Shown here piece by piece: positions 1 through 64,000 of a DNA stretch of 64,000 nucleotides; the first letter of the stretch is position 1, and each line of letters begins with the position of its first letter. The position numbers and the translations under genes were made by a program. Origin of the DNA: a virus; IMG/VR virus record IMGVR_UViG_3300037468_000183, positions 40,081 through 104,080 of that record, one strand, 5' to 3'. The notes under the pieces were generated by a model, which saw only the letters and a program-made list of their open reading frames with translations, did no database searches and was not told where the DNA came from.

Positions 1-9
1 GCGTGGTGG

Positions 10-216
10 TTATGCGTGCTTCTGACGCAGCCACCACGTAAAATCAGCATACGTGAGCGGCTTGGGACATATTTCCGAGTCGTTCGGCCTGGCCTGATTA
101 TCTCCAGGCCACATCTCTCGGCGTACACCATATCCAAGCAGGCAACGCACGCCGATACTGTTTGTATATTCCAGCGCGCGGCAGTTTTTGCACGTCTGTT
201 TCTTGCGTGCGGTCAT
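10..216 (-). CDS. Small Cys-rich protein, possible zinc-binding
   Basis: About 68 residues, function unknown. An early CKNC pair is followed by two more cysteines (RCLLGY and EICPKP), so the four cysteines could bind one zinc ion. I start at the ATG at 216, directly after a GGAGGACGC ribosome site, rather than at an upstream codon. It is the last visible gene of the leftward early operon. Many phage early genes encode small zinc-knuckle proteins of this type, but I do not recognise this family. Confidence 0.55.
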   Translation of the reverse strand: MTARKKQTCKNCRALEYTNSIGVRCLLGYGVRREMWPGDNQARPNDSEICPKPLTYADFTWWLRQKHA

Positions 217-247
217 GCGTCCTCCGCATTGCACCTGATAAGTGTGG

Positions 248-505
248 CTATACGTGCCTCAGCCAATCGGCTTCTGCGCTCAGATATTCCGCATGGCGTT
301 GCGCAACAATGTCACACTCGGCGTGATACGCGCCTTCCAGTGCTCGGATGGTCGCATATAACTCGGCGTCAAACGGCTTGCTGCTGTCGGCAAATGAGTC
401 GAGCACCGCATAGAGCGTGGCGCGCGCTTCGAGCATCTTGCCCACGGCAGCATACTCCGCGTGTTGTGCGTCGAGTCGCACCAGGTCTCTGTCGCGTGTT
501 ATCAT
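248..505 (-). CDS. Hypothetical early protein
   Basis: 85 residues, rich in Ala, Glu and Arg, predicted mostly helical, with no recognisable motif. Its ATG overlaps the stop codon of the upstream gene (502-505), which indicates translational coupling in the leftward operon. No function can be assigned. Confidence 0.55.
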   Translation of the reverse strand: MITRDRDLVRLDAQHAEYAAVGKMLEARATLYAVLDSFADSSKPFDAELYATIRALEGAYHAECDIVAQRHAEYLSAEADWLRHV

Positions 506-822
506 ACGTCCTCCTCCGGGTCGGGCGCGTCGTCGGCGTCGAGCGTCGGGCAGGTCTCGCGCAGCACGGCGTAGCTGTCCGTCTGCACGTAGGGCGGATT
601 GCTGACAATCGCCAGGATGCTGTCCGGCGTGTGGTAGATGTCTGACGGCGGCGGCTTGCCACCGGGATAGCGCGCTTCGGCGGCCGCTTCGACAACCTTG
701 AGATCATCTGACGGCATCTGGTTGCCCTTCGAAATATAGAGCCACCACAGCGCCCCTTCGACAAAGGCGCGCCGCAGATCGTCGGCTGGCAGCCGTCCCT
801 CGATGTGATCGACCCAACTCAT
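502..822 (-). CDS. Hypothetical early protein
   Basis: 106 residues with an acidic C-terminus (DDAPDPEEDV). It carries SNPPY near residue 77, which resembles a methyltransferase motif IV, but there is no glycine-rich SAM motif and the protein is too short to be a methyltransferase. Starts and stops overlap both neighbours by 4 bases, so it is translated as part of the operon. Function unknown. Confidence 0.55.
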   Translation of the reverse strand: MSWVDHIEGRLPADDLRRAFVEGALWWLYISKGNQMPSDDLKVVEAAAEARYPGGKPPPSDIYHTPDSILAIVSNPPYVQTDSYAVLRETCPTLDADDAPDPEEDV

Positions 823-1109
823 GCGTCCTCCCTCGCTGCGTTCTCCGCAGCATTCGGCGCGAGCGCCGTCCGAATCACGTCACGCGCTTGCATCACGTTG
901 ACCGGCAGATATACGTGGTATTGGCTGCTCTGCTCCAGCAATCGCTGCACGTGCTCTAGCGCCGTGCGCAGGCGCGCGTTCTCGGCTTGCGCCTCATTTC
1001 GGACCAGTCGATACTGCTTCGTCAGGACAAGCACGTATTGCAGGCGCTCGCCGGTCGATTGCAGATAGTCGCGCAGGCGGTCGTTCTCGGCTTGCAGATC
1101 GTCTGTCAT
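819..1109 (-). CDS. Small coiled-coil protein
   Basis: 96 residues dominated by heptad-like Leu/Arg/Glu patterns (QAENDRLRDYLQ, then QAENARLRTALE), so probably a coiled coil. The ATG at 1109 overlaps the upstream methyltransferase stop and follows GGAGGCCCGCAC. It may be a small oligomeric accessory protein; no family is recognised. Confidence 0.6.
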   Translation of the reverse strand: MTDDLQAENDRLRDYLQSTGERLQYVLVLTKQYRLVRNEAQAENARLRTALEHVQRLLEQSSQYHVYLPVNVMQARDVIRTALAPNAAENAAREDA

Positions 1110-2992
1110 GTGCGGGCCTCCGGTTTGCGAACAAACCATACATCCTCGTTCAGAATCGCCGCGTGCGGATTCTTCTCATTGGCGAGTCGGCGGAAAAAAC
1201 TCACCTTGTCGCATTTGAGCGACTTGTCCTCACCGAGCAGCCCCAATTGCGCGCCGTGATCGGTCGTCTTCCAGGCCGTGACGTGGAGCAGCGGATCGAA
1301 GCCAACTGATTCACACAGCGCCAACCACTGCTCCCCGAAGGGGACGCGCTGCTTGTTGCGCACGAAGTCGCCAGTGATCCAGGCCGCCACTGCGCCAGGC
1401 TTGAGCACGGCGTAGGTCTGGGCGACGATCTCGCGCGCGGCAGTCCAGAACGTGTCTGCCCGCAATGCGCCGACTTGCCCATCTGTGTCGCCGTAATTCG
1501 ACTGAAACATAGCAGCGCATCCAATGTTGGTAGGTGAAACGAATACATCCGGGCGCTTTGTCGTAAACTCACCTTTGGCGTATCGTTCGGCCTTACGTTG
1601 GCGGGCCGAATCATCATTGATCCCTGTATTGACGCTCGCCTCATACGGCGGACTGCTCACCGTCGCATCGAAGCCGTTGCCCGCTGGCATGGCGCCGAGT
1701 TGGCCGGGGGTGGCGCCGTAGCGTGCGCCCAGGGCCTTGCGCTGCTCCCAGCCGGCCGTCCCGCGAACGAAGTTGCCGTCAGCGTCGCGCAGTCCGCTCG
1801 CGCCTTCGTCTCCGCCTGGCCCGCCGTCGATGCGCGTCTCGGAGTAGGGTGGACTCGAAACACACGCCGAATACCCCTGCATCGTCAACGCCTGCGAGTG
1901 CTGGCCGGGCTTGTTGCCGGTGAGCTTGTCCGTGTCGATGCCGTTGCCGCCGTGCACGGTGTTGGCGCTGTAGGGGGGCGAACCAACTGCCGCCGAGTAG
2001 TCGCCGGGTGGCATCTGCTCCAGTTGCCCCGGTGTTGCGCCATAGCCAGGACGACGCGCTGTGCCTTCGGCGGCCCGGCGCGCGTCTTCAGCGGCATCCA
2101 AGCGCACGCTCTGTCCATCGTGACCAGTCGTGCCCGCATACGGCGGACTCGCAATCGCGCCATCGTAGCGCAGCGCCGCGTCGAAGTCGCCGGGTGGCAG
2201 CGCGCCCAGTTGGCCGGGCGAGGTGCCGTAGGACGCCACTTGCATTGTTCTTCCGGGGCGCGCTTCGGCATTGAATGCTGCATCTGTGCTTTGTAAGCTC
2301 CCCTGAAACGGCGGCGACGACACGACCGCATCCGCTTCCGCCACGATCTCCGCCAGCCGGCGCGAGTCGCCTTGCAGCACGCGCGCCGTGCCATAGCCGG
2401 GGAAGTGCGGCGCGTAGCGGGCGCGCCATGTCTCCAGGTTGCCGGGCTGATATTCGGCGCAAGGCACGGCGCGCTTGGCTTCCAACTGGCGCAGATGTGC
2501 CTGAGCTACAGTCAATTCGCTGGCGTAGTTCTCGCGCTCAGCATCCGTGATAGGGCGGGGTGGTTCCCAAGTGGCATCGGTTTCGTCATACCTGCCGGAC
2601 GATTGGATGCCCGTTTTTAGGATGGCCTCCAGGTCGCGCACGTGTTGGCGCTGGCGGTCAAGCTCGGCTTGGTTCTTGGCGCACGCCGGGCACAGATGCA
2701 AAGTGTTGCAGGTGTAGCCGCGGCACAAGTCAACGAACTTCGGCTCCAATTCCATGCCCGTCCAGTGCAGGCCATACAACGCGGCGTGGAAGGCGCAGCC
2801 GCCGATGCCGCCGAACGGATCAACAACTTTGTCACCAGGGGCCAGCCAACCTTCGGCCAGCATGTGGCGATAGATGCGCTCGGCCAGGCCGAAAGATATC
2901 TTTGCCGGATGCGCGTAGGCTTCAGCGGCCAACGGTGCGCTCTGCCACGAACCATCATAGCAGCCGAACCACTCAGTTTGCATTGGGGCCAT
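1106..2992 (-). CDS. DNA methyltransferase with five tandem SPP(Y/F) motifs
   Basis: 628 residues. A class-I SAM-binding motif is present (VVDPFGGIGG, about residues 56-65), followed by MELEPKFVDL. A CPAC pair and a helical insert occupy residues 100-175. Instead of one catalytic motif IV there are five: SPPF near 226 and SPPY near 282, 338, 380 and 447. Several are preceded by a repeated block resembling YGATPGQLGAMPPGDF. The C-terminal part has a normal late methylase segment (VLKPGAVAAWITGDF). SPPY is typical of N4-cytosine or some N6-adenine methylases; the base is not determinable here. It probably protects phage DNA or regulates it. Strong AGGAAGATC ribosome site. Confidence 0.85.
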   Translation of the reverse strand: MAPMQTEWFGCYDGSWQSAPLAAEAYAHPAKISFGLAERIYRHMLAEGWLAPGDKVVDPFGGIGGCAFHAALYGLHWTGMELEPKFVDLCRGYTCNTLHLCPACAKNQAELDRQRQHVRDLEAILKTGIQSSGRYDETDATWEPPRPITDAERENYASELTVAQAHLRQLEAKRAVPCAEYQPGNLETWRARYAPHFPGYGTARVLQGDSRRLAEIVAEADAVVSSPPFQGSLQSTDAAFNAEARPGRTMQVASYGTSPGQLGALPPGDFDAALRYDGAIASPPYAGTTGHDGQSVRLDAAEDARRAAEGTARRPGYGATPGQLEQMPPGDYSAAVGSPPYSANTVHGGNGIDTDKLTGNKPGQHSQALTMQGYSACVSSPPYSETRIDGGPGGDEGASGLRDADGNFVRGTAGWEQRKALGARYGATPGQLGAMPAGNGFDATVSSPPYEASVNTGINDDSARQRKAERYAKGEFTTKRPDVFVSPTNIGCAAMFQSNYGDTDGQVGALRADTFWTAAREIVAQTYAVLKPGAVAAWITGDFVRNKQRVPFGEQWLALCESVGFDPLLHVTAWKTTDHGAQLGLLGEDKSLKCDKVSFFRRLANEKNPHAAILNEDVWFVRKPEART

Positions 2993-3007
2993 GATCTTCC
3001 TCTCTCG

Positions 3008-3361
3008 TCAAGACTCTGATAGATACGTCTCAATCTCAGCGGCGGCGTCCAGCCATTGCCAACACACCGCCACGCGATACCCCTGCACTCGCAGGGCGTC
3101 GATCCACCATTGCTGCGCCGCGCTGATGCGACCGCCTTTGGCCTTCATCTCGATGAACAGGCCATGATAGCCGTGACGGGCGCAAGGCAAAAACAAATCC
3201 GGCACTCCAGATTTTTCGCCTTCGGCCTTGAGTCGGGTCGCCGTGGCAATGTGTCGCCAGCCGCCGTTGGGTGTGTGGTGCAGCAGCGCCAACTCCGGCA
3301 GGCGCTGCTCGTTGTACGCCGTCCACTCGAATAGAGCGATCTGCTCTGAGGATTCGCTCAC
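3008..3361 (-). CDS. VRR-NUC domain nuclease
   Basis: 117 residues, the usual size of stand-alone phage VRR-NUC proteins. The PD-(D/E)xK core is visible: GVPDLFLP around residues 52-59 gives the Asp, and FIEMKAKGG around 69-77 gives the E-x-K. PNGG near residue 32 is also typical. Proteins of this family cut branched or structured DNA, or act with phage replication enzymes. It lies between methyltransferase and replication genes in the early operon. Confidence 0.85.
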   Translation of the reverse strand: MSESSEQIALFEWTAYNEQRLPELALLHHTPNGGWRHIATATRLKAEGEKSGVPDLFLPCARHGYHGLFIEMKAKGGRISAAQQWWIDALRVQGYRVAVCWQWLDAAAEIETYLSES

Positions 3362-3582
3362 TCTGAAGGTTCAGTTGCGGAGATGTCACCAGCAATGAGC
3401 GGCAATTGCCGCTCATTGCTGGTGACAATCAACTCCACCTCGTCCTTGTTGCTTGACAACCACGACAACCTGCCGCGCTGATCAAGCACATTCTGTGTCA
3501 GCGTCATCTCAAACGTGATGGTCGCGTTTCCCGTCACCATGTCGATGCGGGCGGATTTGATGATTGACTTTGGAAATATCAT
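3358..3582 (-). CDS. Hypothetical early protein
   Basis: 74 residues, predicted mainly beta-strand (NATITFEMTLTQNVLD). No known motif. The ATG follows AAGGAGCC at good spacing, and the stop overlaps the start of the VRR-NUC gene. The 3' end contains the imperfect direct repeat AGCGGCAATTGCCGCT, itself a palindrome. Function unknown. Confidence 0.55.
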   Translation of the reverse strand: MIFPKSIIKSARIDMVTGNATITFEMTLTQNVLDQRGRLSWLSSNKDEVELIVTSNERQLPLIAGDISATEPSE

Positions 3583-3598
3583 GTTGGCTCCTTGTTGC

Positions 3599-3730
3599 TC
3601 ACGTTTTTGTCGTCTTCCAGAATCTACGCTTGCCGCACAGCCAGGTCATGTGCCTGCCGCTGTGGGCCGCGCTCCGCTCACAGATGCGAAATTTTCCCGC
3701 GACGGTTGTCGGAGATCCGCACTTGCGCAT
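3599..3730 (-). CDS. Small basic Cys-containing protein (43 aa)
   Basis: A short frame in what is otherwise a gap. It starts at the ATG at 3730 after AGGAGGACGT, a near-consensus ribosome site. It encodes a 43-residue, strongly basic protein with cysteines at positions 4, 17 and 32 and a C-terminus rich in Lys, Arg and Trp. The ribosome site and operon context support it; nothing else does. Confidence 0.45.
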   Translation of the reverse strand: MRKCGSPTTVAGKFRICERSAAHSGRHMTWLCGKRRFWKTTKT

Positions 3731-3738
3731 ACGTCCTC

Positions 3739-3852
3739 CTATCGTTTCCCAGATATCTTCTCTCGAATCCACACGAGAATGGTCGCGACAGTCACTATCA
3801 CCAGAAACATGATGACGACATAGCCGAGCATCCGGCCGTCATAGTAGCTCAT
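3739..3852 (-). CDS. Small single-pass membrane protein (37 aa)
   Basis: The 37 residues hold one clear hydrophobic helix (GYVVIMFLVIVTVATILVW) followed by a basic tail (REKISGKR), so N-out/C-in topology is likely. The ATG overlaps the stop of the upstream gene (ATGA). It resembles the many tiny membrane proteins elsewhere in this early region. Role unknown. Confidence 0.6.
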   Translation of the reverse strand: MSYYDGRMLGYVVIMFLVIVTVATILVWIREKISGKR

Positions 3853-4160
3853 GCCAGCACCTCGATGATGCGCGCCAGGGGCACGGTTTCGAATTGCATA
3901 TGTCTCGCTATGGCCCACGAGCTTTGCATATGGCAGGTGGTGCGATTGACCTTGAGTATCACACCCTCCCATTCGTGGCGCGCCCATCCACCGATCTTGC
4001 CTTCGGCGCGCCGCATGTCCCAGAAGCGCACGCGCTGCCCGACCTGATACGCGCCTTCGTGCTCGCTCACTTTGCCTCCTGTGTTGCAAAAGTCGCAACC
4101 GTAAAGGTGATTGCCGCCACCGCAGCCGTGCGGGCCGGGGTAGTGGCGGCAGATGTTCAT
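3849..4160 (-). CDS. Hypothetical protein with N-terminal Cys/His cluster
   Basis: About 103 residues. The N-terminus has C-x8-C and C-x2-C spacing (NICRHYPGPHGCGG, then GCDFC), suggesting a zinc site. The rest is beta-rich, with VGQRVRFWD and WEGVILKV resembling a small SH3-like barrel. I chose the ATG at 4160, which overlaps the upstream stop, over a codon 21 bases earlier. Function unknown. Confidence 0.6.
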   Translation of the reverse strand: MNICRHYPGPHGCGGGNHLYGCDFCNTGGKVSEHEGAYQVGQRVRFWDMRRAEGKIGGWARHEWEGVILKVNRTTCHMQSSWAIARHMQFETVPLARIIEVLA

Positions 4161-4927
4161 ACGCCACAGATGCCGCTGCACTCGTCATTCCACAGCGACA
4201 GTTGCCCGCGCTCCTCGGCATTCGAGAAGTCCACCAGCGCCAACGGTTGCTGCGATGGATGCAGAAACAAGTCATAAGGCGGGCGCACCTTGCGAATGGC
4301 ATCGTCAACCTCGACGGCCTTGTGCCAGTCGCCGTTACCGGACGCCTTCATGTCGTGCCAGGCGCGGGTATCGTGAAACGGACAGAACACACAAGCGGAC
4401 TTGGGGGGCGTCGGTAGATTGTGGCGCGCCAACCAAGCGGCGCAATCGTTGCGTGTCATGCGCTTTTCGATCAGCGGCCAGCGGTGGGTGATGTACTTCA
4501 CGTCGCTGTCTCGCATACGCTGCACCTCATCAAGGCTGATGCCGATCCATTGCTCGACTGGGCGGCCTTCCCGGTTGGCTTGCAGCCAGCGGCGGATGGG
4601 TGCGATCTTCCAGCATTGGGTACATTGTCGGCGGAGTTGTCCGCCTCTATCGGTTGGCGTTGCCGTGAATGACGGGATGAAGATTTCCCCCCCCACCCGG
4701 TCGGTTACGATCCGGGGCGACTTGTCTTGCACCGTCACCACCCGCACGCCATGTTCTTCCAGCCACGGCGTCCACTGCCGCGCGAACGCATACGTCCCGC
4801 TCATCTCGTGCGTCGTGTCGGCGTGGATCGCGACATCCGGCATTTCGATCTCGCCCAGGGCCGCCATTGCCGCCAACGTGAAGGACTGCCAGCCCCAACC
4901 GAGCGAGAGTGTCACAAGTGGTTTCAT
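4157..4927 (-). CDS. PAPS reductase-like / alpha-hydrolase (PP-loop) protein
   Basis: 256 residues. The N-terminal SLGWGWQS (about residues 7-14) sits where the PP-loop SGGxxS of adenine-nucleotide alpha-hydrolases is found, and IHADTTHE follows the first strand. Two Cys pairs (CTQC near 108, CVFC near 183) may bind iron-sulphur or zinc. Phage members of this family are usually annotated as phosphoadenosine phosphosulfate reductase, but their substrate is unknown. Sulphur transfer to nucleic acid is a possible role; this is inference. Confidence 0.75.
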   Translation of the reverse strand: MKPLVTLSLGWGWQSFTLAAMAALGEIEMPDVAIHADTTHEMSGTYAFARQWTPWLEEHGVRVVTVQDKSPRIVTDRVGGEIFIPSFTATPTDRGGQLRRQCTQCWKIAPIRRWLQANREGRPVEQWIGISLDEVQRMRDSDVKYITHRWPLIEKRMTRNDCAAWLARHNLPTPPKSACVFCPFHDTRAWHDMKASGNGDWHKAVEVDDAIRKVRPPYDLFLHPSQQPLALVDFSNAEERGQLSLWNDECSGICGV

Positions 4928-4936
4928 GTCATCTCC

Positions 4937-5050
4937 CTACCACGGCAAGCGCCGCGGTGCCAGCGGGTAGCTCGGAAACTCCCGCTCGAACATGATGCCG
5001 GCCAGGATGCCGGCGACGAAGGCGATAGCCGCGAGCAGCAAGAGTTTCAT
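4937..5050 (-). CDS. Small N-terminal-anchor membrane protein (37 aa)
   Basis: The hydrophobic segment LLLLAAIAFVAGILAGIMF begins at residue 3 and leaves a 15-residue Pro/Arg-rich tail. The ATG at 5050 overlaps the upstream stop and is preceded by the sequence GCAACC shared by several genes of this operon. Function unknown. Confidence 0.55.
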   Translation of the reverse strand: MKLLLLAAIAFVAGILAGIMFEREFPSYPLAPRRLPW

Positions 5051-5340
5051 GGTTGCACCGCGATTTCTAGCGCCGCGCGTAGGCCGATGATCTCCGAGCG
5101 CAAGCGCTCGACCTCGGCCTGTGCCAATGCGCCTATCTGACACATGCGCACAAGGCCAGCATCTCCCCATGTTTCGACAACACCACCGCGTGTATACGCA
5201 AAACCTGCATCGATCATCAAGGCGCGCAGACTCTTGACCTCTGCGCGCAGGCGCTCGACTTCGGTCGCGAGTTCCTGCACTCCCTCGTCCGTCACGGTTG
5301 CGCCACCACGTATGATGGCTTCCAGTTCTTCGTTTGTCAT
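5047..5340 (-). CDS. Small coiled-coil protein
   Basis: 97 residues with two heptad-rich segments (LATEVERLRAEVKSLRAL and AQAEVERLRSEIIGLRAA). Strong AGGAGG ribosome site 8-9 bases before the ATG at 5340. It lies just downstream of the replicative ATPase gene. Its pattern resembles the coiled-coil protein at 819-1109, so the two may be distant paralogues. Confidence 0.6.
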   Translation of the reverse strand: MTNEELEAIIRGGATVTDEGVQELATEVERLRAEVKSLRALMIDAGFAYTRGGVVETWGDAGLVRMCQIGALAQAEVERLRSEIIGLRAALEIAVQP

Positions 5341-5344
5341 GGTG

Positions 5345-6376
5345 TTATTCCTCCTTCGTTGAGTCGTAAACATCGCCAAGCCGGAAGAACTCCGGCTGCA
5401 TCACCTGATCGAAACCGCCTGTGCCGCCCATCGTGTTTTTGTCAATCTGCACGTGGACGGTTGGCGAATAGTTGCCATCTGCCATGCGTTCGCGGCGCAG
5501 CAGAATTACGACATTCGCCTTATTCGACTTGCTGGCGCTGCCACTCATGGCGTTACGATCCATCGTGCGCGCCGTTTCGTCCTTACCGGCCTTGCTCATC
5601 TGTGCCACCATCACGACAGGCAACTCAACGGCCTCGGCCAGTACCTTGAGTTGCTCGACGTTATCAGCCTCGCGCTCCCAGGTATTCGAGCCGTACATCT
5701 GCAATTGGCGCTTACTCGGTTGCGCCTTCTCCAGATAGTCGATAACCGCCACGTCACAGGCGCCCGCTGCGTGCAACTTGCGCAACTCGGCAACCGTGCG
5801 CTCCATCGTCCAGCCAGGTGTATGCAGATAGGTGATATCACCTTCCCAGGCGAGCAGGCGGGGCCGTACTTCGGCAACCATGCTCCGCTGAGCAGGCGAC
5901 ATAATTCCGCTCTTGAGCGTGCGCACTGGAATCGACGTATGCCGTGCCGTGCGTCGATCCAACATCAATGTCCAGTTGAGCTCGTAGTGCACGAAGACCA
6001 CCTTGTGGCGGCGGCGCGCCCAATGCTCGGCTAGGCACTCAACGACAATCGTCTTGCCTTGTCCGTCCGGCGCAGTGATCGATACCAGCATACCGGCTTC
6101 GAGCGGATCAATGAAGGAGTTCCAGGAAGCCCAGGGCCAGTCAATCAAGCGGCGCTCGTTGAGCGGCAAAGCGGCTTGCGCGTCGCGCTTGGCGAGCAAG
6201 GCATCGTAGTAGTCAAATGATGCTGGCCAAGTCAACGCAGCATTGTCATCACCACCGCCGAAACGTGCCAGGGTCGCGCTCAGCCAGGCGTGCAGGTCGG
6301 TGGCGGTTTCGTCGGCCAGACAGCGGCGCAAGAGTTCCTTGCCCACTGCCTCGTATTGTGCGACATCGGGATCCAT
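5345..6376 (-). CDS. RecA/DnaB-type replicative helicase-like ATPase
   Basis: 343 residues. Walker A is APDGQGKT (about 102-109), Walker B is CDVAVIDY (about 207-214), and a sensor-like strand VVMVAQMSK follows near 254. This is the RecA fold of DnaB C-terminal domains and of phage AAA_25 helicases. No separate DnaB N-terminal domain is evident; only about 90 helical residues precede the core. With the adjacent primase and replisome-organiser-like genes it forms the replication cassette. It probably unwinds DNA as a ring in the cytoplasm. Confidence 0.85.
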   Translation of the reverse strand: MDPDVAQYEAVGKELLRRCLADETATDLHAWLSATLARFGGGDDNAALTWPASFDYYDALLAKRDAQAALPLNERRLIDWPWASWNSFIDPLEAGMLVSITAPDGQGKTIVVECLAEHWARRRHKVVFVHYELNWTLMLDRRTARHTSIPVRTLKSGIMSPAQRSMVAEVRPRLLAWEGDITYLHTPGWTMERTVAELRKLHAAGACDVAVIDYLEKAQPSKRQLQMYGSNTWEREADNVEQLKVLAEAVELPVVMVAQMSKAGKDETARTMDRNAMSGSASKSNKANVVILLRRERMADGNYSPTVHVQIDKNTMGGTGGFDQVMQPEFFRLGDVYDSTKEE

Positions 6377-6388
6377 CTTAGCTTGCTC

Positions 6389-7141
6389 CTACCATGTTGC
6401 ATCCTCCGCCGTGCGTGGCGTCCGGCGTGCTTCGGCCTTTGTGTCCGCCCAGAAGTATATCCACTCTGCACCATCCGTAGACGGCATCCGTGTGATGACA
6501 TGCTCGTTGGTCGGTGGACTGTGACCGTTGCCACTTGCCAGCATTACGGATTCAGCGCAGCGTGCCACATAGTTGACCACGTTCTGCTTGCCCTCGGCTT
6601 TGGCGGCCTTCCAGCCCGCTTGCCACGCCACGAGACCCACTCTGCCTATCGTTTCGAGATGGGCGTCAAGGTGGGGCTTCGTCATCATCAGGTTATCTGC
6701 TTCATAGGCGGCGCGCACGGTGGCGGCGTATGATTCGGATTGGATTGGATTCGGATTGGATTGGATTACGGGTGCATCTGATTTCGGATGATTTCCATTG
6801 ATATCAGATGATATCATAGGCGGGTACTTGCTGCGCTTTGCCCGTATCTGCTGATGGTTCTCCCACGTGACGACTTGCAGATACGGCTTGTCAGCTACCA
6901 TGTAGAGCCGAATCAGGTTTACATCGGCCAGCACTCGCAAGGCACTGGCAACCCAACCCTCGGTGACAGTCGCAAGTTTGAGCGGAAAGCACTTCGCCCG
7001 GATGATCGCGGGGCGGGCGTCCATGCGCCCGTAGTCATCGCACTGTACGAGCAGGCGATACCAGAACACTTCTTGCTCAGGAGTCAGTTTGTCGAGATTG
7101 TCACTTGTGCAGATGCTATCCTTCAGGATGCGATTGGGCAT
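6389..7141 (-). CDS. Replisome organiser / DnaD-like replication protein
   Basis: 250 residues from the ATG at 7141, which follows GAAGGTGG. The N-terminal half (NRILKDSICTSDNLDKLTPE, then a winged-helix-like region ending in WENHQQIR) matches the start of many phage replication initiation/replisome organiser proteins. A polar linker near residues 130-150 is encoded by a GGATT-rich repeated stretch. The C-terminal segment (VGLVAWQAGWKAAKAEG) looks like a small helical domain. It lies directly between primase and helicase genes, consistent with a loader role. Confidence 0.75.
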   Translation of the reverse strand: MPNRILKDSICTSDNLDKLTPEQEVFWYRLLVQCDDYGRMDARPAIIRAKCFPLKLATVTEGWVASALRVLADVNLIRLYMVADKPYLQVVTWENHQQIRAKRSKYPPMISSDINGNHPKSDAPVIQSNPNPIQSESYAATVRAAYEADNLMMTKPHLDAHLETIGRVGLVAWQAGWKAAKAEGKQNVVNYVARCAESVMLASGNGHSPPTNEHVITRMPSTDGAEWIYFWADTKAEARRTPRTAEDATW

Positions 7142-7142
7142 G

Positions 7143-8018
7143 TTATACCACCTTCTGCCAGCCGAAGCGCTTGGCAATGCCGAACACTGTCGCCACGGTC
7201 ACGGCTCCGGTGGGGTTGCCCGTCTCGTGGAAGCTGCGCCACTTGCGCTCGACTTCGCCAGGCGCGCCATCGGCCCACGTTTCGGCCAGCGGTAAGCCGG
7301 CGTCGCCAAAGTTTGCTTGGAGTCCCATGAGCACCTGCACCCATTCGTCGTAGTCGATGCCCCAGGGCGGGATGCGCTTGAGTGCGTCATAGACTTCGGT
7401 CTGCGTGGCGGGAGCGGCGAAATCCTTGTGCTCGACAACGCGTTTCTCACGGCGGCCTGTGTCGCTCCATTGCTGGATCAGATGCTTGACCGTTTCCAGC
7501 GTCAGGACGTTTTCGAGATAGGCAATCTCGCAACCGGTCGCGCCGTAGAAGAAGCGCACCGGGTCTTTGCATTGCCGGTCGGCCGTGCCGAACAGCCACA
7601 AGAGCGCCTGCACGGCTTGACTGTAGTTCTTGGCCTGCATGATCGGCGTGTCGAGGAGGAAGACAGCGCGTGCTCGTGGCGCTTCGGGTGTGTGGCTGGT
7701 CGTGGTGTAGAGCAGACTGGCGTATTTGGCGATGAACTTATCGGCGCTGAGCGTCGCCAATGTGCTGCGACTGTCTTCGGTATCGAAGTCGAGTCCGATG
7801 TGTTGGCCGCAAACGTAATTCTCAGATGTGCGCCAGCCCTTTGCGTGCCAAGTCGTGAAAGCGTGCCCGGTGTAGATCGAGTCAGCTAAATCCATGCGGC
7901 TGACTTCTCGATTGACGAAACCGGCGTTGAACGTGCTCCAGAACGTATCACCAGCCGGAATCTTGTGCGTCAGCTGGTGCCTGGATACGGCCACGCGGAA
8001 TGAAGCGTCATTGCTCAT
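7143..8018 (-). CDS. Archaeo-eukaryotic-type primase with PriCT-2 domain
   Basis: 291 residues. The catalytic strand IGLDFDTED (about 74-82) gives the paired acidic residues of AEP primases, and RFFYGATG (about 160) the downstream basic strand. The C-terminus from about residue 207 (ALKRIPPWGIDYDEWVQVLM to FGIAKRFGW) fits the Primase C-terminal 2 domain. It should make primers for the adjacent helicase. The start overlaps the downstream end of the previous gene by 11 bases. Confidence 0.85.
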   Translation of the reverse strand: MSNDASFRVAVSRHQLTHKIPAGDTFWSTFNAGFVNREVSRMDLADSIYTGHAFTTWHAKGWRTSENYVCGQHIGLDFDTEDSRSTLATLSADKFIAKYASLLYTTTSHTPEAPRARAVFLLDTPIMQAKNYSQAVQALLWLFGTADRQCKDPVRFFYGATGCEIAYLENVLTLETVKHLIQQWSDTGRREKRVVEHKDFAAPATQTEVYDALKRIPPWGIDYDEWVQVLMGLQANFGDAGLPLAETWADGAPGEVERKWRSFHETGNPTGAVTVATVFGIAKRFGWQKVV

Positions 8019-8442
8019 GCTGCACCTTCCTACTGTTGCCGCGCCCCGGCATCCAGGGCGTTACCAGATCGTGCCACAGGTCGTGATGGTATTTGCAGAG
8101 CAGCGCGCCGAATTGCTCCCAGGCGGCCCACTGTGGCGCGACTTCGGGGTGGTCGTTGAATACTTGCGGCATCCAGTGGTGATTTGCTGCGCCATCCTTC
8201 CCGCCGCATATCACGCATGATTGCCGATAGTCGTCTTGGATTGGCACATCGTCAAGCGTTTTGCCGACTGCGGCGGCCAGCGCGGTCGCTACCAGATGGC
8301 TGATGTAGCGCATTGGTTTCTCGGCCCATCCATCACAGGCGATGCAACGCCAGGCATACATCACTACGCCATCGGCACTGATGATGCGGCGGACATAGAC
8401 GCGCTGCGTCTTGCCACACTGACGGCAGGCGGGCTTTGCCAT
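8008..8442 (-). CDS. Zinc-ribbon / HNH-like protein
   Basis: 144 residues from the ATG at 8442. There are CRQCGK and CIACDGW pairs near the N-terminus. A second cluster, SCVICGGKDGAANHHWMPQ followed by LCKYHHDLWH, resembles an HNH-type zinc finger with its His pair. It may be a small nuclease or a nucleic-acid-binding protein. The context is the early replication operon, just downstream of an HTH gene. Confidence 0.6.
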   Translation of the reverse strand: MAKPACRQCGKTQRVYVRRIISADGVVMYAWRCIACDGWAEKPMRYISHLVATALAAAVGKTLDDVPIQDDYRQSCVICGGKDGAANHHWMPQVFNDHPEVAPQWAAWEQFGALLCKYHHDLWHDLVTPWMPGRGNSRKVQHEQ

Positions 8443-8443
8443 A

Positions 8444-8647
8444 TCATGCCTCGGTATCTTGCAAGATTCTCGCAGATAGTCTGTCGTTCTGCGCCTTGAA
8501 GCGTTCGATCTCCGCGCGGTCAACGCGGTAACCTTTCGGCAGGGGTATCAGCCGGATCATGCCGGCCTTGCCCCAGCGCGTGAGCGTGCGGGTATGCACA
8601 CGAAGGATGGCGGCGGCTTCCTGTAGGGTGAGTAGTTCGTTTATCAT
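8444..8647 (-). CDS. Excisionase-like HTH_17 (MerR-type) DNA-binding protein
   Basis: 67 residues when started at the ATG at 8647; an upstream ATG at 8656 overlaps the -10 box. LTLQEAAAILRVHTRTLTRW followed by GYRVDRAEIERF is the classic winged-helix HTH_17 pattern of phage excisionases and small regulators. Its own promoter lies immediately upstream. It may regulate the early operon or act as a recombination directionality factor. Confidence 0.75.
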   Translation of the reverse strand: MINELLTLQEAAAILRVHTRTLTRWGKAGMIRLIPLPKGYRVDRAEIERFKAQNDRLSARILQDTEA

Positions 8648-8654
8648 GTCCATC

Positions 8655-8682
8655 ATTATACATCATCGGCTAGAAAAGTCAA
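8655..8682 (-). promoter_or_regulatory. Sigma-70-type promoter before the HTH gene
   Basis: On the minus strand TTGACT (8682-8677), a 16-base spacer and TATAAT (8660-8655). Transcription should begin near 8648, which is at or within a base or two of the ATG at 8647, so the message may be leaderless. Confidence 0.65.
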
Positions 8683-8734
8683 TTCGTCGCAACGGTCAAG
8701 CGGGCCGCAGCGCACGCCACGGCCCGGTCTGTGC

Positions 8735-9046
8735 TCAGCTATTATTCCGCGACAAGCTATCAAGCACGACGTGTAGCTGAGTGGTATACTCGTGCGCCTT
8801 TGCTGCCTCCGCATCGAGTTTTGCGGCGTAAGCTTTTGCCTGCGCGATTAGCCAGGCGTTGGCATCCGGCAACGTCCCGAATAGCTGATATGTGCCGATC
8901 TTCGTAACGCTCGGAAAATACATATAACCAAGTAGCGGCTCGTAATCCGGCGCGACTGAGTAGGTCTTCGTCGTTTCCTTGACGATGCCGATACGGGCTA
9001 GATTCGCCTTGCCCCACTCGAATTTTGCCGCATACTTAATCTGCAT
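8735..9046 (-). CDS. Hypothetical early protein
   Basis: 103 residues. The N-terminal half has short beta-like segments (YAAKFEWGKANLARIGIVKE), and the C-terminal half is an Ala/Lys-rich helix. No known motif. It sits 60-80 bases upstream of the HTH promoter in the same direction. Function unknown. Confidence 0.5.
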   Translation of the reverse strand: MQIKYAAKFEWGKANLARIGIVKETTKTYSVAPDYEPLLGYMYFPSVTKIGTYQLFGTLPDANAWLIAQAKAYAAKLDAEAAKAHEYTTQLHVVLDSLSRNNS

Positions 9047-9089
9047 AGTACCCTTCCATTCTGTGCGCGCCTTGCGACGCGCCCGATGT

Positions 9090-9266
9090 TCAGTCGATGA
9101 TCTTCAGCAGTCCGACGCTCACGCCCCACTGCACTTCGCGACAGGCGATGACCGTCGCCTCTGGATGCGCGAGGGCGTAGCGGCGGGCGGCATTCACGCC
9201 GTCACTGCCGGCCCATGTGACGATCCTGCCGTCGATCAAGAGCAACTCGAAGGTTCTGTCAGGCAT
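9090..9266 (-). CDS. Hypothetical small protein
   Basis: 58 residues from the ATG at 9266 (PDRTFELLLIDGRIVTWAGS). The pattern of an N-terminal beta-hairpin then a helix is common in very small phage proteins. It overlaps the 3' end of the upstream gene by about 30 bases. Function unknown. Confidence 0.45.
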   Translation of the reverse strand: MPDRTFELLLIDGRIVTWAGSDGVNAARRYALAHPEATVIACREVQWGVSVGLLKIID

Positions 9267-9433
9267 AGCAGAACGTCCTCCTCCTCGGCATCCTCGGCTA
9301 ACCAGGATTCGATCTCCTCGATGGTGAAGTTGCCTCGGATGGCCCGGCCGTAATTCTCGATGTCGCACGCCGCCGCGTCGCCATCAAACATCCAGTCGAA
9401 TGACATCATGTCATAGGTCTTCACGGTATCCAC
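9236..9433 (-). CDS. Small acidic protein
   Basis: 65 residues, strongly acidic (IEEIESWLAEDAEEEDV), with a Met-rich N-terminus. Possibly a DNA mimic or small inhibitor by composition only; no family is recognised. Ribosome site AAGGAGTGG precedes the start. Confidence 0.5.
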   Translation of the reverse strand: MDTVKTYDMMSFDWMFDGDAAACDIENYGRAIRGNFTIEEIESWLAEDAEEEDVLLCLTEPSSCS

Positions 9434-9534
9434 TCCTTGTCTGTTTCGCCCACCCCGCCGCCAGTATCTCTACCCCTCTGTTCCACGGGTCAATTCCCGG
9501 TGTAGAAGCGGCGCGCACGGAGCAGGCGATTGTA

Positions 9535-10728
9535 TCACTTGCCGACGATCTCTTTGCCGGCAACCTTCGCCTCGGCGCGCTTCTCCAGCGCCACGCAGAC
9601 GGCTTCCAGGTTCTCGGTCGTTACCTTCCGGAAGTTCTCGGCGTAGACCGCACGCAGAAGGTGCGGCATGTCGGCCTTGCCGTCCTTGCGATAGTACGGG
9701 AAGACCTGGACAAAGACCTCGCACCACTGCGCGAAGGCGTGGGCGGCCTTGCCTTCCATGTCCGCCATCTGGCCTCCGCCATGCGGCTTCGGGGCGGCGC
9801 TGCGCTCCACGGTGGCGCTCGTCATGGCGTGAAACTCCGCCTCCGCATCAGACAACGGCGGCTCGGTCGCGGGCGGTGGCTTGGACGCCGCGACGGGTGG
9901 CGGCTCCTCCTCGGCCAGGTCTTCGTCGTCGTCATCGTAGTCATCGTCATCGTCCGCGTCGTCAACGTGGCGGGCCGTCAGTTGCAACGGTTGGCCCGCG
10001 GCCAATGCCATCTGTTCCTCGGCCTCGACCTGCATCCGTGCCAACACCCACTCGGCGGCGGGCACGATCTTGACCAGGTCCTTGATGGTGCGATTGCGCC
10101 GGCCCGCAGCCTTATCCTCGTCCTTCCAGGCTGGCGTCGAGATGGATTGCTTGACGCGTAGCACGTTGAACAGGATGCCGTTGAGATGGCCGGCTTTGGT
10201 TTCGGCGTCCAGCAGACAGGCAGTGATGGAGACCAGATCATTAATGCTGTGTGTCTCCATCGTCACGAAGCCGACGAAGCCCGCCCGGATCAACTGCGGC
10301 ACGATCATGCTCAGGCGCCCGACTTGCTTACAGCCGGGGTTGTCCTTCGCGCGCGTCTTGGTTCCGGTGTAGTACGGACACGGCCGTTCGCCATCGGCAT
10401 AGTCGCCGTTGGCCGTGCGCCAGCGGTTCATTGTCTGACCGTCGCAACGATGCACCATACCGCCGTGGTCATATTCCTCAAACCACGTATTCCAATTCTG
10501 TTCCAGCGTCGCGAATGGCAGATAGGCCTCGATCAGCGCGGGCTTACCGCCGTATGCGGCATCGAAAGCGCGCTGCACATCCTGGCGTTCGCTCGTGAAA
10601 CGCCAGTGATCCAGGTCGGGGCCGGGGCGCTTCGGGTCGGTCTTGGGGCCGCCCTTGCGGAGTTTGCCCAAGTCCGGGAACTTGGGCGTGATGTCCTGGC
10701 GTCTTGTCATGCCGACTATGGGTGACAT
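9535..10728 (-). CDS. phiC31 gp3-like (recombination directionality factor-like) protein
   Basis: 397 residues starting SPIVGMTRRQDI after GGAGGAACTTTT. The N-terminal two thirds (LDHWRFTSERQDVQRAFD; PCPYYTGTKTRAKDNPGC; LIRAGFVGFVTMETHSINDL) match the family containing the phage phiC31 directionality factor gp3, often annotated hydrolase or metal-binding protein. A very acidic Asp run at about 250-265 and a Pro-rich linker separate a C-terminal helical domain. If it is a true RDF, a serine integrase should exist outside this window. The name rests on remembered family patterns. Confidence 0.65.
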   Translation of the reverse strand: MSPIVGMTRRQDITPKFPDLGKLRKGGPKTDPKRPGPDLDHWRFTSERQDVQRAFDAAYGGKPALIEAYLPFATLEQNWNTWFEEYDHGGMVHRCDGQTMNRWRTANGDYADGERPCPYYTGTKTRAKDNPGCKQVGRLSMIVPQLIRAGFVGFVTMETHSINDLVSITACLLDAETKAGHLNGILFNVLRVKQSISTPAWKDEDKAAGRRNRTIKDLVKIVPAAEWVLARMQVEAEEQMALAAGQPLQLTARHVDDADDDDDYDDDDEDLAEEEPPPVAASKPPPATEPPLSDAEAEFHAMTSATVERSAAPKPHGGGQMADMEGKAAHAFAQWCEVFVQVFPYYRKDGKADMPHLLRAVYAENFRKVTTENLEAVCVALEKRAEAKVAGKEIVGK

Positions 10729-11396
10729 AAAAGTTCCTCCTCTGTATGCTCCTGTAACTTCTTGGCCTGCCACCTCGCGTTTGCCGCCGCGCTTTGCTTG
10801 GCCTTTCCATCCGGTGTAGCCAAGCGGACTTTGTGCGAGGCAGACATCTTGGCACGCGTCTCGGTGCTGTGTACGCGCCCCTTGATTGCAGCGCTGTGTT
10901 GGGCACGTGCCTCTGGATTGCTCATCTGAATTATTGCCGCGGCGCTTATCTTCTCGCGTGTCTCCGGGCTGACTACCTTGCCCCTCTGCGCCGCGCCTAT
11001 CTTAGCGCGTGTTTCGGCAGTCTGCGTCCGCCCTCTCAGCATGGCGCGTATTTCGTCGCTATAGTGAACTCCCCTGCACGTCCTGGGGTGTGGAGCTATG
11101 TTATAACCATGCTCTCTGTCGTATGATCGTAACGTGTCCATCCAGTGTTGTTCGCGCTCGTCCAGCCGCGCCAAATCCTCGATGTGTTCCAGGACAATGA
11201 TCTCGAAAGCCTCCCATCCGTACTTCGCAACGGCGCGATACAAAGGGTGCGGCTTCTTCCCGACCAAGCACCGATGTTGGTATATGCGCTCTCTGAGGCA
11301 CTGCGCCTGACCCACGTACACCTTGCCGCTTTCCACATGGAAGATGCCGTAGATGCCAGTAAACTTCCAGTCGCCCCAATACGCTTTCGGCATCAT
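10716..11396 (-). CDS. GIY-YIG homing endonuclease with NUMOD3 repeats
   Basis: 226 residues. GIY is at about 14-16 and VYVG at 26-29, followed by the Arg-containing helix CLRERIYQH. From about residue 105 there are four or five NUMOD3-type DNA-binding repeats (SDEIRAMLRGRTQTAETRAK, then SPETREKISAA and STETRAKMSASHK). This is a free-standing mobile endonuclease that cuts intronless or empty alleles. Its last codons overlap the start of the gp3-like gene, so insertion has been tuned to keep expression of that gene. Confidence 0.85.
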   Translation of the reverse strand: MMPKAYWGDWKFTGIYGIFHVESGKVYVGQAQCLRERIYQHRCLVGKKPHPLYRAVAKYGWEAFEIIVLEHIEDLARLDEREQHWMDTLRSYDREHGYNIAPHPRTCRGVHYSDEIRAMLRGRTQTAETRAKIGAAQRGKVVSPETREKISAAAIIQMSNPEARAQHSAAIKGRVHSTETRAKMSASHKVRLATPDGKAKQSAAANARWQAKKLQEHTEEELLCHP

Positions 11397-11404
11397 GTTG
11401 CCTC

Positions 11405-11746
11405 CTATGTCTTGAGAATCGCGTCCTGCATATCTGCGGGCAATCCGGCGATGATGGTATCTTCCAGCGGATTGTACGGATGCGCTGCGGGTTGTTCGAT
11501 GGTATCCTGGAGCAGTGCGGCACGCACATGAGCCGCCGCCCCGCCGTCCGGGAACGTCAGCGTTGAGCCATCCACGAAGCGCACGAGTACGCCGGTATGC
11601 GTCTCGTGCTTGACCGCCACTGTGACCGCAAATCCATTGCGATCCTGCTCATACTGCGGCACGTCTTTTCGCCACTGAAAGTCAAGGTTGGCCCAGGCGA
11701 TGGCGTCTAGGTTAATGACATGGCCGCCCACGGCGATACTGTTCAT
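11405..11746 (-). CDS. Hypothetical early protein
   Basis: 113 residues. The N-terminal beta-rich stretch (INLDAIAWANLDFQW; LVRFVDGSTLTFPDG) resembles small phage proteins of unknown role. The ATG overlaps the upstream stop. Function unknown. Confidence 0.5.
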   Translation of the reverse strand: MNSIAVGGHVINLDAIAWANLDFQWRKDVPQYEQDRNGFAVTVAVKHETHTGVLVRFVDGSTLTFPDGGAAAHVRAALLQDTIEQPAAHPYNPLEDTIIAGLPADMQDAILKT

Positions 11747-11985
11747 TGCTCACTCCTATAATGCTTCGGATCGTCCGACCAGTGGCGGTCGAAAGGATCG
11801 GCAAAGCCGAGTACGTCCACTGCGTAGCCGTATGCGGAGCAGATGACCTCTGGCGCATAGGCATTGTAGCCGTCAATCGTGGCTTTCGGCTCGAAGTCGT
11901 AGACTGCGCCGCCTGTCATGGCAATAAAGACGCCCTCGGCAAACTTGGGATATTCGGCGCTGTCCTCCTGCGGGGTATCGTCCAT
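11743..11985 (-). CDS. Hypothetical small acidic protein
   Basis: 80 residues from the ATG at 11985, which follows an excellent AAGGAGG site. Acidic and aromatic (YDFEPKATIDGYNAYAPEV). No domain recognised. Coupled to the downstream gene by a 4-base overlap. Confidence 0.55.
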   Translation of the reverse strand: MDDTPQEDSAEYPKFAEGVFIAMTGGAVYDFEPKATIDGYNAYAPEVICSAYGYAVDVLGFADPFDRHWSDDPKHYRSEQ

Positions 11986-11995
11986 GTCATCCTCC

Positions 11996-12106
11996 TTACC
12001 TGAGTCCCCAGGCCGCGCCGGGTGACGCGGACACGACATAATACATGAATGCGCCGAATGCCACGCCGACGAGGAGCAGCAGAGCGGCGTCGATAAGACG
12101 GTTCAT
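11996..12106 (-). CDS. Small membrane protein (36 aa)
   Basis: This short frame encodes an N-terminal hydrophobic helix (AALLLLVGVAFGAFMYYVV) and a short polar tail. The ATG at 12106 overlaps the stop of the gene upstream (12103), matching the coupling style of the operon. It is the third tiny membrane protein in this strand. Function unknown. Confidence 0.5.
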   Translation of the reverse strand: MNRLIDAALLLLVGVAFGAFMYYVVSASPGAAWGLR

Positions 12107-12327
12107 GCTTCCAGCCTAATCTGAATCGCGGACTTGATTACCGCGGGCAAGTTGCTCCAGGCGATCAACGGCAGTGAGCGTTGCACCTTTGCGGGTCGCC
12201 ACTGTATCCAAATGGCGGTGTTCATACGGGACAAATCAGGATTCGCCGTCACCTGATCTTCGCTGAAGAAATTCGCGTTTCCAGCACGTGAGCCGAGATG
12301 CAATGCTATCCACTGTGCGATATTCAT
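12103..12327 (-). CDS. Hypothetical protein under a structured leader
   Basis: 74 residues from the ATG at 12327. Motif-free, basic C-terminus, moderately hydrophobic (LPLIAWSNLPAVIKSAIQIR). Its AAGGAGG ribosome site comes directly after the closing helix of RNA element 1 (12344-12448). Translation could therefore be controlled by that structure. Confidence 0.55.
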   Translation of the reverse strand: MNIAQWIALHLGSRAGNANFFSEDQVTANPDLSRMNTAIWIQWRPAKVQRSLPLIAWSNLPAVIKSAIQIRLEA

Positions 12328-12343
12328 ACCCCATCCTCCTTTT

Positions 12344-12448
12344 GCAGGTCTAGCGCGCCTTGCCCATACGCGACATGCGCAGGGTTGCAACCGCCCGGAT
12401 GACCGGGGAGTAGCGCACCACGAGTTGACACGTGACCCCTAGACCTGC
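12344..12448 (-). ncRNA. Putative cis-regulatory RNA element 1
   Basis: On the minus strand the ends pair perfectly over 10 bp (GCAGGTCTAG with CTAGACCTGC). Inside, a 6-bp helix (12413-12418 with 12375-12380) encloses CTACTCC, a 5-bp hairpin CCCGG/CCGGG and GGCGGTTGCAACCCTG. Element 2 at 12902-13004 has the same conserved words but different paired bases in both inner helices, which is covariation. The element ends 4 bases before the Shine-Dalgarno of the next gene. Not a riboswitch class I recognise; the RNA nature is inferred. Confidence 0.55.
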
Positions 12449-12494
12449 GCCCAAGCAATCATGCTCCGGCCGCCGATAAATGCGACTCGGTTGG

Positions 12495-12830
12495 TTATGA
12501 TGGCGTATGCCGCCGCTTGTATATGGCGTATGCTGCACGATTCAAGTGGCGTTTGCGCCACCCATCGTAGATGCCCCTGATCCAGAGGCCAAGACTCATA
12601 CTTACATGAGATTGCTCCTGCCACAACTTGACTTTCAACGTCTCGCGCATCTGGTAATAACGGTCGTTTTGCGCCTTACCACCCAAAATCTCAAGCCATT
12701 TTGCTTCGCCTTCGGGTGTACCAAATACGACAGTCTCACGCGCCAGCAGTACACGCTCCCACAACTCATCGAATTCTGCTTGTTCTTCGGGTGTAGGCTC
12801 TTGGCGCGTATCCTCTTTTTCGTCAAACAT
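12495..12830 (-). CDS. Hypothetical protein under a structured leader
   Basis: 111 residues with an acidic N-terminal helix (DEKEDTRQEPTPEEQAEFDE) and a basic, aromatic C-terminus (WRKRHLNRAAYAIYKRR). GAAGGAG lies 8-9 bases before the ATG. Upstream come an 8-bp hairpin and RNA element 2. No family recognised. Confidence 0.55.
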   Translation of the reverse strand: MFDEKEDTRQEPTPEEQAEFDELWERVLLARETVVFGTPEGEAKWLEILGGKAQNDRYYQMRETLKVKLWQEQSHVSMSLGLWIRGIYDGWRKRHLNRAAYAIYKRRHTPS

Positions 12831-12846
12831 AGGTTTGCTCCTTCGA

Positions 12847-12875
12847 TGCCAGCCTTTTGAGATGTCCGGCTGGCA
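12847..12875 (-). promoter_or_regulatory. 8-bp hairpin in the leader
   Basis: TGCCAGCC and GGCTGGCA pair perfectly around a 13-base loop, ending just before the GAAGGAG site of the 12495-12830 gene. There is no uridine tract after it, so it is more likely a translation-control or mRNA-stability hairpin than a terminator. Confidence 0.4.
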
Positions 12876-12901
12876 GGGCGTGATATGCTTGCCGACCCAC
12901 A

Positions 12902-13004
12902 GCGTCTAGTCAGGTCTGGCCCACATTGCCCACGGCGGCATGGTGTCCGTCAGGGTTGCAACCGCCCCGCTCACGCGAGGGAGTAGTGGACTTCTAGATG
13001 ACGC
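12902..13004 (-). ncRNA. Putative cis-regulatory RNA element 2
   Basis: Second copy of the element at 12344-12448. It shares CAGGTCT, TTGCCCA (15 bases later in both copies), a 17-base block CAGGGTTGCAACCGCCC and GGAGTAG, read on the plus strand. Its inner helix is GTCC/GGAC. Its hairpin is CCTCGC-GTGA-GCGGGG on the minus strand, where the loop is a GNRA tetraloop and the one mismatch becomes G-U. The outer stem is GCGTC/GACGC, then a bulge and TAG/CTA. These details favour minus-strand RNA, upstream of 12495-12830. Confidence 0.55.
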
Positions 13005-13213
13005 ATCGTCAGCTTGTCCCTGTCACCGGCGGCCGGTTGCCGGTTGGTTCTGTTTGCCTGACCACGTGGATCAGCGAGTGCGCTTACCAGCCGCCTGTAT
13101 CATCATGCCATCGCACCTCCTGTCTGTCATCTCCCGCCCTGGCGTCAAGTGTGACACGCCGTGCAGTCACGCTCCGCTAGGGGATTGTCACGAGCAGGGC
13201 AGGATATTGGCCG
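13005..13213. other. Gap between early genes; only a minigene seen
   Basis: No convincing full gene. On the minus strand AGGAGGT precedes an 11-codon frame (13071-13106, peptide MMIQAAGKRTR) that could be a leader peptide feeding into RNA element 2. Otherwise nothing is recognised here. Confidence 0.25.
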
Positions 13214-13414
13214 CTATGCCTCTCCGCCGCACATCGCGACGATGCTCGTCAGGGCGTCAATGATCCGGCCCATGTCCCCCACGTTGCCCCAGGTGACATC
13301 ATCCGGTGCGACCTCGCCCATGTCGGCCAGATAATCCTGGACACGAGACAGGAGTTCGGTCGCCACGGCGGTGCGGGCGATGTAGGCATCAAGTGCGGCC
13401 TGTTTGGTGTACAT
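13214..13414 (-). CDS. Hypothetical small helical protein
   Basis: 66 residues from the ATG at 13414, which has the operon's recurrent start context GCAACCATG. Predicted helical (QAALDAYIARTAVATELLSR). It is the first of a run of short genes with near-identical ribosome-site cassettes. Function unknown. Confidence 0.5.
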   Translation of the reverse strand: MYTKQAALDAYIARTAVATELLSRVQDYLADMGEVAPDDVTWGNVGDMGRIIDALTSIVAMCGGEA

Positions 13415-13430
13415 GGTTGCGTATCCTTCC

Positions 13431-13649
13431 CTATGCGATTCTGATGCAGTCATGCTGCACCTTGATCTTGCCTGCGTCGCACAGTGCGGCGATGATCTGC
13501 TGATACATATCCAGCGTCATGCCGAACTCAGACATGGCGGCGTAGATGATGCCGCTCGGTGCGCCAGTCGGCCCGGCGTGTTCGGCAGCGTCCAGGATGG
13601 CCGCACAAGTCAGCCGGAGGACCTTGATGGCCCGATCTTTGTCGGTCAT
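13431..13649 (-). CDS. Hypothetical small protein, winged-helix-like
   Basis: 72 residues from the ATG at 13649 (ribosome site GGAGTCGCAACC). Its helix-helix-strand pattern (GAPSGIIYAAMSEFGMTLDM; QIIAALCDAGKIKVQHDCIR) looks like a small winged helix, so it may bind DNA. This is a fold guess only. Confidence 0.5.
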   Translation of the reverse strand: MTDKDRAIKVLRLTCAAILDAAEHAGPTGAPSGIIYAAMSEFGMTLDMYQQIIAALCDAGKIKVQHDCIRIA

Positions 13650-13840
13650 GGTTGCGACTCCTGAAGGGGATGCACGAACTCCATCCCTCCGATGTCGTGC
13701 CGCTTGCACTGTGCCAATCCCTCAGCAATCAGCTTGTCCAGAACGGTCGGGTTGACGAAACCGGATGAATAACGGCCATCGAATCTGCGAATCGGTTCCT
13801 CGGTCAAGATTTGCAAAATCCGTTCACGCTCGTCGGTCAT
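13646..13840 (-). CDS. Hypothetical small protein
   Basis: 64 residues from the ATG at 13840, with the same GGAGTCGCAACC start cassette as the gene downstream. Its pattern (ERILQILTEEPIRRF; TVLDKLIAEGLAQCKRHD) again suggests a mini winged helix. It may be paralogous to 13431-13649. The two overlap by 4 bases. Confidence 0.5.
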   Translation of the reverse strand: MTDERERILQILTEEPIRRFDGRYSSGFVNPTVLDKLIAEGLAQCKRHDIGGMEFVHPLQESQP

Positions 13841-14106
13841 GGTTGCGACTCCTTGACAATCGCTGTGAAATAGCTCGTCTTGGGCCAATTGGCCCAGTCA
13901 TCGCGGCTCGTCACGGTGCCGGGAATGTCGGCCGCGCGGAGCGCCTGCTCAACGCTGTTGGCCCACATTTCGGCGGTCTTCCCGAAGGCGTAGAAGTAGC
14001 TGCGCTTCAGTTCGATCTCGCCGGTTTTCTTGCAGACGATTTGGTCAGCGAAAACCGGGGCAACGTCCTGGATGAAGGTCTTGATGCGTTCCTGATACGG
14101 TGTCAT
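13837..14106 (-). CDS. Hypothetical protein
   Basis: 89 residues from the ATG at 14106. Contains a Lys-rich centre (CKKTGEIELKRSYFYAFGKT) and ends with the same KESQP tail as the protein upstream of it in the run (LQESQP). That tail is a by-product of the shared downstream ribosome-site sequence. Function unknown. Confidence 0.5.
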   Translation of the reverse strand: MTPYQERIKTFIQDVAPVFADQIVCKKTGEIELKRSYFYAFGKTAEMWANSVEQALRAADIPGTVTSRDDWANWPKTSYFTAIVKESQP

Positions 14107-14194
14107 GGTTGCGTGTCCTTTCCTGCGTGCTGCGGCGGGCATGGCCCTTCCGACCGGCGAAGGTCGGCGCTCGATGCCCGCCGCGGTTGTTGCG

Positions 14195-14464
14195 TTAGCG
14201 ATAATTACGAACGGCCTTCTTGGCCGCTAATACTGCTGCGTCCCAGGCGTCGTAATCGGCATCGCTGTAGTCATCATTCGTCGGGATGGCTGAGCGGAAC
14301 TGCGGCGCAACGATGTCGCGCACGAACTCGCGCAGTTGCTTGTTTGGTACATCGCCGGTGACAATGATGTCAATATTCCCATCGCCCGACTCTGAAACCT
14401 TCGGGTCTAGCAGTTTCACCCCGTCTACGGGGTGATTCACGATTGTGAATTTGATGGTTGCCAT
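14195..14464 (-). CDS. Hypothetical protein
   Basis: 89 residues from the ATG at 14464 after AAGGAC. The N-terminal half is beta-rich (ATIKFTIVNHPVDGVKLLDP; GNIDIIVTGDV), followed by a helix and an acidic segment. No motif recognised. Confidence 0.5.
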   Translation of the reverse strand: MATIKFTIVNHPVDGVKLLDPKVSESGDGNIDIIVTGDVPNKQLREFVRDIVAPQFRSAIPTNDDYSDADYDAWDAAVLAAKKAVRNYR

Positions 14465-14578
14465 GTCCTTATCTCCTGTGTTTATTGGCTCCTGACTGCA
14501 CACGTCAACGCTGCGATGGCGTGGCGCTGGATGTGCAGTCAGCAGCCAACAAGCGCGGGGCCTGTTGCTGCGGTGGTG

Positions 14579-14743
14579 TTAGCTGACCTGCTCCCAGATG
14601 AAGTCTTCAAGCGCCTTCTTGAAGTCGTGGTTGGTCAAGTACTCTCGAATCAGTTCGGTATCGGCTGCGGCGTCCAGCTTGCCCGCCTTGCGCTGCTCGT
14701 CTGCGATCTGGTTGAAGATGGCCCTTGCTTCTGCGGTGGTCAT
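14579..14743 (-). CDS. Hypothetical small helical protein (54 aa)
   Basis: From the ATG at 14743 after GGAGACCGCAGAC. Helical and charged throughout (AEARAIFNQIADEQRKAGKL), ending LEDFIWEQVS. Function unknown. Confidence 0.5.
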   Translation of the reverse strand: MTTAEARAIFNQIADEQRKAGKLDAAADTELIREYLTNHDFKKALEDFIWEQVS

Positions 14744-14783
14744 GTCTGCGGTCTCCTGTGCCCCGGTCGCTGCCGGGGCGGTG

Positions 14784-14969
14784 TTAGCGACTCGTTGCAA
14801 TCCGGTCGCTGATTTTCCATGCCAGTTCCTTGTCTTCCTGCGTTGCGCTGCGGCGAGCGAGCACCGTGCGGATGGCCTCACGAATGGTGCTCAGTCCCCA
14901 CTCCCGCATGTAGCGCACGCTGTTCTGGTCTTGCTCGTTCAGGATGCTGCGGGCTTCATTGAGTTTCAT
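14784..14969 (-). CDS. Hypothetical small helical protein, first early gene
   Basis: 61 residues from the ATG at 14969, which follows GAGGAGGACAGG. All-helical, charged (KLNEARSILNEQDQNSVRYM). The frame stays open upstream to about 15215 but lacks a good start there, so I keep the short form. It is the first gene after the leftward promoter at 15243-15271. Confidence 0.5.
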   Translation of the reverse strand: MKLNEARSILNEQDQNSVRYMREWGLSTIREAIRTVLARRSATQEDKELAWKISDRIATSR

Positions 14970-15242
14970 CCTGTCCTCCTCGTGTCCAGTCATCAGCATT
15001 GTGTCGAGGCTTTGAACTCGCACCCAGGTGGGTGGCTGCTTTACTGGTTGCCTCTGGTTTCTTCTTTTGTAGCTGTGCCCCTGCCAGTTTTCGATTCCCT
15101 CACGCTCGCTCCGGGTTTTGCTTCGGGTGATCTGCTGGGTTACTATCCCGCTTGGTTCACCCGCCTCCCCGTCTCGTCGTGGCGGTCTGCCTGGTCGTTC
15201 GGTCTCGGCTTTCAAGGTGCTTTCTACTTTCTAACTATCTAC
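14970..15242 (-). other. Long leader of the early operon
   Basis: About 270 bases between the probable leftward start of transcription (near 15236) and the first gene. An open frame from a TTG at 15215 runs through it in frame with the first gene, but its composition is not convincingly coding. No strong hairpin or known riboswitch was found by eye. Confidence 0.3.
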
Positions 15243-15271
15243 ACTATAGCACGTTTATACACGTTTGTCAA
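15243..15271 (-). promoter_or_regulatory. Leftward early promoter
   Basis: On the minus strand a perfect TTGACA (15271-15266), 17-base spacer and TATAGT (15248-15243). Two direct copies of ACGTTT, 10 bases apart (15251 and 15261), lie inside the spacer and -35 region and are candidate repressor sites. It should drive the 15-kb leftward operon. Confidence 0.75.
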
Positions 15272-15353
15272 TAGGTAAAAGGACGAGTTTTGGAAATGTG
15301 TTAAAATGTTAAGGTTCAAACTCATAAATACGCTGCGATAAGTTTGACAATCT

Positions 15354-15361
15354 GTTATAAT
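15354..15361 (+). promoter_or_regulatory. Rightward promoter, extended -10
   Basis: TG-T-TATAAT ending at 15361 is an extended -10 box, 33 bases before the HTH gene start. There is no good -35 at 17 bases; the TTGACA at 15344 is only 6 bases away and cannot serve. An inverted repeat TCAAACT/AGTTTGA (about 15317-15347) overlaps it and may be an operator. Confidence 0.55.
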
Positions 15362-15393
15362 GGGCTTAGACTATAAACAAAGGAGCAACAACA

Positions 15394-15603
15394 ATGAGCG
15401 AAAACGAATATCTTACCGTGGATCAGGCGGCGGAGCGTGCCAACCGCCACGCGCAGACGATCAGGAATTGGGTACGCTCAGGCAAACTACCTGCCTTTCG
15501 CCTGGGGCAATCGTATTTAATCCGGCCCGAAGACCTCGACGCAATGTATCAGCCGGTGCAGGTCAAGCCGGTGACGACCGTCGAGCCGGAGGTGGCGCCA
15601 TGA
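15394..15603 (+). CDS. HTH_17 / excisionase-family DNA-binding protein
   Basis: 69 residues. LTVDQAAERANRHAQTIRNW followed by GQSYLIRPEDLDAMY is the standard helix-turn-helix_17 pattern of helix-turn-helix excisionase-like proteins. AAAGGAGCAACAACA precedes the ATG. Being the first gene right of the divergent promoters, it is a good candidate for the regulator of the switch region. Confidence 0.8.
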   Translation: MSENEYLTVDQAAERANRHAQTIRNWVRSGKLPAFRLGQSYLIRPEDLDAMYQPVQVKPVTTVEPEVAP

Positions 15604-15899
15604 CCTGGCCTGCATCGGGCTGGACAACGCCGCTTGGCGAAACGTCGCCGCTGATTCATGGCGTCGTTCTGGCATTGCTGGCGCTGACGATCTGGATGTA
15701 CGGCCATTATTACGTCTGGCCGGTCGTCGTGCGCATCGGACAACGCGTGCCACGGCCAACGCCGCGTATGCGCACGGCTCAGGTCGCGCCACAGCCAGCG
15801 GCGGCCGATGAGGTGGACGTAATGGCGGCTGATACTGAAACCGTAGCTCAGACGACGCGGCGCGGCAAATACAACATGGGATTCGACTGGGAGCGTTAG
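15600..15899 (+). CDS. Small membrane protein
   Basis: 99 residues, ATG overlapping the previous stop. One hydrophobic helix (GVVLALLALTIWMYGHYYVW, about residues 21-40), then a Pro/Ala-rich cytoplasmic tail ending FDWER. It lies just before the membrane-anchored translocase and may be its partner; this is inferred from the operon only. Confidence 0.6.
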   Translation: MTWPASGWTTPLGETSPLIHGVVLALLALTIWMYGHYYVWPVVVRIGQRVPRPTPRMRTAQVAPQPAAADEVDVMAADTETVAQTTRRGKYNMGFDWER

Positions 15900-15902
15900 G
15901 CC

Positions 15903-17405
15903 ATGAGCGGTGGAAGGTTCGCACTTGCACTGGTGGCTGGCGGGGTCGTGATTGCCGTCTGCGTGATCGCGCTGAACTTTTTCGATCCACCGGCGCAGAG
16001 CGTGCGCGCCACGAGCGCGGCGTTGACCATCGCTGAGCAGCAGGCGCTCGCGCCGACCTGGATGGACGTCAAGCGCGGACTGCTGACAAGTGCGGGCATG
16101 GGTGGTTCGGTGCTGATCGTCTCGCTGTGCCTGGGCCTCTCGTTCCTGGTGCTACGCGAGCCCTTGCTCCTCCGCCATCACAAAGGTATCTTCCCCGCGT
16201 TCTTCACCATCCTCGGACTGCGCGCCAGCGACCCGCCCGGCAACCCGGAGGCGCACGCTGAGTATGCGCGTGTGGCTGGCGTGCAACGTCCGCTCGGTCG
16301 TCCGGCGTTGCCGCGGCCCGACGCACAACTGGCGCTGCCCGCGCCCGATGATCTCACTGTCGAGCTTGATCCCGTCGAGGTCTTGGCTCCCGAACTGGAT
16401 TCGCATCCGCACAAACTCATCATTGCCGAGAGTCGCTTCGGCAAAACCAACTTGGCGTGGGCCATCATCCGGCGCTATCAAGCGGCGCTGCCGGATTGCG
16501 AGTTCCTGGTGCTGTCGATGATCGAAAGCAAGTGGCCCGATCTGCAAGTCGCATCCACCGGCGCGCAGATGTTGGCGGCGATGACCGCCGTCGAGCAGGA
16601 ATTGATCCGGCGCGACAATCTGCTGAAGCAACTCCGAATCACGGACGTGCACGAGAGTGACGTGCTGAACGCGTTCGCCGTGGTCTTCGATGAGGTCGAG
16701 ACGACTTTCGAACTGATGTCCGGCGCACAGCGCACCGAGTTTCGGCGGCTGGTAACGCGCTACGTCAACCAAGCCGGCAACGTCAAAGGCGCGTTGATCT
16801 CGCTGTCGCAAACCGGCTCACGCGACATTCTGCCGAAGTCGATCCTGGCGAATGCAGATTTGTATATCGGGCGTTGTGGCACCTACGTGCCGGCGTCGTT
16901 CTCGATCCAGGAACCGGTGCTCGTGAACGCGCTCAGCCGGGCTGAGAAGGGCCAGTGGTATTCGTATCGTCATCGGGCCTGGTTCACGGCTCCGCTGGTC
17001 AAACCGCCACATGATGTGCGGCTGTGGAGTGGCTGGAAGCCGACGCTGGAACTCACCGCCGATGGCGAGGCGGATGGCATGGGTGCCAATGATGCACCGG
17101 ACGGCGCAGCCCTACCCCTACTCCCTACTGACGGGGAGGGGGGGGTGTGGCCCGATTTCGGAGTAGGGGTAGGCGTAGGCGACAGTAGGGGATATACATT
17201 TGCCATCGATGAGACCTTCAAGCGGCGCGTTCTGGAGGTTTGGGATGGTCTGGAGAAGCCGAACTATACTGCCGTCCAGAAGATTATGTTTCCCGATCAG
17301 GAAGACGGCGGGGCGCACTGGAAGGCCATCAAGGCGGTCATCATCGCGCGCCGTGAGGTAGAGCGCCAGCGGCATCGCAAGCAATACCTGGAGGCAACAG
17401 CATGA
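15903..17405 (+). CDS. Membrane-anchored FtsK/HerA-like DNA translocase
   Basis: 500 residues. Two N-terminal membrane helices (about 8-28 and 60-82), then a P-loop ATPase: AESRFGKTN (about 175-183) as a degenerate Walker A, and FAVVFDEVET (about 258-267) as Walker B. IKGALISLSQTGSRDILP-like residues follow. A low-complexity Gly/Val linker at about 405-435 leads to a winged-helix-like C-terminal domain ending near residue 500. Such proteins pump DNA at the membrane in partition, transfer or host takeover. An FtsK-like gene beside an excisionase recalls integrative conjugative elements; here it is in a phage. Confidence 0.75.
   Translation: MSGGRFALALVAGGVVIAVCVIALNFFDPPAQSVRATSAALTIAEQQALAPTWMDVKRGLLTSAGMGGSVLIVSLCLGLSFLVLREPLLLRHHKGIFPAFFTILGLRASDPPGNPEAHAEYARVAGVQRPLGRPALPRPDAQLALPAPDDLTVELDPVEVLAPELDSHPHKLIIAESRFGKTNLAWAIIRRYQAALPDCEFLVLSMIESKWPDLQVASTGAQMLAAMTAVEQELIRRDNLLKQLRITDVHESDVLNAFAVVFDEVETTFELMSGAQRTEFRRLVTRYVNQAGNVKGALISLSQTGSRDILPKSILANADLYIGRCGTYVPASFSIQEPVLVNALSRAEKGQWYSYRHRAWFTAPLVKPPHDVRLWSGWKPTLELTADGEADGMGANDAPDGAALPLLPTDGEGGVWPDFGVGVGVGDSRGYTFAIDETFKRRVLEVWDGLEKPNYTAVQKIMFPDQEDGGAHWKAIKAVIIARREVERQRHRKQYLEATA
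17111..17173. repeat. 14-bp perfect inverted repeat with G8 tract inside the translocase gene
   Basis: CCTACCCCTACTCC (17111-17124) and GGAGTAGGGGTAGG (17160-17173) are exact inverse copies. The loop holds eight consecutive G (17138-17145) after GGGGA. It encodes the flexible linker of the translocase. The run could slip during replication or transcription, or fold as a quadruplex. Confidence 0.7.
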
Positions 17406-17515
17406 AAGCCTGGCTATGGTTCGGCCTGGGCATGTTGACGATGTGGGTGCTCAGCAATCCGGGCATGTTCAAAGCCTGGCTGCTCAGCGCCTTCGCGATT
17501 ATGGGAGTACACTGA
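17402..17515 (+). CDS. Small membrane protein (37 aa)
   Basis: ATG overlaps the translocase stop. The 37 residues are almost wholly hydrophobic with Trp and Gly (LWFGLGMLTMWVLSNPGM, then FKAWLLSAFAIMG). Two short membrane segments are possible. Its position suggests a function linked to the translocase. Confidence 0.5.
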   Translation: MKAWLWFGLGMLTMWVLSNPGMFKAWLLSAFAIMGVH

Positions 17516-17516
17516 C

Positions 17517-17999
17517 ATGGCAACCATCATCGTTGCCGCGCCGCAATGCACGCCGGCGCGCTACTGGCAGACGCGTGTCGAGGGCCAGCTTGCAGAGTAT
17601 GGCGCAAAACAGGCCGGCCTGCGCGTCGATGCGGAGGAAGTCGGGAAGTCCTACATCCGCATCAAGGTTGACGTTTCGGACGACTACGCCAACTTTGCCG
17701 AGTATACGCTACTGCGTTTCGGCTATCAGCAGATGTCGAAGCCCATCAATCCCAAGAATCAAAAGTTGGCGAAACGCTATCTCGACTTGGCGGCGGCTGG
17801 CGCATCATGGCAGGAAGCCGGCTGCAAGACGAAAAACAAAGGCGCGGTCATCGGGGAGCTTGGCGTGAGTGCGCCGGTGCCATCCTGGAAATCTCAGGGC
17901 AAACTATGGAGTCAAGGCTATAAGCCGGCGACCAAACGCCGCAAGGCGCGTCAGCACAAGGGTGCTTTGCGGACATGGCTGGAGGATTTGCTACCATGA
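17517..17999 (+). CDS. Hypothetical basic protein
   Basis: 160 residues. The N-terminal 80 are beta-rich (SYIRIKVDVSDDYANFAEYT). The C-terminus is strongly basic (KPATKRRKARQHKGALRTW), suggesting nucleic-acid contact. The start is one base after the previous stop. I do not recognise the family. Confidence 0.6.
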   Translation: MATIIVAAPQCTPARYWQTRVEGQLAEYGAKQAGLRVDAEEVGKSYIRIKVDVSDDYANFAEYTLLRFGYQQMSKPINPKNQKLAKRYLDLAAAGASWQEAGCKTKNKGAVIGELGVSAPVPSWKSQGKLWSQGYKPATKRRKARQHKGALRTWLEDLLP

Positions 18000-18187
18000 C
18001 CCTGCCGCAACTGCTCGCCATCGCCGCTGGCATCGCCAGCATCATCCTGGTGCTGATCGACAACGAGCGCATCGCGGCACGCTCACCGCCAACGGACGCC
18101 ACGGAGGACACGCCCGAACCGCAGCCGGCCATCCGGCTGAACTCATGGGATGAGCAGGAGCGATACATTCGGAGGGAGAAACCATGA
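17996..18187 (+). CDS. Small membrane protein
   Basis: 63 residues, ATG overlapping the previous stop. An N-terminal helix (LLAIAAGIASIILVLI) anchors a polar, Pro-rich tail ending RYIRREKP. Function unknown; part of the translocase operon. Confidence 0.55.
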   Translation: MTLPQLLAIAAGIASIILVLIDNERIAARSPPTDATEDTPEPQPAIRLNSWDEQERYIRREKP

Positions 18188-18471
18188 CCGGAGCATATTG
18201 GCCCGCGGCGACTTGGCCCGCAGATGACAACACGGAGGAAGCCATGACCGGAACGACACCACCGAAACAGCCGAGCACGACACTTGTCGCGTACTGTCCA
18301 GAGTGCTTTGGGATGCGCATGATCCTGTGTCGCGAGAACATTGTGAGCGACCGGCCGCAAGCGTATTGGTTCGCCTGCACGGACTGTGGGGTAGAAACGA
18401 CTCATGCGCCAACGCTCAGCGCCGTCAGAGACATGGTGCGCTGGGTGCCGATTGACGCCACGCTGGACTAG
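18184..18471 (+). CDS. Zinc-ribbon protein
   Basis: 95 residues. CPEC and CTDC pairs, about 28 residues apart (YCPECFGMRMILC and ACTDCGVETTHAPT), form a zinc ribbon. The ATG at 18184 follows GGAGGGAGAAACC; an in-frame ATG at 18244 is a second possibility with GGAGGAAGCC. It is the last gene before a terminator. Confidence 0.6.
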   Translation: MTGAYWPAATWPADDNTEEAMTGTTPPKQPSTTLVAYCPECFGMRMILCRENIVSDRPQAYWFACTDCGVETTHAPTLSAVRDMVRWVPIDATLD

Positions 18472-18491
18472 GCTGGACGCACCGCAAATGG

Positions 18492-18521
18492 CAAGGCCGA
18501 CTTCTTGCGGAGTCGGCCTTG
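18492..18521. terminator. Bidirectional terminator-like hairpin
   Basis: CAAGGCCGACT and AGTCGGCCTTG pair perfectly over 11 bp with an 8-base loop, between convergent genes ending at 18471 and 18546. T-rich sequence follows on the plus strand (GTCATTGTTG), but it is not a clean U tract. Confidence 0.65.
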
Positions 18522-18545
18522 TCATTGTTGGGGCAGGTGGTGCGG

Positions 18546-18800
18546 CTATTCGTCGGTCTTCCGTGGTCTTCCTCCGAGCTTGCCATTGGCGGCGCTGCTT
18601 TTGGCCTTGCGCTCGCTGCGGATGCTGCCTAGTGCAGCGGCGGCGGCGGATGTCGCACCGTAACTTATCACCTCGGCAAACAGGGCCTTGATTGTCGCTT
18701 CGTCTTTTACGGCAAAGCACTTGCTGGCCCAGGGCCAATATGCGTCATTGTATGCGGAGCACTTGGCGATCAGTTCATCAATGTTAAGGTCGGGTTTCAC
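18546..18800 (-). CDS. Hypothetical protein, GTG start
   Basis: 84 residues, the only minus-strand gene between 15.3 and 58 kb. Helical N-terminus (IDELIAKCSAYNDAYWPW), then an Ala-rich part and a basic tail ANGKLGGRPRKTDE as in small DNA-binding or regulatory proteins. GTG start with a weak ribosome site. It could regulate the accessory region. Function unknown. Confidence 0.5.
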   Translation of the reverse strand: MKPDLNIDELIAKCSAYNDAYWPWASKCFAVKDEATIKALFAEVISYGATSAAAAALGSIRSERKAKSSAANGKLGGRPRKTDE

Positions 18801-18840
18801 GACTTACCGCGCGATACCGGACGCCGCGTCACGTTGCCGC

Positions 18841-18870
18841 TTGACACGTGACGCGCATCGGATGTATGAT
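18841..18870 (+). promoter_or_regulatory. Promoter at the start of the accessory region
   Basis: TTGACA (18841-18846), 18-base spacer, TATGAT (18865-18870). An ATG lies at 18878, exactly where transcription would begin, so any product would be leaderless. Confidence 0.6.
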
Positions 18871-18877
18871 ACTCGCG

Positions 18878-19156
18878 ATGCAGGCACAGACGCCCGCCGT
18901 GTGCGCGGGGCGCGTCAGGGGATGGGGCGCTCCGCCACACGCCTGCAACGCATACCACCGGAAACGCGGCGCTTTGGGCAGCGTCGCGCGACCGGCGCAC
19001 CTGGAGCAGATGACGTGCCTTGAGAAAGCCACAGCAACGTCACGGATGCGTTTTCCCTCCTTGTTCCGTGTCCGAAGGTCGAGTGTGCGCAGACCTGTCT
19101 GCTCCATTGTTCTCACGGATTCCCTCAGTGCAGTGCTCTCCTGGTCTCGAGCCTAA
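18878..19156 (+). CDS. Doubtful ORF, possible leaderless small protein
   Basis: A 92-residue frame starting on the predicted transcription start. It has cysteines and histidines (AVCAGRVRGW; HACNAYHRKRGALG) that could form a knuckle. Its C-terminal part runs through a repeat element (19074-19102), and base use is not clearly coding. If it is not a gene, 18801-19219 is only promoter and operator sequence. Confidence 0.3.
   Translation: MQAQTPAVCAGRVRGWGAPPHACNAYHRKRGALGSVARPAHLEQMTCLEKATATSRMRFPSLFRVRRSSVRRPVCSIVLTDSLSAVLSWSRA
19074..19102. repeat. 29-bp element, copy 1
   Basis: GAAGGTCGAG plus GCGCAGACCTGTCTGC, separated by two extra bases relative to copy 2 at 20226-20252. It contains the palindrome GCAGAC-CT-GTCTGC. 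It lies 63 bases before the -35 box of the EAD gene promoter. Candidate operator or recombination site. Confidence 0.6.
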
Positions 19157-19164
19157 ATTGCTGC

Positions 19165-19193
19165 TTGACACGCACCATGTATCGTGCTATGCT
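19165..19193 (+). promoter_or_regulatory. Promoter of the EAD-domain gene
   Basis: Perfect TTGACA (19165-19170), 17-base spacer, TATGCT (19188-19193). The next start codon on this strand is at 19220, giving a leader of about 20 bases. Confidence 0.7.
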
Positions 19194-19219
19194 GAACATA
19201 ATACCAATCCACAATATGG

Positions 19220-19717
19220 ATGAAGATGAATGCCACCGAGCTACGCGCGTTTATTGCAGATCGCTACAACGACGATGAGCTGCGCGCGTTGGCGTTTGAT
19301 CTTGGCATTCCGTTTGAGGATTTAGGCGCACCAGATAGCGGCAAAACCGCACGCGTGCAAGCTCTCATCGAGTGGTGTAATCGTCATGGCCGCTACGCAG
19401 AACTGGAAACCACCGCTCGCCGCGCGCGTACATCCGCCACGGCAGCCCGGCCCGCGCCCGCGATGAATGACTGGGGGCCAGCCGGCATTGATCGCATGGT
19501 GCGTCACATGGATGAGCTACGCGAGGATGTGGCCGAGCTGGTGACGAAAGTCGAGCTCCAGAACCAGAGGCTCGCGATGCTGGAGAAGCACATTGATAGG
19601 ATCATCGAGCATCCGCGGTCAGTATCCTGGCAGACGTGGGCCGTGGCCATCATCGGTCTCGGAATGGCCGTGGCGCTGGTCTACAGCGTCGGACAGTTCT
19701 TGCTAGGCGGGCACTAA
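19220..19717 (+). CDS. EAD-type (effector-associated/death-like) domain fused to a membrane helix
   Basis: 165 residues. The first 70 (LRAFIADRYNDDELRALAFD, then GIPFEDLG and a helix ending RYAELETTARRAR) match the helical effector-associated domains that act as adaptors in bacterial conflict and apoptosis-like systems. A linker, a coiled coil (about 90-130) and one membrane helix (about 139-160, WAVAIIGLGMAVALVYSVGQ) follow. It could be a membrane-tethered sensor or a decoy for host effectors. The EAD call rests on pattern memory. Own promoter; coupled to the next gene. Confidence 0.65.
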   Translation: MKMNATELRAFIADRYNDDELRALAFDLGIPFEDLGAPDSGKTARVQALIEWCNRHGRYAELETTARRARTSATAARPAPAMNDWGPAGIDRMVRHMDELREDVAELVTKVELQNQRLAMLEKHIDRIIEHPRSVSWQTWAVAIIGLGMAVALVYSVGQFLLGGH

Positions 19718-20157
19718 TGGCAGATTATCCGCGTGAGGGTGTCGTCATCCTGTACGCGCTGCTGACGGCGACGCAGATTTATCTCGCGTTGCTATGGGCG
19801 CTGGGCCGGCTGCGACCGCTCGGCGTCGTCTGGAATACGCTCACCTATCTCGTGCTGGCGCTGGCGTTTGGCTTGACGACGCTGGGCACGTTCAACCCAC
19901 CGCTCGTCAACCTGGTCGAGCAGCGCTGGCTGTTGCGGGCCTGTTATACGGCATACCTCGTCTTGTGCGTCTTCGCCATCCTGACACATTGGTTTTCGCT
20001 GTTTCGGCAGACGATGCGGCGCGACGCGGAGGACGCCCGACGCATTGCTGAGGCACGGCAGATCGTGGCGGAGGATCGGCGGCGCATAGCGGAGGATGCG
20101 CGCACCGCTGAGCAGGATGCACGCAAGCATCCAGCGGATTCTCCGCCAGCATCCTGA
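19717..20157 (+). CDS. Three-helix membrane protein with coiled-coil tail
   Basis: 146 residues, ATG overlapping the EAD gene stop. Hydrophobic segments at about 9-27, 37-57 and 75-95, followed by a charged Arg/Ala/Glu coiled coil (RRDAEDARRIAEARQIVAED) and a Pro/Ser tail. Likely a membrane partner or effector for the EAD protein, by co-transcription. Confidence 0.6.
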   Translation: MADYPREGVVILYALLTATQIYLALLWALGRLRPLGVVWNTLTYLVLALAFGLTTLGTFNPPLVNLVEQRWLLRACYTAYLVLCVFAILTHWFSLFRQTMRRDAEDARRIAEARQIVAEDRRRIAEDARTAEQDARKHPADSPPAS

Positions 20158-20225
20158 TGTGTGGCAGATGGCGCGCTGAACCTCCATCAGCCTGGCAGCG
20201 CCACCGGGGTTTGACATTGGCTGCG

Positions 20226-20252
20226 GAAGGTCGAGCGCGCAGACCTGTCTGC
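20226..20252. repeat. 27-bp element, copy 2
   Basis: Near-identical to 19074-19102 except for two missing bases after GAAGGTCGAG. It lies 26 bases upstream of the start codon at 20278 and includes GCAGAC-CT-GTCTGC. The pairing of the two copies with the two transcription units suggests a shared regulator. Confidence 0.6.
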
Positions 20253-20277
20253 CACACGACATAACGGAGGCGACATA

Positions 20278-20535
20278 ATGACAGCAACCGGCGACAAGAC
20301 GGCCGTATACGAGATCCCGGAGGCGCGCGAGATCGAGCCGATCCCATCGCAGCAACAGGCTCCGCATCTCTACGATTGGGCGACTCTCGCGCTGGCGATT
20401 GCCGGTATCATCGCGATCCTGGGTATGTTCGTGCTCTCGTTGCTTGGCAAGCCTGTGCCCGAGGGCATCGGCACGCTCGGCGGTGTGGCGCTTGGCGCGC
20501 TCGCGGGCATGGTGGCAGTCAGTCGCAAGCCGTAG
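20278..20535 (+). CDS. Small membrane protein, holin-like topology
   Basis: 85 residues. A 30-residue polar N-terminus, then two membrane helices (ATLALAIAGIIAILGMFVLS and a Gly/Ala-rich second at about 63-80) and a short basic C-terminus. The layout resembles some small holins but also many other two-helix proteins. CGGAGGCGACATA precedes the ATG. Function unknown. Confidence 0.5.
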   Translation: MTATGDKTAVYEIPEAREIEPIPSQQQAPHLYDWATLALAIAGIIAILGMFVLSLLGKPVPEGIGTLGGVALGALAGMVAVSRKP

Positions 20536-20851
20536 GGTTTTGAGGCAGTCGGATGGTGAGGGCGGGAGTAAGCGTGCCTACCCGTATTCACGGACAGGCA
20601 CAGCAGAAACGAGTCGGACGGAGCCGGGTTGGTCGTTTCGCATCCGTAGGTCAGACGTGTCCAGGCGCAGCTTTACCACTTCCTACGGGCCTACTCTCTT
20701 GCGAGACTGCGGCGGTTTGCGGATGATCTGGATGGGCGAAGGTCACGCCGTTACCCGAAGGCCCAGGATAGGCAATCCCTGGTGTTGTGCTGCATATGGC
20801 GCTTGAATCGCCTACAGCATAGCATGACTAGAACGGCAGAGGATGACATTG
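20536..20851. other. Gene-free stretch
   Basis: About 315 bases between the small membrane protein and the phased repeats. Frames exist but none has a ribosome site or coding character. No tRNA, known RNA or attachment site was recognised. Confidence 0.3.
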
Positions 20852-20986
20852 AGCCGACACGTTACCGACAGTGAGCCGACATCTAGCCGACATTCCGATA
20901 GTAATGATAACCCGTCAAGAGGGATTGACAACGAACGATACAGCTTGCTGACATTCAGCCGACATTCAGCCGACATTCAGCCAGCG
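20852..20986. repeat. Two helically phased 4-unit arrays of AGCCGACA, 11-bp period
   Basis: Array A starts at 20852, 20863 (TACCGACA), 20874 and 20885. Array B starts at 20946 (TGCTGACA), 20957, 20968 and 20979 (partial). Every step within an array is 11 bp, one DNA turn. Between the arrays lies GTCAA-GAGGGA-TTGAC, an inverted repeat. Repeats of this type serve as iterons of a replication origin, terminase packaging sites or cooperative operators. They sit just upstream of the terminase genes. Confidence 0.75.
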
Positions 20987-21015
20987 GCAAAATCATAATG
21001 CGCAAAACTGGCCTA

Positions 21016-21044
21016 TTGCGTTTTCGCGCATCCGGGTGTATGCT
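21016..21044 (+). promoter_or_regulatory. Probable late/rightward promoter
   Basis: TTGCGT (21016-21021), 17-base spacer, TATGCT (21039-21044), the same -10 as the EAD promoter. The ATG at 21054 lies within a few bases of the expected transcription start. Confidence 0.5.
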
Positions 21045-21053
21045 TGTGACGCC

Positions 21054-22409
21054 ATGAATCTAAGCGAGTTTCGTCCCGCACGAGTCAACGCAAATCGCCA
21101 CACGGCGCGCGGCATCGGCGCGCTCGAAAAGAGCATCCAGTCAGACGGCTGGATCGGCGCGATGACCACCGCCGCCGATGGCGAGATGATCGCCGGCAGC
21201 GCCCGCATCGAGACGGCGGCGGGCGTGTTCGGCGTGGACGCGGAGCCGGTTGTCATCCACAGCGACGGCAAGCGGCCTATTGTTGTCATTCGCGATGACA
21301 TCCCGAACGCGTCAACGAAGGTCGCGCAACGGCTGGCGCTGGCGGACAATCGCATTCACCAGCTTGACCTGGACTTCGACGTGCAGGTGCTCACCAGCTT
21401 CGATGCCGACGTGCTGGAAGGCTTGTGGACGGGCGACGAAATCAGCGACATGGGCCAGCAGTGGGCGGATGAGCAGAGCCGCAACGCCGAAGACCCCGGC
21501 GCGCAAGTGGACAAGGCGGAGGAACTGCAAGCCAAGTGGCACGTGCAACCCGGCGACCTGTGGGCGATGGGTGACCACCGTCTGCTGTGCGGAGATTGTC
21601 GGGAGCCTGCATCCTGGGTGCGCTTGCTTGCGGGCGTCAAGGCCAATGGCGTTTTCACATCCCCGCCTTATGCCGAGCAGCGCAAGGAGCAATACGGCGG
21701 GACACCAGCCGCCGAATACGTGGCATGGTGGGAAGCGGTGCAGGCCAACGTCAAGGCGCATCTCGCGCCCGATGGTTCGTTCTTCGTGAACATCAAGCCG
21801 CACTGCGCAGACGGCGAGCGTGTGCTGTACGTGTTTGATCTGGTGCTGGCGATGAAGCGGGAGTGGGGCTGGCGTTTCGTGGATGAGTTGTGTTGGACAA
21901 ACCGGGGATTCCCTGGCGAGCCGCAAGACAGATTCCAGAACGCTTTTGAGCCGGTATATCACTTTTCGGATGGAAAAATCAAGTTTCGCCCAAAGGCCGT
22001 TTGGCATTCAAGCGATTCGGTTCCCGTACACAAGGCGGGGCAGAACTTCAGGCAATCCAATCGAGGAAACGGCTTTGAGAGTCCAGACGTAGAAAGCGGG
22101 ATGGCCTACCCTCGCAATGTCCTGGATATCCCAAATGGCAATGGCGGAGATTCGCGACACGCTGCCGCCTTTCCAGTCGCGTTGCCTGACTTCTTCGTGC
22201 GCGCCTACTCGGACGCCGGCGACGTGTGGCTTGATCCGTTCTGCGGCAGTGGCACGACGATTGTCGCCGCGCACAACAACAAGCGGCGGGGATTCGGAAT
22301 CGAGATGCTGCCGAAGTATTGCGCCGTGATCCTGGAACGCATCAGCGGCCTGGGGATTACGCCTGCACTGTTGAGCAATGGGGGAACTGTGGCCGATGGC
22401 GGGCGCTGA
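21054..22409 (+). CDS. ParB-like domain / DNA methyltransferase fusion
   Basis: 451 residues. The N-terminal ParB/Srx-type fold spans about 1-110, with MIAGSARIETA (about 43-53) at the conserved phosphate-binding position. The C-terminal beta-class methylase has TSPPY near 202, DGSFFVNIKP, and DPFCGSGTT near 393 as the SAM motif. Fusions of this type are common in phages and usually lie next to the terminase genes, as here. Probably methylates phage DNA before packaging. Base specificity not determinable. I start at the second Met of the frame. Confidence 0.85.
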   Translation: MNLSEFRPARVNANRHTARGIGALEKSIQSDGWIGAMTTAADGEMIAGSARIETAAGVFGVDAEPVVIHSDGKRPIVVIRDDIPNASTKVAQRLALADNRIHQLDLDFDVQVLTSFDADVLEGLWTGDEISDMGQQWADEQSRNAEDPGAQVDKAEELQAKWHVQPGDLWAMGDHRLLCGDCREPASWVRLLAGVKANGVFTSPPYAEQRKEQYGGTPAAEYVAWWEAVQANVKAHLAPDGSFFVNIKPHCADGERVLYVFDLVLAMKREWGWRFVDELCWTNRGFPGEPQDRFQNAFEPVYHFSDGKIKFRPKAVWHSSDSVPVHKAGQNFRQSNRGNGFESPDVESGMAYPRNVLDIPNGNGGDSRHAAAFPVALPDFFVRAYSDAGDVWLDPFCGSGTTIVAAHNNKRRGFGIEMLPKYCAVILERISGLGITPALLSNGGTVADGGR

Positions 22410-22740
22410 AAACCTGAAGCCGTTTGTCAAAGGCGATCCGCGCATTAACCGCAAGGGCCGACCTCGCACCTTCGACGCGCTGCGCGAGCTTGCGCAACAG
22501 ATCGCGCATGAGACCGTCAAGGACAAGAGCGGCGATCCCGTCGTCGTCGAGGGCCACGCCGCGACGGTGACCGAGATCATCCTGCGCAAGTGGGCGGCCA
22601 GCAATGATCCCCGCTTGCAGATGGCGTTCGTGGAAGTCGCCTACGGCAAAGAGGCGCTCAAGGCCGAAATCAGCGGGGCCAATGGTGGCACGCTCGATAT
22701 CCATGTGATCTACGATGCCAAGCCAGAACAGACGGGTTGA
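22396..22740 (+). CDS. Small terminase subunit-like (DUF5681)
   Basis: 114 residues. FVKGDPRINRKGRPRTFDAL near the N-terminus is the diagnostic DUF5681 segment; phage members lie just before large terminases and are taken as DNA-recognition subunits. It overlaps the methylase 3' end and the large terminase 5' end. It could bind the phased repeats at 20852-20986; this is inference. Confidence 0.75.
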   Translation: MAGAENLKPFVKGDPRINRKGRPRTFDALRELAQQIAHETVKDKSGDPVVVEGHAATVTEIILRKWAASNDPRLQMAFVEVAYGKEALKAEISGANGGTLDIHVIYDAKPEQTG

Positions 22741-23959
22741 CGTGCATCTGCCGACGCCGCACCAGCGCCAGGCGGAGTTCATCGCGTCCGGCGTGCCGAG
22801 AAAATGTGTCCGGGCAGGCAGACGCGGCGGGAAAACGGTCGGCGTGTCTGTGCTGGCCGTCGAGCAATTCCTGGCCGGCAAGCGCATCCTATACGGCGCG
22901 CCGACGACTGAGCAGGTGGATCGCTTCTGGACGACCGTCACGCGCGCGCTGGCCGAGCCGATCGCGCGCAAGGTCTTCTACAAAAACGAGACCGAGCACG
23001 TCATCGAGCGCCTGGGCACGGAGCAGCGCATCCGGGCCAAAACGTGCTGGAACAGCAATACCCTGCGTGGCGATTACGCCGACGTTTTGATCCTGGACGA
23101 ATGGCAACTCATGGACGAAGCCGCCTGGGATGAGGTCGGCGCGCCGATGCTGCTCGATAACAACGGTGACGCGATCTTCATTTACACGCCGCCCAGCCTG
23201 CATTCTCGTAGCGTCTCGAAGGCGCGTGATCCGCAACATGCGGCGAAGATGTTCAAGCGGGCGCAAGGGGACACGTCCGGCAGATGGCAGACGTTCCACT
23301 TCACGAGTCGCGAGAATCCGCACATCTCGACGGCGGCGCTGGACGAAATCGCGCACGACATGACGGCCGTAGCCTATCGCATGGAGATCATGGCCGAAGA
23401 TGTGGACGAAGCGCCTGGCGCACTCTGGAAGCGCGAGCACCTCGACAGCGGGCGAGTGCTCCAAGCGCCCGAACTCAAGCGCGTCTTCGTGGGTGTCGAT
23501 CCTTCCGGCAGCGTCGGCGGCGATGCGACTGGCATTGTGACGGTGGGTGGCGTCGGCAATCAGCTTTTTGTGCTGGCCGATGACACGCTCAACGGCACGC
23601 CGCTAGAATGGGCGAAAGCTGCCGTGACTGCCTACTATCGCCACGGCGCTAACGGCATCGTGGCAGAGGCCAACTTTGGCGGTGACATGGTGCTCCAGAC
23701 GATTCGCACGGTAGACGCCAATGTACCGGTCAAGCTGGTCACGGCTTCCCGCTCGAAGCAAGTGCGCGCCGAGCCGGTAGCAGCGGTCTTCGAGCAACAG
23801 CGCGGCCATCTCGTCGGCACGTTTCCGGCGCTGGAAGACGAGCTTGTGCTGTGGACGCCCGGCGATGCGTCACCGAATCGACTCGACGCTATGGTCTGGG
23901 CGGCGACCGATTTGCTGAGCAGACGACATTATGACAAACCTGGCGCAGTGGGGTACTGA
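22715..23959 (+). CDS. Terminase large subunit
   Basis: 414 residues. Walker A RAGRRGGKT (about 33-41), Walker B VLILDEWQ (about 124-131), then the nuclease domain starting FVGVDPSGSVGGDATGIV (about 258) with further acidic residues to NRLDAMVWAATDLL. This motor cleaves and pumps DNA into the prohead. Its stop overlaps the portal start (TGATG). Confidence 0.92.
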   Translation: MPSQNRRVDVHLPTPHQRQAEFIASGVPRKCVRAGRRGGKTVGVSVLAVEQFLAGKRILYGAPTTEQVDRFWTTVTRALAEPIARKVFYKNETEHVIERLGTEQRIRAKTCWNSNTLRGDYADVLILDEWQLMDEAAWDEVGAPMLLDNNGDAIFIYTPPSLHSRSVSKARDPQHAAKMFKRAQGDTSGRWQTFHFTSRENPHISTAALDEIAHDMTAVAYRMEIMAEDVDEAPGALWKREHLDSGRVLQAPELKRVFVGVDPSGSVGGDATGIVTVGGVGNQLFVLADDTLNGTPLEWAKAAVTAYYRHGANGIVAEANFGGDMVLQTIRTVDANVPVKLVTASRSKQVRAEPVAAVFEQQRGHLVGTFPALEDELVLWTPGDASPNRLDAMVWAATDLLSRRHYDKPGAVGY

Positions 23960-25464
23960 TGGCTGATGACGTGCGGCTGAGTTTCCTGTCATGGTTGGCG
24001 CAGCAGGACACCGAGCGCGAGCAGGGTTATCGCTTGTATCGCGAGTATTATGATGGCGACCACGATACGCAACTCACCGACCGGATGCGCAAGTACTTGC
24101 AAGTCAAATCGCACGTCGAGTTTCGCGCGAATTATTGTCCCATCGTCGTGGACGCGCTGGCGGAGCGTCTGAACATCACTGGCATAACGGCCGAGGATCA
24201 ATCGGCGGTGCTGTGGGGCTGGTGGACAGCGGGCCGCCTCGATGGCTTGCAGGTGGTCTTGCACACGGCGGCGCCACGCGACGGGGACGCTTATGTGCTC
24301 GTGGAATGGGACGCCGAAACCCTGACACCCAAGTTCTTCTTCGAGCCGGCTTTCGACGGCGGCGATGGCGTGCAGGTGGTTTATGACGACGCGACCAACA
24401 CGCCAAGCATGGCCATCAAGCGTTGGCGCGCCAAGTCGGGGCCGGGGGCGGGCTATCTGCGGCGCATCAACGTCTACTACCCGGATCGCGTCGAAAAGTA
24501 TGTGTCAAGCGACAAAGACCAGAGCGGCCAGTGGCAGAAATTCAAGGAGGACAACGAAGCTTGGCCGATGCCGTGGCTGCGCGCGGACGGGCGGCCGATG
24601 GGCATTCCGATTGTCCACTACAAGAACCGCGATCAAGGCACGAACTATGGGCAGTCCGAACTCAAGGACGTGCTGCCGCTCCAGAACGCGCTGAACAAAG
24701 CTGTCATCGACCTGCTGGCCGCGGCGGATACCACCGCCTTCCGCATTTATTGGATGCTTGGCGACGATCCGTCTGCCGTGTCCGTGTCACCCGGCTCATG
24801 GGTCTACAGCACCAAGCCGCCATCGGGCGACGACGCGGCCAGCCTAGGCTATTTCCCCGGCGAAGACCTTGCCAATCTGATCGGCCTCAAAGACTCGCTC
24901 GCGATTGAGATTGCGCGAGTATCCAGGACGCCGGTAAGCTACTTCCAGGTAAGCGGCCAACGGCCAGCCGAGGGCACGCTCAAACAGGAGGAGAGCGGTC
25001 TCGTCGGACGGGCACGTGCGCGCATGGTGTCATTCGGCAATGCCTGGGAGGACGCCTTCGGCATTGCGCGCAAGATGTGGAATGAATGGGGCGACGGCGA
25101 TCCGCTCGATGAAGCCGTGCCGATCACGATTGTTTGGAAGGATCCGGAAACGCGCAACGACAAGGCGCTGTTGGAAACGCTCAAAATCAAGGCTGATCTG
25201 GGCGTGCCGAAACAGCAGCTTTGGACAGAGATGGGCTACAGCGCCGACGAAATCGAGCATATGCAGGAGATGGTAGACGAGGAACAGTCCAGCCAGGCTG
25301 ACCTGGGCGAGACGTTGCTGAACGCCTTCGAGAAAGCGCCACGCATGGCGGCGACGGGCCAGATGCCGCCACAGATGCCGGCGCAGGCGACCGAGATTGC
25401 GCAGGCCGAGCCGGAAGATGAGATGGACGGTGATGGCGGCGGGGTGCCGAGTGATGCCCGATAA
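23959..25464 (+). CDS. Portal protein (SPP1 gp6-like)
   Basis: 501 residues. The start (REQGYRLYREYYDGDHDTQL), the central PIVHYKNRDQGTNYGQSEL, ALNKAVIDLLAAADTTAF and the C-terminal helical TLKQEESGLVGRARARM all fit the phage portal Gp6-like family. It forms the dodecameric ring at the capsid vertex. Portal follows terminase directly, as usual. Confidence 0.92.
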   Translation: MADDVRLSFLSWLAQQDTEREQGYRLYREYYDGDHDTQLTDRMRKYLQVKSHVEFRANYCPIVVDALAERLNITGITAEDQSAVLWGWWTAGRLDGLQVVLHTAAPRDGDAYVLVEWDAETLTPKFFFEPAFDGGDGVQVVYDDATNTPSMAIKRWRAKSGPGAGYLRRINVYYPDRVEKYVSSDKDQSGQWQKFKEDNEAWPMPWLRADGRPMGIPIVHYKNRDQGTNYGQSELKDVLPLQNALNKAVIDLLAAADTTAFRIYWMLGDDPSAVSVSPGSWVYSTKPPSGDDAASLGYFPGEDLANLIGLKDSLAIEIARVSRTPVSYFQVSGQRPAEGTLKQEESGLVGRARARMVSFGNAWEDAFGIARKMWNEWGDGDPLDEAVPITIVWKDPETRNDKALLETLKIKADLGVPKQQLWTEMGYSADEIEHMQEMVDEEQSSQADLGETLLNAFEKAPRMAATGQMPPQMPAQATEIAQAEPEDEMDGDGGGVPSDAR

Positions 25465-27142
25465 CGTCACGCTTCTCCAGGGCGACTGCCGCGACGTGCT
25501 GCGCGAGATGGCGCGTCAGAACGGCACAGGGCCGCGCTTCACGGCGCTTGTGACCGATCCGCCTGCGGGGATTTCGTTCATGGGAAAAGAGTGGGACAAC
25601 CCCAATGGCGTTTCCCGCACTGGTTCAGGCATCGGGCAGGAAGGCAAGGATGCCGATTATGACCGCTACGGCAAGGGTGCGATGCCCTACGGCTACAGCG
25701 GATCGAATGCCGGACGCAATATCACAGACCGAGAAGCCTTCATCGCAACCATGACCGAGATCGCCGCCCTCGCGCTCGACCTGTGTCTGCCCGGCGCTCA
25801 TGCGCTCGTGTGGGCGCTGCCACGCACGTCGCACTGGACGGCGACGGCCTGGGAGAATGGCGGGTGGGAAGTCAGGGACAGGATTCGGTACGCATCCTCG
25901 AAGGACGCCAAAGTTGCCGCATTTCTGGCATCGTTGACGGATGAGCAGCGCAAGGCGTTGGAGGTCATCTCTGACGATTCGGGAGTATCACATTGCTTCG
26001 GTTCTGGCTTCCCCAAGTCGCTCGACGTGAGCAAGGCACTCGACAAGGCCGCGGGCATGGAGCGGGAAGTGGTAGCGGGCCGAGGATGGCATCATTCAAC
26101 GGGGCGCGGGAATGGGATGGCGGGAAATGCCGATGAATCATGGCCTAAGCCATACGAGGCGGGAGATGCGGCACGAGGCGAACCTATCACCGCCCCTGCG
26201 ACCGCCCTGGCGCGCGAGTGGGCGGGCTACGGCTCGGCACTCAAGCCTGCCATCGAAGACTGGTGGCTGCTGCGCAAGCCGCTCGACGGGACGATCGCTG
26301 GCAATGCGGCAAAGCACGGCTGCGGGGCGTTGAATGTGGACGGATGCAGGGTGGAACTAGACGATGCTGCGAAGTCCATGCTTGGAAAGGCGAAACAGCG
26401 CACGAATAAGCCGAGCGGCAAAGGATTGCATCACGATCCTGATTCAACGGTTGAGCGCGAACGATTACAAGCCGAAATTGACACATTCAAAGCAAGCGGT
26501 CGCTTCCCCGCGCATCTCATCACAGACGGCAGCGAGGAGGTGACGGCGTGCTTTCCGTCACCGCATGGAGCTGGCTTCAAGAGGAATCCATATGCGGACG
26601 GCAAGGGAGAAACCGGCATTTATGGCGCTTATGGCGGCGAAGGTGTTGGCGGTGCGAGAATAGGCGACACCGGCTCTGCGGCCCGCTTCTTCGCCGTCTG
26701 CCCGCCGGATGCCGATGCGCCACGGCTCGCGTACATCCCGAAGGCGAGCCGGCGCGAGCGCGAGGCGGGGTGCGATGGGTTGGAGTTTCATGGACGAAAT
26801 GAGGTATACGGCGACGGATTCAACACGGCAACAAAGTGTGATCCGTCAATGCACACCACAGAAAGCGTAGAGGCGCGTCCGCAAGTGCGTAACGGACATC
26901 CCACGGTCAAGCCGCTTGCACTTTGCAGATATCTGCTCACCCTGCTGCGCCAGCCGACCGTCAACCTCGTGCTTGATCCATTCATGGGTTCCGGTTCGAC
27001 GGGCGTGGCGTGCGTGCAGCTTGGCATCCCGTTTGTGGGGATCGAACGCGATCCTGAGTATTTCGAGATCGCACGAAGGCGCATCGCACACGCGCAGGAG
27101 CAGATGGCGGCGCAACCGCTCGCGCAACTGGAACTGCTGTAA
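25454..27142 (+). CDS. DNA methyltransferase with DPPA motif
   Basis: 562 residues. It starts at the ATG at 25454 inside the portal 3' end. It begins VTLLQGDCRDVLREMA and reaches TDPPAGISFMGKEWD near residue 33, where most relatives have DPPY; similar DPPA variants exist among phage methylases. The C-terminus has HPTVKPLALCRYLL and DPFMGSGSTGVAC plus GIERDPEYFEIA. A large variable target-recognition insert lies between. Inserted between portal and MuF-like genes. N6-adenine or N4-cytosine activity is expected, but replacement of the catalytic Tyr leaves activity uncertain. Confidence 0.82.
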   Translation: MPDNVTLLQGDCRDVLREMARQNGTGPRFTALVTDPPAGISFMGKEWDNPNGVSRTGSGIGQEGKDADYDRYGKGAMPYGYSGSNAGRNITDREAFIATMTEIAALALDLCLPGAHALVWALPRTSHWTATAWENGGWEVRDRIRYASSKDAKVAAFLASLTDEQRKALEVISDDSGVSHCFGSGFPKSLDVSKALDKAAGMEREVVAGRGWHHSTGRGNGMAGNADESWPKPYEAGDAARGEPITAPATALAREWAGYGSALKPAIEDWWLLRKPLDGTIAGNAAKHGCGALNVDGCRVELDDAAKSMLGKAKQRTNKPSGKGLHHDPDSTVERERLQAEIDTFKASGRFPAHLITDGSEEVTACFPSPHGAGFKRNPYADGKGETGIYGAYGGEGVGGARIGDTGSAARFFAVCPPDADAPRLAYIPKASRREREAGCDGLEFHGRNEVYGDGFNTATKCDPSMHTTESVEARPQVRNGHPTVKPLALCRYLLTLLRQPTVNLVLDPFMGSGSTGVACVQLGIPFVGIERDPEYFEIARRRIAHAQEQMAAQPLAQLELL

Positions 27143-28185
27143 TGCCAACGCCTGATATCCTGGCCGTCTCAGCGCAATTCGAGGCGCAACTGGACGCCGG
27201 TTTCACGTCAGCGGCCACGACCATGACGGCGCAGTACGACCAGGTGCTACGCGGCATGGACGCGACGGTACAGGCGCTACACAAAGAATACGCCGCTCGT
27301 ACCGCAGCAGGCGAAACCATCAAGCCGTACATGATTGCGCAGGATGCGCGTTACCGGGAGCTAATGGCCCAAGTGCAGACGCAACTCGCGAGGCTGAGCA
27401 ACAGCGGCGCGCCAGCCATCGAAGATTTGCAACGCGCCGGCATCGTGACCGGCATGGACACGGCGGAAGCGCAAGTCAATGCGCTGGTGCCGCCGGGAGT
27501 ATCGATCCCGTTCAACCGTCTGCCTGTGGGCGCGCTGGAGAGCATGGTGGGCTTTCTGCAAGATGGCAGCCCGCTGAAGGCGCTCTTGGATGACATCGCC
27601 AAAGATGCGACGCGCGCCATTGGCGATTTGCTGGTGCGAGCAATTGCCGAGGGCTGGAATCCCAAGAAGACGGCGGCGGCTATCAAGCAGGCGGTCGGAG
27701 TGCCACTGACGCGGGCGTTGCGCATTGCACGCACGGAGCAACTGCGGGCGTGGCGCAAATCCAGTATCCAGGGCTATCGCGATCAAGGCGCGCTGATCAT
27801 CGGCTACCGTCGCCATGCGCAACAGGATACGCGCACGTGCTTTGCGTGTCTCATGCAAGACGGCCAAATGTATAGGCTAGAAGAAGATTTTACTGATCAT
27901 GTGCAAGGAAGATGTGCAGTTTTGCCGATTTCACGCTCCTGGAAGGACTTGGGCTTTCCCGACATCCCGGACACCAACGCCCAATGGCAACCGGGCAAAG
28001 ATTGGTTCTTGGAGCAGTCGGCTGCGGCACAGAAGGAGATTCTCGGCGCAGCGCGCTTCGGCGCCTGGAAGCGCGGCGAAGTGGGGCTAGAGGACATGCA
28101 GACGTTGCACAAGTCGGCCAAATGGGGCGACTCGTGGCAGGTGGCATCACTCAAACAGGCGAAAGCCAACGCAGGTGCGCCATGA
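27142..28185 (+). CDS. MuF-like head morphogenesis protein (SPP1 gp7-like)
   Basis: 347 residues. The C-terminal part shows the MuF pattern: ALRIARTEQLRAWRKSSI, DTRTCFACLMQDGQMY and a following HVQGRCAVLPI, a Cys/His set that may bind zinc. MuF proteins are minor capsid proteins bound to the portal. The ATG overlaps the methylase stop. Confidence 0.88.
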   Translation: MPTPDILAVSAQFEAQLDAGFTSAATTMTAQYDQVLRGMDATVQALHKEYAARTAAGETIKPYMIAQDARYRELMAQVQTQLARLSNSGAPAIEDLQRAGIVTGMDTAEAQVNALVPPGVSIPFNRLPVGALESMVGFLQDGSPLKALLDDIAKDATRAIGDLLVRAIAEGWNPKKTAAAIKQAVGVPLTRALRIARTEQLRAWRKSSIQGYRDQGALIIGYRRHAQQDTRTCFACLMQDGQMYRLEEDFTDHVQGRCAVLPISRSWKDLGFPDIPDTNAQWQPGKDWFLEQSAAAQKEILGAARFGAWKRGEVGLEDMQTLHKSAKWGDSWQVASLKQAKANAGAP

Positions 28186-28385
28186 GCTACGGGCCAGCGG
28201 CAACAGCCAAAGTGACGACCGAACTCTACGCGGAGTGCCAAGTCTGCCATACGCAATGGCAGGTGTGGGGCGATCCGCCGACGAACACGAAGGGCTGTGC
28301 GTTCTGTGACGCACCAGCGGCTGCAATTATCACACATTCGGAAGCTATCAAGGTCGGTTCGACAACTGTCAGACAGACAGGCTAA
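28182..28385 (+). CDS. Zinc-ribbon protein
   Basis: 67 residues, ATG overlapping the MuF stop. CQVCHTQWQV and GCAFCDAPAA give a two-pair zinc ribbon. Its location in the capsid gene order is unusual for a DNA-binding protein. Function unknown. Confidence 0.6.
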   Translation: MSYGPAATAKVTTELYAECQVCHTQWQVWGDPPTNTKGCAFCDAPAAAIITHSEAIKVGSTTVRQTG

Positions 28386-28433
28386 CATTTCACATAACGC
28401 GACGCGGCGGTAAAACGCGGGGGAGACAAGATC

Positions 28434-29129
28434 ATGGCAGCGACAGACGAAACCAGCACAGTAAGCGCACCAGTGGCGCAAGCGGCATTGCCGGCGAGCG
28501 AGAAACCGGGCACAGTAGACGCACCAGCCAGCGGCAAAACGGCTGAGGAAGGCCGGACATTCACGCAGCAGGAAATCGACCGCATCGTGGCCGAGCGCCT
28601 GACGCGGCAGAAAGAAAAGTATGCCGACTACGAGGCGCTGAAGGACAAGGCCACCAAATGGGCGTCCTACGAGGAAGCGCAGAAGACCGAGACGCAGAAA
28701 CAGCAGGAACTATTCGCCAAGATGCAGTTGGAGCGTGATACCGCACTCCAGGTCGCCAATGACCGGCTGATTCGGGCGGCGTTTCTCGCAGACGCCGCAA
28801 GACTCGGCGTGCTGTATCCGGGCGATGTGTACGCGCTGGCCGATCTGTCTGGGGTAACGATTGACGAACGGGGCATGGTGCAAGGCGCAACGGAAGCCGT
28901 CAAAGCCGTGGTCGAAGCGGGCCGGGTGCCATTGCAGGCACAGGCTGGCGCTGGCATTGCGCCGAAACCACAGCCGGGCAAGCTCGACGGTGGGGCTGGC
29001 ACGGGCCACAAACGCACGGATGCGACGGCGACGCTGAGCGATGAGGAGTTAGCAATCGCACAACGGCTCGGCATCAGCCCTGAAAAGTACCTGGCTCGCC
29101 GCAAGGAAGTGCAAGCGACGCGCCAATAG
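28434..29129 (+). CDS. Capsid scaffolding protein
   Basis: 231 residues. FTQQEIDRIVAERLTRQKEK followed by a long charged helix (about 35-110) is the hallmark of phage scaffold proteins (GP20/DUF4355-like). The low-complexity N-terminus and Gly/Pro C-terminus fit a disposable assembly core. Correct place before the capsid gene. Confidence 0.82.
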   Translation: MAATDETSTVSAPVAQAALPASEKPGTVDAPASGKTAEEGRTFTQQEIDRIVAERLTRQKEKYADYEALKDKATKWASYEEAQKTETQKQQELFAKMQLERDTALQVANDRLIRAAFLADAARLGVLYPGDVYALADLSGVTIDERGMVQGATEAVKAVVEAGRVPLQAQAGAGIAPKPQPGKLDGGAGTGHKRTDATATLSDEELAIAQRLGISPEKYLARRKEVQATRQ

Positions 29130-29137
29130 GTTGGCAG

Positions 29138-29821
29138 ATGATCATCTATGCGTTGACCGATCCCGATAGCGGAGAGATTCGCTACATAGGCAAGACGGGG
29201 CAGTCGCCCAAGTATCGCTTGACGCAACATCTCAAGCGGGCGCGGGATGGTAAGCCAGGGCATCTATGTTGTTGGTTGCGGATGTTGCTGCGCGAGGATC
29301 AGCGACCGGGTATCTGCGTTCTTGAAGAGCTTGCCGCCGATGCGGATTGGCAAGTATCCGAAAGAGCTTGGATCGAGCGCGGTCGGGTCGCGGGTTGGCC
29401 GTTGACGAACATGACGGCTGGCGGGGAAGGTCTTCTTGATCCGTCACCGGAGTTACGGCAGCAACGCGCTGAGCGGATGCGCGGCAATCACATTGCTGAT
29501 GGCAATCGCAACGCAGCGGGCGCACGGTCTGAGGCTTTTCGGCATAGAATGGCCGAGTCAGCCAGAGTGACCAAGAATCACAGCGGCCACGCACTTTCGG
29601 CTGAGACGCGCAAGGTGATCAGCGAGAAGTTGATGGGACACGAGACCGTCAAGGGCGAAGACAATGGTCAAGCCAGACTAACGGTAGAGCGGGTGCGCGA
29701 GATTCGTATGCGCTACGCCGCTGGCGGGATCAGTCATCGTACTTTGGCGCAAGAGTATGGCGTGCGCCATGAAACGATTCGCAAGGTTGTGAATCGCGAG
29801 ACTTGGCAACACGTTATGTGA
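29138..29821 (+). CDS. GIY-YIG homing endonuclease
   Basis: 227 residues. IIYALTDPDSGEIRYIGKTG supplies both GIY-YIG motifs within the first 20 residues. NUMOD3-like helices (AETRKVISEKLMGHETVKGE) and a C-terminal HTH (ISHRTLAQEYGVRHETIRKV) bind the target. It separates scaffold from decoration genes with 8-12 base gaps, a typical free-standing homing insertion. Not closely alike to the one at 10716-11396. Confidence 0.85.
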   Translation: MIIYALTDPDSGEIRYIGKTGQSPKYRLTQHLKRARDGKPGHLCCWLRMLLREDQRPGICVLEELAADADWQVSERAWIERGRVAGWPLTNMTAGGEGLLDPSPELRQQRAERMRGNHIADGNRNAAGARSEAFRHRMAESARVTKNHSGHALSAETRKVISEKLMGHETVKGEDNGQARLTVERVREIRMRYAAGGISHRTLAQEYGVRHETIRKVVNRETWQHVM

Positions 29822-29833
29822 GGAGCAAATATC

Positions 29834-30295
29834 ATGGCGACTAGGGGCTTTGAATTCGGGTACATGCTCGACGGGAGCATGGCGACACCCGTCATTCGCG
29901 ACTTCATCCTGAGCACGGCGGCGGCGCACAAGGCCGGCGACCTGATGGTGCTGGACTCGGATGGCGATCTGACGCAGGCGGCGACCAACGCCACGGAAGT
30001 AACGGCGGTGTGTCAAGAGACCGTCGCTGCCGCGGCGATCACGGCGAGCACGACAAAAGCCAAATGCGCGATCATCACGCGCAACCAGGTTTGGCGCTGT
30101 TCGACGGATAACGATCACTGGAATGCCTCGTGGGTCATCGGCTACACCAAGACCGGCAACCTTGTGGACTGCAACACCATCGACCACAACGTGCCGACCA
30201 GTGGCGGCATGATCCTGGTGGACACCGGCACGGATGACGAGGGCAAGGCAATGGGTTATGTCATCTTTGCCGATACCACGTTCGGCAACGCATAG
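29834..30295 (+). CDS. Capsid decoration protein, paralogue 1
   Basis: 153 residues, beta-rich. Starts FEFGYMLDGSMATPVIRDF and ends YVIFADTTFGNA. The next gene encodes a clear paralogue. Position between scaffold and capsid genes suggests a head decoration protein; no catalytic motif seen. Confidence 0.6.
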   Translation: MATRGFEFGYMLDGSMATPVIRDFILSTAAAHKAGDLMVLDSDGDLTQAATNATEVTAVCQETVAAAAITASTTKAKCAIITRNQVWRCSTDNDHWNASWVIGYTKTGNLVDCNTIDHNVPTSGGMILVDTGTDDEGKAMGYVIFADTTFGNA

Positions 30296-30304
30296 GAGGC
30301 GAAC

Positions 30305-30760
30305 ATGGCTACTGCTGGATTCGAGTTCGCCTACTCTCTGGACGGCAGCCACGCGACGCCGGTTATCCGGGATCTCCCGGTACACGGCACCGGGGCCTAT
30401 GCCATCGGCGACCTGGTGGTCGTTAACGGTTCTGCGGGCGGCGAGGTGGTGCGCGTCACTAGCACGACCGCGGAAGTAACCGGCGTGATGCAGGAGACGC
30501 GGGCGTCCGGGTCGGATGCCGCGCTAATGAAGGTCGCGCTCATCATGCGGGAACAGGTCTGGCGTTGCTCGATGGACGCGGCGACCACGGCGTTCGTCGT
30601 CGGCTACACCAAGAGCATCGACACGACGGATCACAACACCATCAGCGCGAGCGATTCGACTGGCGGCAAGATGATCCTGGTGGACAAGTCTGAACTCGAT
30701 GGCGACGGCAACGTTCTGGCCTACGTGGTGTTTTCGGATACCACGTTCGGCAATACATAG
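30305..30760 (+). CDS. Capsid decoration protein, paralogue 2
   Basis: 151 residues. It aligns end to end with the previous protein: FEFAYSLDGSHATPVIRD, then EVTGVMQET, QVWRCS, VVGYTKS, GGKMILVD and VVFSDTTFGNT. A tandem gene duplication that has diverged strongly. Two related decoration proteins may occupy different capsid positions. Confidence 0.6.
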   Translation: MATAGFEFAYSLDGSHATPVIRDLPVHGTGAYAIGDLVVVNGSAGGEVVRVTSTTAEVTGVMQETRASGSDAALMKVALIMREQVWRCSMDAATTAFVVGYTKSIDTTDHNTISASDSTGGKMILVDKSELDGDGNVLAYVVFSDTTFGNT

Positions 30761-30772
30761 GACAGGTGACAC

Positions 30773-31681
30773 ATGGCAATCTCCGAACAATGGGCGCAGT
30801 TGCTCGAACCGGGCCTGCGCGAAGTTTTCTATCACACGGTGGAGCCGTTGGCGACCGCCAGCCGCATTCCACTGCTGTTCGACGTTGGCGGTAGCACGAA
30901 GGCCGCTGAGTCATTCCTGAGCGCCGGCGCGATGGGCAACTGGAAGACCTTCAAGGGCGCTATCGAGTATGACGACATCGACCAGGGCTACAAGACCACC
31001 CTGACGCACGAGGAATACGTGCAGGGCTTCAAGATCGAGCGCAAGCTGGTCGAAGACGACCAGTACGGGCTGTTCATGGATCGCCCGGCTGAGCTGGCAA
31101 TGTCGGCCATGCGCACGCGCGAGAACCATGCGGCGAGCGTGTTCTCCAACGCCTTCACGGGCGGGGCCACTGCGGGCGGCGATGCCGTGGCGCTGTGCTC
31201 GGACTCGCATCCCAATTCGCCAGCCAACGCCGGCTCGACGCAGGACAACAACGGCTTGCTCTCGCTGAGCTACGCCAACGTCGAAGCCGTGCGCCAACTG
31301 ATGCGCGCTTGGAAGGACGACCGCGGCAATCTGATTCCCGTCAATCCCGATACGCTGCTGGTGCCGGCTGAGTTGGAGAAGACGGCCTTCGAGATCGTGC
31401 GCACGGCGAACGTGCCGGACACGACCGACTACAAGGCCAACTTCGTCGCCGGCTTCATCCGCCAAACCATCGTCTGGGACTATCTGACGGATGCGAATGC
31501 CTGGTTCGTCATCGACTCGATGCGCATGAAGCAGGCGCTCAAGTGGATCGACCGGGTACCGCTGGAGTTCGCGCTCGATCCGACCAGCAATTTCCGGCTG
31601 GAGTCGCGCTGGCGCGGGTACATGCGCTACAGCTACGGCTTCAAAGATTGGCGCTGGATTTACGGGAACAACCCGTCATAA
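30773..31681 (+). CDS. Major capsid protein (Mu gpT-like, HK97 fold)
   Basis: 302 residues. The N-terminal region AISEQWAQLLEPGLREVFY, the long loop near 60-90 and the strand FKIERKLVEDDQYGLF fit the Mu-like head protein family. PDTLLVPAELEKTAFEIV and the C-terminal RWRGYMRYSYGFKDWRWIYG are typical end strands. It builds the icosahedral shell. Confidence 0.88.
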   Translation: MAISEQWAQLLEPGLREVFYHTVEPLATASRIPLLFDVGGSTKAAESFLSAGAMGNWKTFKGAIEYDDIDQGYKTTLTHEEYVQGFKIERKLVEDDQYGLFMDRPAELAMSAMRTRENHAASVFSNAFTGGATAGGDAVALCSDSHPNSPANAGSTQDNNGLLSLSYANVEAVRQLMRAWKDDRGNLIPVNPDTLLVPAELEKTAFEIVRTANVPDTTDYKANFVAGFIRQTIVWDYLTDANAWFVIDSMRMKQALKWIDRVPLEFALDPTSNFRLESRWRGYMRYSYGFKDWRWIYGNNPS

Positions 31682-31705
31682 GGCTACAGCCTGAGGAGGG
31701 TTGAC

Positions 31706-32455
31706 ATGGCACAATCAAATCTGAGCGGCCCGCTCAACATCGACGGCGCGCTGGTGGTTGGCGGCGCGGCGACGATTGCGGGCGGCATCACTTTCAGCGG
31801 TGGCACGATCAACGCGGAGAACGCGTTGGACGTGACGGGCGGCACCATCACCGTGGCAGATGTGACGGCGACGGGCGTGGTGTCTGCCGGAAACTTCACC
31901 TCGTTGGGCACGGCGGGCATTCACAACGCTGTGACCGTCCACAGCCTCGTCAACGAAGGTGCGTATTCCGGCTTCGGTACAGTCGGCATCCATGAAGCGT
32001 TGTCTGTCCACAGCCTGGTTGACGAAGGCGCACTGACGGCGCTCGGCACGACCGGACTGCAAGCGACGACCGTCTTCGGGGCACTGAACGTCATCGGCAC
32101 GGCGGGCGTACACGCCGCGGTGTCGGTGCATTCGCTGGCCTCGGAAGGCGCGATCACCGCCACGACGATCTCCGGCACCGACCTGAGCATGGTTGGCACG
32201 GCGGGCGTGCATGGCGAATTGACGGCGCACAGCATCGTGGACGAAGGCGCGTTGACGACGCTCGGCACGCTGGGCGTGCATGGCACGGCATTCGGTTTCG
32301 GCACGCAGATTTTCGGCCAAGCCGCGACGATTCCGGTGGCGGGCGGCTTCATCGGCAACATCCGCTGGAATACCGCACCGGTGGTGACAGGGCCTATCGG
32401 GTGGGTCTGCACTGCGCCAGGCACCTGGTCAGCGTTCGGGACGATTGCCGCATAA
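31706..32455 (+). CDS. Repeat-rich virion protein, fibre-like
   Basis: 249 residues. After an N-terminal Gly/Thr region come about five units of roughly 23 residues built on GTAGIHNAVTVHSLVNEGA. The C-terminus (GWVCTAPGTWSAFG) is a motif seen at the ends of fibre proteins and recurs in 47534-48166. Probably a trimeric beta-structured head fibre, given its location directly after the capsid gene. Confidence 0.6.
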   Translation: MAQSNLSGPLNIDGALVVGGAATIAGGITFSGGTINAENALDVTGGTITVADVTATGVVSAGNFTSLGTAGIHNAVTVHSLVNEGAYSGFGTVGIHEALSVHSLVDEGALTALGTTGLQATTVFGALNVIGTAGVHAAVSVHSLASEGAITATTISGTDLSMVGTAGVHGELTAHSIVDEGALTTLGTLGVHGTAFGFGTQIFGQAATIPVAGGFIGNIRWNTAPVVTGPIGWVCTAPGTWSAFGTIAA

Positions 32456-32464
32456 GGGGGGCCA

Positions 32465-32806
32465 ATGTTGACACAGATTGGTCTTCCACCGCTGACGACG
32501 AACACAACGGGTTCGGTCGTGAGCGTCACGCCGGTCGAGGCCGAGTTGCTGGCGATTTACGTCTCCAGCAACAGCCTGGGCACCGTGACGCTCGCGACCA
32601 CCAGTCCCGCGCCTATGACGATTATGACGCTGGACACGGTAGGTACGGCGTGGTTCTATCCACGCGTACCCCTCAACACGGCGGGCACTGCCGCGGGAAC
32701 GATCCTGCTTTCCGGCGCTTACGACATCATGCCCCTGACGGGCTACGTGCAGGTCAGCACGAACGCGGCGGGCACGGTCAATGTGACGCTGGTAGTGGAG
32801 ATGTGA
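32465..32806 (+). CDS. Hypothetical beta-rich virion protein
   Basis: 113 residues, Thr/Val/Ala-rich, with an Ig-like alternation of strands (AELLAIYVSSNSLGTVTLAT; GYVQVSTNAAGTVNVTLVVE). No enzyme motif. Followed by a strong terminator. Possibly a head decoration or fibre-associated protein. Confidence 0.5.
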   Translation: MLTQIGLPPLTTNTTGSVVSVTPVEAELLAIYVSSNSLGTVTLATTSPAPMTIMTLDTVGTAWFYPRVPLNTAGTAAGTILLSGAYDIMPLTGYVQVSTNAAGTVNVTLVVEM

Positions 32807-32811
32807 TAGAC

Positions 32812-32839
32812 GAGGGGCGGACATGTCCGCCCCTCTTTT
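32812..32839 (+). terminator. Rho-independent terminator
   Basis: GAGGGGCGGACA and TGTCCGCCCCTC pair over 12 bp with almost no loop beyond the turn, followed by TTTTA. It splits the late operon into capsid and downstream parts, possibly tuning capsid expression. Confidence 0.75.
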
Positions 32840-32854
32840 ACAGGAGACAAAATC

Positions 32855-33448
32855 ATGGCAGACGAAGACACAACCTGGAAAGAGACGGTCGAACAGGCCA
32901 ACTCACAAAATCTCAAGCGTTTCGTTGACGAGTGGGCGGAGGTCTCGCACAACAAGGCGAGCCAGCAAGCAGGCCTCCAAGACTCGGTCAACAGCCTATT
33001 CCTGAAATGGGCGATGGACGCGCAGGGCATCACCAATCGCGCGGCAAACGACGGTGCGAACGTCAGCGCAACCCTCAACAGCGCGATGGCGTTGGCGTCG
33101 GCGCGCGGCAATGATGCTGCCGGGGCAATGCAGAACCTGATTCTTGCCGCGGCCCTGGGGCAGCAGGTGAGCATCAACAAGATGGCCGCCGAGACTGCGA
33201 GCGCGGATATTGTCGCCAAGAAAGCCGTGGACGCGGCAACGGCGGCCATGACCGGCACCAGTGCGCCGGCGCAAGGCACGTCCGGTTTCGCGCAAGGCTC
33301 GATCCAGGGCACGGGCGGCGTTGCGACATCGGCTATCATGGCGCAGATCACCAAGCTCGGTGAGGTCAATACCGCAGTGCTGGCTTCGTTGGCAGTACTG
33401 GCCGAGAAAGTCGCGGCGCTGGAAGTGGCAACCAAACCGGCTGCGTAG
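32855..33448 (+). CDS. Hypothetical Ala-rich helical protein
   Basis: 197 residues. Helical and Ala-rich with a long central stretch resembling phage head-associated helical proteins (NRAANDGANVSATLNSAMAL), then a Gly/Thr linker and a C-terminal helix. Ribosome site AGGAGACAAAATC. No family recognised. Confidence 0.5.
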   Translation: MADEDTTWKETVEQANSQNLKRFVDEWAEVSHNKASQQAGLQDSVNSLFLKWAMDAQGITNRAANDGANVSATLNSAMALASARGNDAAGAMQNLILAAALGQQVSINKMAAETASADIVAKKAVDAATAAMTGTSAPAQGTSGFAQGSIQGTGGVATSAIMAQITKLGEVNTAVLASLAVLAEKVAALEVATKPAA

Positions 33449-33471
33449 TAAGCGGAGTAAGCGGAGTAAGT

Positions 33472-33504
33472 TTGCCGCCTGTCTGACGCATTGACAGGCG
33501 GCAA
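33472..33504. terminator. 12-bp hairpin after 32855-33448
   Basis: TTGCCGCCTGTC and GACAGGCGGCAA pair perfectly around a 9-base loop. No U tract follows, so it may stabilise mRNA rather than terminate. Just before it, AGCGGAGTA occurs twice in tandem (33450-33468). Confidence 0.45.
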
Positions 33505-33519
33505 GAGGAAGTAGCGCCA

Positions 33520-33912
33520 ATGTCATTCACCTACGGGCGAGCATTGACCACGGATCGCGACCGGCTGCGCTTCTACATCGGGGACGTGACCAGCGGCAGC
33601 GGGCCATTGCCGGGCAGCGTCAACTTCACGGACGAAGAGCTTGACGGGCTGTTGACTACCGAGGGCGCATGGCAGCGCGCCGAAGCCGCGGCTTTCGAGC
33701 GCCTGGCGGCGGCATGGATGGGGCATCCATCATTCTCGGCAGATGGCCTGCAACTGTCACGCTCGGATATCGCAAAAGGTTATGCCGAGAAAGCCGCGGC
33801 TTTGCGCAAAAAGTATGGCTCATCCACGGCGACGAATGTCAGCCGCGTCGGATCGCACGCGGTTACGCGCGTCGATGGTTACTCGGACGATGTGACCAGT
33901 TGGGAGACCTGA
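33520..33912 (+). CDS. Head-tail connector protein
   Basis: 130 residues. DRLRFYIGDVTSG, then FTDEELDGLL and a helical region ending AEKAAALRKKYG, match the pattern of phage head-tail adaptor (gp6/gp15-type) proteins. It would join the portal. The next gene starts inside its stop codon. Confidence 0.7.
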   Translation: MSFTYGRALTTDRDRLRFYIGDVTSGSGPLPGSVNFTDEELDGLLTTEGAWQRAEAAAFERLAAAWMGHPSFSADGLQLSRSDIAKGYAEKAAALRKKYGSSTATNVSRVGSHAVTRVDGYSDDVTSWET

Positions 33913-35015
33913 TGCTGCACGTGTGGGAGCCAGTGCTCGACGGTAATGAGACGGCCTACGTCATGGCGGCCTTGACCGCCCGGAGGTTATCGGCGGATGC
34001 ACACGTATCGCAGTTTGAAGCGGCGTTTGCGGAGTTGGCTGGCTGCGCATGGGGTGTTGCGGTATCGAGTGGGACTACGGCGTTACATCTGATGCTCGCG
34101 GCGCTCGGCATCGGGCCGGGTGATGAGGTCATTCTACCCGCGCTAACTTTTGTCGCCACAGCGAACGCCGTGCGCTACTGCGGCGCCACGCCGGTACTGG
34201 CGGACATTGATCCTGACACATGGTGCATCGATCCTGAGCAAGTGCTCCAATGCAGCGGGCCGCGCACGAAAGCCGTGCTCGCCGTGCATCTCTACGGGCA
34301 GCCGGCTGACATGCTCCAATTGCAAACGTTGTGCGACGCGACGGGTTGGCTCTTGCTCGAAGACGCTGCCGAAGCGCCTGGGGCACGGCTGGCCGGACAA
34401 CCCGTTGGCGGATTCGGCGCAGCAGCGGCGTTCTCGTTCTACGCTAACAAGACCATCACCACCGGCGAAGGCGGCATGGTGACGACTTCCGACGACCGGC
34501 TTGTCGAACGCCTGCGTCTGCTGCGCGGCCAGGGGCAGGATCCAAAACGGCGCTACTGGCATACTGAGGTCGGCTACAACTATCGCATGAGCGAACTGCA
34601 AGGCGCATTGGGACTGGCGCAAGTCGAACAGATCGACAAGCGGCTCTACGAAGCGCGCCTTCTCGCGCGCACGTATCGGGCCTATCCGCAGACGACCTGG
34701 CGCTGGCAGCACAGCTATCGCCGCGCCGAACCGTCCTTCTGGGCCAATGTCGCGCTGTTGCCGGAGGGCGTCAACCGCGATGCCGTGGCACAGGAATTGT
34801 TGGCGCAGGGTATCGAGACGCGCCCGGCCTTCTACCCGTTGCACCTGTTGCCGGCGTATCAGGGCTACGGCGCGCCGGGTGACTATCCGGTGGCGGAGCG
34901 CGTCGGCAGGCAGGGCCTCGTGCTGCCGAGTCACAGCCTGGTCACGGATGTGGATGCGTGGCGCGTATGCGAGACGTTGGAGCGCGTGTGTCAGGCGCAG
35001 GCGGTGCTGGTATGA
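33912..35015 (+). CDS. DegT/DnrJ/EryC1-family PLP aminotransferase
   Basis: 367 residues. All family landmarks are present: AVSSGTTALHLML for the phosphate site, DAAEAPGARL, SFYANKTITTGEGGM with the PLP lysine near residue 180, and HTEVGYNYRMSELQGALGLA. These enzymes transaminate nucleotide-linked keto sugars to make amino sugars. It opens an enzyme cassette inside the phage connector genes and is translationally coupled to both neighbours. The missing partners (RmlA/RmlB-type enzymes) would have to come from the host. Confidence 0.92.
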   Translation: MLHVWEPVLDGNETAYVMAALTARRLSADAHVSQFEAAFAELAGCAWGVAVSSGTTALHLMLAALGIGPGDEVILPALTFVATANAVRYCGATPVLADIDPDTWCIDPEQVLQCSGPRTKAVLAVHLYGQPADMLQLQTLCDATGWLLLEDAAEAPGARLAGQPVGGFGAAAAFSFYANKTITTGEGGMVTTSDDRLVERLRLLRGQGQDPKRRYWHTEVGYNYRMSELQGALGLAQVEQIDKRLYEARLLARTYRAYPQTTWRWQHSYRRAEPSFWANVALLPEGVNRDAVAQELLAQGIETRPAFYPLHLLPAYQGYGAPGDYPVAERVGRQGLVLPSHSLVTDVDAWRVCETLERVCQAQAVLV

Positions 35016-36055
35016 TTGACTTGCGCCTGGGCGACTGCTTGGAGCTTATGCCGACGCTGCCGGATAACAGCGTTGACCTGGTGCTTACCGATCCGCCCTA
35101 CTACAAGGTCAAGACGGAGCCGTGGGACAGGCAATGGGACACCGCAGCGGGCTTCCTGGCGTGGCTTGACAAGTTGCTGGCAGAGTTTCAACGGGTGCTC
35201 AAGCCCAACGGATCGCTATACCTGTTTGCCGCGCCGAAGATGGCGGCGAGAGTGGAAGTGCTGATAGGCGAGCGGTTCAACGTGCTGAACTCGATAACGT
35301 GGATCAAAGAGAATGGTTGGCATCAGCATCAGCACGAAGAAGATTTACGGTCATGGTTCCCGCAAACGGAACGCCTGATCTTTGCTGAGCACTACGGGGC
35401 CGACAACATCGCGAAAGGCGAAGCGGGCTACGTTGCCAAGTGCGACGAATTGCGGGGCTTCATCTTCGAGCCGTTGCGGGCGTATCTGGACGGGGAGCGG
35501 ATACGGGCGGGGCTTTCGGTGCAGGACGTTGCGGAAGCGTGGCGCGTCAAGACCGGCAACGCAGAGCGTACCGGCATGGCTGGACACTGGTTTTCGACGG
35601 TGCAATGGACGCCACCCACAGCAGATAATTACGGATGGCTGCGTGAGACGTTCGCCCGCCTCAACCACGGCGGCGACTACCTGCGGCGGGAGTACGAAGA
35701 CCTGCGGCGGGAGTACGAAGACCTGCGGCGCGAGTACGAAGACCTGCGGCGGCCATTCGCCGTCACCGCCGCTGTGCCGTATACCGATGTCTGGACGTTT
35801 CCGACCGTGGCGCACTATCCCGGCAAGCATCCTTGCGAAAAGCCGCTGCCGCTGCTGAAGCATATCATCACAGCGAGCAGCAAGCCGGGGGCGGTGGTGC
35901 TGGATGCCTGCATGGGCCACGGCAACACCGGCATTGCGGCGCGCGACCTGGGGCGGCGGTTCATCGGCATGGAACAACATGCGCCGTACTTCGCGCGGGC
36001 ACAAGCCCGTCTCGCAACGACGCAATTGCAAATGCCACTGGAGGCGACAGCATGA
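35012..36055 (+). CDS. DNA methyltransferase (DPPY type) with LRREYED repeats
   Basis: 347 residues. LVLTDPPYYKV near residue 28 is motif IV. HPCEKPLPLLKHIITASSKP and VLDACMGHGNTGIAA with FIGMEQHAPYF give the SAM motif at the C-terminus. This order fits beta-type N6-adenine methylases. Three exact-length 21-bp units (35681-35743) encode LRREYED repeats in the middle region. It is inserted between sugar-enzyme genes; ATG overlaps the aminotransferase stop. Confidence 0.88.
   Translation: MIDLRLGDCLELMPTLPDNSVDLVLTDPPYYKVKTEPWDRQWDTAAGFLAWLDKLLAEFQRVLKPNGSLYLFAAPKMAARVEVLIGERFNVLNSITWIKENGWHQHQHEEDLRSWFPQTERLIFAEHYGADNIAKGEAGYVAKCDELRGFIFEPLRAYLDGERIRAGLSVQDVAEAWRVKTGNAERTGMAGHWFSTVQWTPPTADNYGWLRETFARLNHGGDYLRREYEDLRREYEDLRREYEDLRRPFAVTAAVPYTDVWTFPTVAHYPGKHPCEKPLPLLKHIITASSKPGAVVLDACMGHGNTGIAARDLGRRFIGMEQHAPYFARAQARLATTQLQMPLEATA
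35681..35752 (+). repeat. 21-bp tandem repeat (about 3.4 copies) in methyltransferase gene
   Basis: CTGCGGCGGGAGTACGAAGA plus C occurs at 35681, 35702 and 35723 (one G-to-C change in the third), then a partial copy. It preserves the frame and encodes a heptad, so copy number can change without frameshift. Confidence 0.85.
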
Positions 36056-36684
36056 AAGACGCGCTGCTGCTCCAGGTCGGCATCGGCGCTGAGTTTGCGG
36101 CCATGCTCGACGCCAGCCATGCGCGGCATGTGGCGTATTGCGCCGCGCACGGCTTTGACTTCCTAGACATAACGGAGCCGGTCGCGCCGACGCCTCCGAT
36201 GTGGCAGCGGTATTTCTGCATCGCCTGGGCCTTCACGGCGGGTTATCAGTTCGTGGCGGCGTTGGATGCCGATGCGCTGATAGCCAACACCCGCATTGAT
36301 CTGCGCTCGGCCAGCACCAAGCCGCTGGCGATGAAGTGGGCGCAAGCGCCAGGCGGTGAACCACCCGGCTACAATGCCGGTGCGATATTCGCCAGGGCCG
36401 CGAGTGCTCCGCTATTCGATGAGATGACGCTGCGTGCGCCAGGGCCGGGCGTCAAGCAAGATGGGCCGTGGTGGTTGTTGCAAGACGGCGAACAACGCAT
36501 TCTGAACGAACTGCTCAGACAGGAGCGCTGGGCCATGCAAACCGAGCCGCTAGGCATGTTCTGGAATTGCGTGCTCGGTATCGAAGATGTGCCACAGCCG
36601 GTTGTCGTGGCGTGGCACGGCATCGAAGACACCGGCGAGCGCCTGCGGCTGCTGCGCCAATGGTTGCAGAGGAATAGCGCATGA
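36052..36684 (+). CDS. Glycosyltransferase-like protein (DxD)
   Basis: 210 residues. FVAALDADALIAN near residue 65-77 gives a DxD-type metal and nucleotide-sugar site, and GYNAGAIFARAAS follows, as in small GT34/GT8-like galactosyl or glucosyl transferases. The acceptor is unknown. Lies in the sugar cassette; ATG overlaps the methylase stop. Confidence 0.7.
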   Translation: MKDALLLQVGIGAEFAAMLDASHARHVAYCAAHGFDFLDITEPVAPTPPMWQRYFCIAWAFTAGYQFVAALDADALIANTRIDLRSASTKPLAMKWAQAPGGEPPGYNAGAIFARAASAPLFDEMTLRAPGPGVKQDGPWWLLQDGEQRILNELLRQERWAMQTEPLGMFWNCVLGIEDVPQPVVVAWHGIEDTGERLRLLRQWLQRNSA

Positions 36685-37349
36685 CCCTGCCGGCATTTGG
36701 CGATAGGCACATCACGGCGTATACGCTGCTGACGATTGAGCAATTAGCGCCTGATTCCGTCAACAAGCGGGCGCTGCTCAAATATCTGGGGGCCGGATTG
36801 CGTGCTAACACGCCCTGCACTGAGTTGCGCACGATCCTGCGGACATTGGCACACCAACGCCAACCGCGGAGTTACCTGGAAATCGGCGTGCGGCGGGGGT
36901 GGAGCTTGGCGCAAGTGGTCGCTGAGTGTCCACAGGTAGACGTGACGGCGTGCGACTCCTGGGTAGTGGGTTACGGCGGGGTCGCTAATCCCGGTGCGCA
37001 GTTCGTGCGTGACGAATTGGCAAAGGTCGCTCCGCAATGGCAGGGCCAGCTAACCTTTCTCGAAGGCTCGTCGCGCGACTTTCTGCCTGAGCTGGTGCGC
37101 CAGGGGTGTCGTTACGATCTGATTACGATTGACGGCGACCACACGGTAGCAGGCACACGCGCCGACTTGCGCGATGGTCTGGCGCTGCTGACCTGGGGTG
37201 GGGCGTTGGTGATGGATGACCTGATAGATCATGCCGATGGCGGCGGTTCGCTGCTGCAAACGTGGCGCGCTGTGCAGGCGGAATTTCCCGGCTTCGTGTG
37301 GCACGAGTTGGCGGGCCTGGTTCCGGTGGGGGTGGCGGAGCACGCATGA
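36681..37349 (+). CDS. SAM-dependent methyltransferase (class I)
   Basis: 222 residues. YLEIGVRRGWSLAQV (about 64-78) is motif I, VTACDSW the acidic strand, and YDLITIDGDHTVAGT the motif-IV-like strand followed by LLTWGGALVMDDLI. It resembles the Methyltransf_24/cephalosporin-hydroxylase-like group, often sugar O-methyltransferases next to glycosyltransferases. A role in capping or decorating the glycan is inferred. Confidence 0.78.
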   Translation: MTLPAFGDRHITAYTLLTIEQLAPDSVNKRALLKYLGAGLRANTPCTELRTILRTLAHQRQPRSYLEIGVRRGWSLAQVVAECPQVDVTACDSWVVGYGGVANPGAQFVRDELAKVAPQWQGQLTFLEGSSRDFLPELVRQGCRYDLITIDGDHTVAGTRADLRDGLALLTWGGALVMDDLIDHADGGGSLLQTWRAVQAEFPGFVWHELAGLVPVGVAEHA

Positions 37350-38068
37350 AGACGTATCCACAAGTTTGCATGTTGTCCCTGTGGAGAAACGACGCGGCCC
37401 GCGACCTGGAATTTCGGGCACGTCACCTGCTCAGCAAGTCTTTTCCCGCGCTACGTTGGGTATGGGTGGTTGGAGACTCCGACGACGACACCTATCAGCG
37501 GCTGCTGGCCATCATCAACGCAGTCAGGCCGTGGCGGCATGTCGATCTGATTCGCCACACGACCGGCATACCCGGCAATGATCCGCCGCAACGTCGCGAG
37601 CGCCTCTCGGCATCGGCCAACTTCGGCTTGTCGCTGCTGAGCGCCGAAGATGATTATTTTCTGATGCACGAATCAGACTTGCGCAGTCCGCCGAATCTGG
37701 TTGAGCGTTTTCTGGATCACGCCGCGGCGGGGCGCTGTCCGGTGGCGGGCTGGCCGATTCTGCCGATTAGCCAGACGCAGGCGTTGTTTTACGACATCTG
37801 GGCCTATCGCAAAGACGGCAGCATGTTTACGAATGCGCCGCCCTACCACGTGTGCTATAATGCCGCTACGCCATTCGAGGTTGACAGCTTCGGCTCGTGC
37901 TGGCTGGCGGATGCGGAGGACATGCGGCAGGTGGGCATTCGCTTCGCGGAGTTGGCAGTGTTGGACATTTGCGCACAGTTGCGGGAGCTAGGTCGGCACC
38001 TGTGGGTCGATCCCAAGCTGACGATTGTCCAGCCCGCGGCATTATGGGAGTGCCATCCGGTAACATGA
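37346..38068 (+). CDS. Glycosyltransferase-like protein (GT2/Anp1-like)
   Basis: 240 residues. Rossmann-like N-terminus (RWVWVVGDSDDDTYQRLLAI), then LLSAEDDYFLMHESDLRSPP (about 91-110), which resembles the acidic donor site of Anp1/GT62-like or GT2 enzymes, and VDSFGSCWLADAEDM near 190. Sugar donor and acceptor unknown. Coupled to its neighbours. Confidence 0.65.
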   Translation: MKTYPQVCMLSLWRNDAARDLEFRARHLLSKSFPALRWVWVVGDSDDDTYQRLLAIINAVRPWRHVDLIRHTTGIPGNDPPQRRERLSASANFGLSLLSAEDDYFLMHESDLRSPPNLVERFLDHAAAGRCPVAGWPILPISQTQALFYDIWAYRKDGSMFTNAPPYHVCYNAATPFEVDSFGSCWLADAEDMRQVGIRFAELAVLDICAQLRELGRHLWVDPKLTIVQPAALWECHPVT

Positions 38069-38382
38069 GAAGTTTGCGGGCGCGTTCTATCCTGGTATTA
38101 GATCGCACGCCCGGCGAGTTGTACACGCTCCTGGGCCACTGTCGCAGCGGTGTGTATTGGAGCAACGAGCTTGCACGAGTGCGGGCGGAAAGGGCTAAAC
38201 AGGATGCCGATATTCGAGCCAGTGGTGATCCTGAAACCGGAAATGGTACAGATCGCGGAGAGCGCCAGGGTGGACAGCTTCGTGAAAATCGAAGGCGGCC
38301 AGGGCGTAACGATTGGCGAGTATACGCACATTGCCTCGTTCTGCCATGTCAACGTGGGCGGCGGCAAGGTGACCATCGGTAA
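38065..38382 (+). CDS. Doubtful small ORF in the sugar cassette
   Basis: A 105-residue frame whose ATG overlaps the glycosyltransferase stop exactly as in its neighbours, filling a 135-base gap. The first 46 residues (RARSILVLDRTPGELYTLLG) look coding. The rest overlaps the acyltransferase in another frame and is Arg/Gly-rich. It may be a short gene, or its stop may have been lost. Confidence 0.3.
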   Translation: MRSLRARSILVLDRTPGELYTLLGHCRSGVYWSNELARVRAERAKQDADIRASGDPETGNGTDRGERQGGQLRENRRRPGRNDWRVYAHCLVLPCQRGRRQGDHR

Positions 38383-38680
38383 GCATGTCGGGCTGGCCAG
38401 CGGCGCAAAGGTGTTGGGTGGCAGCGCCTCGCCACGCGGACTGTCCATGTCTGCGGCTAGTCCGCCTGAGATGCAGGTGATTACACATCGGCATACGGTG
38501 ATCGGGGACTACTGTCTGATCGGTACGAATGCGATTGTTCGGGAAGGGGTGCAGATGGGCGAGGGGTCAGTACTGGCCGCCGGTAGTGTCGCGACGCACG
38601 ACATCCCGCCGTGGACGATTGCGGCAGGTGAACCGGCTAAAGTCATCAAGCCGCGAGAGCACGACGCCGCGACCAGGTAG
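38204..38680 (+). CDS. Hexapeptide-repeat (left-handed beta-helix) acyltransferase
   Basis: 158 residues made of I/V-G-x-x-x-x turns: VQIAESARVDSFVKIEGG, VTIGEYTHIASFCHV, VTIGKHVGLASGAKV, then HTVIGDYCLIGTNAIV and VLAAGSVATHDIPPWTIAAG. This is the WbbJ/FdtC/QdtC type that acetylates sugars. A DegT aminotransferase and an LbetaH acyltransferase in one operon is the classic pair for N-acylated amino sugars. Confidence 0.85.
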   Translation: MPIFEPVVILKPEMVQIAESARVDSFVKIEGGQGVTIGEYTHIASFCHVNVGGGKVTIGKHVGLASGAKVLGGSASPRGLSMSAASPPEMQVITHRHTVIGDYCLIGTNAIVREGVQMGEGSVLAAGSVATHDIPPWTIAAGEPAKVIKPREHDAATR

Positions 38681-38696
38681 GGTGGTAGAGGACGCA

Positions 38697-38891
38697 ATGC
38701 CCAACGATCTCGGCACACTCGAACTCGATCCGAACGTCGTCTTGCGCGGCGCAGTGCTGCATATCCGGCTGGTCAACGTGCGCGCCTTGCGCATCCGGTT
38801 GCTGCTCACGGCTTGGCTGCTGTGTCTGATCGGCATTCTGCTGGATTGCTACATCGTATTTGACAAAGAGGACGCGGAGGAGGGCGCATGA
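38697..38891 (+). CDS. Small membrane protein
   Basis: 64 residues. A polar N-terminus (LGTLELDPNVVLRGAVLH) and one membrane helix (LLLTAWLLCLIGILLDCYIV, about 37-56), then an acidic tail. Follows the acyltransferase. Role unknown. Confidence 0.5.
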   Translation: MPNDLGTLELDPNVVLRGAVLHIRLVNVRALRIRLLLTAWLLCLIGILLDCYIVFDKEDAEEGA

Positions 38892-39091
38892 GGCTACTGC
38901 TATTCCGAATCGACCTACAGCCGCAGTTTCAAGGGCTGGACTGGGAAGCCGTGCGCTTCGAGCATTGTACCGCCGAAGCTCAGAACGCAGTGCGCGCTGT
39001 GGGGATGGGGCAGTACTGGGAGATGGACGATTACGTTGACGGCGCGTATACCGACATTCGATCCGATGACCAGCACAAGACGGGTGCCTAG
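38888..39091 (+). CDS. Hypothetical small protein
   Basis: 67 residues, ATG overlapping the previous stop. Aromatic and acidic (LDWEAVRFEHCTAEAQNAVR). No motif recognised. Lies between the sugar cassette and the neck genes. Confidence 0.45.
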   Translation: MRLLLFRIDLQPQFQGLDWEAVRFEHCTAEAQNAVRAVGMGQYWEMDDYVDGAYTDIRSDDQHKTGA

Positions 39092-39094
39092 TCG

Positions 39095-39475
39095 ATGACC
39101 AGCTTTATCAGCGCCGCAGAACTGACACAGATGCGCGCCGACGCCGCACGCACGTTGCTGGACGCAACCTGCACGCTGTTGACGCCGACTGCAAATGTCA
39201 ATGGCATTGGCGAGACAACGTTGACTTGGGGCACAGTTGGCGTTGCGGTGCCGTGTCGTCTGCGGCCGGCTGGTCTCCAGGCGCAGATGGTGCAGCTTGG
39301 CGGCCAGCCGCAAACGTCCGCTGACTGGCAATTGACGCTGCCGTTTGGCACGGTCACGGTTGCGCCAGGTGACCGCGTGGTGATCGACGGCGCAACCTTC
39401 GAGGTCAAACAAAGCATCGAGGAAGAAACGTGGCGCACGGCTGTGCGGGTGAACATGCTCCGCATTGAGGTTTGA
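39095..39475 (+). CDS. Head-closure / neck protein
   Basis: 126 residues. A short N-terminal helix, then a beta-rich domain (LDATCTLLTPTANVNGIGET; GTVTVAPGDRVVIDGATFEV) matching head-closure proteins of the DUF6093 type. Gene order (after connector, before HK97 gp10) supports this. Overlaps the next gene by 11 bases. Confidence 0.65.
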   Translation: MTSFISAAELTQMRADAARTLLDATCTLLTPTANVNGIGETTLTWGTVGVAVPCRLRPAGLQAQMVQLGGQPQTSADWQLTLPFGTVTVAPGDRVVIDGATFEVKQSIEEETWRTAVRVNMLRIEV

Positions 39476-39857
39476 CGTGTCTATCGTGACAACGGTGGTT
39501 TTCGACAACTTGCCAGCGCTGAACAAGCAGGCGACAGCGATGGCGGTGCAGGCGGTGAAGAAAGCCGCTTTCGATATCGAGGAGCACGCGAAGACGATTG
39601 TGCCTGTGGATACCGGCTTCCTGAAGAACTCGATTGCGACACAGGTCGGGGCCGATGGGTTGCACAGTCCACGGGGGTCATCTTCGCATCAGCACTCACC
39701 AGCAAACGACTTGACGGCCTACGTTGGGGCACACGCGGAGTATGCGGCGAATGTCGAGTACGGTCTCGGCCAACGACCGCAGCCGTACTTGCGGCCCGCA
39801 GTCGAGCGGGTGCGACCGGCGTTTATCGAGGCGATGAAGCAGATCGCGAAGATGTGA
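39465..39857 (+). CDS. HK97 gp10-family tail-neck protein
   Basis: 130 residues. VKKAAFDIEEHAKTIVPVDT, then GFLKNSIATQ, the AEYAANVEYG motif and QPYLRPAVERVRPAFI are all standard for the HK97 gp10 family. It helps join head and tail. Confidence 0.85.
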   Translation: MRFDVSIVTTVVFDNLPALNKQATAMAVQAVKKAAFDIEEHAKTIVPVDTGFLKNSIATQVGADGLHSPRGSSSHQHSPANDLTAYVGAHAEYAANVEYGLGQRPQPYLRPAVERVRPAFIEAMKQIAKM

Positions 39858-39901
39858 TAGGGGCGATGTAGCACTAGCAATAGAAAGAGAGAACGCAACA
39901 A

Positions 39902-41131
39902 ATGCGGATACTTTTTCAGGCAAATGCGCCGTGGTGCGCAACGGGATATGGTGTGCAAGGCAAGCACCTCGTGCCGCGCCTTCAGGCGCTCGGCCACGAT
40001 CTGGCGTACTTCGCCTTCTACGGGCTACAGAATGGCGTGCTGAACATTTCCGGCGTGCCAATCTACCCGATGGGGACACAGCCCTGGGGCCAAGATGTCG
40101 TCAGCGCGCATATGGCGCACTTCAAGGCCGATCTGCTTATCTCGCTGCTCGACGTGTGGGTGCTCGACGGCTACGGCGCGAAGGCCAAAGAGGGCGGCTG
40201 GCTGTGGTGTCCCTGGACGCCGGTGGATTGCGAGCCGGTGCCACCGCTGGTACTCAAGCGGCTCGAAGGTGCGCACACGGTCATTCCATACGCCCGGCAC
40301 GGCGAAGCGGAGTTTCGCAAGGCCGGCATACTCAACACGCGCTATATCCCGCATGGCGTGGTGACTGAGACCTTCAAGCCAATGGATCAACACGACTGCC
40401 GTCAGGCGCTAGGTCTGCCGCAAAACGTGTTCATCATCGGCATGGTCGCAGCGAACAAGGGCTTTCCGGCGCGCAAGTGTTTTGCGGAGCAGTTGACGGC
40501 CTTCGCAGAATTCAAGAAGAAGGTGCCAGATGCCATCTTCTATCTGCACACGATCCGGGGCCAGGAGCATGGCGGCATCAATTTTGCCGAATTACTGTGG
40601 CGACTCGGTTTGACCGAGGGCAAGGACGTGATCTTCAGCGACCAGTACACGTACATTCTCGGCTGGCCCGAAGAACGCATGGCGCAGCTTTACAATTGCT
40701 TCGATGTGCTATCACTGGCATCGATGGGCGAGGGCTTCGGCATCCCGCTAATCGAGGCGCAAGCCTGCGGGATTCCGGTGGTTTCCTGCGACAATACCGC
40801 CATGACCGAGTTGACTTTTGCGGGCGTGTGCATCCCGAAGGCGCAGCAATATCCCTGGTGGACGCCGTTGGCTTCCTGGCAGATGATTCCGCAGATCGGC
40901 GCGATTCTGGACGCCTATGTCGATCTGTACGAACAACTCACGCGCACGCCGGGGCGTCGTCAAGAGTTGGCACAGGTCGCCCGCGCGGGCGCGTTGGCTT
41001 ACGATTGGGATCGCGTCGTGGCTGACTTCTGGAAGCCATTCCTGGAAGGTCTTCAGGCTGAGAAAGACGCCAAGCGCGTCGCGCCGGACGGGGCCGCGGA
41101 GGTGCGGGAGTATGAAGAACAACGTTCTTGA
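39902..41131 (+). CDS. Glycosyltransferase family 4-like
   Basis: 409 residues with the GT-B layout. N-terminal NAPWCATGYGVQGKHLVPRL, a central IPHGVVTETFKP, and the donor-site signature SMGEGFGIPLIEAQACGIPV carrying the E-x7-E pair. It sits alone between two tail-connector genes, so a second sugar-enzyme insertion in the late operon. Likely transfers a sugar from a nucleotide donor onto virion protein, DNA or surface glycan. Confidence 0.88.
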   Translation: MRILFQANAPWCATGYGVQGKHLVPRLQALGHDLAYFAFYGLQNGVLNISGVPIYPMGTQPWGQDVVSAHMAHFKADLLISLLDVWVLDGYGAKAKEGGWLWCPWTPVDCEPVPPLVLKRLEGAHTVIPYARHGEAEFRKAGILNTRYIPHGVVTETFKPMDQHDCRQALGLPQNVFIIGMVAANKGFPARKCFAEQLTAFAEFKKKVPDAIFYLHTIRGQEHGGINFAELLWRLGLTEGKDVIFSDQYTYILGWPEERMAQLYNCFDVLSLASMGEGFGIPLIEAQACGIPVVSCDNTAMTELTFAGVCIPKAQQYPWWTPLASWQMIPQIGAILDAYVDLYEQLTRTPGRRQELAQVARAGALAYDWDRVVADFWKPFLEGLQAEKDAKRVAPDGAAEVREYEEQRS

Positions 41132-41358
41132 GGTATGAGGCTGTGCAACTATACGAGGCAACTAACGGCTACGTCGGACAAGATTATGTGCGCCTGTACG
41201 TTTGGGCAAAGAGCCAGGAGCGGGCCACGGAACTTGCACTTCAGAAGTTCAAGAACGGCAGAGACAAAATCGTTCTCGAATTGCTTTTCTCCGCTGACAC
41301 GTCCGAGTTTTGCACTGACGTTAGCGATACCGGATGGGACAGGAGCCTTGAGGCATGA
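41128..41358 (+). CDS. Hypothetical protein, TTG start
   Basis: 76 residues starting at a TTG that overlaps the glycosyltransferase stop (TTGA). It contains VWAKSQERATELALQKF and ends WDRSLEA. A different frame starting at 41135 is open too but gives an unlikely Arg/Ser-rich protein. Function unknown. Confidence 0.5.
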   Translation: MRYEAVQLYEATNGYVGQDYVRLYVWAKSQERATELALQKFKNGRDKIVLELLFSADTSEFCTDVSDTGWDRSLEA

Positions 41359-41753
41359 GCGAGAACGCGTTTGAGACGGCGCTGCGCACACAACTCGCCA
41401 GCGGGACGGCGCTCATCAATCTGCTTGGCGGCACGGCCATCTACAACGGCCAGCCGCCTGCCGGCATCGCGCGACCATGGGTGACCTTCTCGCTGGCATC
41501 GGGTATGGAGGACAATCAGACTCCGTATGATACGCAGCGGCTGGTCTACCTGGTCAAGGCTGTGGCAGACTCACTGCTGACGGCGGGCTTGATTGCCAAC
41601 GAGATTCAAAGTCGATTACATCACCAAGAGACCGCGATTGGCAGCGGTGTGTTTTGGGCGACGCGGGAAACCGTGGTGCGGTATCAGGAAATCGACCCGG
41701 TGGGCCACGTAATCGGCCACGCCGGGGGCGAGTACGCGTTTAGGCGCGGTTGA
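41355..41753 (+). CDS. Tail completion protein (DUF3168-like)
   Basis: 132 residues. FETALRTQLASGTALINLLG at the start and VYLVKAVADSLLTAGLIANE in the centre match the DUF3168/gp17-like tail terminator pattern. Gene order supports it. Coupled to the gene upstream. Confidence 0.75.
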   Translation: MSENAFETALRTQLASGTALINLLGGTAIYNGQPPAGIARPWVTFSLASGMEDNQTPYDTQRLVYLVKAVADSLLTAGLIANEIQSRLHHQETAIGSGVFWATRETVVRYQEIDPVGHVIGHAGGEYAFRRG

Positions 41754-41793
41754 CGGATGGACATTGACGCTATGAGCAGCTAGGAGGTTTTAC

Positions 41794-42204
41794 ATGGCAC
41801 GTTACACAGGCAGAGATTTGGCCGTCTGCTGGAATTACGTGGGCGGTTCGGTATTCCTGGAGGATGACTTTCGGTCGCTGGACGTGACCGAGGGCGTGCA
41901 GGACGCCAATAGCACGGCAGGCAACGATACCTATGCCGGGCATCTGGCAACCTACATCGATGCGTCGGCATCCTTCGAGATGGTGGGCACGGCTGGCAGC
42001 GGTACCGTGCACTGGTCGAAGCTCGCGCCACGCAGCGCCGGGACGCTGGTATGGCATCCCGAAGGCACGGCGCAGGGCAAGCCGAAACACACGGCGGCCG
42101 CGTACATCAGCAAGCGCGACCGTTCGTATCCGTACGCGGATGTGGTGACCGTAAGCCTGGGGTTTCAGTTCGACGGCGCGATCACGGACGGGGAAGTGGC
42201 TTGA
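41794..42204 (+). CDS. Major tail tube protein
   Basis: 136 residues, beta-rich (VTEGVQDANSTAGNDTYAGH; DVVTVSLGFQFDGAITDG). Short tail-tube proteins of siphophages lie exactly here, between tail completion and chaperone genes. AGGAGGTTTTAC precedes the ATG. Call rests on context and fold pattern. Confidence 0.7.
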   Translation: MARYTGRDLAVCWNYVGGSVFLEDDFRSLDVTEGVQDANSTAGNDTYAGHLATYIDASASFEMVGTAGSGTVHWSKLAPRSAGTLVWHPEGTAQGKPKHTAAAYISKRDRSYPYADVVTVSLGFQFDGAITDGEVA

Positions 42205-42263
42205 CGCTCTGGGGCGTGGGTCACGACTCGCGCCCCAACGTCAGCAGGAAAGGAAAACACAGG

Positions 42264-42569
42264 ATGCCTAAAGTTGATTTGCCGGGTGATAAGAGCGCGA
42301 TCTTGGCGCTACGCATGAGCGAATTCCGTCAGTTGTGGTCAAGCGGTGCCGTGCAGAAATTGCAGGGCATGAACGCTGTGGGCGCTGACCTGAGCGAGAT
42401 TTATCCCTTGCTGGCGATTGCCGTGCGTGAATGGGACTGCACGGATGAGGCCGGCAAACCGCTTGACCCGCATAACGTTGCCAGCTATGACGAGTTGCCG
42501 CCAAGCGTCTTCATGGTGCTGATGCGAGAACTCGGCCAGCTCGTGAGCGGCGTCGAAGTAAAAAACTGA
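42264..42569 (+). CDS. Tail assembly chaperone (gpG-like)
   Basis: 101 residues, helical (RMSEFRQLWSSGAVQKLQGM; LPPSVFMVLMRELGQLVSG), ending VKN at 42569. Located between tail tube and tape measure. It is the short product of a frameshift pair: the slippery heptamer A-AAA-AAC covers its last two sense codons. Confidence 0.8.
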   Translation: MPKVDLPGDKSAILALRMSEFRQLWSSGAVQKLQGMNAVGADLSEIYPLLAIAVREWDCTDEAGKPLDPHNVASYDELPPSVFMVLMRELGQLVSGVEVKN

Positions 42570-42742
42570 GCAAGGAGGTCTTCCTGTCCTTGCGAGGCGG
42601 GAAGCCTCCACCCTACGAAATGACGCGGGCGCAGGTGTGTGAGCGCATGGGCTGGACGTTTGCCTACTATGATTCGCTCGATTGGGATGACGTGCTCGGC
42701 CTGTTGCAGGTTTGGGATGGGCTGGACAAGGCGCGCCGCTAG
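42264..42742 (+). CDS. Tail assembly chaperone fusion (gpGT-like) by -1 frameshift
   Basis: A -1 shift at A-AAA-AAC (42560-42566) continues reading at 42566 as LSKEVFLSLRGGKPPPYEMT, for 58 more residues to the TAG at 42740-42742. The extension has no start codon or ribosome site of its own and includes MTRAQVCERMGWTF, typical of gpT regions. This gives an approximately 159-residue G-T protein, as in lambda and most long-tailed phages. Confidence 0.8.
42560..42593 (+). promoter_or_regulatory. Programmed -1 frameshift site
   Basis: Perfect X-XXY-YYZ heptamer A-AAA-AAC at 42560-42566 in the gpG reading frame. Three bases later GCAAGGA (42570-42576) can pair with TCCTTGC (42587-42593), followed by a second small hairpin GAGGC/GCCTC. 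These could stimulate shifting. Confidence 0.8.
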
Positions 42743-42749
42743 GTGATTT

Positions 42750-45700
42750 ATGGCTGAAACCATTGCCGAACTACTGGTAAAAGTTGGCGCTGATATTTCC
42801 GGGATGCAGCAGGGCTTCTCGGATGCTGAGACGAAGTTGACCAACTTCGGCAACACCGCGACGACCGCGGGCACGAACCTGGTCAAGCTCGGCGCGCCAT
42901 TGGTGGCATTGGGTGGAGCCGTGGCGGTCGTGGCCGGCGACTTTGAAACGTCCATGAACATCCTGAACGTCGCGGCGGGCGGAAGTAACACGACGCTGGA
43001 GGATTTGCGCAAGACGGCCGTCAAGGCGGGCGCAGATGTGAACCTGGTTGGCGTGAGTGCTTCTGACGTTGCCACGGCCATGAGCAACTTTACAAAAGCT
43101 GGCGTGCCGCTCAATACCATGCTTGGCAGCATGGAGGGCTATCTGAATGGCACCGCACAGATGGGCGGCACACTCAGGGCGGCGATTGATCTGGCTGCGG
43201 CCAGTGAACTGGACTTGGAGGAAGCCAGCCGTCTGGTGATTACGACACTGGCAACCTTCGGCACGGGCGCAGGCAGCGCCAGCGATGCAATGGATTTGAT
43301 GGTGCGTGCGGCGGATGCATCCGTATTGAGCGTCAACGATATCAAAGAGGCGCTTATCAATGTCGGCCCAACGATGTCCGGTTTTGGCGTACCGTTGGGC
43401 GAAGTCGTGACGGCGCTGGCATTGCTCTCGACACGCGGCATCACCGGGGCCGAGGCGGGTACGGCGCTCCAGTCGATGATGCTGAATCTGATGCGCACTA
43501 CGCCAGATGTGACGAAGACGCTGAACGCGCTGAACGTCTCGCTGTACGATCAGGACGGCGCATTGAAACCGCTGCCGACGATCATCGGTGATTTGCAGCG
43601 GGCAATGGCCGGTATGACTGAGGAGCAGCGCAACGCGACCATTATCACGTTGGCAGGCACTTACGGCCAAAAGGCCATGAATACGCTGTTGACAGAGGGC
43701 ACGCCCGGTTGGGACGCTATGACAATAGCCATTGGCAGTGCTGCGACGATGCAAGGGACGGCAGAAGCGCGTACGAAGGGTTTCAATGCGTCAATGGAGC
43801 AGCTAAAATCCTCTGTCGAGACCTTCATGATCAATGCTGGCACGCCGCTGATTCAAAACATCTTGACACCACTGATTCAGAAATTCACCGATATCATAGG
43901 CGGGCTGGCGCTGATGGATCCGCAATGGGTGAGTATCGCTGTGGTCATCGGCGTGGTGCTGGTGGCGCTCGGCGGCCTGCTGCTAGTTGCCGGACAGTTT
44001 GCCATCGCAATCGCGGCGCTGGGGCCGGTGTTGGCAGTGATCGGCGCGGCACTAGGCGCGATCTCATTGCCGGTGCTGGCGATAGGTGTCGCATTGGCGG
44101 CGCTGGTTCTGGCGTGGAATGGCAATTGGTTCGGCATTCGTGACACGTTGACGGCGGTCTGGGATGATAAACTCAAGCCGGTATTCGAGGCGATCAAGGC
44201 GTGGTTGGAAGTCAACATTCCTGCGGCGATTGCGGTCGTAGTGGGCTTCTGGACTAATACGCTGCTTCCCGCGATCAAAGACGTTGGCGATTTCTTTACG
44301 TTGATTTTGATACCGATTTTCGCAACGATTGTTACATGGTTAGCGACGACCATCGGTGCGGCCATTACGACGCTCGCCGGCTTCTGGAATGACACGCTCC
44401 TCCCGGCAATCAAAGCCGTCTGGACGTTCATCAACGACACGCTAATCCCGATTTTTGTAACCATCGTCACCTGGCTCGGCACGACCATCGGCGGCGCAAT
44501 CTCGACGTTAGCCGGCTTCTGGAATGACACGCTGCTCCCGGCAATCAAGGCGGTCTACGACTTCATCAACGACACCCTAATCCCGATTTTTGTGACCGTC
44601 GTGGATTGGCTGGCGACGACCATCGGCGCCGCTCTCTCCACACTGGCGGGCTTCTGGACAGATACGCTGCTGCCGGCTATTACATCCGTCTACGACTTCA
44701 TCAATGTTACGTTAATCCCGATCTTTGAGACGATTCTCACATGGCTGGAGACCACTCTCACAGGCGCTATTACGACATTGGCAGGCTTCTGGAACGACAC
44801 TCTGCTACCCGCCATTACGGCCGTCTGGACGTTCATCGATACCTACATCATTCCAATTTTCAATGCGATTGCCGATGTTATCAACGCTGCGCTGACATTG
44901 GCGTTGACCGCCCTGCAAGGACTTTGGGAGAACGTGTTGCTGCCGGCGCTCAAAGCCGTTTACGATTTCATCAACGACTACATCCTGATCATTTTTGGCA
45001 CCATAGCGAGCACCATCAGCGGGGCTATTACCACCGCACTAAACGACCTAACGGGCCTATGGAATGATACGCTGTTACCGGCGTTGAAGGCCGTCTACAA
45101 CTTCATCAACGATACGCTCATTGGTATTTTCGGCAGTGTGGCGGACAAGATGAGCGGCGGTGTTACCACCGCGCTTAATGACCTTTCCGGCTTGTGGAAT
45201 GACACGCTGCTCCCGGCGTTGAAGGCCGTCTACAATTTCATCAACGACACGCTCGGCGGTGTCTTCGGGACTCTGGCGGATAATCTGAGCGGTGGTGTGA
45301 CGACCGCGACCAATGACCTTTCGGGTCTGTGGAATAACACCTTGCTGCCGGCGTTGAAGGGCGTCAAGACTTATGTCGAAACTGAACTTCCAACTGTCTT
45401 TGATACGTTGGCAAGCAACTTCTCGACGGGCATCGGCGCCGCAGTGACGTCACTGACGAACCTGTGGAATCTCGATCTGCTACCGGCGTTGCAGGGTATT
45501 TGGGGCTTCATCAAGTATTCTGTTCTCGGTGTGTTTAGCGACTTGACCACCGCAGTCGGCACGACACTGAGCGGGCCGCTGACGACGATCAAGGATTTGT
45601 GGGCGGCGCTGAAACTGTCAATTGATGGTATTCCGCAAATTCTCACGGATATCGCCACGTGGTTCGGCACGTTGGCGACCAAGATTTCAGGACTCACGCT

Positions 45701-46037
45701 GCCGTCATGGTTGACGCCCGGCTCACCAACGCCGTTTGAGACGGCGCTGCGCGGCATCCTGAGCGCTTTGCAGGATGTGTCCAACGGGCCGTGGCAGTGG
45801 TTCCTGGACTTCGTAGATTTCGTGACAGGCGGCAATGGTGGAGGTGGCAAGGGGCCGACGACGAATATCAATGTCACCGTAGCCGCGGGCGCGGTGGTGG
45901 TCTATGGCAATGCCGGCACTGGCACCGGTGACGAAATCGGGTTGGGCATCGCGCGGGCGCTCGCGGCGTTGATCAAAGCGGAAGGGACTGCTGGGGCGGC
46001 GGCGTCGGGTTCGTATATTCCGCCGTGGGCTTTCTGA
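42750..46037 (+). CDS. Tape measure protein
   Basis: 1095 residues. N-terminal phage-tail domain (INVGPTMSGFGVPLGEVVTA and the TAGLG-type region near 200-260), hydrophobic stretches near 400-450, then about ten units of 44-47 residues built on FWNDTLLPAIKAVYDFINDT (nucleotides about 44236-45480). A Gly-rich region precedes the C-terminus. It sets tail length; by the usual 1.5 Angstrom per residue this predicts a tail of roughly 160 nm. Confidence 0.92.
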   Translation: MAETIAELLVKVGADISGMQQGFSDAETKLTNFGNTATTAGTNLVKLGAPLVALGGAVAVVAGDFETSMNILNVAAGGSNTTLEDLRKTAVKAGADVNLVGVSASDVATAMSNFTKAGVPLNTMLGSMEGYLNGTAQMGGTLRAAIDLAAASELDLEEASRLVITTLATFGTGAGSASDAMDLMVRAADASVLSVNDIKEALINVGPTMSGFGVPLGEVVTALALLSTRGITGAEAGTALQSMMLNLMRTTPDVTKTLNALNVSLYDQDGALKPLPTIIGDLQRAMAGMTEEQRNATIITLAGTYGQKAMNTLLTEGTPGWDAMTIAIGSAATMQGTAEARTKGFNASMEQLKSSVETFMINAGTPLIQNILTPLIQKFTDIIGGLALMDPQWVSIAVVIGVVLVALGGLLLVAGQFAIAIAALGPVLAVIGAALGAISLPVLAIGVALAALVLAWNGNWFGIRDTLTAVWDDKLKPVFEAIKAWLEVNIPAAIAVVVGFWTNTLLPAIKDVGDFFTLILIPIFATIVTWLATTIGAAITTLAGFWNDTLLPAIKAVWTFINDTLIPIFVTIVTWLGTTIGGAISTLAGFWNDTLLPAIKAVYDFINDTLIPIFVTVVDWLATTIGAALSTLAGFWTDTLLPAITSVYDFINVTLIPIFETILTWLETTLTGAITTLAGFWNDTLLPAITAVWTFIDTYIIPIFNAIADVINAALTLALTALQGLWENVLLPALKAVYDFINDYILIIFGTIASTISGAITTALNDLTGLWNDTLLPALKAVYNFINDTLIGIFGSVADKMSGGVTTALNDLSGLWNDTLLPALKAVYNFINDTLGGVFGTLADNLSGGVTTATNDLSGLWNNTLLPALKGVKTYVETELPTVFDTLASNFSTGIGAAVTSLTNLWNLDLLPALQGIWGFIKYSVLGVFSDLTTAVGTTLSGPLTTIKDLWAALKLSIDGIPQILTDIATWFGTLATKISGLTLPSWLTPGSPTPFETALRGILSALQDVSNGPWQWFLDFVDFVTGGNGGGGKGPTTNINVTVAAGAVVVYGNAGTGTGDEIGLGIARALAALIKAEGTAGAAASGSYIPPWAF
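44236..45480 (+). repeat. Tape-measure internal repeats
   Basis: About ten imperfect units, each carrying (F/L)W-N-D-T-L-L-P-A followed by a hydrophobic helix. Motif starts fall near 44248, 44383, 44518, 44653, 44788, 44923, 45058, 45193, 45328 and 45463: essentially 135 bases (45 codons) apart. Confidence 0.8.
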
Positions 46038-46047
46038 GGATTAGAGC

Positions 46048-46383
46048 ATGGCCGAGACGTTCGGGACGATCCCATTCACGGTTTTGCAGGCAGGCATGGG
46101 CCGCGTGCAGACGGCTAATGTGGCGTTTGCGCATATTCCTGGCGGCAATGTGACGTATGTCGATTACGGCGGCCAGCAACCACTGAGCCTGCCGTACAAT
46201 CTGCTACTCAGCGAAGCCAACTATCGCACGCTGGAGGGCACGGTCGGCGGCACGGCGGCGCTGGTAACAACGGTAGACGGCTCGATCAATACAGCGGTGC
46301 TGCTGAGCCTCAGCCGCGCGTCGCGCATTCCCGTTTCCGGCACCGTCTTTGTGACCGCAGCCTTTGTGGTGGTGACGCCCTAA
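46048..46383 (+). CDS. Distal tail-like protein
   Basis: 111 residues, beta-rich, Gly/Thr/Val (GGNVTYVDYGGQQPLSLPYN). It lies directly after the tape measure where distal tail or hub-accessory proteins are encoded. Stop overlaps the next start (TAATG). Tentative call. Confidence 0.55.
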   Translation: MAETFGTIPFTVLQAGMGRVQTANVAFAHIPGGNVTYVDYGGQQPLSLPYNLLLSEANYRTLEGTVGGTAALVTTVDGSINTAVLLSLSRASRIPVSGTVFVTAAFVVVTP

Positions 46384-47534
46384 TGTCCGTCATCTATCGG
46401 CAGCCGTATCTGCTCGTGACGGTCAACGGCACACCGTTGACGAACGTCCTGAGCGCGGCAGTGCAGGCCAGTCTCACGGCGCGCATCGCCTCGGCCACGG
46501 TCGAGGTGACCAGCTTGCCGGTCGGCTTGTTGCCCTGGGACGCGGTTGTTATCACGATGGGCGCGACACAAGCCACGGCTGCCGTGCGCTTCACCGGTTA
46601 TTTCGTCTCGCAGTCCGGCGTGCTATACCCGAAAGGCGCGACGCTCAGTTGCTCCGGCAAGTTGATTCTGGCCGAGCAGTACGAGAATGCCGTACAGATC
46701 GACCTATCCAGTGCCGGTGTGGGCGCGACAGACGAAGTGCTCATCAGCACGGTGCTGTACTATTGCGGCTTGTCCGGCGCGTGGACGCCAGCCGATGCGC
46801 CAACGGCTATGACCGGCATCGGCGGCACCGGCAAGACGCTCGGCACGGTTGCCAAAGACCGGGCCTTCTCATGGTTCGCAGGTGCGTCCGGCATCGCCTT
46901 CATCGACATGCTGGATGGCGTCTGCCTGGGCTATCGCACCTATGACACATTCGACGGCACGATCCGGCGCACGCAGATCACGACAATTCCCGCTGTCTCT
47001 GCGGTCGCGACCTTCACCGAGCATGTGGACATCAGCGCGGCGACCGAATCCACGACGATCCTGGGCGCCAGCAACAAAGTTGTGGTTACCGGATTTCCGG
47101 GGATGCAGAGTAACGCGCCGACGACCTACACGGCGACGGCGGGCAATCCGTTCTTGCTCTGGGACATCACCAGCAATCTCGGCTCGGCCACCATCGAGAA
47201 GCAGAACATTGCGAGTGCCGGAAATGGTTTGAGTTGCGAGGAAGTGGCGCTGTGGCTGTTGGCTGAGCGCAATCGCTACAAAGAGTCCATCGCGCTGACA
47301 ACGCCGCGCGATGACGTAATAGAGCCCGGCGACACGCTTGCCGTCGCCGCGCCCACGCGCCTGGGCCTGACGTTGCGCCGCATGTGGGTCGAGAGCGTAA
47401 GCGTCAGCATCGATAACGCGGGTGCGTTCAGTCAAGCCTTCACCTGTCTCGCTGCGGTGCCGGTGACGCTGCTGATGGAGAACGGCGATTTCGTGTTGAC
47501 TGAGGATGGACTTTACATCCTGGAGAGTGAGTGA
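46383..47534 (+). CDS. Tail hub / baseplate protein
   Basis: 383 residues. SLTARIASATVEVTSLPVGL, then a beta-rich region with DRAFSWFAGASGIAFIDMLD and WLLAERNRYKESIALTTPRD, and GDTLAVAAPTRLGLTLRRMW, fit the gp27/gpD-type hub layout. It would form the ring below the tube. The last residues (ENGDFVLTEDGLYILE) are a common C-terminal signature of tail proteins. Confidence 0.65.
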   Translation: MSVIYRQPYLLVTVNGTPLTNVLSAAVQASLTARIASATVEVTSLPVGLLPWDAVVITMGATQATAAVRFTGYFVSQSGVLYPKGATLSCSGKLILAEQYENAVQIDLSSAGVGATDEVLISTVLYYCGLSGAWTPADAPTAMTGIGGTGKTLGTVAKDRAFSWFAGASGIAFIDMLDGVCLGYRTYDTFDGTIRRTQITTIPAVSAVATFTEHVDISAATESTTILGASNKVVVTGFPGMQSNAPTTYTATAGNPFLLWDITSNLGSATIEKQNIASAGNGLSCEEVALWLLAERNRYKESIALTTPRDDVIEPGDTLAVAAPTRLGLTLRRMWVESVSVSIDNAGAFSQAFTCLAAVPVTLLMENGDFVLTEDGLYILESE

Positions 47535-48166
47535 TGGCGAATGCCAAATTAACCGCGCTGCCGGCTGACACGTCGCTTGCCAGCACGGACATTCTATATG
47601 TCGTGATCGATCCGCTGACTACTCCGGTCAGCAAACAAGCGACGATTGCGACGGTAGTGAGTGCGGCGGGCGCGATTGCCGTGACGACTGTCACCGCGAG
47701 CGGACTGTTGACAGGCGGCAATATCACAACCGCAGGCACCATCGGCGCGGCGGCGATTACGTCAAGTGCGTTACTGACAGGGGCCAACATTACCACCGCA
47801 GGCACGATTGGGGCCGCGGCGATCACTTCCAGCGCCTTGCTGACGGGTGCCAATATCTCGACGGCTGGCACGGTTGGGGCCGGCGCGATTACGTCCAGCG
47901 CCTTGTTGACAGCAGCCAACATCTCGACGGCCGGCACCATCGGCGCGGCCAGTCTGACGGCCAGCGGTAACATTGCGCTTACAGGCGGCACGCTGACGCT
48001 CGGCACCATCGTAGTCGCCAGAGGCACCAATTCGCCCGCGCTCGGCACCTGGAATGCGGGGGATATCCTGTTCAACAGCATCCCAGCGGTGGGCACGGTC
48101 ACGGGCTGGATTTGCACGGTCGGTGGCACGGCGGGCGGCACCTGGCTGGGGTTCGGTACACTATGA
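47534..48166 (+). CDS. Tail fibre-like protein with 22-residue repeats
   Basis: 210 residues. N-terminal LPADTSLASTDILYVVIDP is a common tail-fibre head. Four units of 22 residues on SALLTGANITTAGTIGAAAI follow, then an end domain with GWICTVGGTAGGTWLGFG, related to the C-terminus of 31706-32455. Probably a trimeric beta-helix shaft. Confidence 0.65.
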   Translation: MANAKLTALPADTSLASTDILYVVIDPLTTPVSKQATIATVVSAAGAIAVTTVTASGLLTGGNITTAGTIGAAAITSSALLTGANITTAGTIGAAAITSSALLTGANISTAGTVGAGAITSSALLTAANISTAGTIGAASLTASGNIALTGGTLTLGTIVVARGTNSPALGTWNAGDILFNSIPAVGTVTGWICTVGGTAGGTWLGFGTL

Positions 48167-48741
48167 TTCCGCAACCACCTGTCCCGATCCCGACTCCGCA
48201 GAAGTACGATCCGACAGCAGACACGCTCACCTATACCCTGTTGCTGTGGTCACACATCAATAAGTTGCGGGGCAAATTCGGCCTGCATCACACAACGCAC
48301 GAGCCGAGCGGGATGGATGCGATTCAGATGCCGCTCGGTGGGCTGGTGGACGTGGCGCTAGGGTCTACAATCGCAGATGGCGCGGCGTTGGTCTACAATC
48401 TGGCGGGCACGGCTTGGGGTGCAGGCACAGCCGCGACGACTAGCTTCGGTCAAGCCTTCTTCATGGCCGCAGGCACCATCATACCTGGCGGAGCGCCGGG
48501 GCCTACGAATTTAAGCGCGGCGTCTCTGACGATCACGCGCGTGCTGGTGCAGGCAGATGCTGAGGTGGTCGGTGACGTGACGGCGGGCGGCGGGTTTTCA
48601 TTTGGCTCAGGCGGTGGTTCAGACGATAGCGTTGGCTTGACTTACGAGTGGCCGAGCGGGGGCAGCCTGGCTATCCAGGTAACTTCAGTTGGGACGCCAG
48701 CGCCATCGTATCTGACCGCCGATGTGTACTTCACGAGGTAG
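48163..48741 (+). CDS. Tail fibre/appendage protein
   Basis: 192 residues, ATG overlapping the previous stop. Contains LHHTTHEPSGMDAIQMPLGG, a segment commonly found in phage tail-fibre connectors (HEPGGADPI-like), and a Gly/Ser-rich beta C-terminus. Receptor specificity unknown. Confidence 0.6.
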   Translation: MIPQPPVPIPTPQKYDPTADTLTYTLLLWSHINKLRGKFGLHHTTHEPSGMDAIQMPLGGLVDVALGSTIADGAALVYNLAGTAWGAGTAATTSFGQAFFMAAGTIIPGGAPGPTNLSAASLTITRVLVQADAEVVGDVTAGGGFSFGSGGGSDDSVGLTYEWPSGGSLAIQVTSVGTPAPSYLTADVYFTR

Positions 48742-48743
48742 CG

Positions 48744-49823
48744 ATGCCGTGGCAGATTGATGACGTAGACGCAACGCTTTCGTATGCCATTTATGGCGGC
48801 TTTGATTCCAGCGGCAATCCGCATATTGGCTATAACGCCAACGGAACTCTGAAGCACGCCTGGCGAGTTAGCGGAGTGTGGTATACGGAAACGCTTGGGA
48901 CGACGCCTATGTATCTTGGCGGTTCTGATTTTGGCTTTGCGATTCGCGACGATGTGATGCACGCAGTGTGGCTGTGGTATGACGGGCTTCGTGTGCCTGG
49001 CGGGCCTAACACCAACTGTCGCATTACGCACGTGACGGCAACAGTGGGCGGGAGTTGGACAACGACAACGCATAACATGCCGGACTACGGCGCGTATGCG
49101 GGCACGTGTCAGGTGGCGATTGACTCTACTGGTGCGTACCACGTTTTTTGGGTGGGTTGGTACAGCGATCTGCCAGGGCGCGCGATTTACGTTCCTGGGT
49201 CGAGTTGGACACCGAGCATTGTCTATGAGAACGCTCGGCAGGTAGGATACGCGCGCCCGCACGCCTTTTTTTGTGATTCGAATGACGATTTACACGCGGT
49301 TTGGTGGGCGAAAGGTGCAATTGGCGATACTGAGCACGCATATTACTGGGGCGGTGGCAGTGTGCAAGATGTGATCGCAGTTCCCACGGAAGAAGCGTAC
49401 TGGAATAGCGCGGAACCTGGCCCGGTGGCTGCTAATGCCGATGGCGATGTTAAGATTGTGAACCTTATTTATGTCGGGGATGCAGGAATCGCGACGGGGC
49501 AATTTGTGAACGGCCCTGGCGGAGCTATTGAAAGTTGGAGTGCGGAAAGCTACGCCGACCTGCTGCCGGTTGATGATGTGTGGTGGGCGGTTGACGCGCC
49601 TTACTATGCAGCTACGCTTACGTTCAAGACGCGCAGCGTAGGCGGAGTCTGGAGCCGTCAGACGGTAACGAACATGGCGGGCGAGAATGGCTATTGGGGC
49701 TGCGCGTTGTTGCGGTCGCCTACAGGTTGGCCGGGCATCGCTTACGGTGATGACAGCGGGCTGCATTTCGCCGGGCGGCTGCCGGCTATGGATGGCCGCT
49801 GGACGATGATGGCGTTGCTGTGA
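48744..49823 (+). CDS. Beta-propeller-like tail protein
   Basis: 359 residues with recurring D-S-x-G-x-x-H-x-x-W blades (DSSGNPHIGYNANGTLKHAW; DSTGAYHVFWVGW; DSNDDLHAVWWAKG). These resemble BNR/Asp-box propeller repeats used for carbohydrate binding. It lies among tail-fibre genes and is probably part of host recognition. Confidence 0.6.
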   Translation: MPWQIDDVDATLSYAIYGGFDSSGNPHIGYNANGTLKHAWRVSGVWYTETLGTTPMYLGGSDFGFAIRDDVMHAVWLWYDGLRVPGGPNTNCRITHVTATVGGSWTTTTHNMPDYGAYAGTCQVAIDSTGAYHVFWVGWYSDLPGRAIYVPGSSWTPSIVYENARQVGYARPHAFFCDSNDDLHAVWWAKGAIGDTEHAYYWGGGSVQDVIAVPTEEAYWNSAEPGPVAANADGDVKIVNLIYVGDAGIATGQFVNGPGGAIESWSAESYADLLPVDDVWWAVDAPYYAATLTFKTRSVGGVWSRQTVTNMAGENGYWGCALLRSPTGWPGIAYGDDSGLHFAGRLPAMDGRWTMMALL

Positions 49824-49857
49824 CGGACGCGGACGCGCGGGGTGCGGGAGGTGTAAC

Positions 49858-50919
49858 ATCGCAACAATAGTTGCAGACAGTAGCGGGAATTGGAGCGCGA
49901 CAGGCACCTGGACGGGCGACACCAAACCCGGCGTCGGTGACACGGCGCAGACCGGCGCGTACACCGTCACCATTGATGAGAATGTGACCTGCACGCAGAT
50001 CGAAGCCACGTCGAGCGGGCATTTCGAGGTCACGACGGGCGGCATCACGATCAATGCGAATTTCGTCATGGCGTCCAGCTATGCGACCAACGGCGGCCTG
50101 CGCTGCACACACACCACCGGCACGGTCACGCTAAACGGCACGATCTCAGGTACGTCCGGCACTGTGGCAGTCGGCAATGGCGCAGCGGGCACGCTTACGG
50201 TGGTTGGCGCAACGGTCACCGCGCCGCCAACCAGTTCTTCCATAGGCATCAACAACGCCTCGACGGGCACCGTAAATGTCACCGCCGACGTTTACGGCGG
50301 CTCAAATAATAGCTCTCTTGGACTCAGATGCGCCGGCAACGGCAATGTCAACATCACCGGCAACGCCTTTGGCGGCGGCGGTTTTATTGCAATTGGCGTA
50401 CAACAGCATGGCACCGGTACCGTGGCGATCAGCGGCAATGCTACGGCAGGCGCGGGCATCGGCGCGTGCGGCTGCCAAAATTTCGACAACACGGGCACCC
50501 TCACAGTTGGCGGCACGGCAACGGGCAGCGCGACGAGCGGAGCTTACGATACTTTCGGTGCATATAACTATGGCACCGGCACTCTCACAGTCGATCAAGC
50601 TGTAGCCGGCGCGCACAAAGATTCACCCGGTCTCTACGGCACCGAGAGCGGCGGCACGACGACCTACAAGCGCATCGGCTCGCAGGCCAACGGCAATAGC
50701 GCGCTTGGCGGCTTCTGCAAGATGGTGGTTGACGCGGACTACAATGTGATTGTCGTCAAAGACAGCGCGGGCAATGACGTGAGCATGAGCAACGACTATC
50801 CGGCAGTAACCGATGTCAAGGACGGCGTGATCTACAATCGCACGACGCTGGAAGGCACATTGGCGGCAGGTGGTCGGCCGGTGCGCATCGTGCCCCTCAT
50901 AGGAGCGTTAGGCAAATGA
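49858..50919 (+). CDS. Beta-helix tail protein with ATC start
   Basis: 353 residues if started at ATC 49858. The frame is open upstream only to 49810 with no ATG, GTG or TTG, while GGGAGG lies 6 bases before ATC. The deduced start ATIVADSSGNWSATGTWTGD is a familiar opening for phage proteins of this type. The remainder is a series of short Thr/Gly/Asn turns (GTVTLNGTISGTSGTVAVGN), probably a beta-helix. A GTG at 49984 is the fallback start. Confidence 0.65.
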   Translation: MATIVADSSGNWSATGTWTGDTKPGVGDTAQTGAYTVTIDENVTCTQIEATSSGHFEVTTGGITINANFVMASSYATNGGLRCTHTTGTVTLNGTISGTSGTVAVGNGAAGTLTVVGATVTAPPTSSSIGINNASTGTVNVTADVYGGSNNSSLGLRCAGNGNVNITGNAFGGGGFIAIGVQQHGTGTVAISGNATAGAGIGACGCQNFDNTGTLTVGGTATGSATSGAYDTFGAYNYGTGTLTVDQAVAGAHKDSPGLYGTESGGTTTYKRIGSQANGNSALGGFCKMVVDADYNVIVVKDSAGNDVSMSNDYPAVTDVKDGVIYNRTTLEGTLAAGGRPVRIVPLIGALGK

Positions 50920-53141
50920 CAGTCAAGAGCGCGCAGACATGGGCCGGGGTCGTGGCGGCATTGGGCGCAGCGGGCGGGACAGTGCCGCTGACAGGTGGCA
51001 CGGCGACGCTGTATGTCAATGGCACGGCTAACGCTGCGGCAGTGACGCTCGGCACGGTATACCCCTATTCCTGGTCGGTGACGTTGCCTGCATTGACAGC
51101 CGGCCAAGCCGTCAGCATGTATGTTGCGGGGACGGTTGAAACGACCTGGACAGCCGCCGTGGTGCGTGAGGATATGGCCGATACGGTTTATGTCAGCGAT
51201 CTGGCAACGGCGGCGGAACTGGCGAAGGTGCCTAAGTCCGACTCTAACGTAACCTGGAACGCGACCGCCCTGGCGTCGATCAACGCCGAAGTGGATACCG
51301 CACTGAACACGGCGATTCCGGGCAGCCCGACCGCTGACAGCATCAACGAGCGCGTAAAGGCCATTGACGATCTGACGCAGGCGAGCGGCGGCGGCGACTT
51401 GGCCGCGCTGCTTACGCGCATCGGCACGCCGGCCAACATCGACAGCGGCGGCGCCACCATTGCCGACAACCTCAAGAAGATCGCGGACGATAACGGCGGC
51501 GCTTCGTTCGACGCCACGGTGAGCAGCCTCAACAAGCTGTCAACGGCAGTCGTTACCGGCGTGGCGGCGACGCTGCAAGCCACCGCCAACACAGAGACCA
51601 CCGGCACGCTGATCAGCGGCACGTATGCCAGCACCTACCTGAGCAATGGCACCTCCTGGGTGACCGCGCCTGTCACGCCTGCCGTGGCCGAAGCGGGCAG
51701 TACCTTGTCGCCGTTCGGGTTGAATGTCAACCTGCTGTACACGGCCGGCGCAAGTCAGACCATCAACAGCGTCTCGATCCGGGGCAACTTCGCCGCGGGG
51801 CCGGGGCGTTACGTCAACGTCTACGCCTACAACTACATCACGACGACTTGGGACATGCTGAGTGATGTAGGCACGCGGCTCAATAACAGCACGACATTGA
51901 CTACCTACTCCTACACGCTGCTGTCATCGCATCAGAAAACGGACGTGGGCGGCGACGGCGTGGGCGCGATCCGCATCGGTTTCAAGTCGCCGTCTGTGAA
52001 CACCGGCGACCGGCTCAACGTCGATCTGTCCCTGGTCAACGTGGCGACCGCGGGCGCATCCGTGGCCGACATTGCCGACGCGGTGTATGCCAAACTCGCG
52101 ACTTCGGTCTACGGGCGGCAAGTTTGGATCGACACGGTAGACGGTACGGACGGCTACGTCATCGGCGTCAATGGCCTGGATCATACGCCGGTCAAGACCA
52201 TCGCCTGTGCCTATCAGTTGTGCGATGACCTGGGGCTGAAGACCATCGCCTTTAAATCGGGCAGCAACGTCACAGCGGTCACGCTGACGCGTTCGGCGCA
52301 GGGCTGGCGCTTCTACGGGCCGGGCAAGATCGCACTGAACGGGCAGAGCATCGCCGATGCAAAGTTCGAGGAATGTTATTCCGTCTACGGAACGAGCACC
52401 GGCGACGATGCTGATTTCTATCGTTGCCAGATCGGCAGCGGCGGGTTGACGCTAGATCACGCCTACATCACGGCGTGCCGCATCAAAGGCGCAATCACGC
52501 TGATTGCCAACGCCGATCCGATTATCTTCCACGACTGCATCGACGCGACCGGCTCGGGGGCCGACTTCGAGCTGATCTTCGTCGCCAACGCCACGGCCAT
52601 CGTGCGCAACTTCCAGGGCGCGTTGACGCTCAAGGACATGGCGGGCACTAACAGCATCGTGATTGACGGGGCCTGTCGTGTGACGATTGACGCCAGCAGC
52701 ACGGCGGGCGCGATCACGCTGCGCGGCTTTGCGGACTTGCCGAGCGGCGCGACCGGCAACACCTTCGGCGCGACCGGCACCATCGTGCAGACGGCGCGCT
52801 TTGCCACGGATAACACGATATCCGCCAACGTCGCCAGCATCAGCGGCGACAGCACGGCGGCGGATCGGCTCGAAGCCATCCTGGACGCCACGCCGACTGG
52901 AACCGTGGTAGACGACAACGACCCCGACCCGCTCGCGACGGCGTTCGAGACCAACCTGGCTGAGGCGAGCGACAACCACTATAACGGCGCGTTCCTGGTG
53001 TTCTACTCCGGCGCGCTGCTCGGCCAGTCGCGCAAAATCAGTGATTACGACGGCACGACGAAAGTCGTCACCGTCGCGAATGCTTTTACCGAAGCGCCCG
53101 GTGCGGGCGATCTCTTTATGATCCTGGGTAGGAGCGAATAG
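50916..53141 (+). CDS. Large tail fibre/tailspike protein
   Basis: 741 residues, the largest fibre protein here. N-terminal adhesion-like region (WAGVVAALGAAGGTVPLTGG), a helical linker around 120-190, a jelly-roll-like middle (SVSIRGNFAAGPGRYVNVYA), then parallel-beta-helix sequence (FKSGSNVTAVTLTRSAQGWR and onward) and a C-terminal AFTEAPGAGDLFMIL, a common end motif of phage appendages. ATG overlaps the previous stop. Confidence 0.7.
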   Translation: MTVKSAQTWAGVVAALGAAGGTVPLTGGTATLYVNGTANAAAVTLGTVYPYSWSVTLPALTAGQAVSMYVAGTVETTWTAAVVREDMADTVYVSDLATAAELAKVPKSDSNVTWNATALASINAEVDTALNTAIPGSPTADSINERVKAIDDLTQASGGGDLAALLTRIGTPANIDSGGATIADNLKKIADDNGGASFDATVSSLNKLSTAVVTGVAATLQATANTETTGTLISGTYASTYLSNGTSWVTAPVTPAVAEAGSTLSPFGLNVNLLYTAGASQTINSVSIRGNFAAGPGRYVNVYAYNYITTTWDMLSDVGTRLNNSTTLTTYSYTLLSSHQKTDVGGDGVGAIRIGFKSPSVNTGDRLNVDLSLVNVATAGASVADIADAVYAKLATSVYGRQVWIDTVDGTDGYVIGVNGLDHTPVKTIACAYQLCDDLGLKTIAFKSGSNVTAVTLTRSAQGWRFYGPGKIALNGQSIADAKFEECYSVYGTSTGDDADFYRCQIGSGGLTLDHAYITACRIKGAITLIANADPIIFHDCIDATGSGADFELIFVANATAIVRNFQGALTLKDMAGTNSIVIDGACRVTIDASSTAGAITLRGFADLPSGATGNTFGATGTIVQTARFATDNTISANVASISGDSTAADRLEAILDATPTGTVVDDNDPDPLATAFETNLAEASDNHYNGAFLVFYSGALLGQSRKISDYDGTTKVVTVANAFTEAPGAGDLFMILGRSE

Positions 53142-53143
53142 AC

Positions 53144-53596
53144 ATGGCAAGCAGAATTTATAATGAGGCGCTGCGCGCAATCGCAGCCGGGGAAATCGAC
53201 CTGAACGCCGCCGACATCCGGGCGAAACTGCTGATGACAGACACGACCGCAGACACGCAGAACGATGCGGTGGTTGTGGTTGCGGACATCACGACGCTGG
53301 ATTTGTGCGACGCAGGCAGCTACGCCGACATCGACATGGCATCGTTGGCGGTTAACAAAGACGACCCCAACGACCGGGCGGAGTTTGCCGCGGCAACGCT
53401 GGTATTCAGCGGCTTGACAACTGTCGCCACGCGCGATTATCAGGGCGTGCTGCTCTACGTTTGGGTGGACGGCAACCCGGCCAATGACAAGGTGATCGCG
53501 TTCATCGACTTCACGGCGGACATACCGAAAGCGGCGACGCAGGTCACGGTGCCATGGGACGCCGAGGGTATCATCCAATTCGCGCAAGCCGCCTGA
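53144..53596 (+). CDS. Hypothetical virion protein
   Basis: 150 residues, mixed helix and strand (YNEALRAIAAGEIDLNAADI; RAKLLMTDTTADTQ). Opening of this kind (seen as a small phage protein starting with an RIYNxA motif) recurs near tail fibre genes, probably a fibre-associated protein. Function unknown. Confidence 0.55.
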   Translation: MASRIYNEALRAIAAGEIDLNAADIRAKLLMTDTTADTQNDAVVVVADITTLDLCDAGSYADIDMASLAVNKDDPNDRAEFAAATLVFSGLTTVATRDYQGVLLYVWVDGNPANDKVIAFIDFTADIPKAATQVTVPWDAEGIIQFAQAA

Positions 53597-53607
53597 CGGA
53601 GTAGTCC

Positions 53608-54621
53608 ATGCCGCTCTGGTGGTGGTGGTACGGTAAGCCCGCGGCTAATGAGCAGTCGGCGGCGGTAACGCCGCTGGCTGTGACGGTCTCGCTGCCTGCT
53701 GTCACTGCCACATATGCGGCTACGCTTACGGCCAGTGTTGCGCCGTTGGCGGTCACGGCCACCCTGCCAGCAGTCACGGCCACTTACGCCAGCGCATTGA
53801 CGGCGGCGGTCGTGCCTGTTGCAGTCACGGTCACGCTGCCTGCCGTTACAACGACCTTCCTGAGCGTGCAGGTTGCGAGCGTCGCACCGCTGGCTGTGAC
53901 GGTCACGCTGCCCGCCGTTACCGCCACGTATGCGAGCGTGCTAACTGCTGCGGTTGCGCCGGTCGCGGTTGCTGTAACGCTGCCGGCTGTCACCGCAACC
54001 TACGTCAGCGCGTTAACGGCCAGCGGCGCTCCCGTAGCGGTGACGGTCACGCTGCCAGCAGTCACGGCCACATACGCGGCGGCGCTCAGTGCGGCGGTTG
54101 CGCCGCTTACTGTGGCGGTGGCCCTACCCGCTGTCACGGCCAGCTATGTCAGCGCCTTGACAGCGGCGTTGGCGCCGCTGGTCGTCTACGTCAGTCTGCC
54201 AGCGGTCACGGCAAGCAGCGGTATCGTCCACATCGCCACGGTCGCGCCCGTTGTCGTGCAGGTCACCCTGCCGGCAGTTACGGCGACCTATCTGGCACTG
54301 CATAGCGCGGCAGTCGTGCCGCTGCAAGTGCGGATGACGCTGGTCAGCGTGACGGCGGTCGGCATCATACCCGCGCTGTACACGGCCGCCGTGACACCGC
54401 TGCAAGTGCTGATCACGCTGATCGCAGTGACGGCGCGCATCGGCCCACCGCCAGCCTGTCGCATTTTCGACGTGCTGGCGGAAGGTCGCATTTACGAGAT
54501 GGCGGCGGAGGATCGGGTGTTTAGTATGGCGGCTGAAGATCGGGTATTCGCGGTAGCAGCGGAGGATCGGATATTCGACGTGGCAGCGGAGGATCGCATC
54601 TACGAGGTGGAATGTGGGTGA
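53608..54621 (+). CDS. Repeat protein: eleven 24-residue beta repeats plus 9-residue repeats
   Basis: 337 residues. A WWWW-containing N-terminus, then about eleven units of 24 residues on VAPLAVTVTLPAVTATYASA. The C-terminal 50 residues are five 9-residue repeats of the type AAEDRVFSV. The latter resemble the ESRTF-type repeats found at the ends of phage structural proteins. Likely an elongated fibre or surface-binding protein. Confidence 0.6.
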   Translation: MPLWWWWYGKPAANEQSAAVTPLAVTVSLPAVTATYAATLTASVAPLAVTATLPAVTATYASALTAAVVPVAVTVTLPAVTTTFLSVQVASVAPLAVTVTLPAVTATYASVLTAAVAPVAVAVTLPAVTATYVSALTASGAPVAVTVTLPAVTATYAAALSAAVAPLTVAVALPAVTASYVSALTAALAPLVVYVSLPAVTASSGIVHIATVAPVVVQVTLPAVTATYLALHSAAVVPLQVRMTLVSVTAVGIIPALYTAAVTPLQVLITLIAVTARIGPPPACRIFDVLAEGRIYEMAAEDRVFSMAAEDRVFAVAAEDRIFDVAAEDRIYEVECG

Positions 54622-54907
54622 TAGCAAGGTTTTTACGAAAGACCCGGAAGCCATTCTTGACTACGGCATTGACTGGCACGCCAACGACTGGCTTGGCGTG
54701 GATACCATTGCGACGGGTGCGACCGGCTCGACATGGACGGTGCCGAGCGGTATCACGAAAGTCTCGGACAGCAAGACGACGACAACGACCACCATCTGGC
54801 TGTCAGGGGGCACGGCGGGTGAGACCTATGCCGTTAAGAATCACATCATCACGGCAGGCGGGCGCGCGGAGGACTGCACGCTGTCGATTGTGTGTGAGTC
54901 GAAGTAG
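54614..54907 (+). CDS. Small phage structural protein
   Basis: 97 residues. KDPEAILDYGIDWHANDWLG, a Thr-rich core, then WTVPSGITKVSDSKTTTTTT and IWLSGGTAGETYAVKNHI form the very widespread small phage protein with this signature, found between fibre genes. Role unknown, virion-associated. Confidence 0.75.
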   Translation: MGDSKVFTKDPEAILDYGIDWHANDWLGVDTIATGATGSTWTVPSGITKVSDSKTTTTTTIWLSGGTAGETYAVKNHIITAGGRAEDCTLSIVCESK

Positions 54908-54926
54908 GCGCTCACAAGGGGTTGCT

Positions 54927-55565
54927 ATGATCGGTAAATGGATAACTGGCACAGGCGGTCTGAATCTCGAAATCGTGCCTTACGAGACGCGCCCGGATGC
55001 CGCGCGTTGGCAGGGCGGGCCGGTGTATCGCGTCAAGGACATATTCTCGACGCGCAACGGCTCATGGGAAACCAGTACCGATTTTGGCGGCATCGACCAA
55101 TGGGCGAAGGATGCGTACTGGTCGGGTGCCAAGTTCGACGGGGCAGGCGGCGACCACAACTTTTTCATCCTGGCGCTGGATGAAGCGGGCCAGCCGATCC
55201 CCGGTAAGGGCCTGCTGTTCTGGCAAGGCGCAATGACCGCTGATTTCACTCCGAGCGACCCGCGCACGGCGAAACATGACGGCTCTGAGAATATCCCGGT
55301 ATTCGGCTCGTATGCGCCGGATCGCGACGAGCATGGTTCGTGGAGCGGCGCGGTACTGGGTAAGAGCGATGTGCTGATGGGCGTCGGGATGCCGTGGAAT
55401 CATCACGTCTCGACGTTCCTGGTGCTACAAGCGGTTGCTGATTCCCAGCCCCCGCCACGACCGCCCGAACCTCTACCGGATGCCGACTTCCAGAAGACCG
55501 TATTGGCGCATCTCGACGCCATTTATTTGCGGCTCGATGACATGGCGAAGCACTTGGGCGCATGA
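54927..55565 (+). CDS. Hypothetical protein, possible carbohydrate-binding or tail-tip
   Basis: 212 residues. Beta-rich with Trp (KWITGTGGLNLEIVPYETRP; DYWSGAKFDGAGGDHNFF-like segments) and a helical Pro-rich C-terminus ending in a heptad. Resembles secreted sugar-binding domains. No catalytic motif seen, so I do not call it a lysin. Confidence 0.45.
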   Translation: MIGKWITGTGGLNLEIVPYETRPDAARWQGGPVYRVKDIFSTRNGSWETSTDFGGIDQWAKDAYWSGAKFDGAGGDHNFFILALDEAGQPIPGKGLLFWQGAMTADFTPSDPRTAKHDGSENIPVFGSYAPDRDEHGSWSGAVLGKSDVLMGVGMPWNHHVSTFLVLQAVADSQPPPRPPEPLPDADFQKTVLAHLDAIYLRLDDMAKHLGA

Positions 55566-55591
55566 AAACATGTGAGGGGCGCGCTAAAATA

Positions 55592-57958
55592 ATGGTCAAA
55601 CTCGTGACGGTCATCCTAGTGGCCTCTTTGCTGGCTGGCTGTATCGCGCCGCCATATACCAGCGTTGGCAACTATCGCGCCACGTTGCCGCTGCAAATCC
55701 CCCGGCAAATGCCTGCTATGCCACGTGCGCCGCAGACGGCGACCTGGACATACGCGCTGCCTGCGAAGGCGTGTCCCTGGTCAGCCACGGACAGCAATTG
55801 CCATTATAGTTCGCCCGCGCTCGCTGATCTCAATCATACTGGTACACTGGATATTATTGTCGCGACAAATAACGGCCATGTCGTGGCAATCGATCATGCC
55901 GGTAAGCTGCTTTGGGATGTGGATGTGGCACCCTTCTTCGGCATGGCGGCGGGTACTCAGGAAATCGCTTCATCTCCAGCCGTGGGCGATATCGATGCCG
56001 ATGGTGAGTTGGAGATCGCGGTAGGCGTTGGTAGCGTCTATCCTTCCGTCTGCACCACGGGCGGTGTGATCGTCCTGGACAATCAAGGCCGAATCAAGCC
56101 TGGCTGGCCGCAACTGGCCGACGATTGGAGCCTGCCGCTCGGTTGTCGCGATACCGTTTTCAGCACGCCTGCGCTAGGCGATCTCGACAAGGACGGCAAG
56201 CTGGAAATCGTGGTTGGCAGTTTCGACATGAAAATCTATGCCTGGCGCGCGGACGGCACACTCATGCCGGGTTTCCCGCCCGATGGCGCTCATGCCGCGC
56301 GCTTTCCGACTGAGCCGGAACTACAAGGCCGTCTCAGTGATACCATCTGGTCATCGCCCGCGCTGGGCGACTTAGACCGTGATGGCTTCCTGGAAATCGT
56401 CATCGGCAGCGACGAGGGCAACCGACCGCCGGGCTATAGCTGCCCTTATCGCCTGCCCCCGAATTGGCGGCCCGACTACTGCGGCGGCGCGCTCTATGTC
56501 CTGGATCGCTTTGGGCGCTATCTGCCGGGCTTCCCGAAGTACGTTCTCGATATCATCGCATCCTCGCCCGCGCTGGTGGATTTGGATGGCGACGGCTGGC
56601 TGAATATCGTGGTGGGTACTGGCCCGTTCTACTACGATAACAGCCCCAACTATCCCGTCAGTGGCTTTCGGGTCTACGCCTGGAATCATCGCGGCAATGA
56701 TCTACCGGGCTGGGAGGGCGGTAAGCTCGTTGGCGGCCCAACACCTGCTTCCCCCAGCATTGGCGATCTGGACGGTGATGGCGAACCGGAAATAGTCGGG
56801 GCAACCTATGATCCAGAGCGTAAGCTGTACGCCTGGCATGTTGACGGTGCGCTATTGCCCGGCTTCCCGATGGCACCAACCTTCAACGGCGTGACTTACG
56901 CCAGCTTCGACACGCCCGCGAATTTCATCCTGGCGGATTACAATGGCGACGGCAAGCAGGAAATCTTTTTCAGCACCGGCTGGCTGGTAACAGTCGTGGA
57001 CGGTACTGGACAGCAGCTTACCAACACCGGCTATGGCAGCCCATTACCATCCTACATGACAAACGGCTCGCTGATCAATAATCCCGCCATTGGTGACCTG
57101 CATCAAGACGGCAGACTGGCGTTGATTGCCACTAACAGCCAAGTCACTGTTTGGGATTTACCGCGTGCTGACCGGGCAGCCGCCTGGCCGCTCTTTCGCA
57201 ACAACGTATCACGCACAGGCAGCCTGGGCGCAATCATACCTCTGCCCATCATTCCCCATAGCGCACGCGGGCTTGTGGAACGCTTCTATCTGCATGTCCT
57301 GCGGCGCGCACCGGATCAGACGGGTATGGATACCTGGACTAATGCGCTACTGGATCGGGCCATGAGCGGGGCTGATCTGGCGCGTGCGTTTGTCCTCAGT
57401 TCGGAGTTTGGCGACAGCAACACCACCAATGACGATTTCCTAACCATCATATATCGCGCATTCTTCGACCGCGTGCCGGATGCTGACGGTTACAACGTCT
57501 GGCTCAGTGCACTCAACAATGGACTACCGCGCGTCGAAATGCTGGACGGCTTTATCCGTTCGCGCGAATTTGCTGAACTATGCGATAGGTACGGCATCCG
57601 CGCCAACACGACGCACCAGGACAAGCTACGCACCTACATAATGCGCCTGTATCGCGAAGTCTTGGGCCGCGCCCCAGATGCCGCGGGGTTGGCGATGTGG
57701 GCCACGGGCAACCATACGGGCAGCGAGATGGCGCGCGGCTTCGTGCTCAGCCAGGAGTTCAGCAAACGCGCGTTCAGCGACGAGCAATTCGTGACCATGC
57801 TGTATCGCGCGCTCCTTAATCGCGTGCCGGATAGTGGCGGCTTTGACTTCTGGCTCGCTAATTTGCAGAGCGGCATGAGTCGAGATCGCGTGTTGGAGAG
57901 CTTTATCGGTTCGGCGGAATTTGCCAAACTATGCGAGAGCTACGGTATCGCACCATAA
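55592..57958 (+). CDS. Lipoprotein with FG-GAP/VCBS propeller and DUF4214 repeats
   Basis: 788 residues when started at MVKL (55592); an upstream ATG (55562) overlaps the previous stop. A lipoprotein signal ends LLAGC with the modified Cys at 17. At least seven blades carry D-x-D-x-D-G calcium loops (DIDADGELEIAVG, DLDKDGKLEIVVG, DLDRDGFLEIVIG), an integrin-like beta-propeller. The last 230 residues contain DUF4214 units (LVERFYLHVLRRAPDQTGMD; FLTIIYRAFFDRVPDADGYN). Expected at the host outer surface. Could block receptors after infection. Confidence 0.8.
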   Translation: MVKLVTVILVASLLAGCIAPPYTSVGNYRATLPLQIPRQMPAMPRAPQTATWTYALPAKACPWSATDSNCHYSSPALADLNHTGTLDIIVATNNGHVVAIDHAGKLLWDVDVAPFFGMAAGTQEIASSPAVGDIDADGELEIAVGVGSVYPSVCTTGGVIVLDNQGRIKPGWPQLADDWSLPLGCRDTVFSTPALGDLDKDGKLEIVVGSFDMKIYAWRADGTLMPGFPPDGAHAARFPTEPELQGRLSDTIWSSPALGDLDRDGFLEIVIGSDEGNRPPGYSCPYRLPPNWRPDYCGGALYVLDRFGRYLPGFPKYVLDIIASSPALVDLDGDGWLNIVVGTGPFYYDNSPNYPVSGFRVYAWNHRGNDLPGWEGGKLVGGPTPASPSIGDLDGDGEPEIVGATYDPERKLYAWHVDGALLPGFPMAPTFNGVTYASFDTPANFILADYNGDGKQEIFFSTGWLVTVVDGTGQQLTNTGYGSPLPSYMTNGSLINNPAIGDLHQDGRLALIATNSQVTVWDLPRADRAAAWPLFRNNVSRTGSLGAIIPLPIIPHSARGLVERFYLHVLRRAPDQTGMDTWTNALLDRAMSGADLARAFVLSSEFGDSNTTNDDFLTIIYRAFFDRVPDADGYNVWLSALNNGLPRVEMLDGFIRSREFAELCDRYGIRANTTHQDKLRTYIMRLYREVLGRAPDAAGLAMWATGNHTGSEMARGFVLSQEFSKRAFSDEQFVTMLYRALLNRVPDSGGFDFWLANLQSGMSRDRVLESFIGSAEFAKLCESYGIAP

Positions 57959-57976
57959 CGGCATTCAATCCGCAAA

Positions 57977-58010
57977 CACAAAGCCCGCTGCGTGTGCAAC
58001 GGGCTTTGTG
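57977..58010. terminator. Bidirectional terminator between convergent operons
   Basis: CACAAAGCCCG (57977-57987) and CGGGCTTTGTG (58000-58010) pair perfectly over 11 bp with a 12-base loop. A-rich 5' and T-rich 3' flanks allow use on both strands. It ends the late operon and the leftward right-arm operon. Its last two bases are shared with the parS site. Confidence 0.85.
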
Positions 58011-58024
58011 TTTCACGTGAAACA
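58009..58024. other. parS site 1 (perfect)
   Basis: TGTTTCACGTGAAACA, the 16-bp palindrome that fits the chromosomal ParB binding consensus TGTTNCACGTGAAACA exactly. Intergenic, next to the terminator. No ParA/ParB pair is encoded in the window. Confidence 0.85.
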
Positions 58025-58050
58025 TTCGCGGCGCTCAGCCGTCATGCGCG

Positions 58051-58272
58051 TCAAGCGGCATCTGCACGGCGCGCGGCTCCGGCTCGCGGCAGGCCATCGC
58101 TCTGACCGTTCCAGTCATCGAACAGGATCGAACAGAACGAGTTGGCGCGATTGCAAACCTTGCACGTGACGCCATCGCTCAGGTAGTAGCCAACATTCGT
58201 TTTCACGTCCGCGACTTCGCGTCCGCAAGGCGTCCTGCCTGTAGGTTGCCAGCGATGTACTATGTTGCTCAT
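58051..58272 (-). CDS. Small Cys-rich protein
   Basis: 73 residues. CGREVADVKTNVGYYLSDGV then CKVCNRANSFC gives four cysteines able to bind zinc. The C-terminus is a Gly/Ala/Arg tail. It is the last gene of the right-arm leftward operon before the terminator. Function unknown. Confidence 0.5.
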   Translation of the reverse strand: MSNIVHRWQPTGRTPCGREVADVKTNVGYYLSDGVTCKVCNRANSFCSILFDDWNGQSDGLPRAGAARRADAA

Positions 58273-58277
58273 GTTGC

Positions 58278-58448
58278 TCAGTCCTCCAGCGCCACCGGCG
58301 CGCAGGTCGCCGCGTCCACGAGCAGATCATCGCCGCCATTCTCCGTGCGGATGTACAAGCGTTGCCCGTCCGCATGGCCGCAGATGACGACGGCGGGATG
58401 ACCGTCGTGCAGGATGCGGTCGCCGGGCAGATAGATGTTACGACTCAT
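58278..58448 (-). CDS. Hypothetical small protein
   Basis: 56 residues from the ATG at 58448. Beta-rich (GDRILHDGHPAVVICGHADG; LYIRTENGGDDLLVDAATC), like a small SH3-type barrel. Overlaps the upstream gene by 11 bases. Function unknown. Confidence 0.45.
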   Translation of the reverse strand: MSRNIYLPGDRILHDGHPAVVICGHADGQRLYIRTENGGDDLLVDAATCAPVALED

Positions 58449-58869
58449 CGGATGCCTCCAGAGAACAGATGATATCCAAGTACTCATCCCATGTCCAGCC
58501 GTGGGCGCGGCGTCGAGCGTCGAGCTTGGCGCGGGTCGCCGGCTGGATGCCGCCGATGCCGACTGTGCTGCGCTTGCGTGGCCGCCTGGCATTCCATTTG
58601 TCAAGCCGCTCCCACAAACTGCAGCCAGACAAGTCGGTCTCTCTGCTACGCTCTATCAAGTACTTGCCAAACTCAGCGTCGATTCTCGCAATCCTACGGA
58701 AACCATTGGCGCGGAATTGCTCGCCGTCACTATCGACAACGAAGTAGCGGATGCGCTTCTCCTCAACTCCCTCGACGTGATCCAGGGAGCCGACGCACCA
58801 ATGATCCTGCGGATCGCCATCACTCCACTTGGTAGCTAGGACGTATTCACCTTTTTGTATGTCAGACAT
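58438..58869 (-). CDS. Hypothetical protein with duplicated C-terminal module
   Basis: 143 residues. The N-terminal part (YVLATKWSDGDPQDHWCVGS) is unique. The C-terminal about 35 residues, TVGIGGIQPATRAKLDARRR onward, are almost identical to the end of 59143-59664. The shared DNA is about 111 bp with about 100 matching bases. The module may be a DNA-binding or targeting helix. Confidence 0.55.
   Translation of the reverse strand: MSDIQKGEYVLATKWSDGDPQDHWCVGSLDHVEGVEEKRIRYFVVDSDGEQFRANGFRRIARIDAEFGKYLIERSRETDLSGCSLWERLDKWNARRPRKRSTVGIGGIQPATRAKLDARRRAHGWTWDEYLDIICSLEASDES
58468..58578. repeat. 111-bp duplicated module, copy A
   Basis: By eye 100 of 111 bases match copy B at 59179-59289. It encodes the C-terminus of 58438-58869. 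Differences are mostly silent, so the protein module is under selection. Confidence 0.8.
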
Positions 58870-58923
58870 CACATTCCTCCAGTAGCTTCTGCAATTGCCC
58901 ACGGCGCACCTGTTTGTCGATGC

Positions 58924-59142
58924 TCAGTCGTGGCCGGTAGCACGGCGGGGACGTTTTGCGCGCCGGCTTTCGTTATAATTTCCGACAAAAACCAGCTTCT
59001 TCCGGCGCATGATGAACGGCCCACGCGCCCGCGTGCCGCAGCGCAGACAAGTAACGCCAATATGCGACACGTCTTCCTTGTATCCGCAGTCGCACATGCC
59101 AAACGGACCGCCAAGCAAAAAGTGAATCATCTTCCCTCCCAT
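58924..59142 (-). CDS. Small zinc-ribbon protein
   Basis: 72 residues. CDCGYKEDVSHIGVTCLRCG has paired cysteines of a zinc ribbon; the rest is basic (MRRKKLVFVGNYNESRRAKR). A second ATG at 59130 after GGGAGGGAAG is possible. Probably nucleic-acid binding. Confidence 0.55.
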   Translation of the reverse strand: MGGKMIHFLLGGPFGMCDCGYKEDVSHIGVTCLRCGTRARGPFIMRRKKLVFVGNYNESRRAKRPRRATGHD

Positions 59143-59664
59143 TCATCCCGCGTCATCGAATGCCTCCTCAAGTGATGCGATGATTTCTAGGTACTCGTCC
59201 CATGTCCAGCCGTGGGCGCGGCGACGGGCGTCGAGCTTGGCGCGTGTCGCGGGCTGGATGCCGCCAATGCCGACTGTGGTGCGCTGGCGTGGCTGTGGCG
59301 CGGGCAATGTTTCACGTGAAACATGCGGCGCGTCCGTGACGCGCTCGCCGGGGGCCAGGATCACGACCGCCGCGATGGGCGCGTTGTGGCAGTCGCCGGC
59401 GATGTGGATGCCGTGGCAGGAGGGACAGGGCGTGAGCATGAACGGTTCTGGCAACGGGGACAGGCCCAGGTGCTTCCGCAAGTCGTTCTCGCTTGCCAGT
59501 GTCAACGCTCCGGGGCGTCTGCGCAGCACGTCCGAAAGCGTCCCAATGGTATTCCGGGGCAGTCCGAGAGTGTCCGCCAGGATGCGCAGAGAGGCACCGC
59601 ATTTTCGCTCAGACAATGCGGACACGGTAGACTCATCTGTGTAATGGAGTGCCCTAGTGTACAT
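59143..59664 (-). CDS. HTH-type protein carrying parS in its coding sequence
   Basis: 173 residues. The N-terminus (CGASLRILADTLGLPRNTIG) looks like a helix-turn-helix. The middle has CPSCHGIHIAGDCHNAP. The duplicated TVGIGGIQPATRAKLDARRR module ends the protein. The parS palindrome at 59308-59323 is read as HVSRET in this frame, so the site is kept within a gene. Confidence 0.55.
   Translation of the reverse strand: MYTRALHYTDESTVSALSERKCGASLRILADTLGLPRNTIGTLSDVLRRRPGALTLASENDLRKHLGLSPLPEPFMLTPCPSCHGIHIAGDCHNAPIAAVVILAPGERVTDAPHVSRETLPAPQPRQRTTVGIGGIQPATRAKLDARRRAHGWTWDEYLEIIASLEEAFDDAG
59179..59289. repeat. 111-bp duplicated module, copy B
   Basis: Partner of 58468-58578, encoding the C-terminus of 59143-59664. 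It ends about 19 bases before the second parS site. Confidence 0.8.
59308..59323. other. parS site 2 (perfect)
   Basis: TGTTTCACGTGAAACA, identical to the site at 58009-58024 and 1299 bp away. It extends one more base pair each side (ATGTTTCACGTGAAACAT). Located inside the HTH-type gene. Confidence 0.85.
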
Positions 59665-59735
59665 TTAGCCTTGCCTCTTGTAGTGTGATTCTACGGGTAC
59701 TGTGCCAGGGTGCGAAATCTGGCGCTACGGACGTT

Positions 59736-60221
59736 TTAGCTTTCTGGAGAATGATGATTGTCCGCGTACTCCGCATCGATCTTCCTCGCTGACCAGACGC
59801 GTAGACGTGTCAAGAACCTTGCCCATTCATCCGGCGTGTAGGTTCGCCATTCTTTATCTGGCTGCGGATGCAATCGCATGACTCTGAACTCCGCAATATC
59901 CCACCACTGCTTATCAGCGGGATTCCTTTCATCTGCCAATCTGTAAAGCAGCACGTAGGCTGGCAGTATCGGATTGCATCGCTGCGCAAGGCGTGTGGTC
60001 ACGGTTGCGGGTTTGTAGTCCTGCCCAACATCCCTCGCGGTTTCGATCAGTGCGAGTGGTTCTTTTGTCGAATCGTCATACTCGACATAAAGCGATGCGT
60101 CAAGATCAATCATCGCCAGGACTTGCGCGGTTTCGATGCCAACAAAGCGCCGTGTTGATTCGCGACGATGCCATGCTGAGTATGATCTATCGCGCGTGTT
60201 GTAGATTTCCTCTTGAGGCAT
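59736..60221 (-). CDS. Hypothetical protein, possible PD-(D/E)xK-like nuclease
   Basis: 161 residues from the ATG at 60221 after GGGAGGTGTCGTA. YVEYDDSTKEPLALIETARD places an acidic residue and E-x-A at the spacing of a PD-(D/E)xK core, but a catalytic Lys is not evident. CNPILPAYVLLYRLADERNP follows. Adjacent to a ParB-methyltransferase, so it may be linked to DNA modification. Confidence 0.5.
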   Translation of the reverse strand: MPQEEIYNTRDRSYSAWHRRESTRRFVGIETAQVLAMIDLDASLYVEYDDSTKEPLALIETARDVGQDYKPATVTTRLAQRCNPILPAYVLLYRLADERNPADKQWWDIAEFRVMRLHPQPDKEWRTYTPDEWARFLTRLRVWSARKIDAEYADNHHSPES

Positions 60222-61522
60222 TACGACACCTCCCAAACCACAATCTCCCTGGTAAGTACCAGGCATTTGCGGTTCGCTTTCGCCCATATCACCATCTGCG
60301 CATTGGCTTGCTGGCTCTCGTAGGGGACTGAGTAGCGCATGTCAACCGGGAGCTTGACCATTCTTAGCATGTCGCCAACGTGATCCGTGTAACTCTTGTT
60401 ATCTGCCTTCCACTGCGTTGGTTGGATGATCAGCGCGATGTAGGCCGGTTTCTCTCGCACGGATGTTTTCAGTTTTGACGCAAACGCCTTGATGATGCCG
60501 GATAGCGCGCCGTTGAACTGCTCAATCGTGATATTCGCTAGGTCGGTAGCATCCTTGCTGTACTGGCCTTCGGCTTGCTTCCAGTATGGCGGATCAAGAT
60601 AGACTAAACCTACGTCCTTCCAGCGCGGCACACTTGGCAAGATAATCGCACCGTCCGCAGCAAGCAGATCGTGCTGCCTGATATCTTCGCGCTCGACAAT
60701 CGGCTTGCGATCACTGGCGTAGTAACGGCGCATACGTCTCTTGCATAACTCAATCGTGCTACCGCCTCCCGCAAAGGGATCGACAACCACGTCGAATGGT
60801 TCGGTGTACAGGTAAAGTAGATTGTCAAGCCATTGGATCTCCGAGTTGCCGAAGTGCTTGACGCCGTTGGTCTTTTCCTGTTGCTTCCAGATGTTGTAGA
60901 TTGGCGGCTTCCATTCCGGCTCGGCATAGGTCGCGAGCGTTTGCGCAGGTTTCGTCAGTTTTTCCAGTTCTGGAAATTCTGACCAAATCTCGCTAATCGC
61001 GCCATCGCTCAAATCCTCACTTAGCGCGATTTCCTCTCGTGTCCAGCACGCCAGCCACTTGGCGAAAATGCGCTTGTTCCTGGCGTCCTTCGTGTCCTTG
61101 TCGATACGCGATAACCAAGACTCCACGGTTGACAATGACACGCTCAGGATGCGCGCGAGGTCTTTCTTTTTGTCTGCGCGGGCACGCTCGGCTGTGCTGT
61201 TGTAAATCCGGCGCGCCATGTCCTGCTTGTCCTCCTGGCTGAGTTGTAAGCCATGGGCGGCATTGCGCTCGATTGCCAATTCCAGCAGATGCGCGTCGCT
61301 TGTCGTCTGGGTGATGATAACGGAGATGGTTGGAGAATTGGCTTTCTTGTGCGCTGTCCAGCGATGCCAACCGTCGATCAATATGTCGTTTTGGTTGATC
61401 TCGATTGGCGGAAGTACAGTCAGATCGTCGGCGTACTTTTGGACGGTTTCGGGACTCTTGGCGATGCGCGGATACAGGTCTTCGCGCCAGATGATATCTT
61501 GCGTGTTACGTGATTCTGACAT
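60221..61522 (-). CDS. ParB-like domain / DNA methyltransferase fusion
   Basis: 433 residues. ParB/Srx-type N-terminus with ILIDGWHRWTAHKKA (about 47-61). A helical region including ARILSVSLSTVESWLSR (about 123-139) resembles the HTH of ParB/KorB proteins. The methylase core has VVDPFAGGGSTIELC (about 247-260) and VYLDPPYWKQAEGQY (about 308-322), an N6-adenine type. Together with 21054-22409 this is the second such fusion in the window. GGAGGAAACGTC precedes the ATG. Confidence 0.85.
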   Translation of the reverse strand: MSESRNTQDIIWREDLYPRIAKSPETVQKYADDLTVLPPIEINQNDILIDGWHRWTAHKKANSPTISVIITQTTSDAHLLELAIERNAAHGLQLSQEDKQDMARRIYNSTAERARADKKKDLARILSVSLSTVESWLSRIDKDTKDARNKRIFAKWLACWTREEIALSEDLSDGAISEIWSEFPELEKLTKPAQTLATYAEPEWKPPIYNIWKQQEKTNGVKHFGNSEIQWLDNLLYLYTEPFDVVVDPFAGGGSTIELCKRRMRRYYASDRKPIVEREDIRQHDLLAADGAIILPSVPRWKDVGLVYLDPPYWKQAEGQYSKDATDLANITIEQFNGALSGIIKAFASKLKTSVREKPAYIALIIQPTQWKADNKSYTDHVGDMLRMVKLPVDMRYSVPYESQQANAQMVIWAKANRKCLVLTREIVVWEVS

Positions 61523-61544
61523 GACGTTTCCTCCAAGAACAAGA

Positions 61545-61639
61545 ACAGCCCGCCGTTGCAAGCGTGTCGAAGGCTGCGCGGCGGGCTGTGGTTAGTCCCT
61601 TGCGGGATTGATCCCTATGTTGTTATGCAGCCTTCGACA
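61545..61639 (-). promoter_or_regulatory. Interleaved-helix leader (pseudoknot-capable) before the ParB-methyltransferase
   Basis: Two perfect helices interleave: ACAGCCCGCCG (61545-61555) with CGGCGGGCTGT (61579-61589), and TGTCGAAGGCTGC (61565-61577) with GCAGCCTTCGACA (61627-61639). One strand of each lies inside the loop of the other, so they form an H-type pseudoknot or two mutually exclusive hairpins. It ends 22 bases before the start codon. Classic layout for a regulated leader. Confidence 0.65.
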
Positions 61640-61697
61640 ACCACATTCTACCATACATCGCCCGCCGTGTCAACCGGGCCGCGCGGCGCGCCGCGTC

Positions 61698-61850
61698 TCA
61701 TTCATGCCAGTCGATTGACCAATCAAACTTGTTGTCGATGCGGGCGTGAAAGACATTCTCGCAGCGCGGACAGGTGATCGTTACGTCGTCAATCGCAGTT
61801 GGCGGTCCGCTCACTTCCGCGCCGCACTCTGGACAGTAGTAGATATCCAT
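61698..61850 (-). CDS. Small zinc-ribbon protein (50 aa)
   Basis: YYCPECGAEVSG and ITCPRCENVFHARI give a four-Cys ribbon in 50 residues. The C-terminus WSIDWHE is acidic and aromatic. The ATG at 61850 has AGGA nine bases upstream; the one at 61859 is too close to it. Could bind nucleic acid. Confidence 0.55.
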   Translation of the reverse strand: MDIYYCPECGAEVSGPPTAIDDVTITCPRCENVFHARIDNKFDWSIDWHE

Positions 61851-61908
61851 TGTTACCATTCCTGCAATCAGCGGCGCGCCGAACTCCACACGGCGCGCCG
61901 TCCAGGTG

Positions 61909-62121
61909 TCAAGGCCGCGCTTCCTCGACCGTCTCAGCAATGTCTTGCGTAGCGCACTCGGCGTGGCTGATGATACTGTGCAGACTGTCCGCGATGGCGC
62001 GCTCGTTGTATTCTCGATTCTCGCCCGCCTGGAGTTGTTTGCAATATATCGCAATCATCTCAGCGCATGTTTGAATGGCGAAGGCGTGATCTTTGACTTG
62101 CAAGACACCCAGGGCATTCAT
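61909..62121 (-). CDS. Hypothetical small helical protein
   Basis: 70 residues from the ATG at 62121, overlapping the upstream stop. Helical (AIQTCAEMIAIYCKQLQAGE), charged C-terminus. No family recognised. Confidence 0.5.
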   Translation of the reverse strand: MNALGVLQVKDHAFAIQTCAEMIAIYCKQLQAGENREYNERAIADSLHSIISHAECATQDIAETVEEARP

Positions 62122-62315
62122 GGTCGCACCTCCGGCGCGCATTCCTGGTGCTGATACACGTTCTCCACCAACACCCCATCGCCTTTGCCGGCGCGGATGC
62201 CGACGATGCGATATGGCGCTTGCCCGCTGATCTTCTCGCCGCACACGTCGCAGAATATCGGGAACCTATCCCGCAGCGTCTTTGCACCGTTGCCGGATTC
62301 AAGTTTGTCATCCAT
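62118..62315 (-). CDS. Small zinc-binding protein
   Basis: 65 residues from the ATG at 62315 after GAGGAGGGACGTGGAC. FCDVCGEKISGQAPYRIVGI and QHQECAPE form a Cys/His pair typical of small phage metal-binding proteins. Function unknown. Confidence 0.55.
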   Translation of the reverse strand: MDDKLESGNGAKTLRDRFPIFCDVCGEKISGQAPYRIVGIRAGKGDGVLVENVYQHQECAPEVRP

Positions 62316-62329
62316 GTCCACGTCCCTCC

Positions 62330-62560
62330 TCAAACCGGCTCTGGCACGAACTCATCCGGGCAGCGCCACAGTACAATGCTGCCATCCGACAAGCGTACCT
62401 TGCGTGGCACGATGCTTTCGAGTTCTGCGATGCGCGCCATCAGGTGCTCATTGACAGCAGCCAGAGCCACAGCGCAATCTTCGGCGGTGCCGTGGAGCAT
62501 GAGATTCGCCACGATAGGGTTATTGATCTGCAAGACCTCAAACGGTGTCAACGGTGTCAT
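62330..62560 (-). CDS. Hypothetical protein
   Basis: 76 residues from the ATG at 62560 after AAGAGGATGAC. N-terminal helix (FEVLQINNPIVANLMLHG), then a beta tail (VRLSDGSIVLWRCPDEF). No motif recognised. Confidence 0.5.
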   Translation of the reverse strand: MTPLTPFEVLQINNPIVANLMLHGTAEDCAVALAAVNEHLMARIAELESIVPRKVRLSDGSIVLWRCPDEFVPEPV

Positions 62561-62573
62561 GTCATCCTCTTTG

Positions 62574-63005
62574 TCATTCCAGCATCTCGATGATGAAATT
62601 CTCGGCATCGAGCGCGGCCTTCTGCCAGTCGTTCCCGACCGTGCGACCGTGCGCCAGCTTCCCGCGCGCAATCTGCATCATGTTGTGCCATTCATCCTCG
62701 GAGTGCGCGGCGCGGCGCAGCAGATCGATGACAACGGCAGCGGTGTTGCCTTCGCCGTGGTACGCATCTGGCTCATGCTCGGCCAGCCAGTCGTTGATGC
62801 GGGCGATTTGATTCTCCGGTGTGTCCATCTTCACCTTCCTGAGTGTGGCGCATGTCGCCTCCACGGTCGCGATGCGCAACTGTTCAGCCGCCGCGTCTTC
62901 GGCAGCCTGCGCGTTCAACGCTGCATCCTCGCATCTGCGCGCTTCGGCAACCGCTACCAGCCATGCCTCATAGGCCGAGATATATGTGGGTGGATCAGTC
63001 GGCAT
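62574..63005 (-). CDS. Hypothetical helical protein
   Basis: 143 residues from the ATG at 63005. Ala/Glu-rich helices throughout (AEARRCEDAALNAQAAEDAA), acidic. Adjacent to the MazG-like gene, with an 11-base overlap. Function unknown. Confidence 0.5.
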   Translation of the reverse strand: MPTDPPTYISAYEAWLVAVAEARRCEDAALNAQAAEDAAAEQLRIATVEATCATLRKVKMDTPENQIARINDWLAEHEPDAYHGEGNTAAVVIDLLRRAAHSEDEWHNMMQIARGKLAHGRTVGNDWQKAALDAENFIIEMLE

Positions 63006-63414
63006 GATTGCCTCCGTTGCGCACGCCGCGCCGCACATCTTCCGTGGACTTTTTGACGGCCGCGGCCATCACGTCGAAAGCGTATTCGTCGGCCCACGTC
63101 AGCGCCTCCGCTGTGTTCGCCAGCGTCACCGCCACGTCTGGCAGTTCATCCTTCAACCCGGCGTATGACCGGATGCGCCCGTAGCTCTGCCAGCGCTTCA
63201 GATCATCGAACTCAGCGCGCGCTGCGTCGTGCAACGTGGCGATCAGTTCGTCGGTTTGGCCGCTGAAGCCCTCGACATGGCGCGCCGCCTCGCAGGCTTC
63301 CTCAAGCAGCTTGCAGACCTGGCGTGCCGTCAGTTGTTCGGCGGTGAGTCCTGCCGTGTAGCCACGTGCTACCAGCGCCTCGAAGATAGCTCCCTGGGCC
63401 TCAAGTGTGTTCAT
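62995..63414 (-). CDS. MazG-like nucleotide pyrophosphohydrolase
   Basis: 139 residues. KLLEEACEAARHVEG gives the EExxE helix and LKDELPDVAVTLANTAEALT the ExxD helix, the metal site of all-alpha NTP pyrophosphatases. Phage MazG enzymes hydrolyse nucleotides, possibly ppGpp, to keep the host growing or to clean the dNTP pool. Typical early-operon gene. Confidence 0.75.
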   Translation of the reverse strand: MNTLEAQGAIFEALVARGYTAGLTAEQLTARQVCKLLEEACEAARHVEGFSGQTDELIATLHDAARAEFDDLKRWQSYGRIRSYAGLKDELPDVAVTLANTAEALTWADEYAFDVMAAAVKKSTEDVRRGVRNGGNHAD

Positions 63415-64000
63415 TGCGTTGTGTCCTCTCTGTCCCGAATCCAATACTCCCAAACGCCATCACGCTTCCTGCGAGCCAGTGTGCCTTTCTTCTCCATCCT
63501 CGTCAGACAGTTGCTCGCCAACGAGCCGGGAAGATCGAGCACAGCGTTGACCTCCCGGAATGTCAGCGGTGTCGATGCCGTGACCAGCAGAGCCACCACC
63601 TTTTCAATGTGCTTCTGCTTGCGACCGACCGGGTTGGCCGGCACAGGCGAAGGCACGGCGTTACCCGTTGCCAGCCAAGTCGTGCGTTCCTTGCAGCGTT
63701 CGGGACGTGCGAGACCCACGGCAACGATACGGCTCTGATTGCGCAGCAAACGCCACGCACCCAGCAGCAACGACTTCTCTCTGTCCACGCCAACGCAACA
63801 CTCGGAGAACATCGCTGGACGATCCAGGAGGAGCAGGTTTGCCAGCAGCGTTTCAGCGACCGCGGCAATCTGTACGCGCCTTTGCTCGGCCACGGCTTGC
63901 GCGTCTGCCTCGTCAACCGCTGCACGGCAGACAACCGCCTCCCGCGCGATGTTGGCGCGCTGGCATTCTGCGTAGTACGGACAGGCAGGCCGTTTGGTCT
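63411..64000 (-). CDS. Cys-motif / winged-helix regulator, partial at window edge
   Basis: The frame runs off the right edge. Its visible start carries CPYYAECQ and a further Cys 12 residues on, a redox or zinc motif. The C-terminal half has an HTH-type pattern (HIEKVVALLVTASTPLTFRE; GSLASNCLTRMEKKGTLARR). A GTG at 63893 is an internal start candidate, but coding signal continues upstream. Probable DNA-binding regulator. Confidence 0.55.
   Translation of the reverse strand, partial: TKRPACPYYAECQRANIAREAVVCRAAVDEADAQAVAEQRRVQIAAVAETLLANLLLLDRPAMFSECCVGVDREKSLLLGAWRLLRNQSRIVAVGLARPERCKERTTWLATGNAVPSPVPANPVGRKQKHIEKVVALLVTASTPLTFREVNAVLDLPGSLASNCLTRMEKKGTLARRKRDGVWEYWIRDREDTTQ

Follow-up and report, generated by a model that had tools for sequence, protein, structure and literature searches.

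Two diverged copies of a candidate structured RNA element in an early phage operon

Two homologous elements, here termed E1 and E2, lie upstream of two small genes (A and B) in the leftward early operon of a phage, and share a three-way-junction fold with compensating helix changes on the minus strand. They belong to no known family. We propose, with a probability of roughly 0.4, that E1 and E2 represent a cis-acting structured mRNA leader that controls genes A and B, most likely through a bound protein of phage or host origin. The DNA analyzed is a stretch of 64 kb (hereafter the window) taken from a virus record 104,080 bases long; both the window and the whole record were searched.

Homology between the two elements

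E1 and E2 were found on the minus strand, and their cores were read directly from the sequence (Table 1). The plus-strand words CAGGTCT, TTGCCCA, CAGGGTTGCAACCGCCC, and GGAGTAG occur in the same order and orientation in the two elements, and the distance from the start of CAGGTCT to that of TTGCCCA is 15 bases in both. On the minus strand, CUACUCC is followed by a hairpin, then by GGGCGGUUGCAACCCUG, and, after a variable stretch, by UGGGCAA and AGACCUG. The words at equal spacing and the shared block of 17 bases, both reported in an earlier reading of this DNA (hereafter the sequence-only reading), are therefore present as described. The 17-mer GGGCGGUUGCAACCCUG is identical between E1 and E2 and has exactly these two exact occurrences in the window; with up to two mismatches allowed, the whole record yielded the E1 and E2 sites only. 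The intergenic stretches bearing E1 and E2 were aligned by BLAST with 73% identity over 93 nt (E-values of 4e-8 in the pairwise comparison and 2.5e-5 against the whole window). Considering this alignment and the 17-mer found only twice, E1 and E2 are homologous, being two diverged copies of one element rather than a coincidence of short words.

Two other origins of the similarity were rejected. By inspection, the reading frames running through both conserved blocks are not conserved, which argues against a coding origin. The sequence-only reading had left room for a known mobile repeat, but a REP, a MITE, or an IS end would show many copies or transposase-linked ends; the 104-kb record holds two copies only, and none was found in the phage and plasmid collections. 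Besides the elements themselves, AACCAACCG was noticed on the minus strand upstream of both E1 and E2 (12488-12504 and 13041-13057) and is complementary to CGGUUG of the conserved block. The similarity between the two upstream words (CATAACCAACCG vs. CAGAACCAACCG) was not significant (BLAST E-value of 0.4).

Table 1. Coordinates in the window of E1, E2, and the associated features.
Feature	Position	Strand	Description
Candidate promoter	15243..15271	-	sigma70-like, TTGACA-17-TATAGT; 11/12, extended -10; consensus match only
E2 whole	12902..13004	-	outer pairing GCGUC/GACGC possible
E2 core	12919..12991	-	covariance model, 96.9 bits
E2 P2	12991-12986/12924-12919	-	GUCCAC/GUGGGC
E2 junction	12985-12981	-	UACUC
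E2 P3	12980-12975/12970-12965	-	CCUCGC GUGA GCGGGG
E2 junction	12964-12951	-	CGGUUGCAACCCUG
E2 P4	12942-12939/12934-12931	-	CAUG/CGUG
E2 junction	12930-12925	-	GGCAAU
Hairpin	12846..12872 (approximate)	-	GCCAGCC/GGCUGGC; between E2 and the gene A Shine-Dalgarno; absent from the E1 leader
Gene A Shine-Dalgarno	~12843	-	AAGGAGC
Gene A	12495..12830	-	111 aa, orphan; GC 51% (GC3 0.54); downstream of E2
E1 whole	12344..12448	-	outer helix P1 GCAGGUCUAG/CUAGACCUGC; small hairpin CACG...CGUG between P1 and P2
E1 core	12353..12418	-	covariance model, 88.2 bits
E1 P2	12418-12413/12358-12353	-	GUGCGC/GCGCGC
E1 junction	12412-12408	-	UACUC
E1 P3	12407-12403/12398-12394	-	CCCGG UCAU CCGGG
E1 junction	12393-12380	-	CGGUUGCAACCCUG
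E1 P4	12377-12374/12368-12365	-	CAUG/UAUG
E1 junction	12364-12359	-	GGCAAG
Gene B Shine-Dalgarno	12341-12335	-	AAGGAGG
Gene B	12103..12327	-	74 aa, orphan; ATG at 12327; directly downstream of E1

A three-way junction shared by the two copies

The structure was modeled from an exhaustive list of the stems possible in both copies, combined with a pair count. In the shared fold, P2 closes a three-way junction from which P3 and P4 extend as arms (Table 1). P2 comprises 6 bp in each copy, and two of the pairs are changed on both sides. P3, which has one pair more in E2 than in E1, shows one two-sided and one one-sided change, and P4 shows two one-sided changes that preserve pairing. UACUC, CGGUUGCAACCCUG, and GGCAA form the strands of the junction, and the conserved single-stranded words within them are UACUC, GGUUGCAAC, and GCAA. 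Extra pairing is possible between UUGC and GCAA and between CCUG and UGGG; as all of these are invariant, the comparison neither supports nor opposes it.

The sequence-only reading had described the surrounding helices as kept in shape. This holds for P2 and P3 but not for the outer helix of E1 (CAGGUCUAG/CUAGACCUG), which is specific to E1 and not kept in E2. The hairpin it had drawn as CCCGG/CCGGG in one copy and CCUCGC/GCGGGG in the other is P3, and the single GNRA tetraloop it mentioned is GUGA in P3 of E2 (the corresponding loop of E1, UCAU, is not of this type). An inner helix does exist as it had suggested, but the 6-bp P2 fits both copies better than the proposed GUGCGC/GCGCAU and GUCC/GGAC.

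The consensus fold of the two cores on the minus strand has an energy of -25.5 kcal/mol, compared with -11.1 +/- 2.9 kcal/mol for column shuffles (z of -4.9). When the conserved columns were fixed and only the varying columns were shuffled, the z score was -5.3 and none of 3000 shuffles was as good. The corresponding z scores for the plus strand were -2.7 and -3.3. The minus-strand fold is the stronger because several of its G-U pairs correspond to A-C when the plus strand is folded. Thus, both the conversion of plus-strand mismatches into minus-strand G-U pairs and the preference for a minus-strand RNA, as put forward in the sequence-only reading, agree with the consensus z scores (approximately -5 vs. 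-3).

For E1 alone, the minimum free energy fold contains P2 and P3 of the shared structure and a variant of P4. E2 alone is no more stable than its shuffles (z of approximately 0.1 to 0.2), albeit its minimum-energy fold still includes P2 and the inner portion of P3, and the support for the fold therefore comes from the comparison between E1 and E2 and from E1. All cells (100%) were paired in register, compared with 17-65% when the partners were slid, so that this control was clean. A per-pair shuffle control, which is weak by design with two sequences only, gave 66/500. Likewise, with two sequences the covariation is carried by just three two-sided pairs. A descriptor combining sequence and structure, scanned against 2.3 Mb of DNA, retrieved E1 and E2 with no mismatch and everything else with at least three mismatches. 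Altogether, E1 and E2 share a minus-strand fold with compensating changes.

Search for relatives

None of the 4227 models of Rfam 15, including those of riboswitches and ribozymes, matched the window at the gathering score, and no match was found over 12200-13100 even at an E-value of 10, in line with the earlier remark that no known riboswitch class fits. ARAGORN predicted no tRNA or tmRNA gene in the window. We then used a covariance model built from E1 and E2, which scores 88 and 97 bits for E1 and E2, respectively. No hit retaining the conserved words was obtained in 48 viral records related by TerL, in 15 records related by the replicative helicase (i.e., the replication module), or in the Methanosarcina virus MetMV. 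Among 400 Chloroflexota genomes, the best score was 28.5 bits, with alignments lacking the conserved words, and nothing was retrieved from 156 genomes belonging to the same order as one TerL-bearing genome (556 Chloroflexota genome draws overall).

Pattern scans gave the same picture. CTACTCC...CGGTTGCAACCC retrieved three copies of one unrelated locus from IMG/VR. The viral matches to TACTC...GGTTGCAACC...GGCAA (19) and the bacterial and archaeal matches to TACTC...CGGTTGCAACC...GGCAA (43; one genome per species) included none with the helices by inspection. A relaxed pattern matched 46 viral sequences in IMG/VR, none of which was recognized by the covariance model at the pattern site. In the latter scan, three IMG/VR contigs were found to share an unrelated conserved stretch with a hairpin, TGCAACCC(C/A)TCCCCCTYCAAAGTCAGCCGCTATAGCGGCAAGGA. 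Neither the gene for a protein like a recombination directionality factor (RDF) nor, in IMG/VR, that for an FG-GAP-like protein retrieved relatives when used as bait.

The search with a covariance model, which the sequence-only reading had recommended, thus returned no relatives above chance in the collections searched; note that these collections may omit records very near this genome, and close siblings may exist unseen. That reading had regarded a lack of further homologues as evidence against its proposal. No homologue was found in these collections, yet E1 and E2 do covary.

Genomic context

Genes on the minus strand extend from ~15.2 kb down to ~1 kb of the window. E2 and E1 occupy gaps of 383 and 170 nt, respectively, which are the two largest in a packed stretch of the early operon; from 15.2 to 10.7 kb, the remaining genes mostly overlap or are separated by less than 80 nt, with one gap of 117 nt (note that gene starts are approximate). 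E2 precedes gene A and E1 precedes gene B, as expected from the earlier description of the elements as lying upstream of early genes. E1 ends 2 nt, not 4 as previously stated, before the Shine-Dalgarno (SD) sequence of gene B. In E2, the corresponding distance to the SD of gene A is 58 nt, with another hairpin in between (Table 1). Folding of the leaders predicted no sequestration of the SD by E1 or E2 (the prediction covers pairing within the leaders; pairing over a longer range may occur). No intrinsic terminator was found on the minus strand directly after E1 or E2 or elsewhere in the interval from 12.0 to 15.5 kb; further down, there are just two, both weak. Judging from its match to the consensus, the promoter at the head of the operon (Table 1) may drive leftward early transcription across E2 and E1.

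Genes A and B are mutually unrelated. Neither has relatives in Pfam, PHROGs, NCBIfam, or phage records, and no relative of gene A was found in IMG/VR. The GC content of gene A, including that at third codon positions, is below that of its neighbors; with E2 on one side and E1 on the other, the gene looks as a recently gained cassette might.

Several other features of this region were observed. At 15243-15372, two near-consensus sigma70 promoters lie back to back, with the leftward early operon on one side and the rightward genes on the other. Next to them, a small excisionase-like protein (HTH_17) is encoded at 15394-15603. A second strong promoter match on the minus strand (8655-8682; TTGACT-16-TATAAT, 11/12) heads a stretch of 716 nt with no assigned gene, upstream of 7143-8018. 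The early operon also encodes a GIY-YIG homing endonuclease with NUMOD3 motifs (10716-11396), adjoined by a Gp3-like RDF (9535-10773). Finally, head and tail genes occur twice in the 104-kb record, as two equally oriented sets (1-40 kb of the record and 22715-57958 of the window). Each set ends in an FG-GAP-like protein of 800 aa, and the two proteins share 90% identity. The doubled sets represent either tandem prophages or a joined contig.

A proposed bound mRNA leader and its alternatives

Unpaired words that stay conserved while the helices holding them vary in a compensated way typically mark an RNA recognized as RNA. In E1 and E2, the conserved junction words and the variable but compensating helices give the look of a recognition site, and the occurrence of one copy in front of each of two genes of one transcript suggests one factor acting on two messages. 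We propose that E1 and E2 are two copies of one cis-acting RNA in the leftward early transcript, and that each copy would fold as a three-way junction exposing UACUC, GGUUGCAAC, and GCAA. A single trans-acting RNA-binding protein, encoded by the phage or the host, may bind both copies on the mRNA, and the binding would tune the expression of the small downstream genes A and B through translation or stability. We infer the transcription of the region, the binding of the RNA, the identity of the binder, and the direction of control. In favor of the bound leader, we counted the homology, the consensus fold of the minus strand, the double changes (two in P2 and one in P3), the one-sided changes in P3 and P4 that preserve pairs, the slide control, the specificity of the descriptor, the placing in the two gaps, the 2 nt between E1 and the SD of gene B, and a near-consensus promoter upstream in the right direction. 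Against it, we counted the reliance on two sequences, the weak per-pair control, the unremarkable stability of E2 alone, the unequal distances to the SD, the unrelated orphan genes, the lack of predicted SD sequestration, and the lack of a homologue offering a conserved gene context. The translational operators on mRNA that are bound by phage proteins, as in T4, are similar in being structured mRNA sites upstream of phage genes, but E1 and E2 are shared by two different orphan genes and their binder is putative.

The sequence-only reading leaned toward a riboswitch, in which a small molecule would be the ligand of the junction words and ribosome access would depend on the outer helix. The near-invariant words in a three-way junction and the position of E1 abutting the ribosome-binding site suit this idea. 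However, riboswitch classes normally recur across bacterial genomes as phylogenetically conserved aptamers upstream of functionally linked genes, and no homologue of E1 and E2 was found in the bacterial genomes searched; genes A and B are orphans with no metabolic hint. An expression platform was not predicted either, neither as a downstream terminator nor as SD sequestration, and E2 lies 58 nt from the SD. The lean is unsupported, and we consider a riboswitch the least probable of the alternatives. Phage HK022 carries putL and putR, which, like E1 and E2, are two related structured RNAs of ~70 nt in early transcripts of a single phage, each put RNA being made of two stem-loops and located near the promoter of one early operon (PMC9378689). 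By analogy, E1 and E2, or a phage factor bound to them, could make RNA polymerase resist pausing or termination, and such an activity is insensitive to the distance to a gene, which suits the unequal spacing of E1 and E2. In contrast to put, with one copy downstream of each early promoter, E2 and E1 belong to a single minus-strand operon, at ~2.2 and ~2.8 kb from the candidate promoter; they form a closed three-way junction, and the stretch from 12.0 to 15.5 kb offers no terminator to be overcome. The put RNAs act in antitermination via the zinc-binding domain of the RNA polymerase beta' subunit, and an effect of E1 and E2 on the polymerase is hypothetical. We regard a put-like role as quite unlikely. 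An intergenic cut in the polycistronic early mRNA, made at an RNA-processing site or by a self-cleaving ribozyme, would agree with the intercistronic position, the repetition, and the conserved junction core. The RNase III sites of phage T7 are the case for comparison in mRNA processing, but the helices of E1 and E2 are too short for a typical RNase III site. No ribozyme family of Rfam matched at an E-value of 10, and we know of no ribozyme core that matches the conserved core. This possibility appears unlikely.

The elements may alternatively work as DNA, as an operator or a site of recombination or replication, where a dimeric protein binds the palindrome GGTTGCAACC or a folded single strand is recognized. 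In both copies, GGTTGCAACC forms a perfect palindrome of 10 bp, the flanking of the low-GC gene A by E2 and E1 fits a cassette, and folded single-stranded DNA also tolerates G-T pairs. On the other hand, a double-stranded operator needs no compensating helix changes favoring one strand, and the palindrome has no other copy with up to one mismatch in the window, including the vicinity of the divergent early promoters. By inspection, the core words of an integron attC (GTTRRRY/RYYYAAC) are absent from the ends of the elements. We find a DNA-level site rather improbable. E1 and E2 could also be a non-functional remnant, namely two copies that diverged from a selfish or formerly useful sequence, with chance accounting for part of the covariation. 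The count of only two copies, the lack of homologues in the collections searched, and the unremarkable stability of E2 alone agree with this, but the helices compensate and the junction words are intact, which points to selection after the sequence was duplicated. We consider a remnant improbable. Lastly, there is a small chance that E1 and E2 belong to a new class of functional RNA (a ribozyme, an RNA acting on RNA polymerase, or a ligand-binding RNA) with UACUC, GGUUGCAAC, and GCAA as its junction words, used twice by one phage for controlling two early genes.

Implications

A short structured RNA upstream of the regulated gene in a phage transcript is also known as the c4 antisense RNA (Rfam RF01695), but E1 and E2 do not match its model. 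Structured elements in early phage operons usually control timing or host takeover. A regulatory function of E1 and E2 is put forward here as a hypothesis built on two sequences of one genome. As orphan structured RNAs of a phage, they may resemble in kind the manA and wcaG motifs of cyanophages; numerous examples of the latter are known, in the context of metabolic genes (PMC2864571), in contrast to the two copies found here in one genome with no Rfam match. If real, E1 and E2 would add a structured-RNA motif outside every curated family, located in an early phage operon, and the two diverged copies in a single genome provide a built-in comparison, so that mutation tests can be designed at once.

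Follow-up and report, generated by a model that had tools for sequence, protein, structure and literature searches.

Paired chromosomal-type parS sites on a tailed phage genome with no recognised parAB genes, and their possible use of host ParB

The window, by which we mean the entire 64-kb stretch of DNA under analysis, runs from base 40081 to base 104080 of an IMG/VR viral record of 104,080 bp. It carries phage terminase, portal, head and tape-measure genes together with a DnaB-like helicase and a PriCT-2 primase. A GIY-YIG homing endonuclease with NUMOD3 motifs is located at window positions 10716-11396, a protein with the effector-associated domain EAD7, unusual for a phage, at 19220-19717, and a DegT aminotransferase, methyltransferases and a glycosyltransferase are present as cargo between the head and tail genes (33714-41131). 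Beyond the end of the late genes lie two identical copies of a 16-mer resembling parS, the DNA tag used by bacteria to segregate their own chromosomes. A scan of the window recovered both copies exactly where the earlier note had placed them, one intergenic and the other read as HVSRET within a gene, and found no further site with up to three mismatches. The features of the locus are collected in the table.

Table. Features at and around the two parS-type sites (window coordinates)
Feature	Position	Strand	Remarks
Last late-arm gene, FG-GAP + DUF4214 protein	55562..57958	+	marks the late-arm end beside site 1
Hairpin, perfect 13-bp stem, 12-nt loop	57975..58012	+	ends in TTTGTGTTT; read from sequence
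parS-type site 1, TGTTTCACGTGAAACA	58009..58024	.	exact match; intergenic, between the rightward late-arm end and the leftward early arm
ORF holding site 2, 173 aa	59143..59664	-	N-terminal part variable; CPSCHGIHIAGDCH...HVSRETLPAP part conserved
parS-type site 2, TGTTTCACGTGAAACA	59308..59323	.	exact match; within minus-strand ORF, read HVSRET
N6_N4 DNA methylase with fused ParB/Noc-like N-terminal and HTH domains	60221..61522	-	considered as site binder
Second ParB-like (N-terminal) fusion to N6_N4 methylase	21054..22409	+	considered as site binder

Both 16-mers fit the 16-bp palindrome TGTTNCACGTGAAACA described as the consensus of chromosomal parS (PMC7022226, PMC10197239). The number of exact copies expected in 64 kb lies between 4e-6 (independent bases) and 1e-5 (first-order Markov), which agrees with the earlier judgement that a perfect pair would be very unlikely to arise by chance. 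Two of the features that mark chromosomal-type parS, a consensus palindrome and an occurrence beyond chance, are found here. A scan of the full 104,080-bp record, as the earlier note had proposed, returned four perfect copies, the additional two lying outside the window at contig positions 34535 and 36680, and no copies with one to three mismatches.

The four exact sites form two homologous pairs, the surroundings of which have diverged. The final 127 bases of the contig (103954-104080; window 63874-64000) are an exact repeat of 39,647-39,773 and constitute its only 127-bp repeat, a length that suggests an assembler k-mer junction (k=127). The 64,307 bp from 39,774 to the contig end close on themselves through an intact gene, so that the window corresponds to approximately one whole genome (B); closure through the 127-mer would fit an assembler junction and does not in itself prove a circle in vivo. 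The comparison suggests that contig bases 1-39,773 represent a related genome (A), or a tandem copy, and A and B share blocks of 86-94% identity in the same order. Both genomes have a long rightward late arm that runs up to a leftward early arm, and the two sites of each lie just beyond the point where the arms meet: they follow the last late gene by 51 and 1,350 bp in B, and by 827 and 2,972 bp in A. The copy at contig 34535 is the counterpart of site 1, at the same position, and that at contig 36680 is the counterpart of site 2, with the frame and the peptide (HVSRET) also kept in the homologous ORF. No base of the 16-mers differs between A and B. The bases closest to them are conserved as well, however, and the 16-mers are not clearly more conserved than these; taken alone, the identity is therefore weak evidence of selection.

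The last late-arm gene belongs to a block of ~86% nucleotide identity with contig 30289-33711, and the hairpin that follows it is likely the late-arm terminator. This hairpin, which was missing from the scanner list because its loop exceeds the scanner limit of 8, shares its last 4 bases with site 1. No Pfam or PHROG match was obtained for the ORF around site 2; its N-terminal part appears HTH-like by eye and is unlike between genomes A and B, the 16-mer within the ORF being identical. Window 58000-59700 and contig 34500-36850 are a mosaic of short duplicated cassettes, and the A/B homology begins exactly at site 1, as if the site were a recombination boundary.

With regard to partition genes, ParA (PF13614) had no matches in the 104,080-bp record, the control genomes being positive in 14 of 14 cases, and the only trace of a canonical ParB in the record was one weak, sub-threshold match to ParB_N (PF02195) inside the methylase at 60221-61522. 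A six-frame look at the record found no ParB-type recognition motif in any other reading frame. The earlier statement that the window lacks ParA and canonical ParB thus holds for the whole record, and a parAB operon elsewhere in it, which according to the earlier note would make this an ordinary partition system, was looked for and not found. Since parA and parB are absent, this is not a self-contained ParABS system; what is present is parS without its own parAB, as in the elements of the phi29 and SGI1 type that use ParB in trans. The tyrosine (PF00589) and serine (PF00239) recombinase families likewise had no matches in the record, which would weakly favour a plasmid prophage.

Alternatively, a protein of the phage might bind the sites, either a ParB-methylase fusion, as was contemplated earlier, or the product of the site-2 ORF, which may be an HTH protein. 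The predicted structure of the methylase at 60221-61522 (mean pLDDT 80) does match the Noc and ParB N-domain and HTH structures. The residues with which ParB reads parS are G170, K171, S172, R173 and N178 (PMC7383237), and pairing by eye, through alignment of the recognition helices, places S, V, S, L and S at these five positions of the methylase, the helix of which reads SVSLSTVES as compared to the GKSR and N178 of ParB; the column equivalent to R173 is variable across 25 methylase relatives. The exact site occurs in none of the 28 records that carry methylase relatives, and a single-mismatch form in only one of them. With its relatives' records lacking the exact site and its helix lacking the parS-contacting residues, this methylase was rejected as the binder, and binding by it is unlikely; no ParB-type recognition helix was found in the fusion at 21054-22409. 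As for the site-2 ORF, A and B have different N-terminal parts despite the identical 16-mer. We therefore regard binding by any of these phage proteins as improbable, and the earlier suggestion concerning the fusions as disfavoured. The window's two fusions are of the same kind as the phage fusions of a ParB-CTPase fold to an N6_N4 methylase described in PMC12704722, which are not partition proteins and had no link to parA genes in that survey; those of the window are without the parS-reading residues.

The site is far from confined to this record. The exact 16-mer is present in 286 of 50,697 INPHARED phage records, whereas three composition-matched control palindromes, one of them with the CACGTG core kept, gave no matches in the same records at the same threshold. 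IMG/VR yielded at least 120 stretches each for the parS 16-mer and for a control palindrome; among the matches listed, two or more sites are found in 17 of 120 parS stretches against 0 of 120 controls (p = 8e-6), and terminase genes in 37 of 120 against 10 of 120. ParA and ParB_N were found in none of these 17 multi-site records (among the matches listed), several of which carry terminase, portal, baseplate or tail genes, and ParB_N was above the cut-off in 0 of 14 named site-bearing phages, one of which has a near-perfect site. Both related and unrelated phages carry the site without ParAB, far more often than the control palindromes occur. It might still be argued that the sites in the window arose by chance, or are neutral sequence moved by recombination at a mosaic cassette boundary, in keeping with the duplicated cassettes around them and with a homology that starts at site 1 itself; given four exact copies where about 1e-5 would be expected, and the strong enrichment over control palindromes across unrelated phages, we consider this highly improbable.

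The INPHARED matches include phi29-like phages (B103, Goe1, BSP11 and Chedec 11), Herelleviridae, microviruses, and Gordonia, Arthrobacter and Microbacterium phages. The Microviridae records have one exact site each, and the ~6-kb, Zot-bearing bajarodino viruses (PQ006097-PQ006178) have 5-6; both these viruses and the microviruses are far too small for ParAB to be encoded. In one clade of environmental phages among the matches listed (L013, L025, L033, L035, L048, L072, L089, L094, L099, L103, L107, L117, L125 and L126), a perfect site precedes TerL by 33-151 bp, in flanks that for the most part are unrelated. The TerL of this clade links it to Pelagibacter phage HTVC027P, and in one member, L103, another ParB-like palindrome is found next to the parS. 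Three related environmental phages (L023, L050 and L059) have 3-5 perfect sites within ~0.7-0.9 kb upstream of or near the terminase. Parts of the genome that likely enter or leave first are also represented: the site lies in the terminal repeat of the T5-like Vibrio phage phi 3 (L376) and, with one mismatch in the 19-mer, in the DTR of Pseudomonas phage phiPsa267 (L375), and Gordonia phage PatrickStar (L373) belongs with these two as a phage with parS-type sites in terminal repeats or near genome ends. The matches listed, which are samples of phages that are not independent, include no enterobacterial phages, and this fits E. coli having no ParB (PMC7383237). The unannotated "Listeria phage LM" records may contain host DNA.

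We regard it as reasonably probable that chromosomal-type parS without ParAB is a widespread and convergent phage feature, by which host ParB and SMC are borrowed for positioning, for deferment or for vertical transmission, the window being one case. Such a reading covers tailed lytic and temperate phages, phi29-like phages, microviruses and small Zot-bearing viruses, with hosts that have a chromosomal ParB. In the literature searched, parS in phages lacking ParAB came up only in citations of the phi29 work, which does not prove novelty, and the phenomenon would appear to be larger than has been noticed.

For the window itself, we think it on the whole probable, if not strongly so, that both 16-mers act as true parS sites of the chromosomal type, recruiting host ParB in trans, and that they serve the tethering or partition of unintegrated phage DNA. 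Recruitment of host ParB, which the earlier note had put forward, is the best-supported reading, with no parAB in the record, a ParAB-less recurrence above controls and the rival methylase disfavoured. As ParB proteins throughout the family keep their specificity for parS (PMC7383237), we infer that ParB would bind these sites. Host ParB-CTP clamps would load at the site pair and spread over the late-arm end, and host ParA and SMC would then handle the resulting complex, such that the unintegrated phage DNA might be tethered to the nucleoid or to the origin region and, when lysis is delayed, be shared out to daughter cells in a carrier or plasmid-like state. The most likely benefit of such sites would be that a genome which has not integrated is tethered or partitioned while lysis is delayed. 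Since many database phages with parS belong to lytic types, stable plasmid partition cannot be its role in every one of them.

Host ParB might also bind the sites to another end, for instance silencing or delaying phage genes through spreading and SMC loading, or placing the genome for replication, packaging or dormancy. According to PMC9437464, phi29 is reported to employ host Spo0J (ParB) for spore entrapment while Spo0A holds the lytic cycle (after Meijer et al. 2005), and PMC11790492 describes long-range gene silencing by the plasmid ParB-family protein KorB; the sites of lytic-type phages near TerL or inside terminal repeats, among the matches listed, would also suit a use other than segregation. 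The sites described here, however, are located at the end of both arms, away from any recognised key-gene promoter, and we consider a purpose of this kind unlikely. A further scenario is that of a decoy, in which the sites titrate ParB off the host origin and upset chromosome segregation or division to the benefit of the phage. The parS copies of SGI1 do destabilise its IncC helper (PMC10954446), and phage sites would multiply with phage replication, but two sites per genome are few unless the copy number is high, and we attach little probability to it.

If host ParB is indeed recruited, the phage would be classed among the parS-bearing elements that rely on ParB supplied in trans, for which precedents are already known in phi29 with Spo0J and in SGI1 with the IncC ParABS. 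Like this phage, phi29 has no partition genes of its own, and it is described as using host ParB (PMC9437464); it is, however, an 18-kb virulent podovirus of a spore-forming host, whereas the phage described here is tailed, has a 64-kb genome and a tape-measure protein, and possibly infects Chloroflexota, and spore entrapment is therefore not implied here. SGI1, an integrative mobilizable element, likewise has two parS-like sites and no parAB, and hijacks the ParAB supplied in trans by IncC plasmids (PMC10954446), but its sites imitate the parS of a plasmid, which it displaces, whereas the site described here is the chromosomal consensus. The extrachromosomal mycobacterial prophages RedRock and Miko are unintegrated genomes partitioned via ParB and parS (PMC7157519), as we propose for this phage; in their case parAB is encoded by the prophage itself and parS consists of 8-bp direct repeats, neither of which is present in this phage.

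Should host ParB load on incoming phage DNA, the segregation machinery would be a phage host factor outside sporulation, and it would offer phages without integrase or parAB a route to persist in dividing cells. A change of 16 bp could then serve to trace the phage DNA or to break its inheritance, and the database pattern makes the idea testable in cultured pairs (for example Lactobacillus Lpa804, Roseobacter DSS3P8 or Microbacterium phages).

The tail-end protein (window 54927-55565) has no relative in IMG/VR, the Gp3-like protein has no match among phages, and the portal has no relative in the genome contig collection and three distant matches only, all actinobacterial, in the plasmid collection. 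The 13 IMG/VR records with portal relatives are all <25 kb and have no site, but are uninformative on this point because none covers a whole genome. Among GTDB genomes the best match of the DegT aminotransferase is in a Chloroflexota MAG (47%), and the portal has a distant 33% match in 1 of 400 genomes of Chloroflexota, the only phylum scanned; that the host belongs to this phylum is our guess. One exact 16-mer is present in each of the three Chloroflexota genomes examined, in one of them ~4 kb from genes with parA and parB signatures, and the phylum therefore uses this parS.
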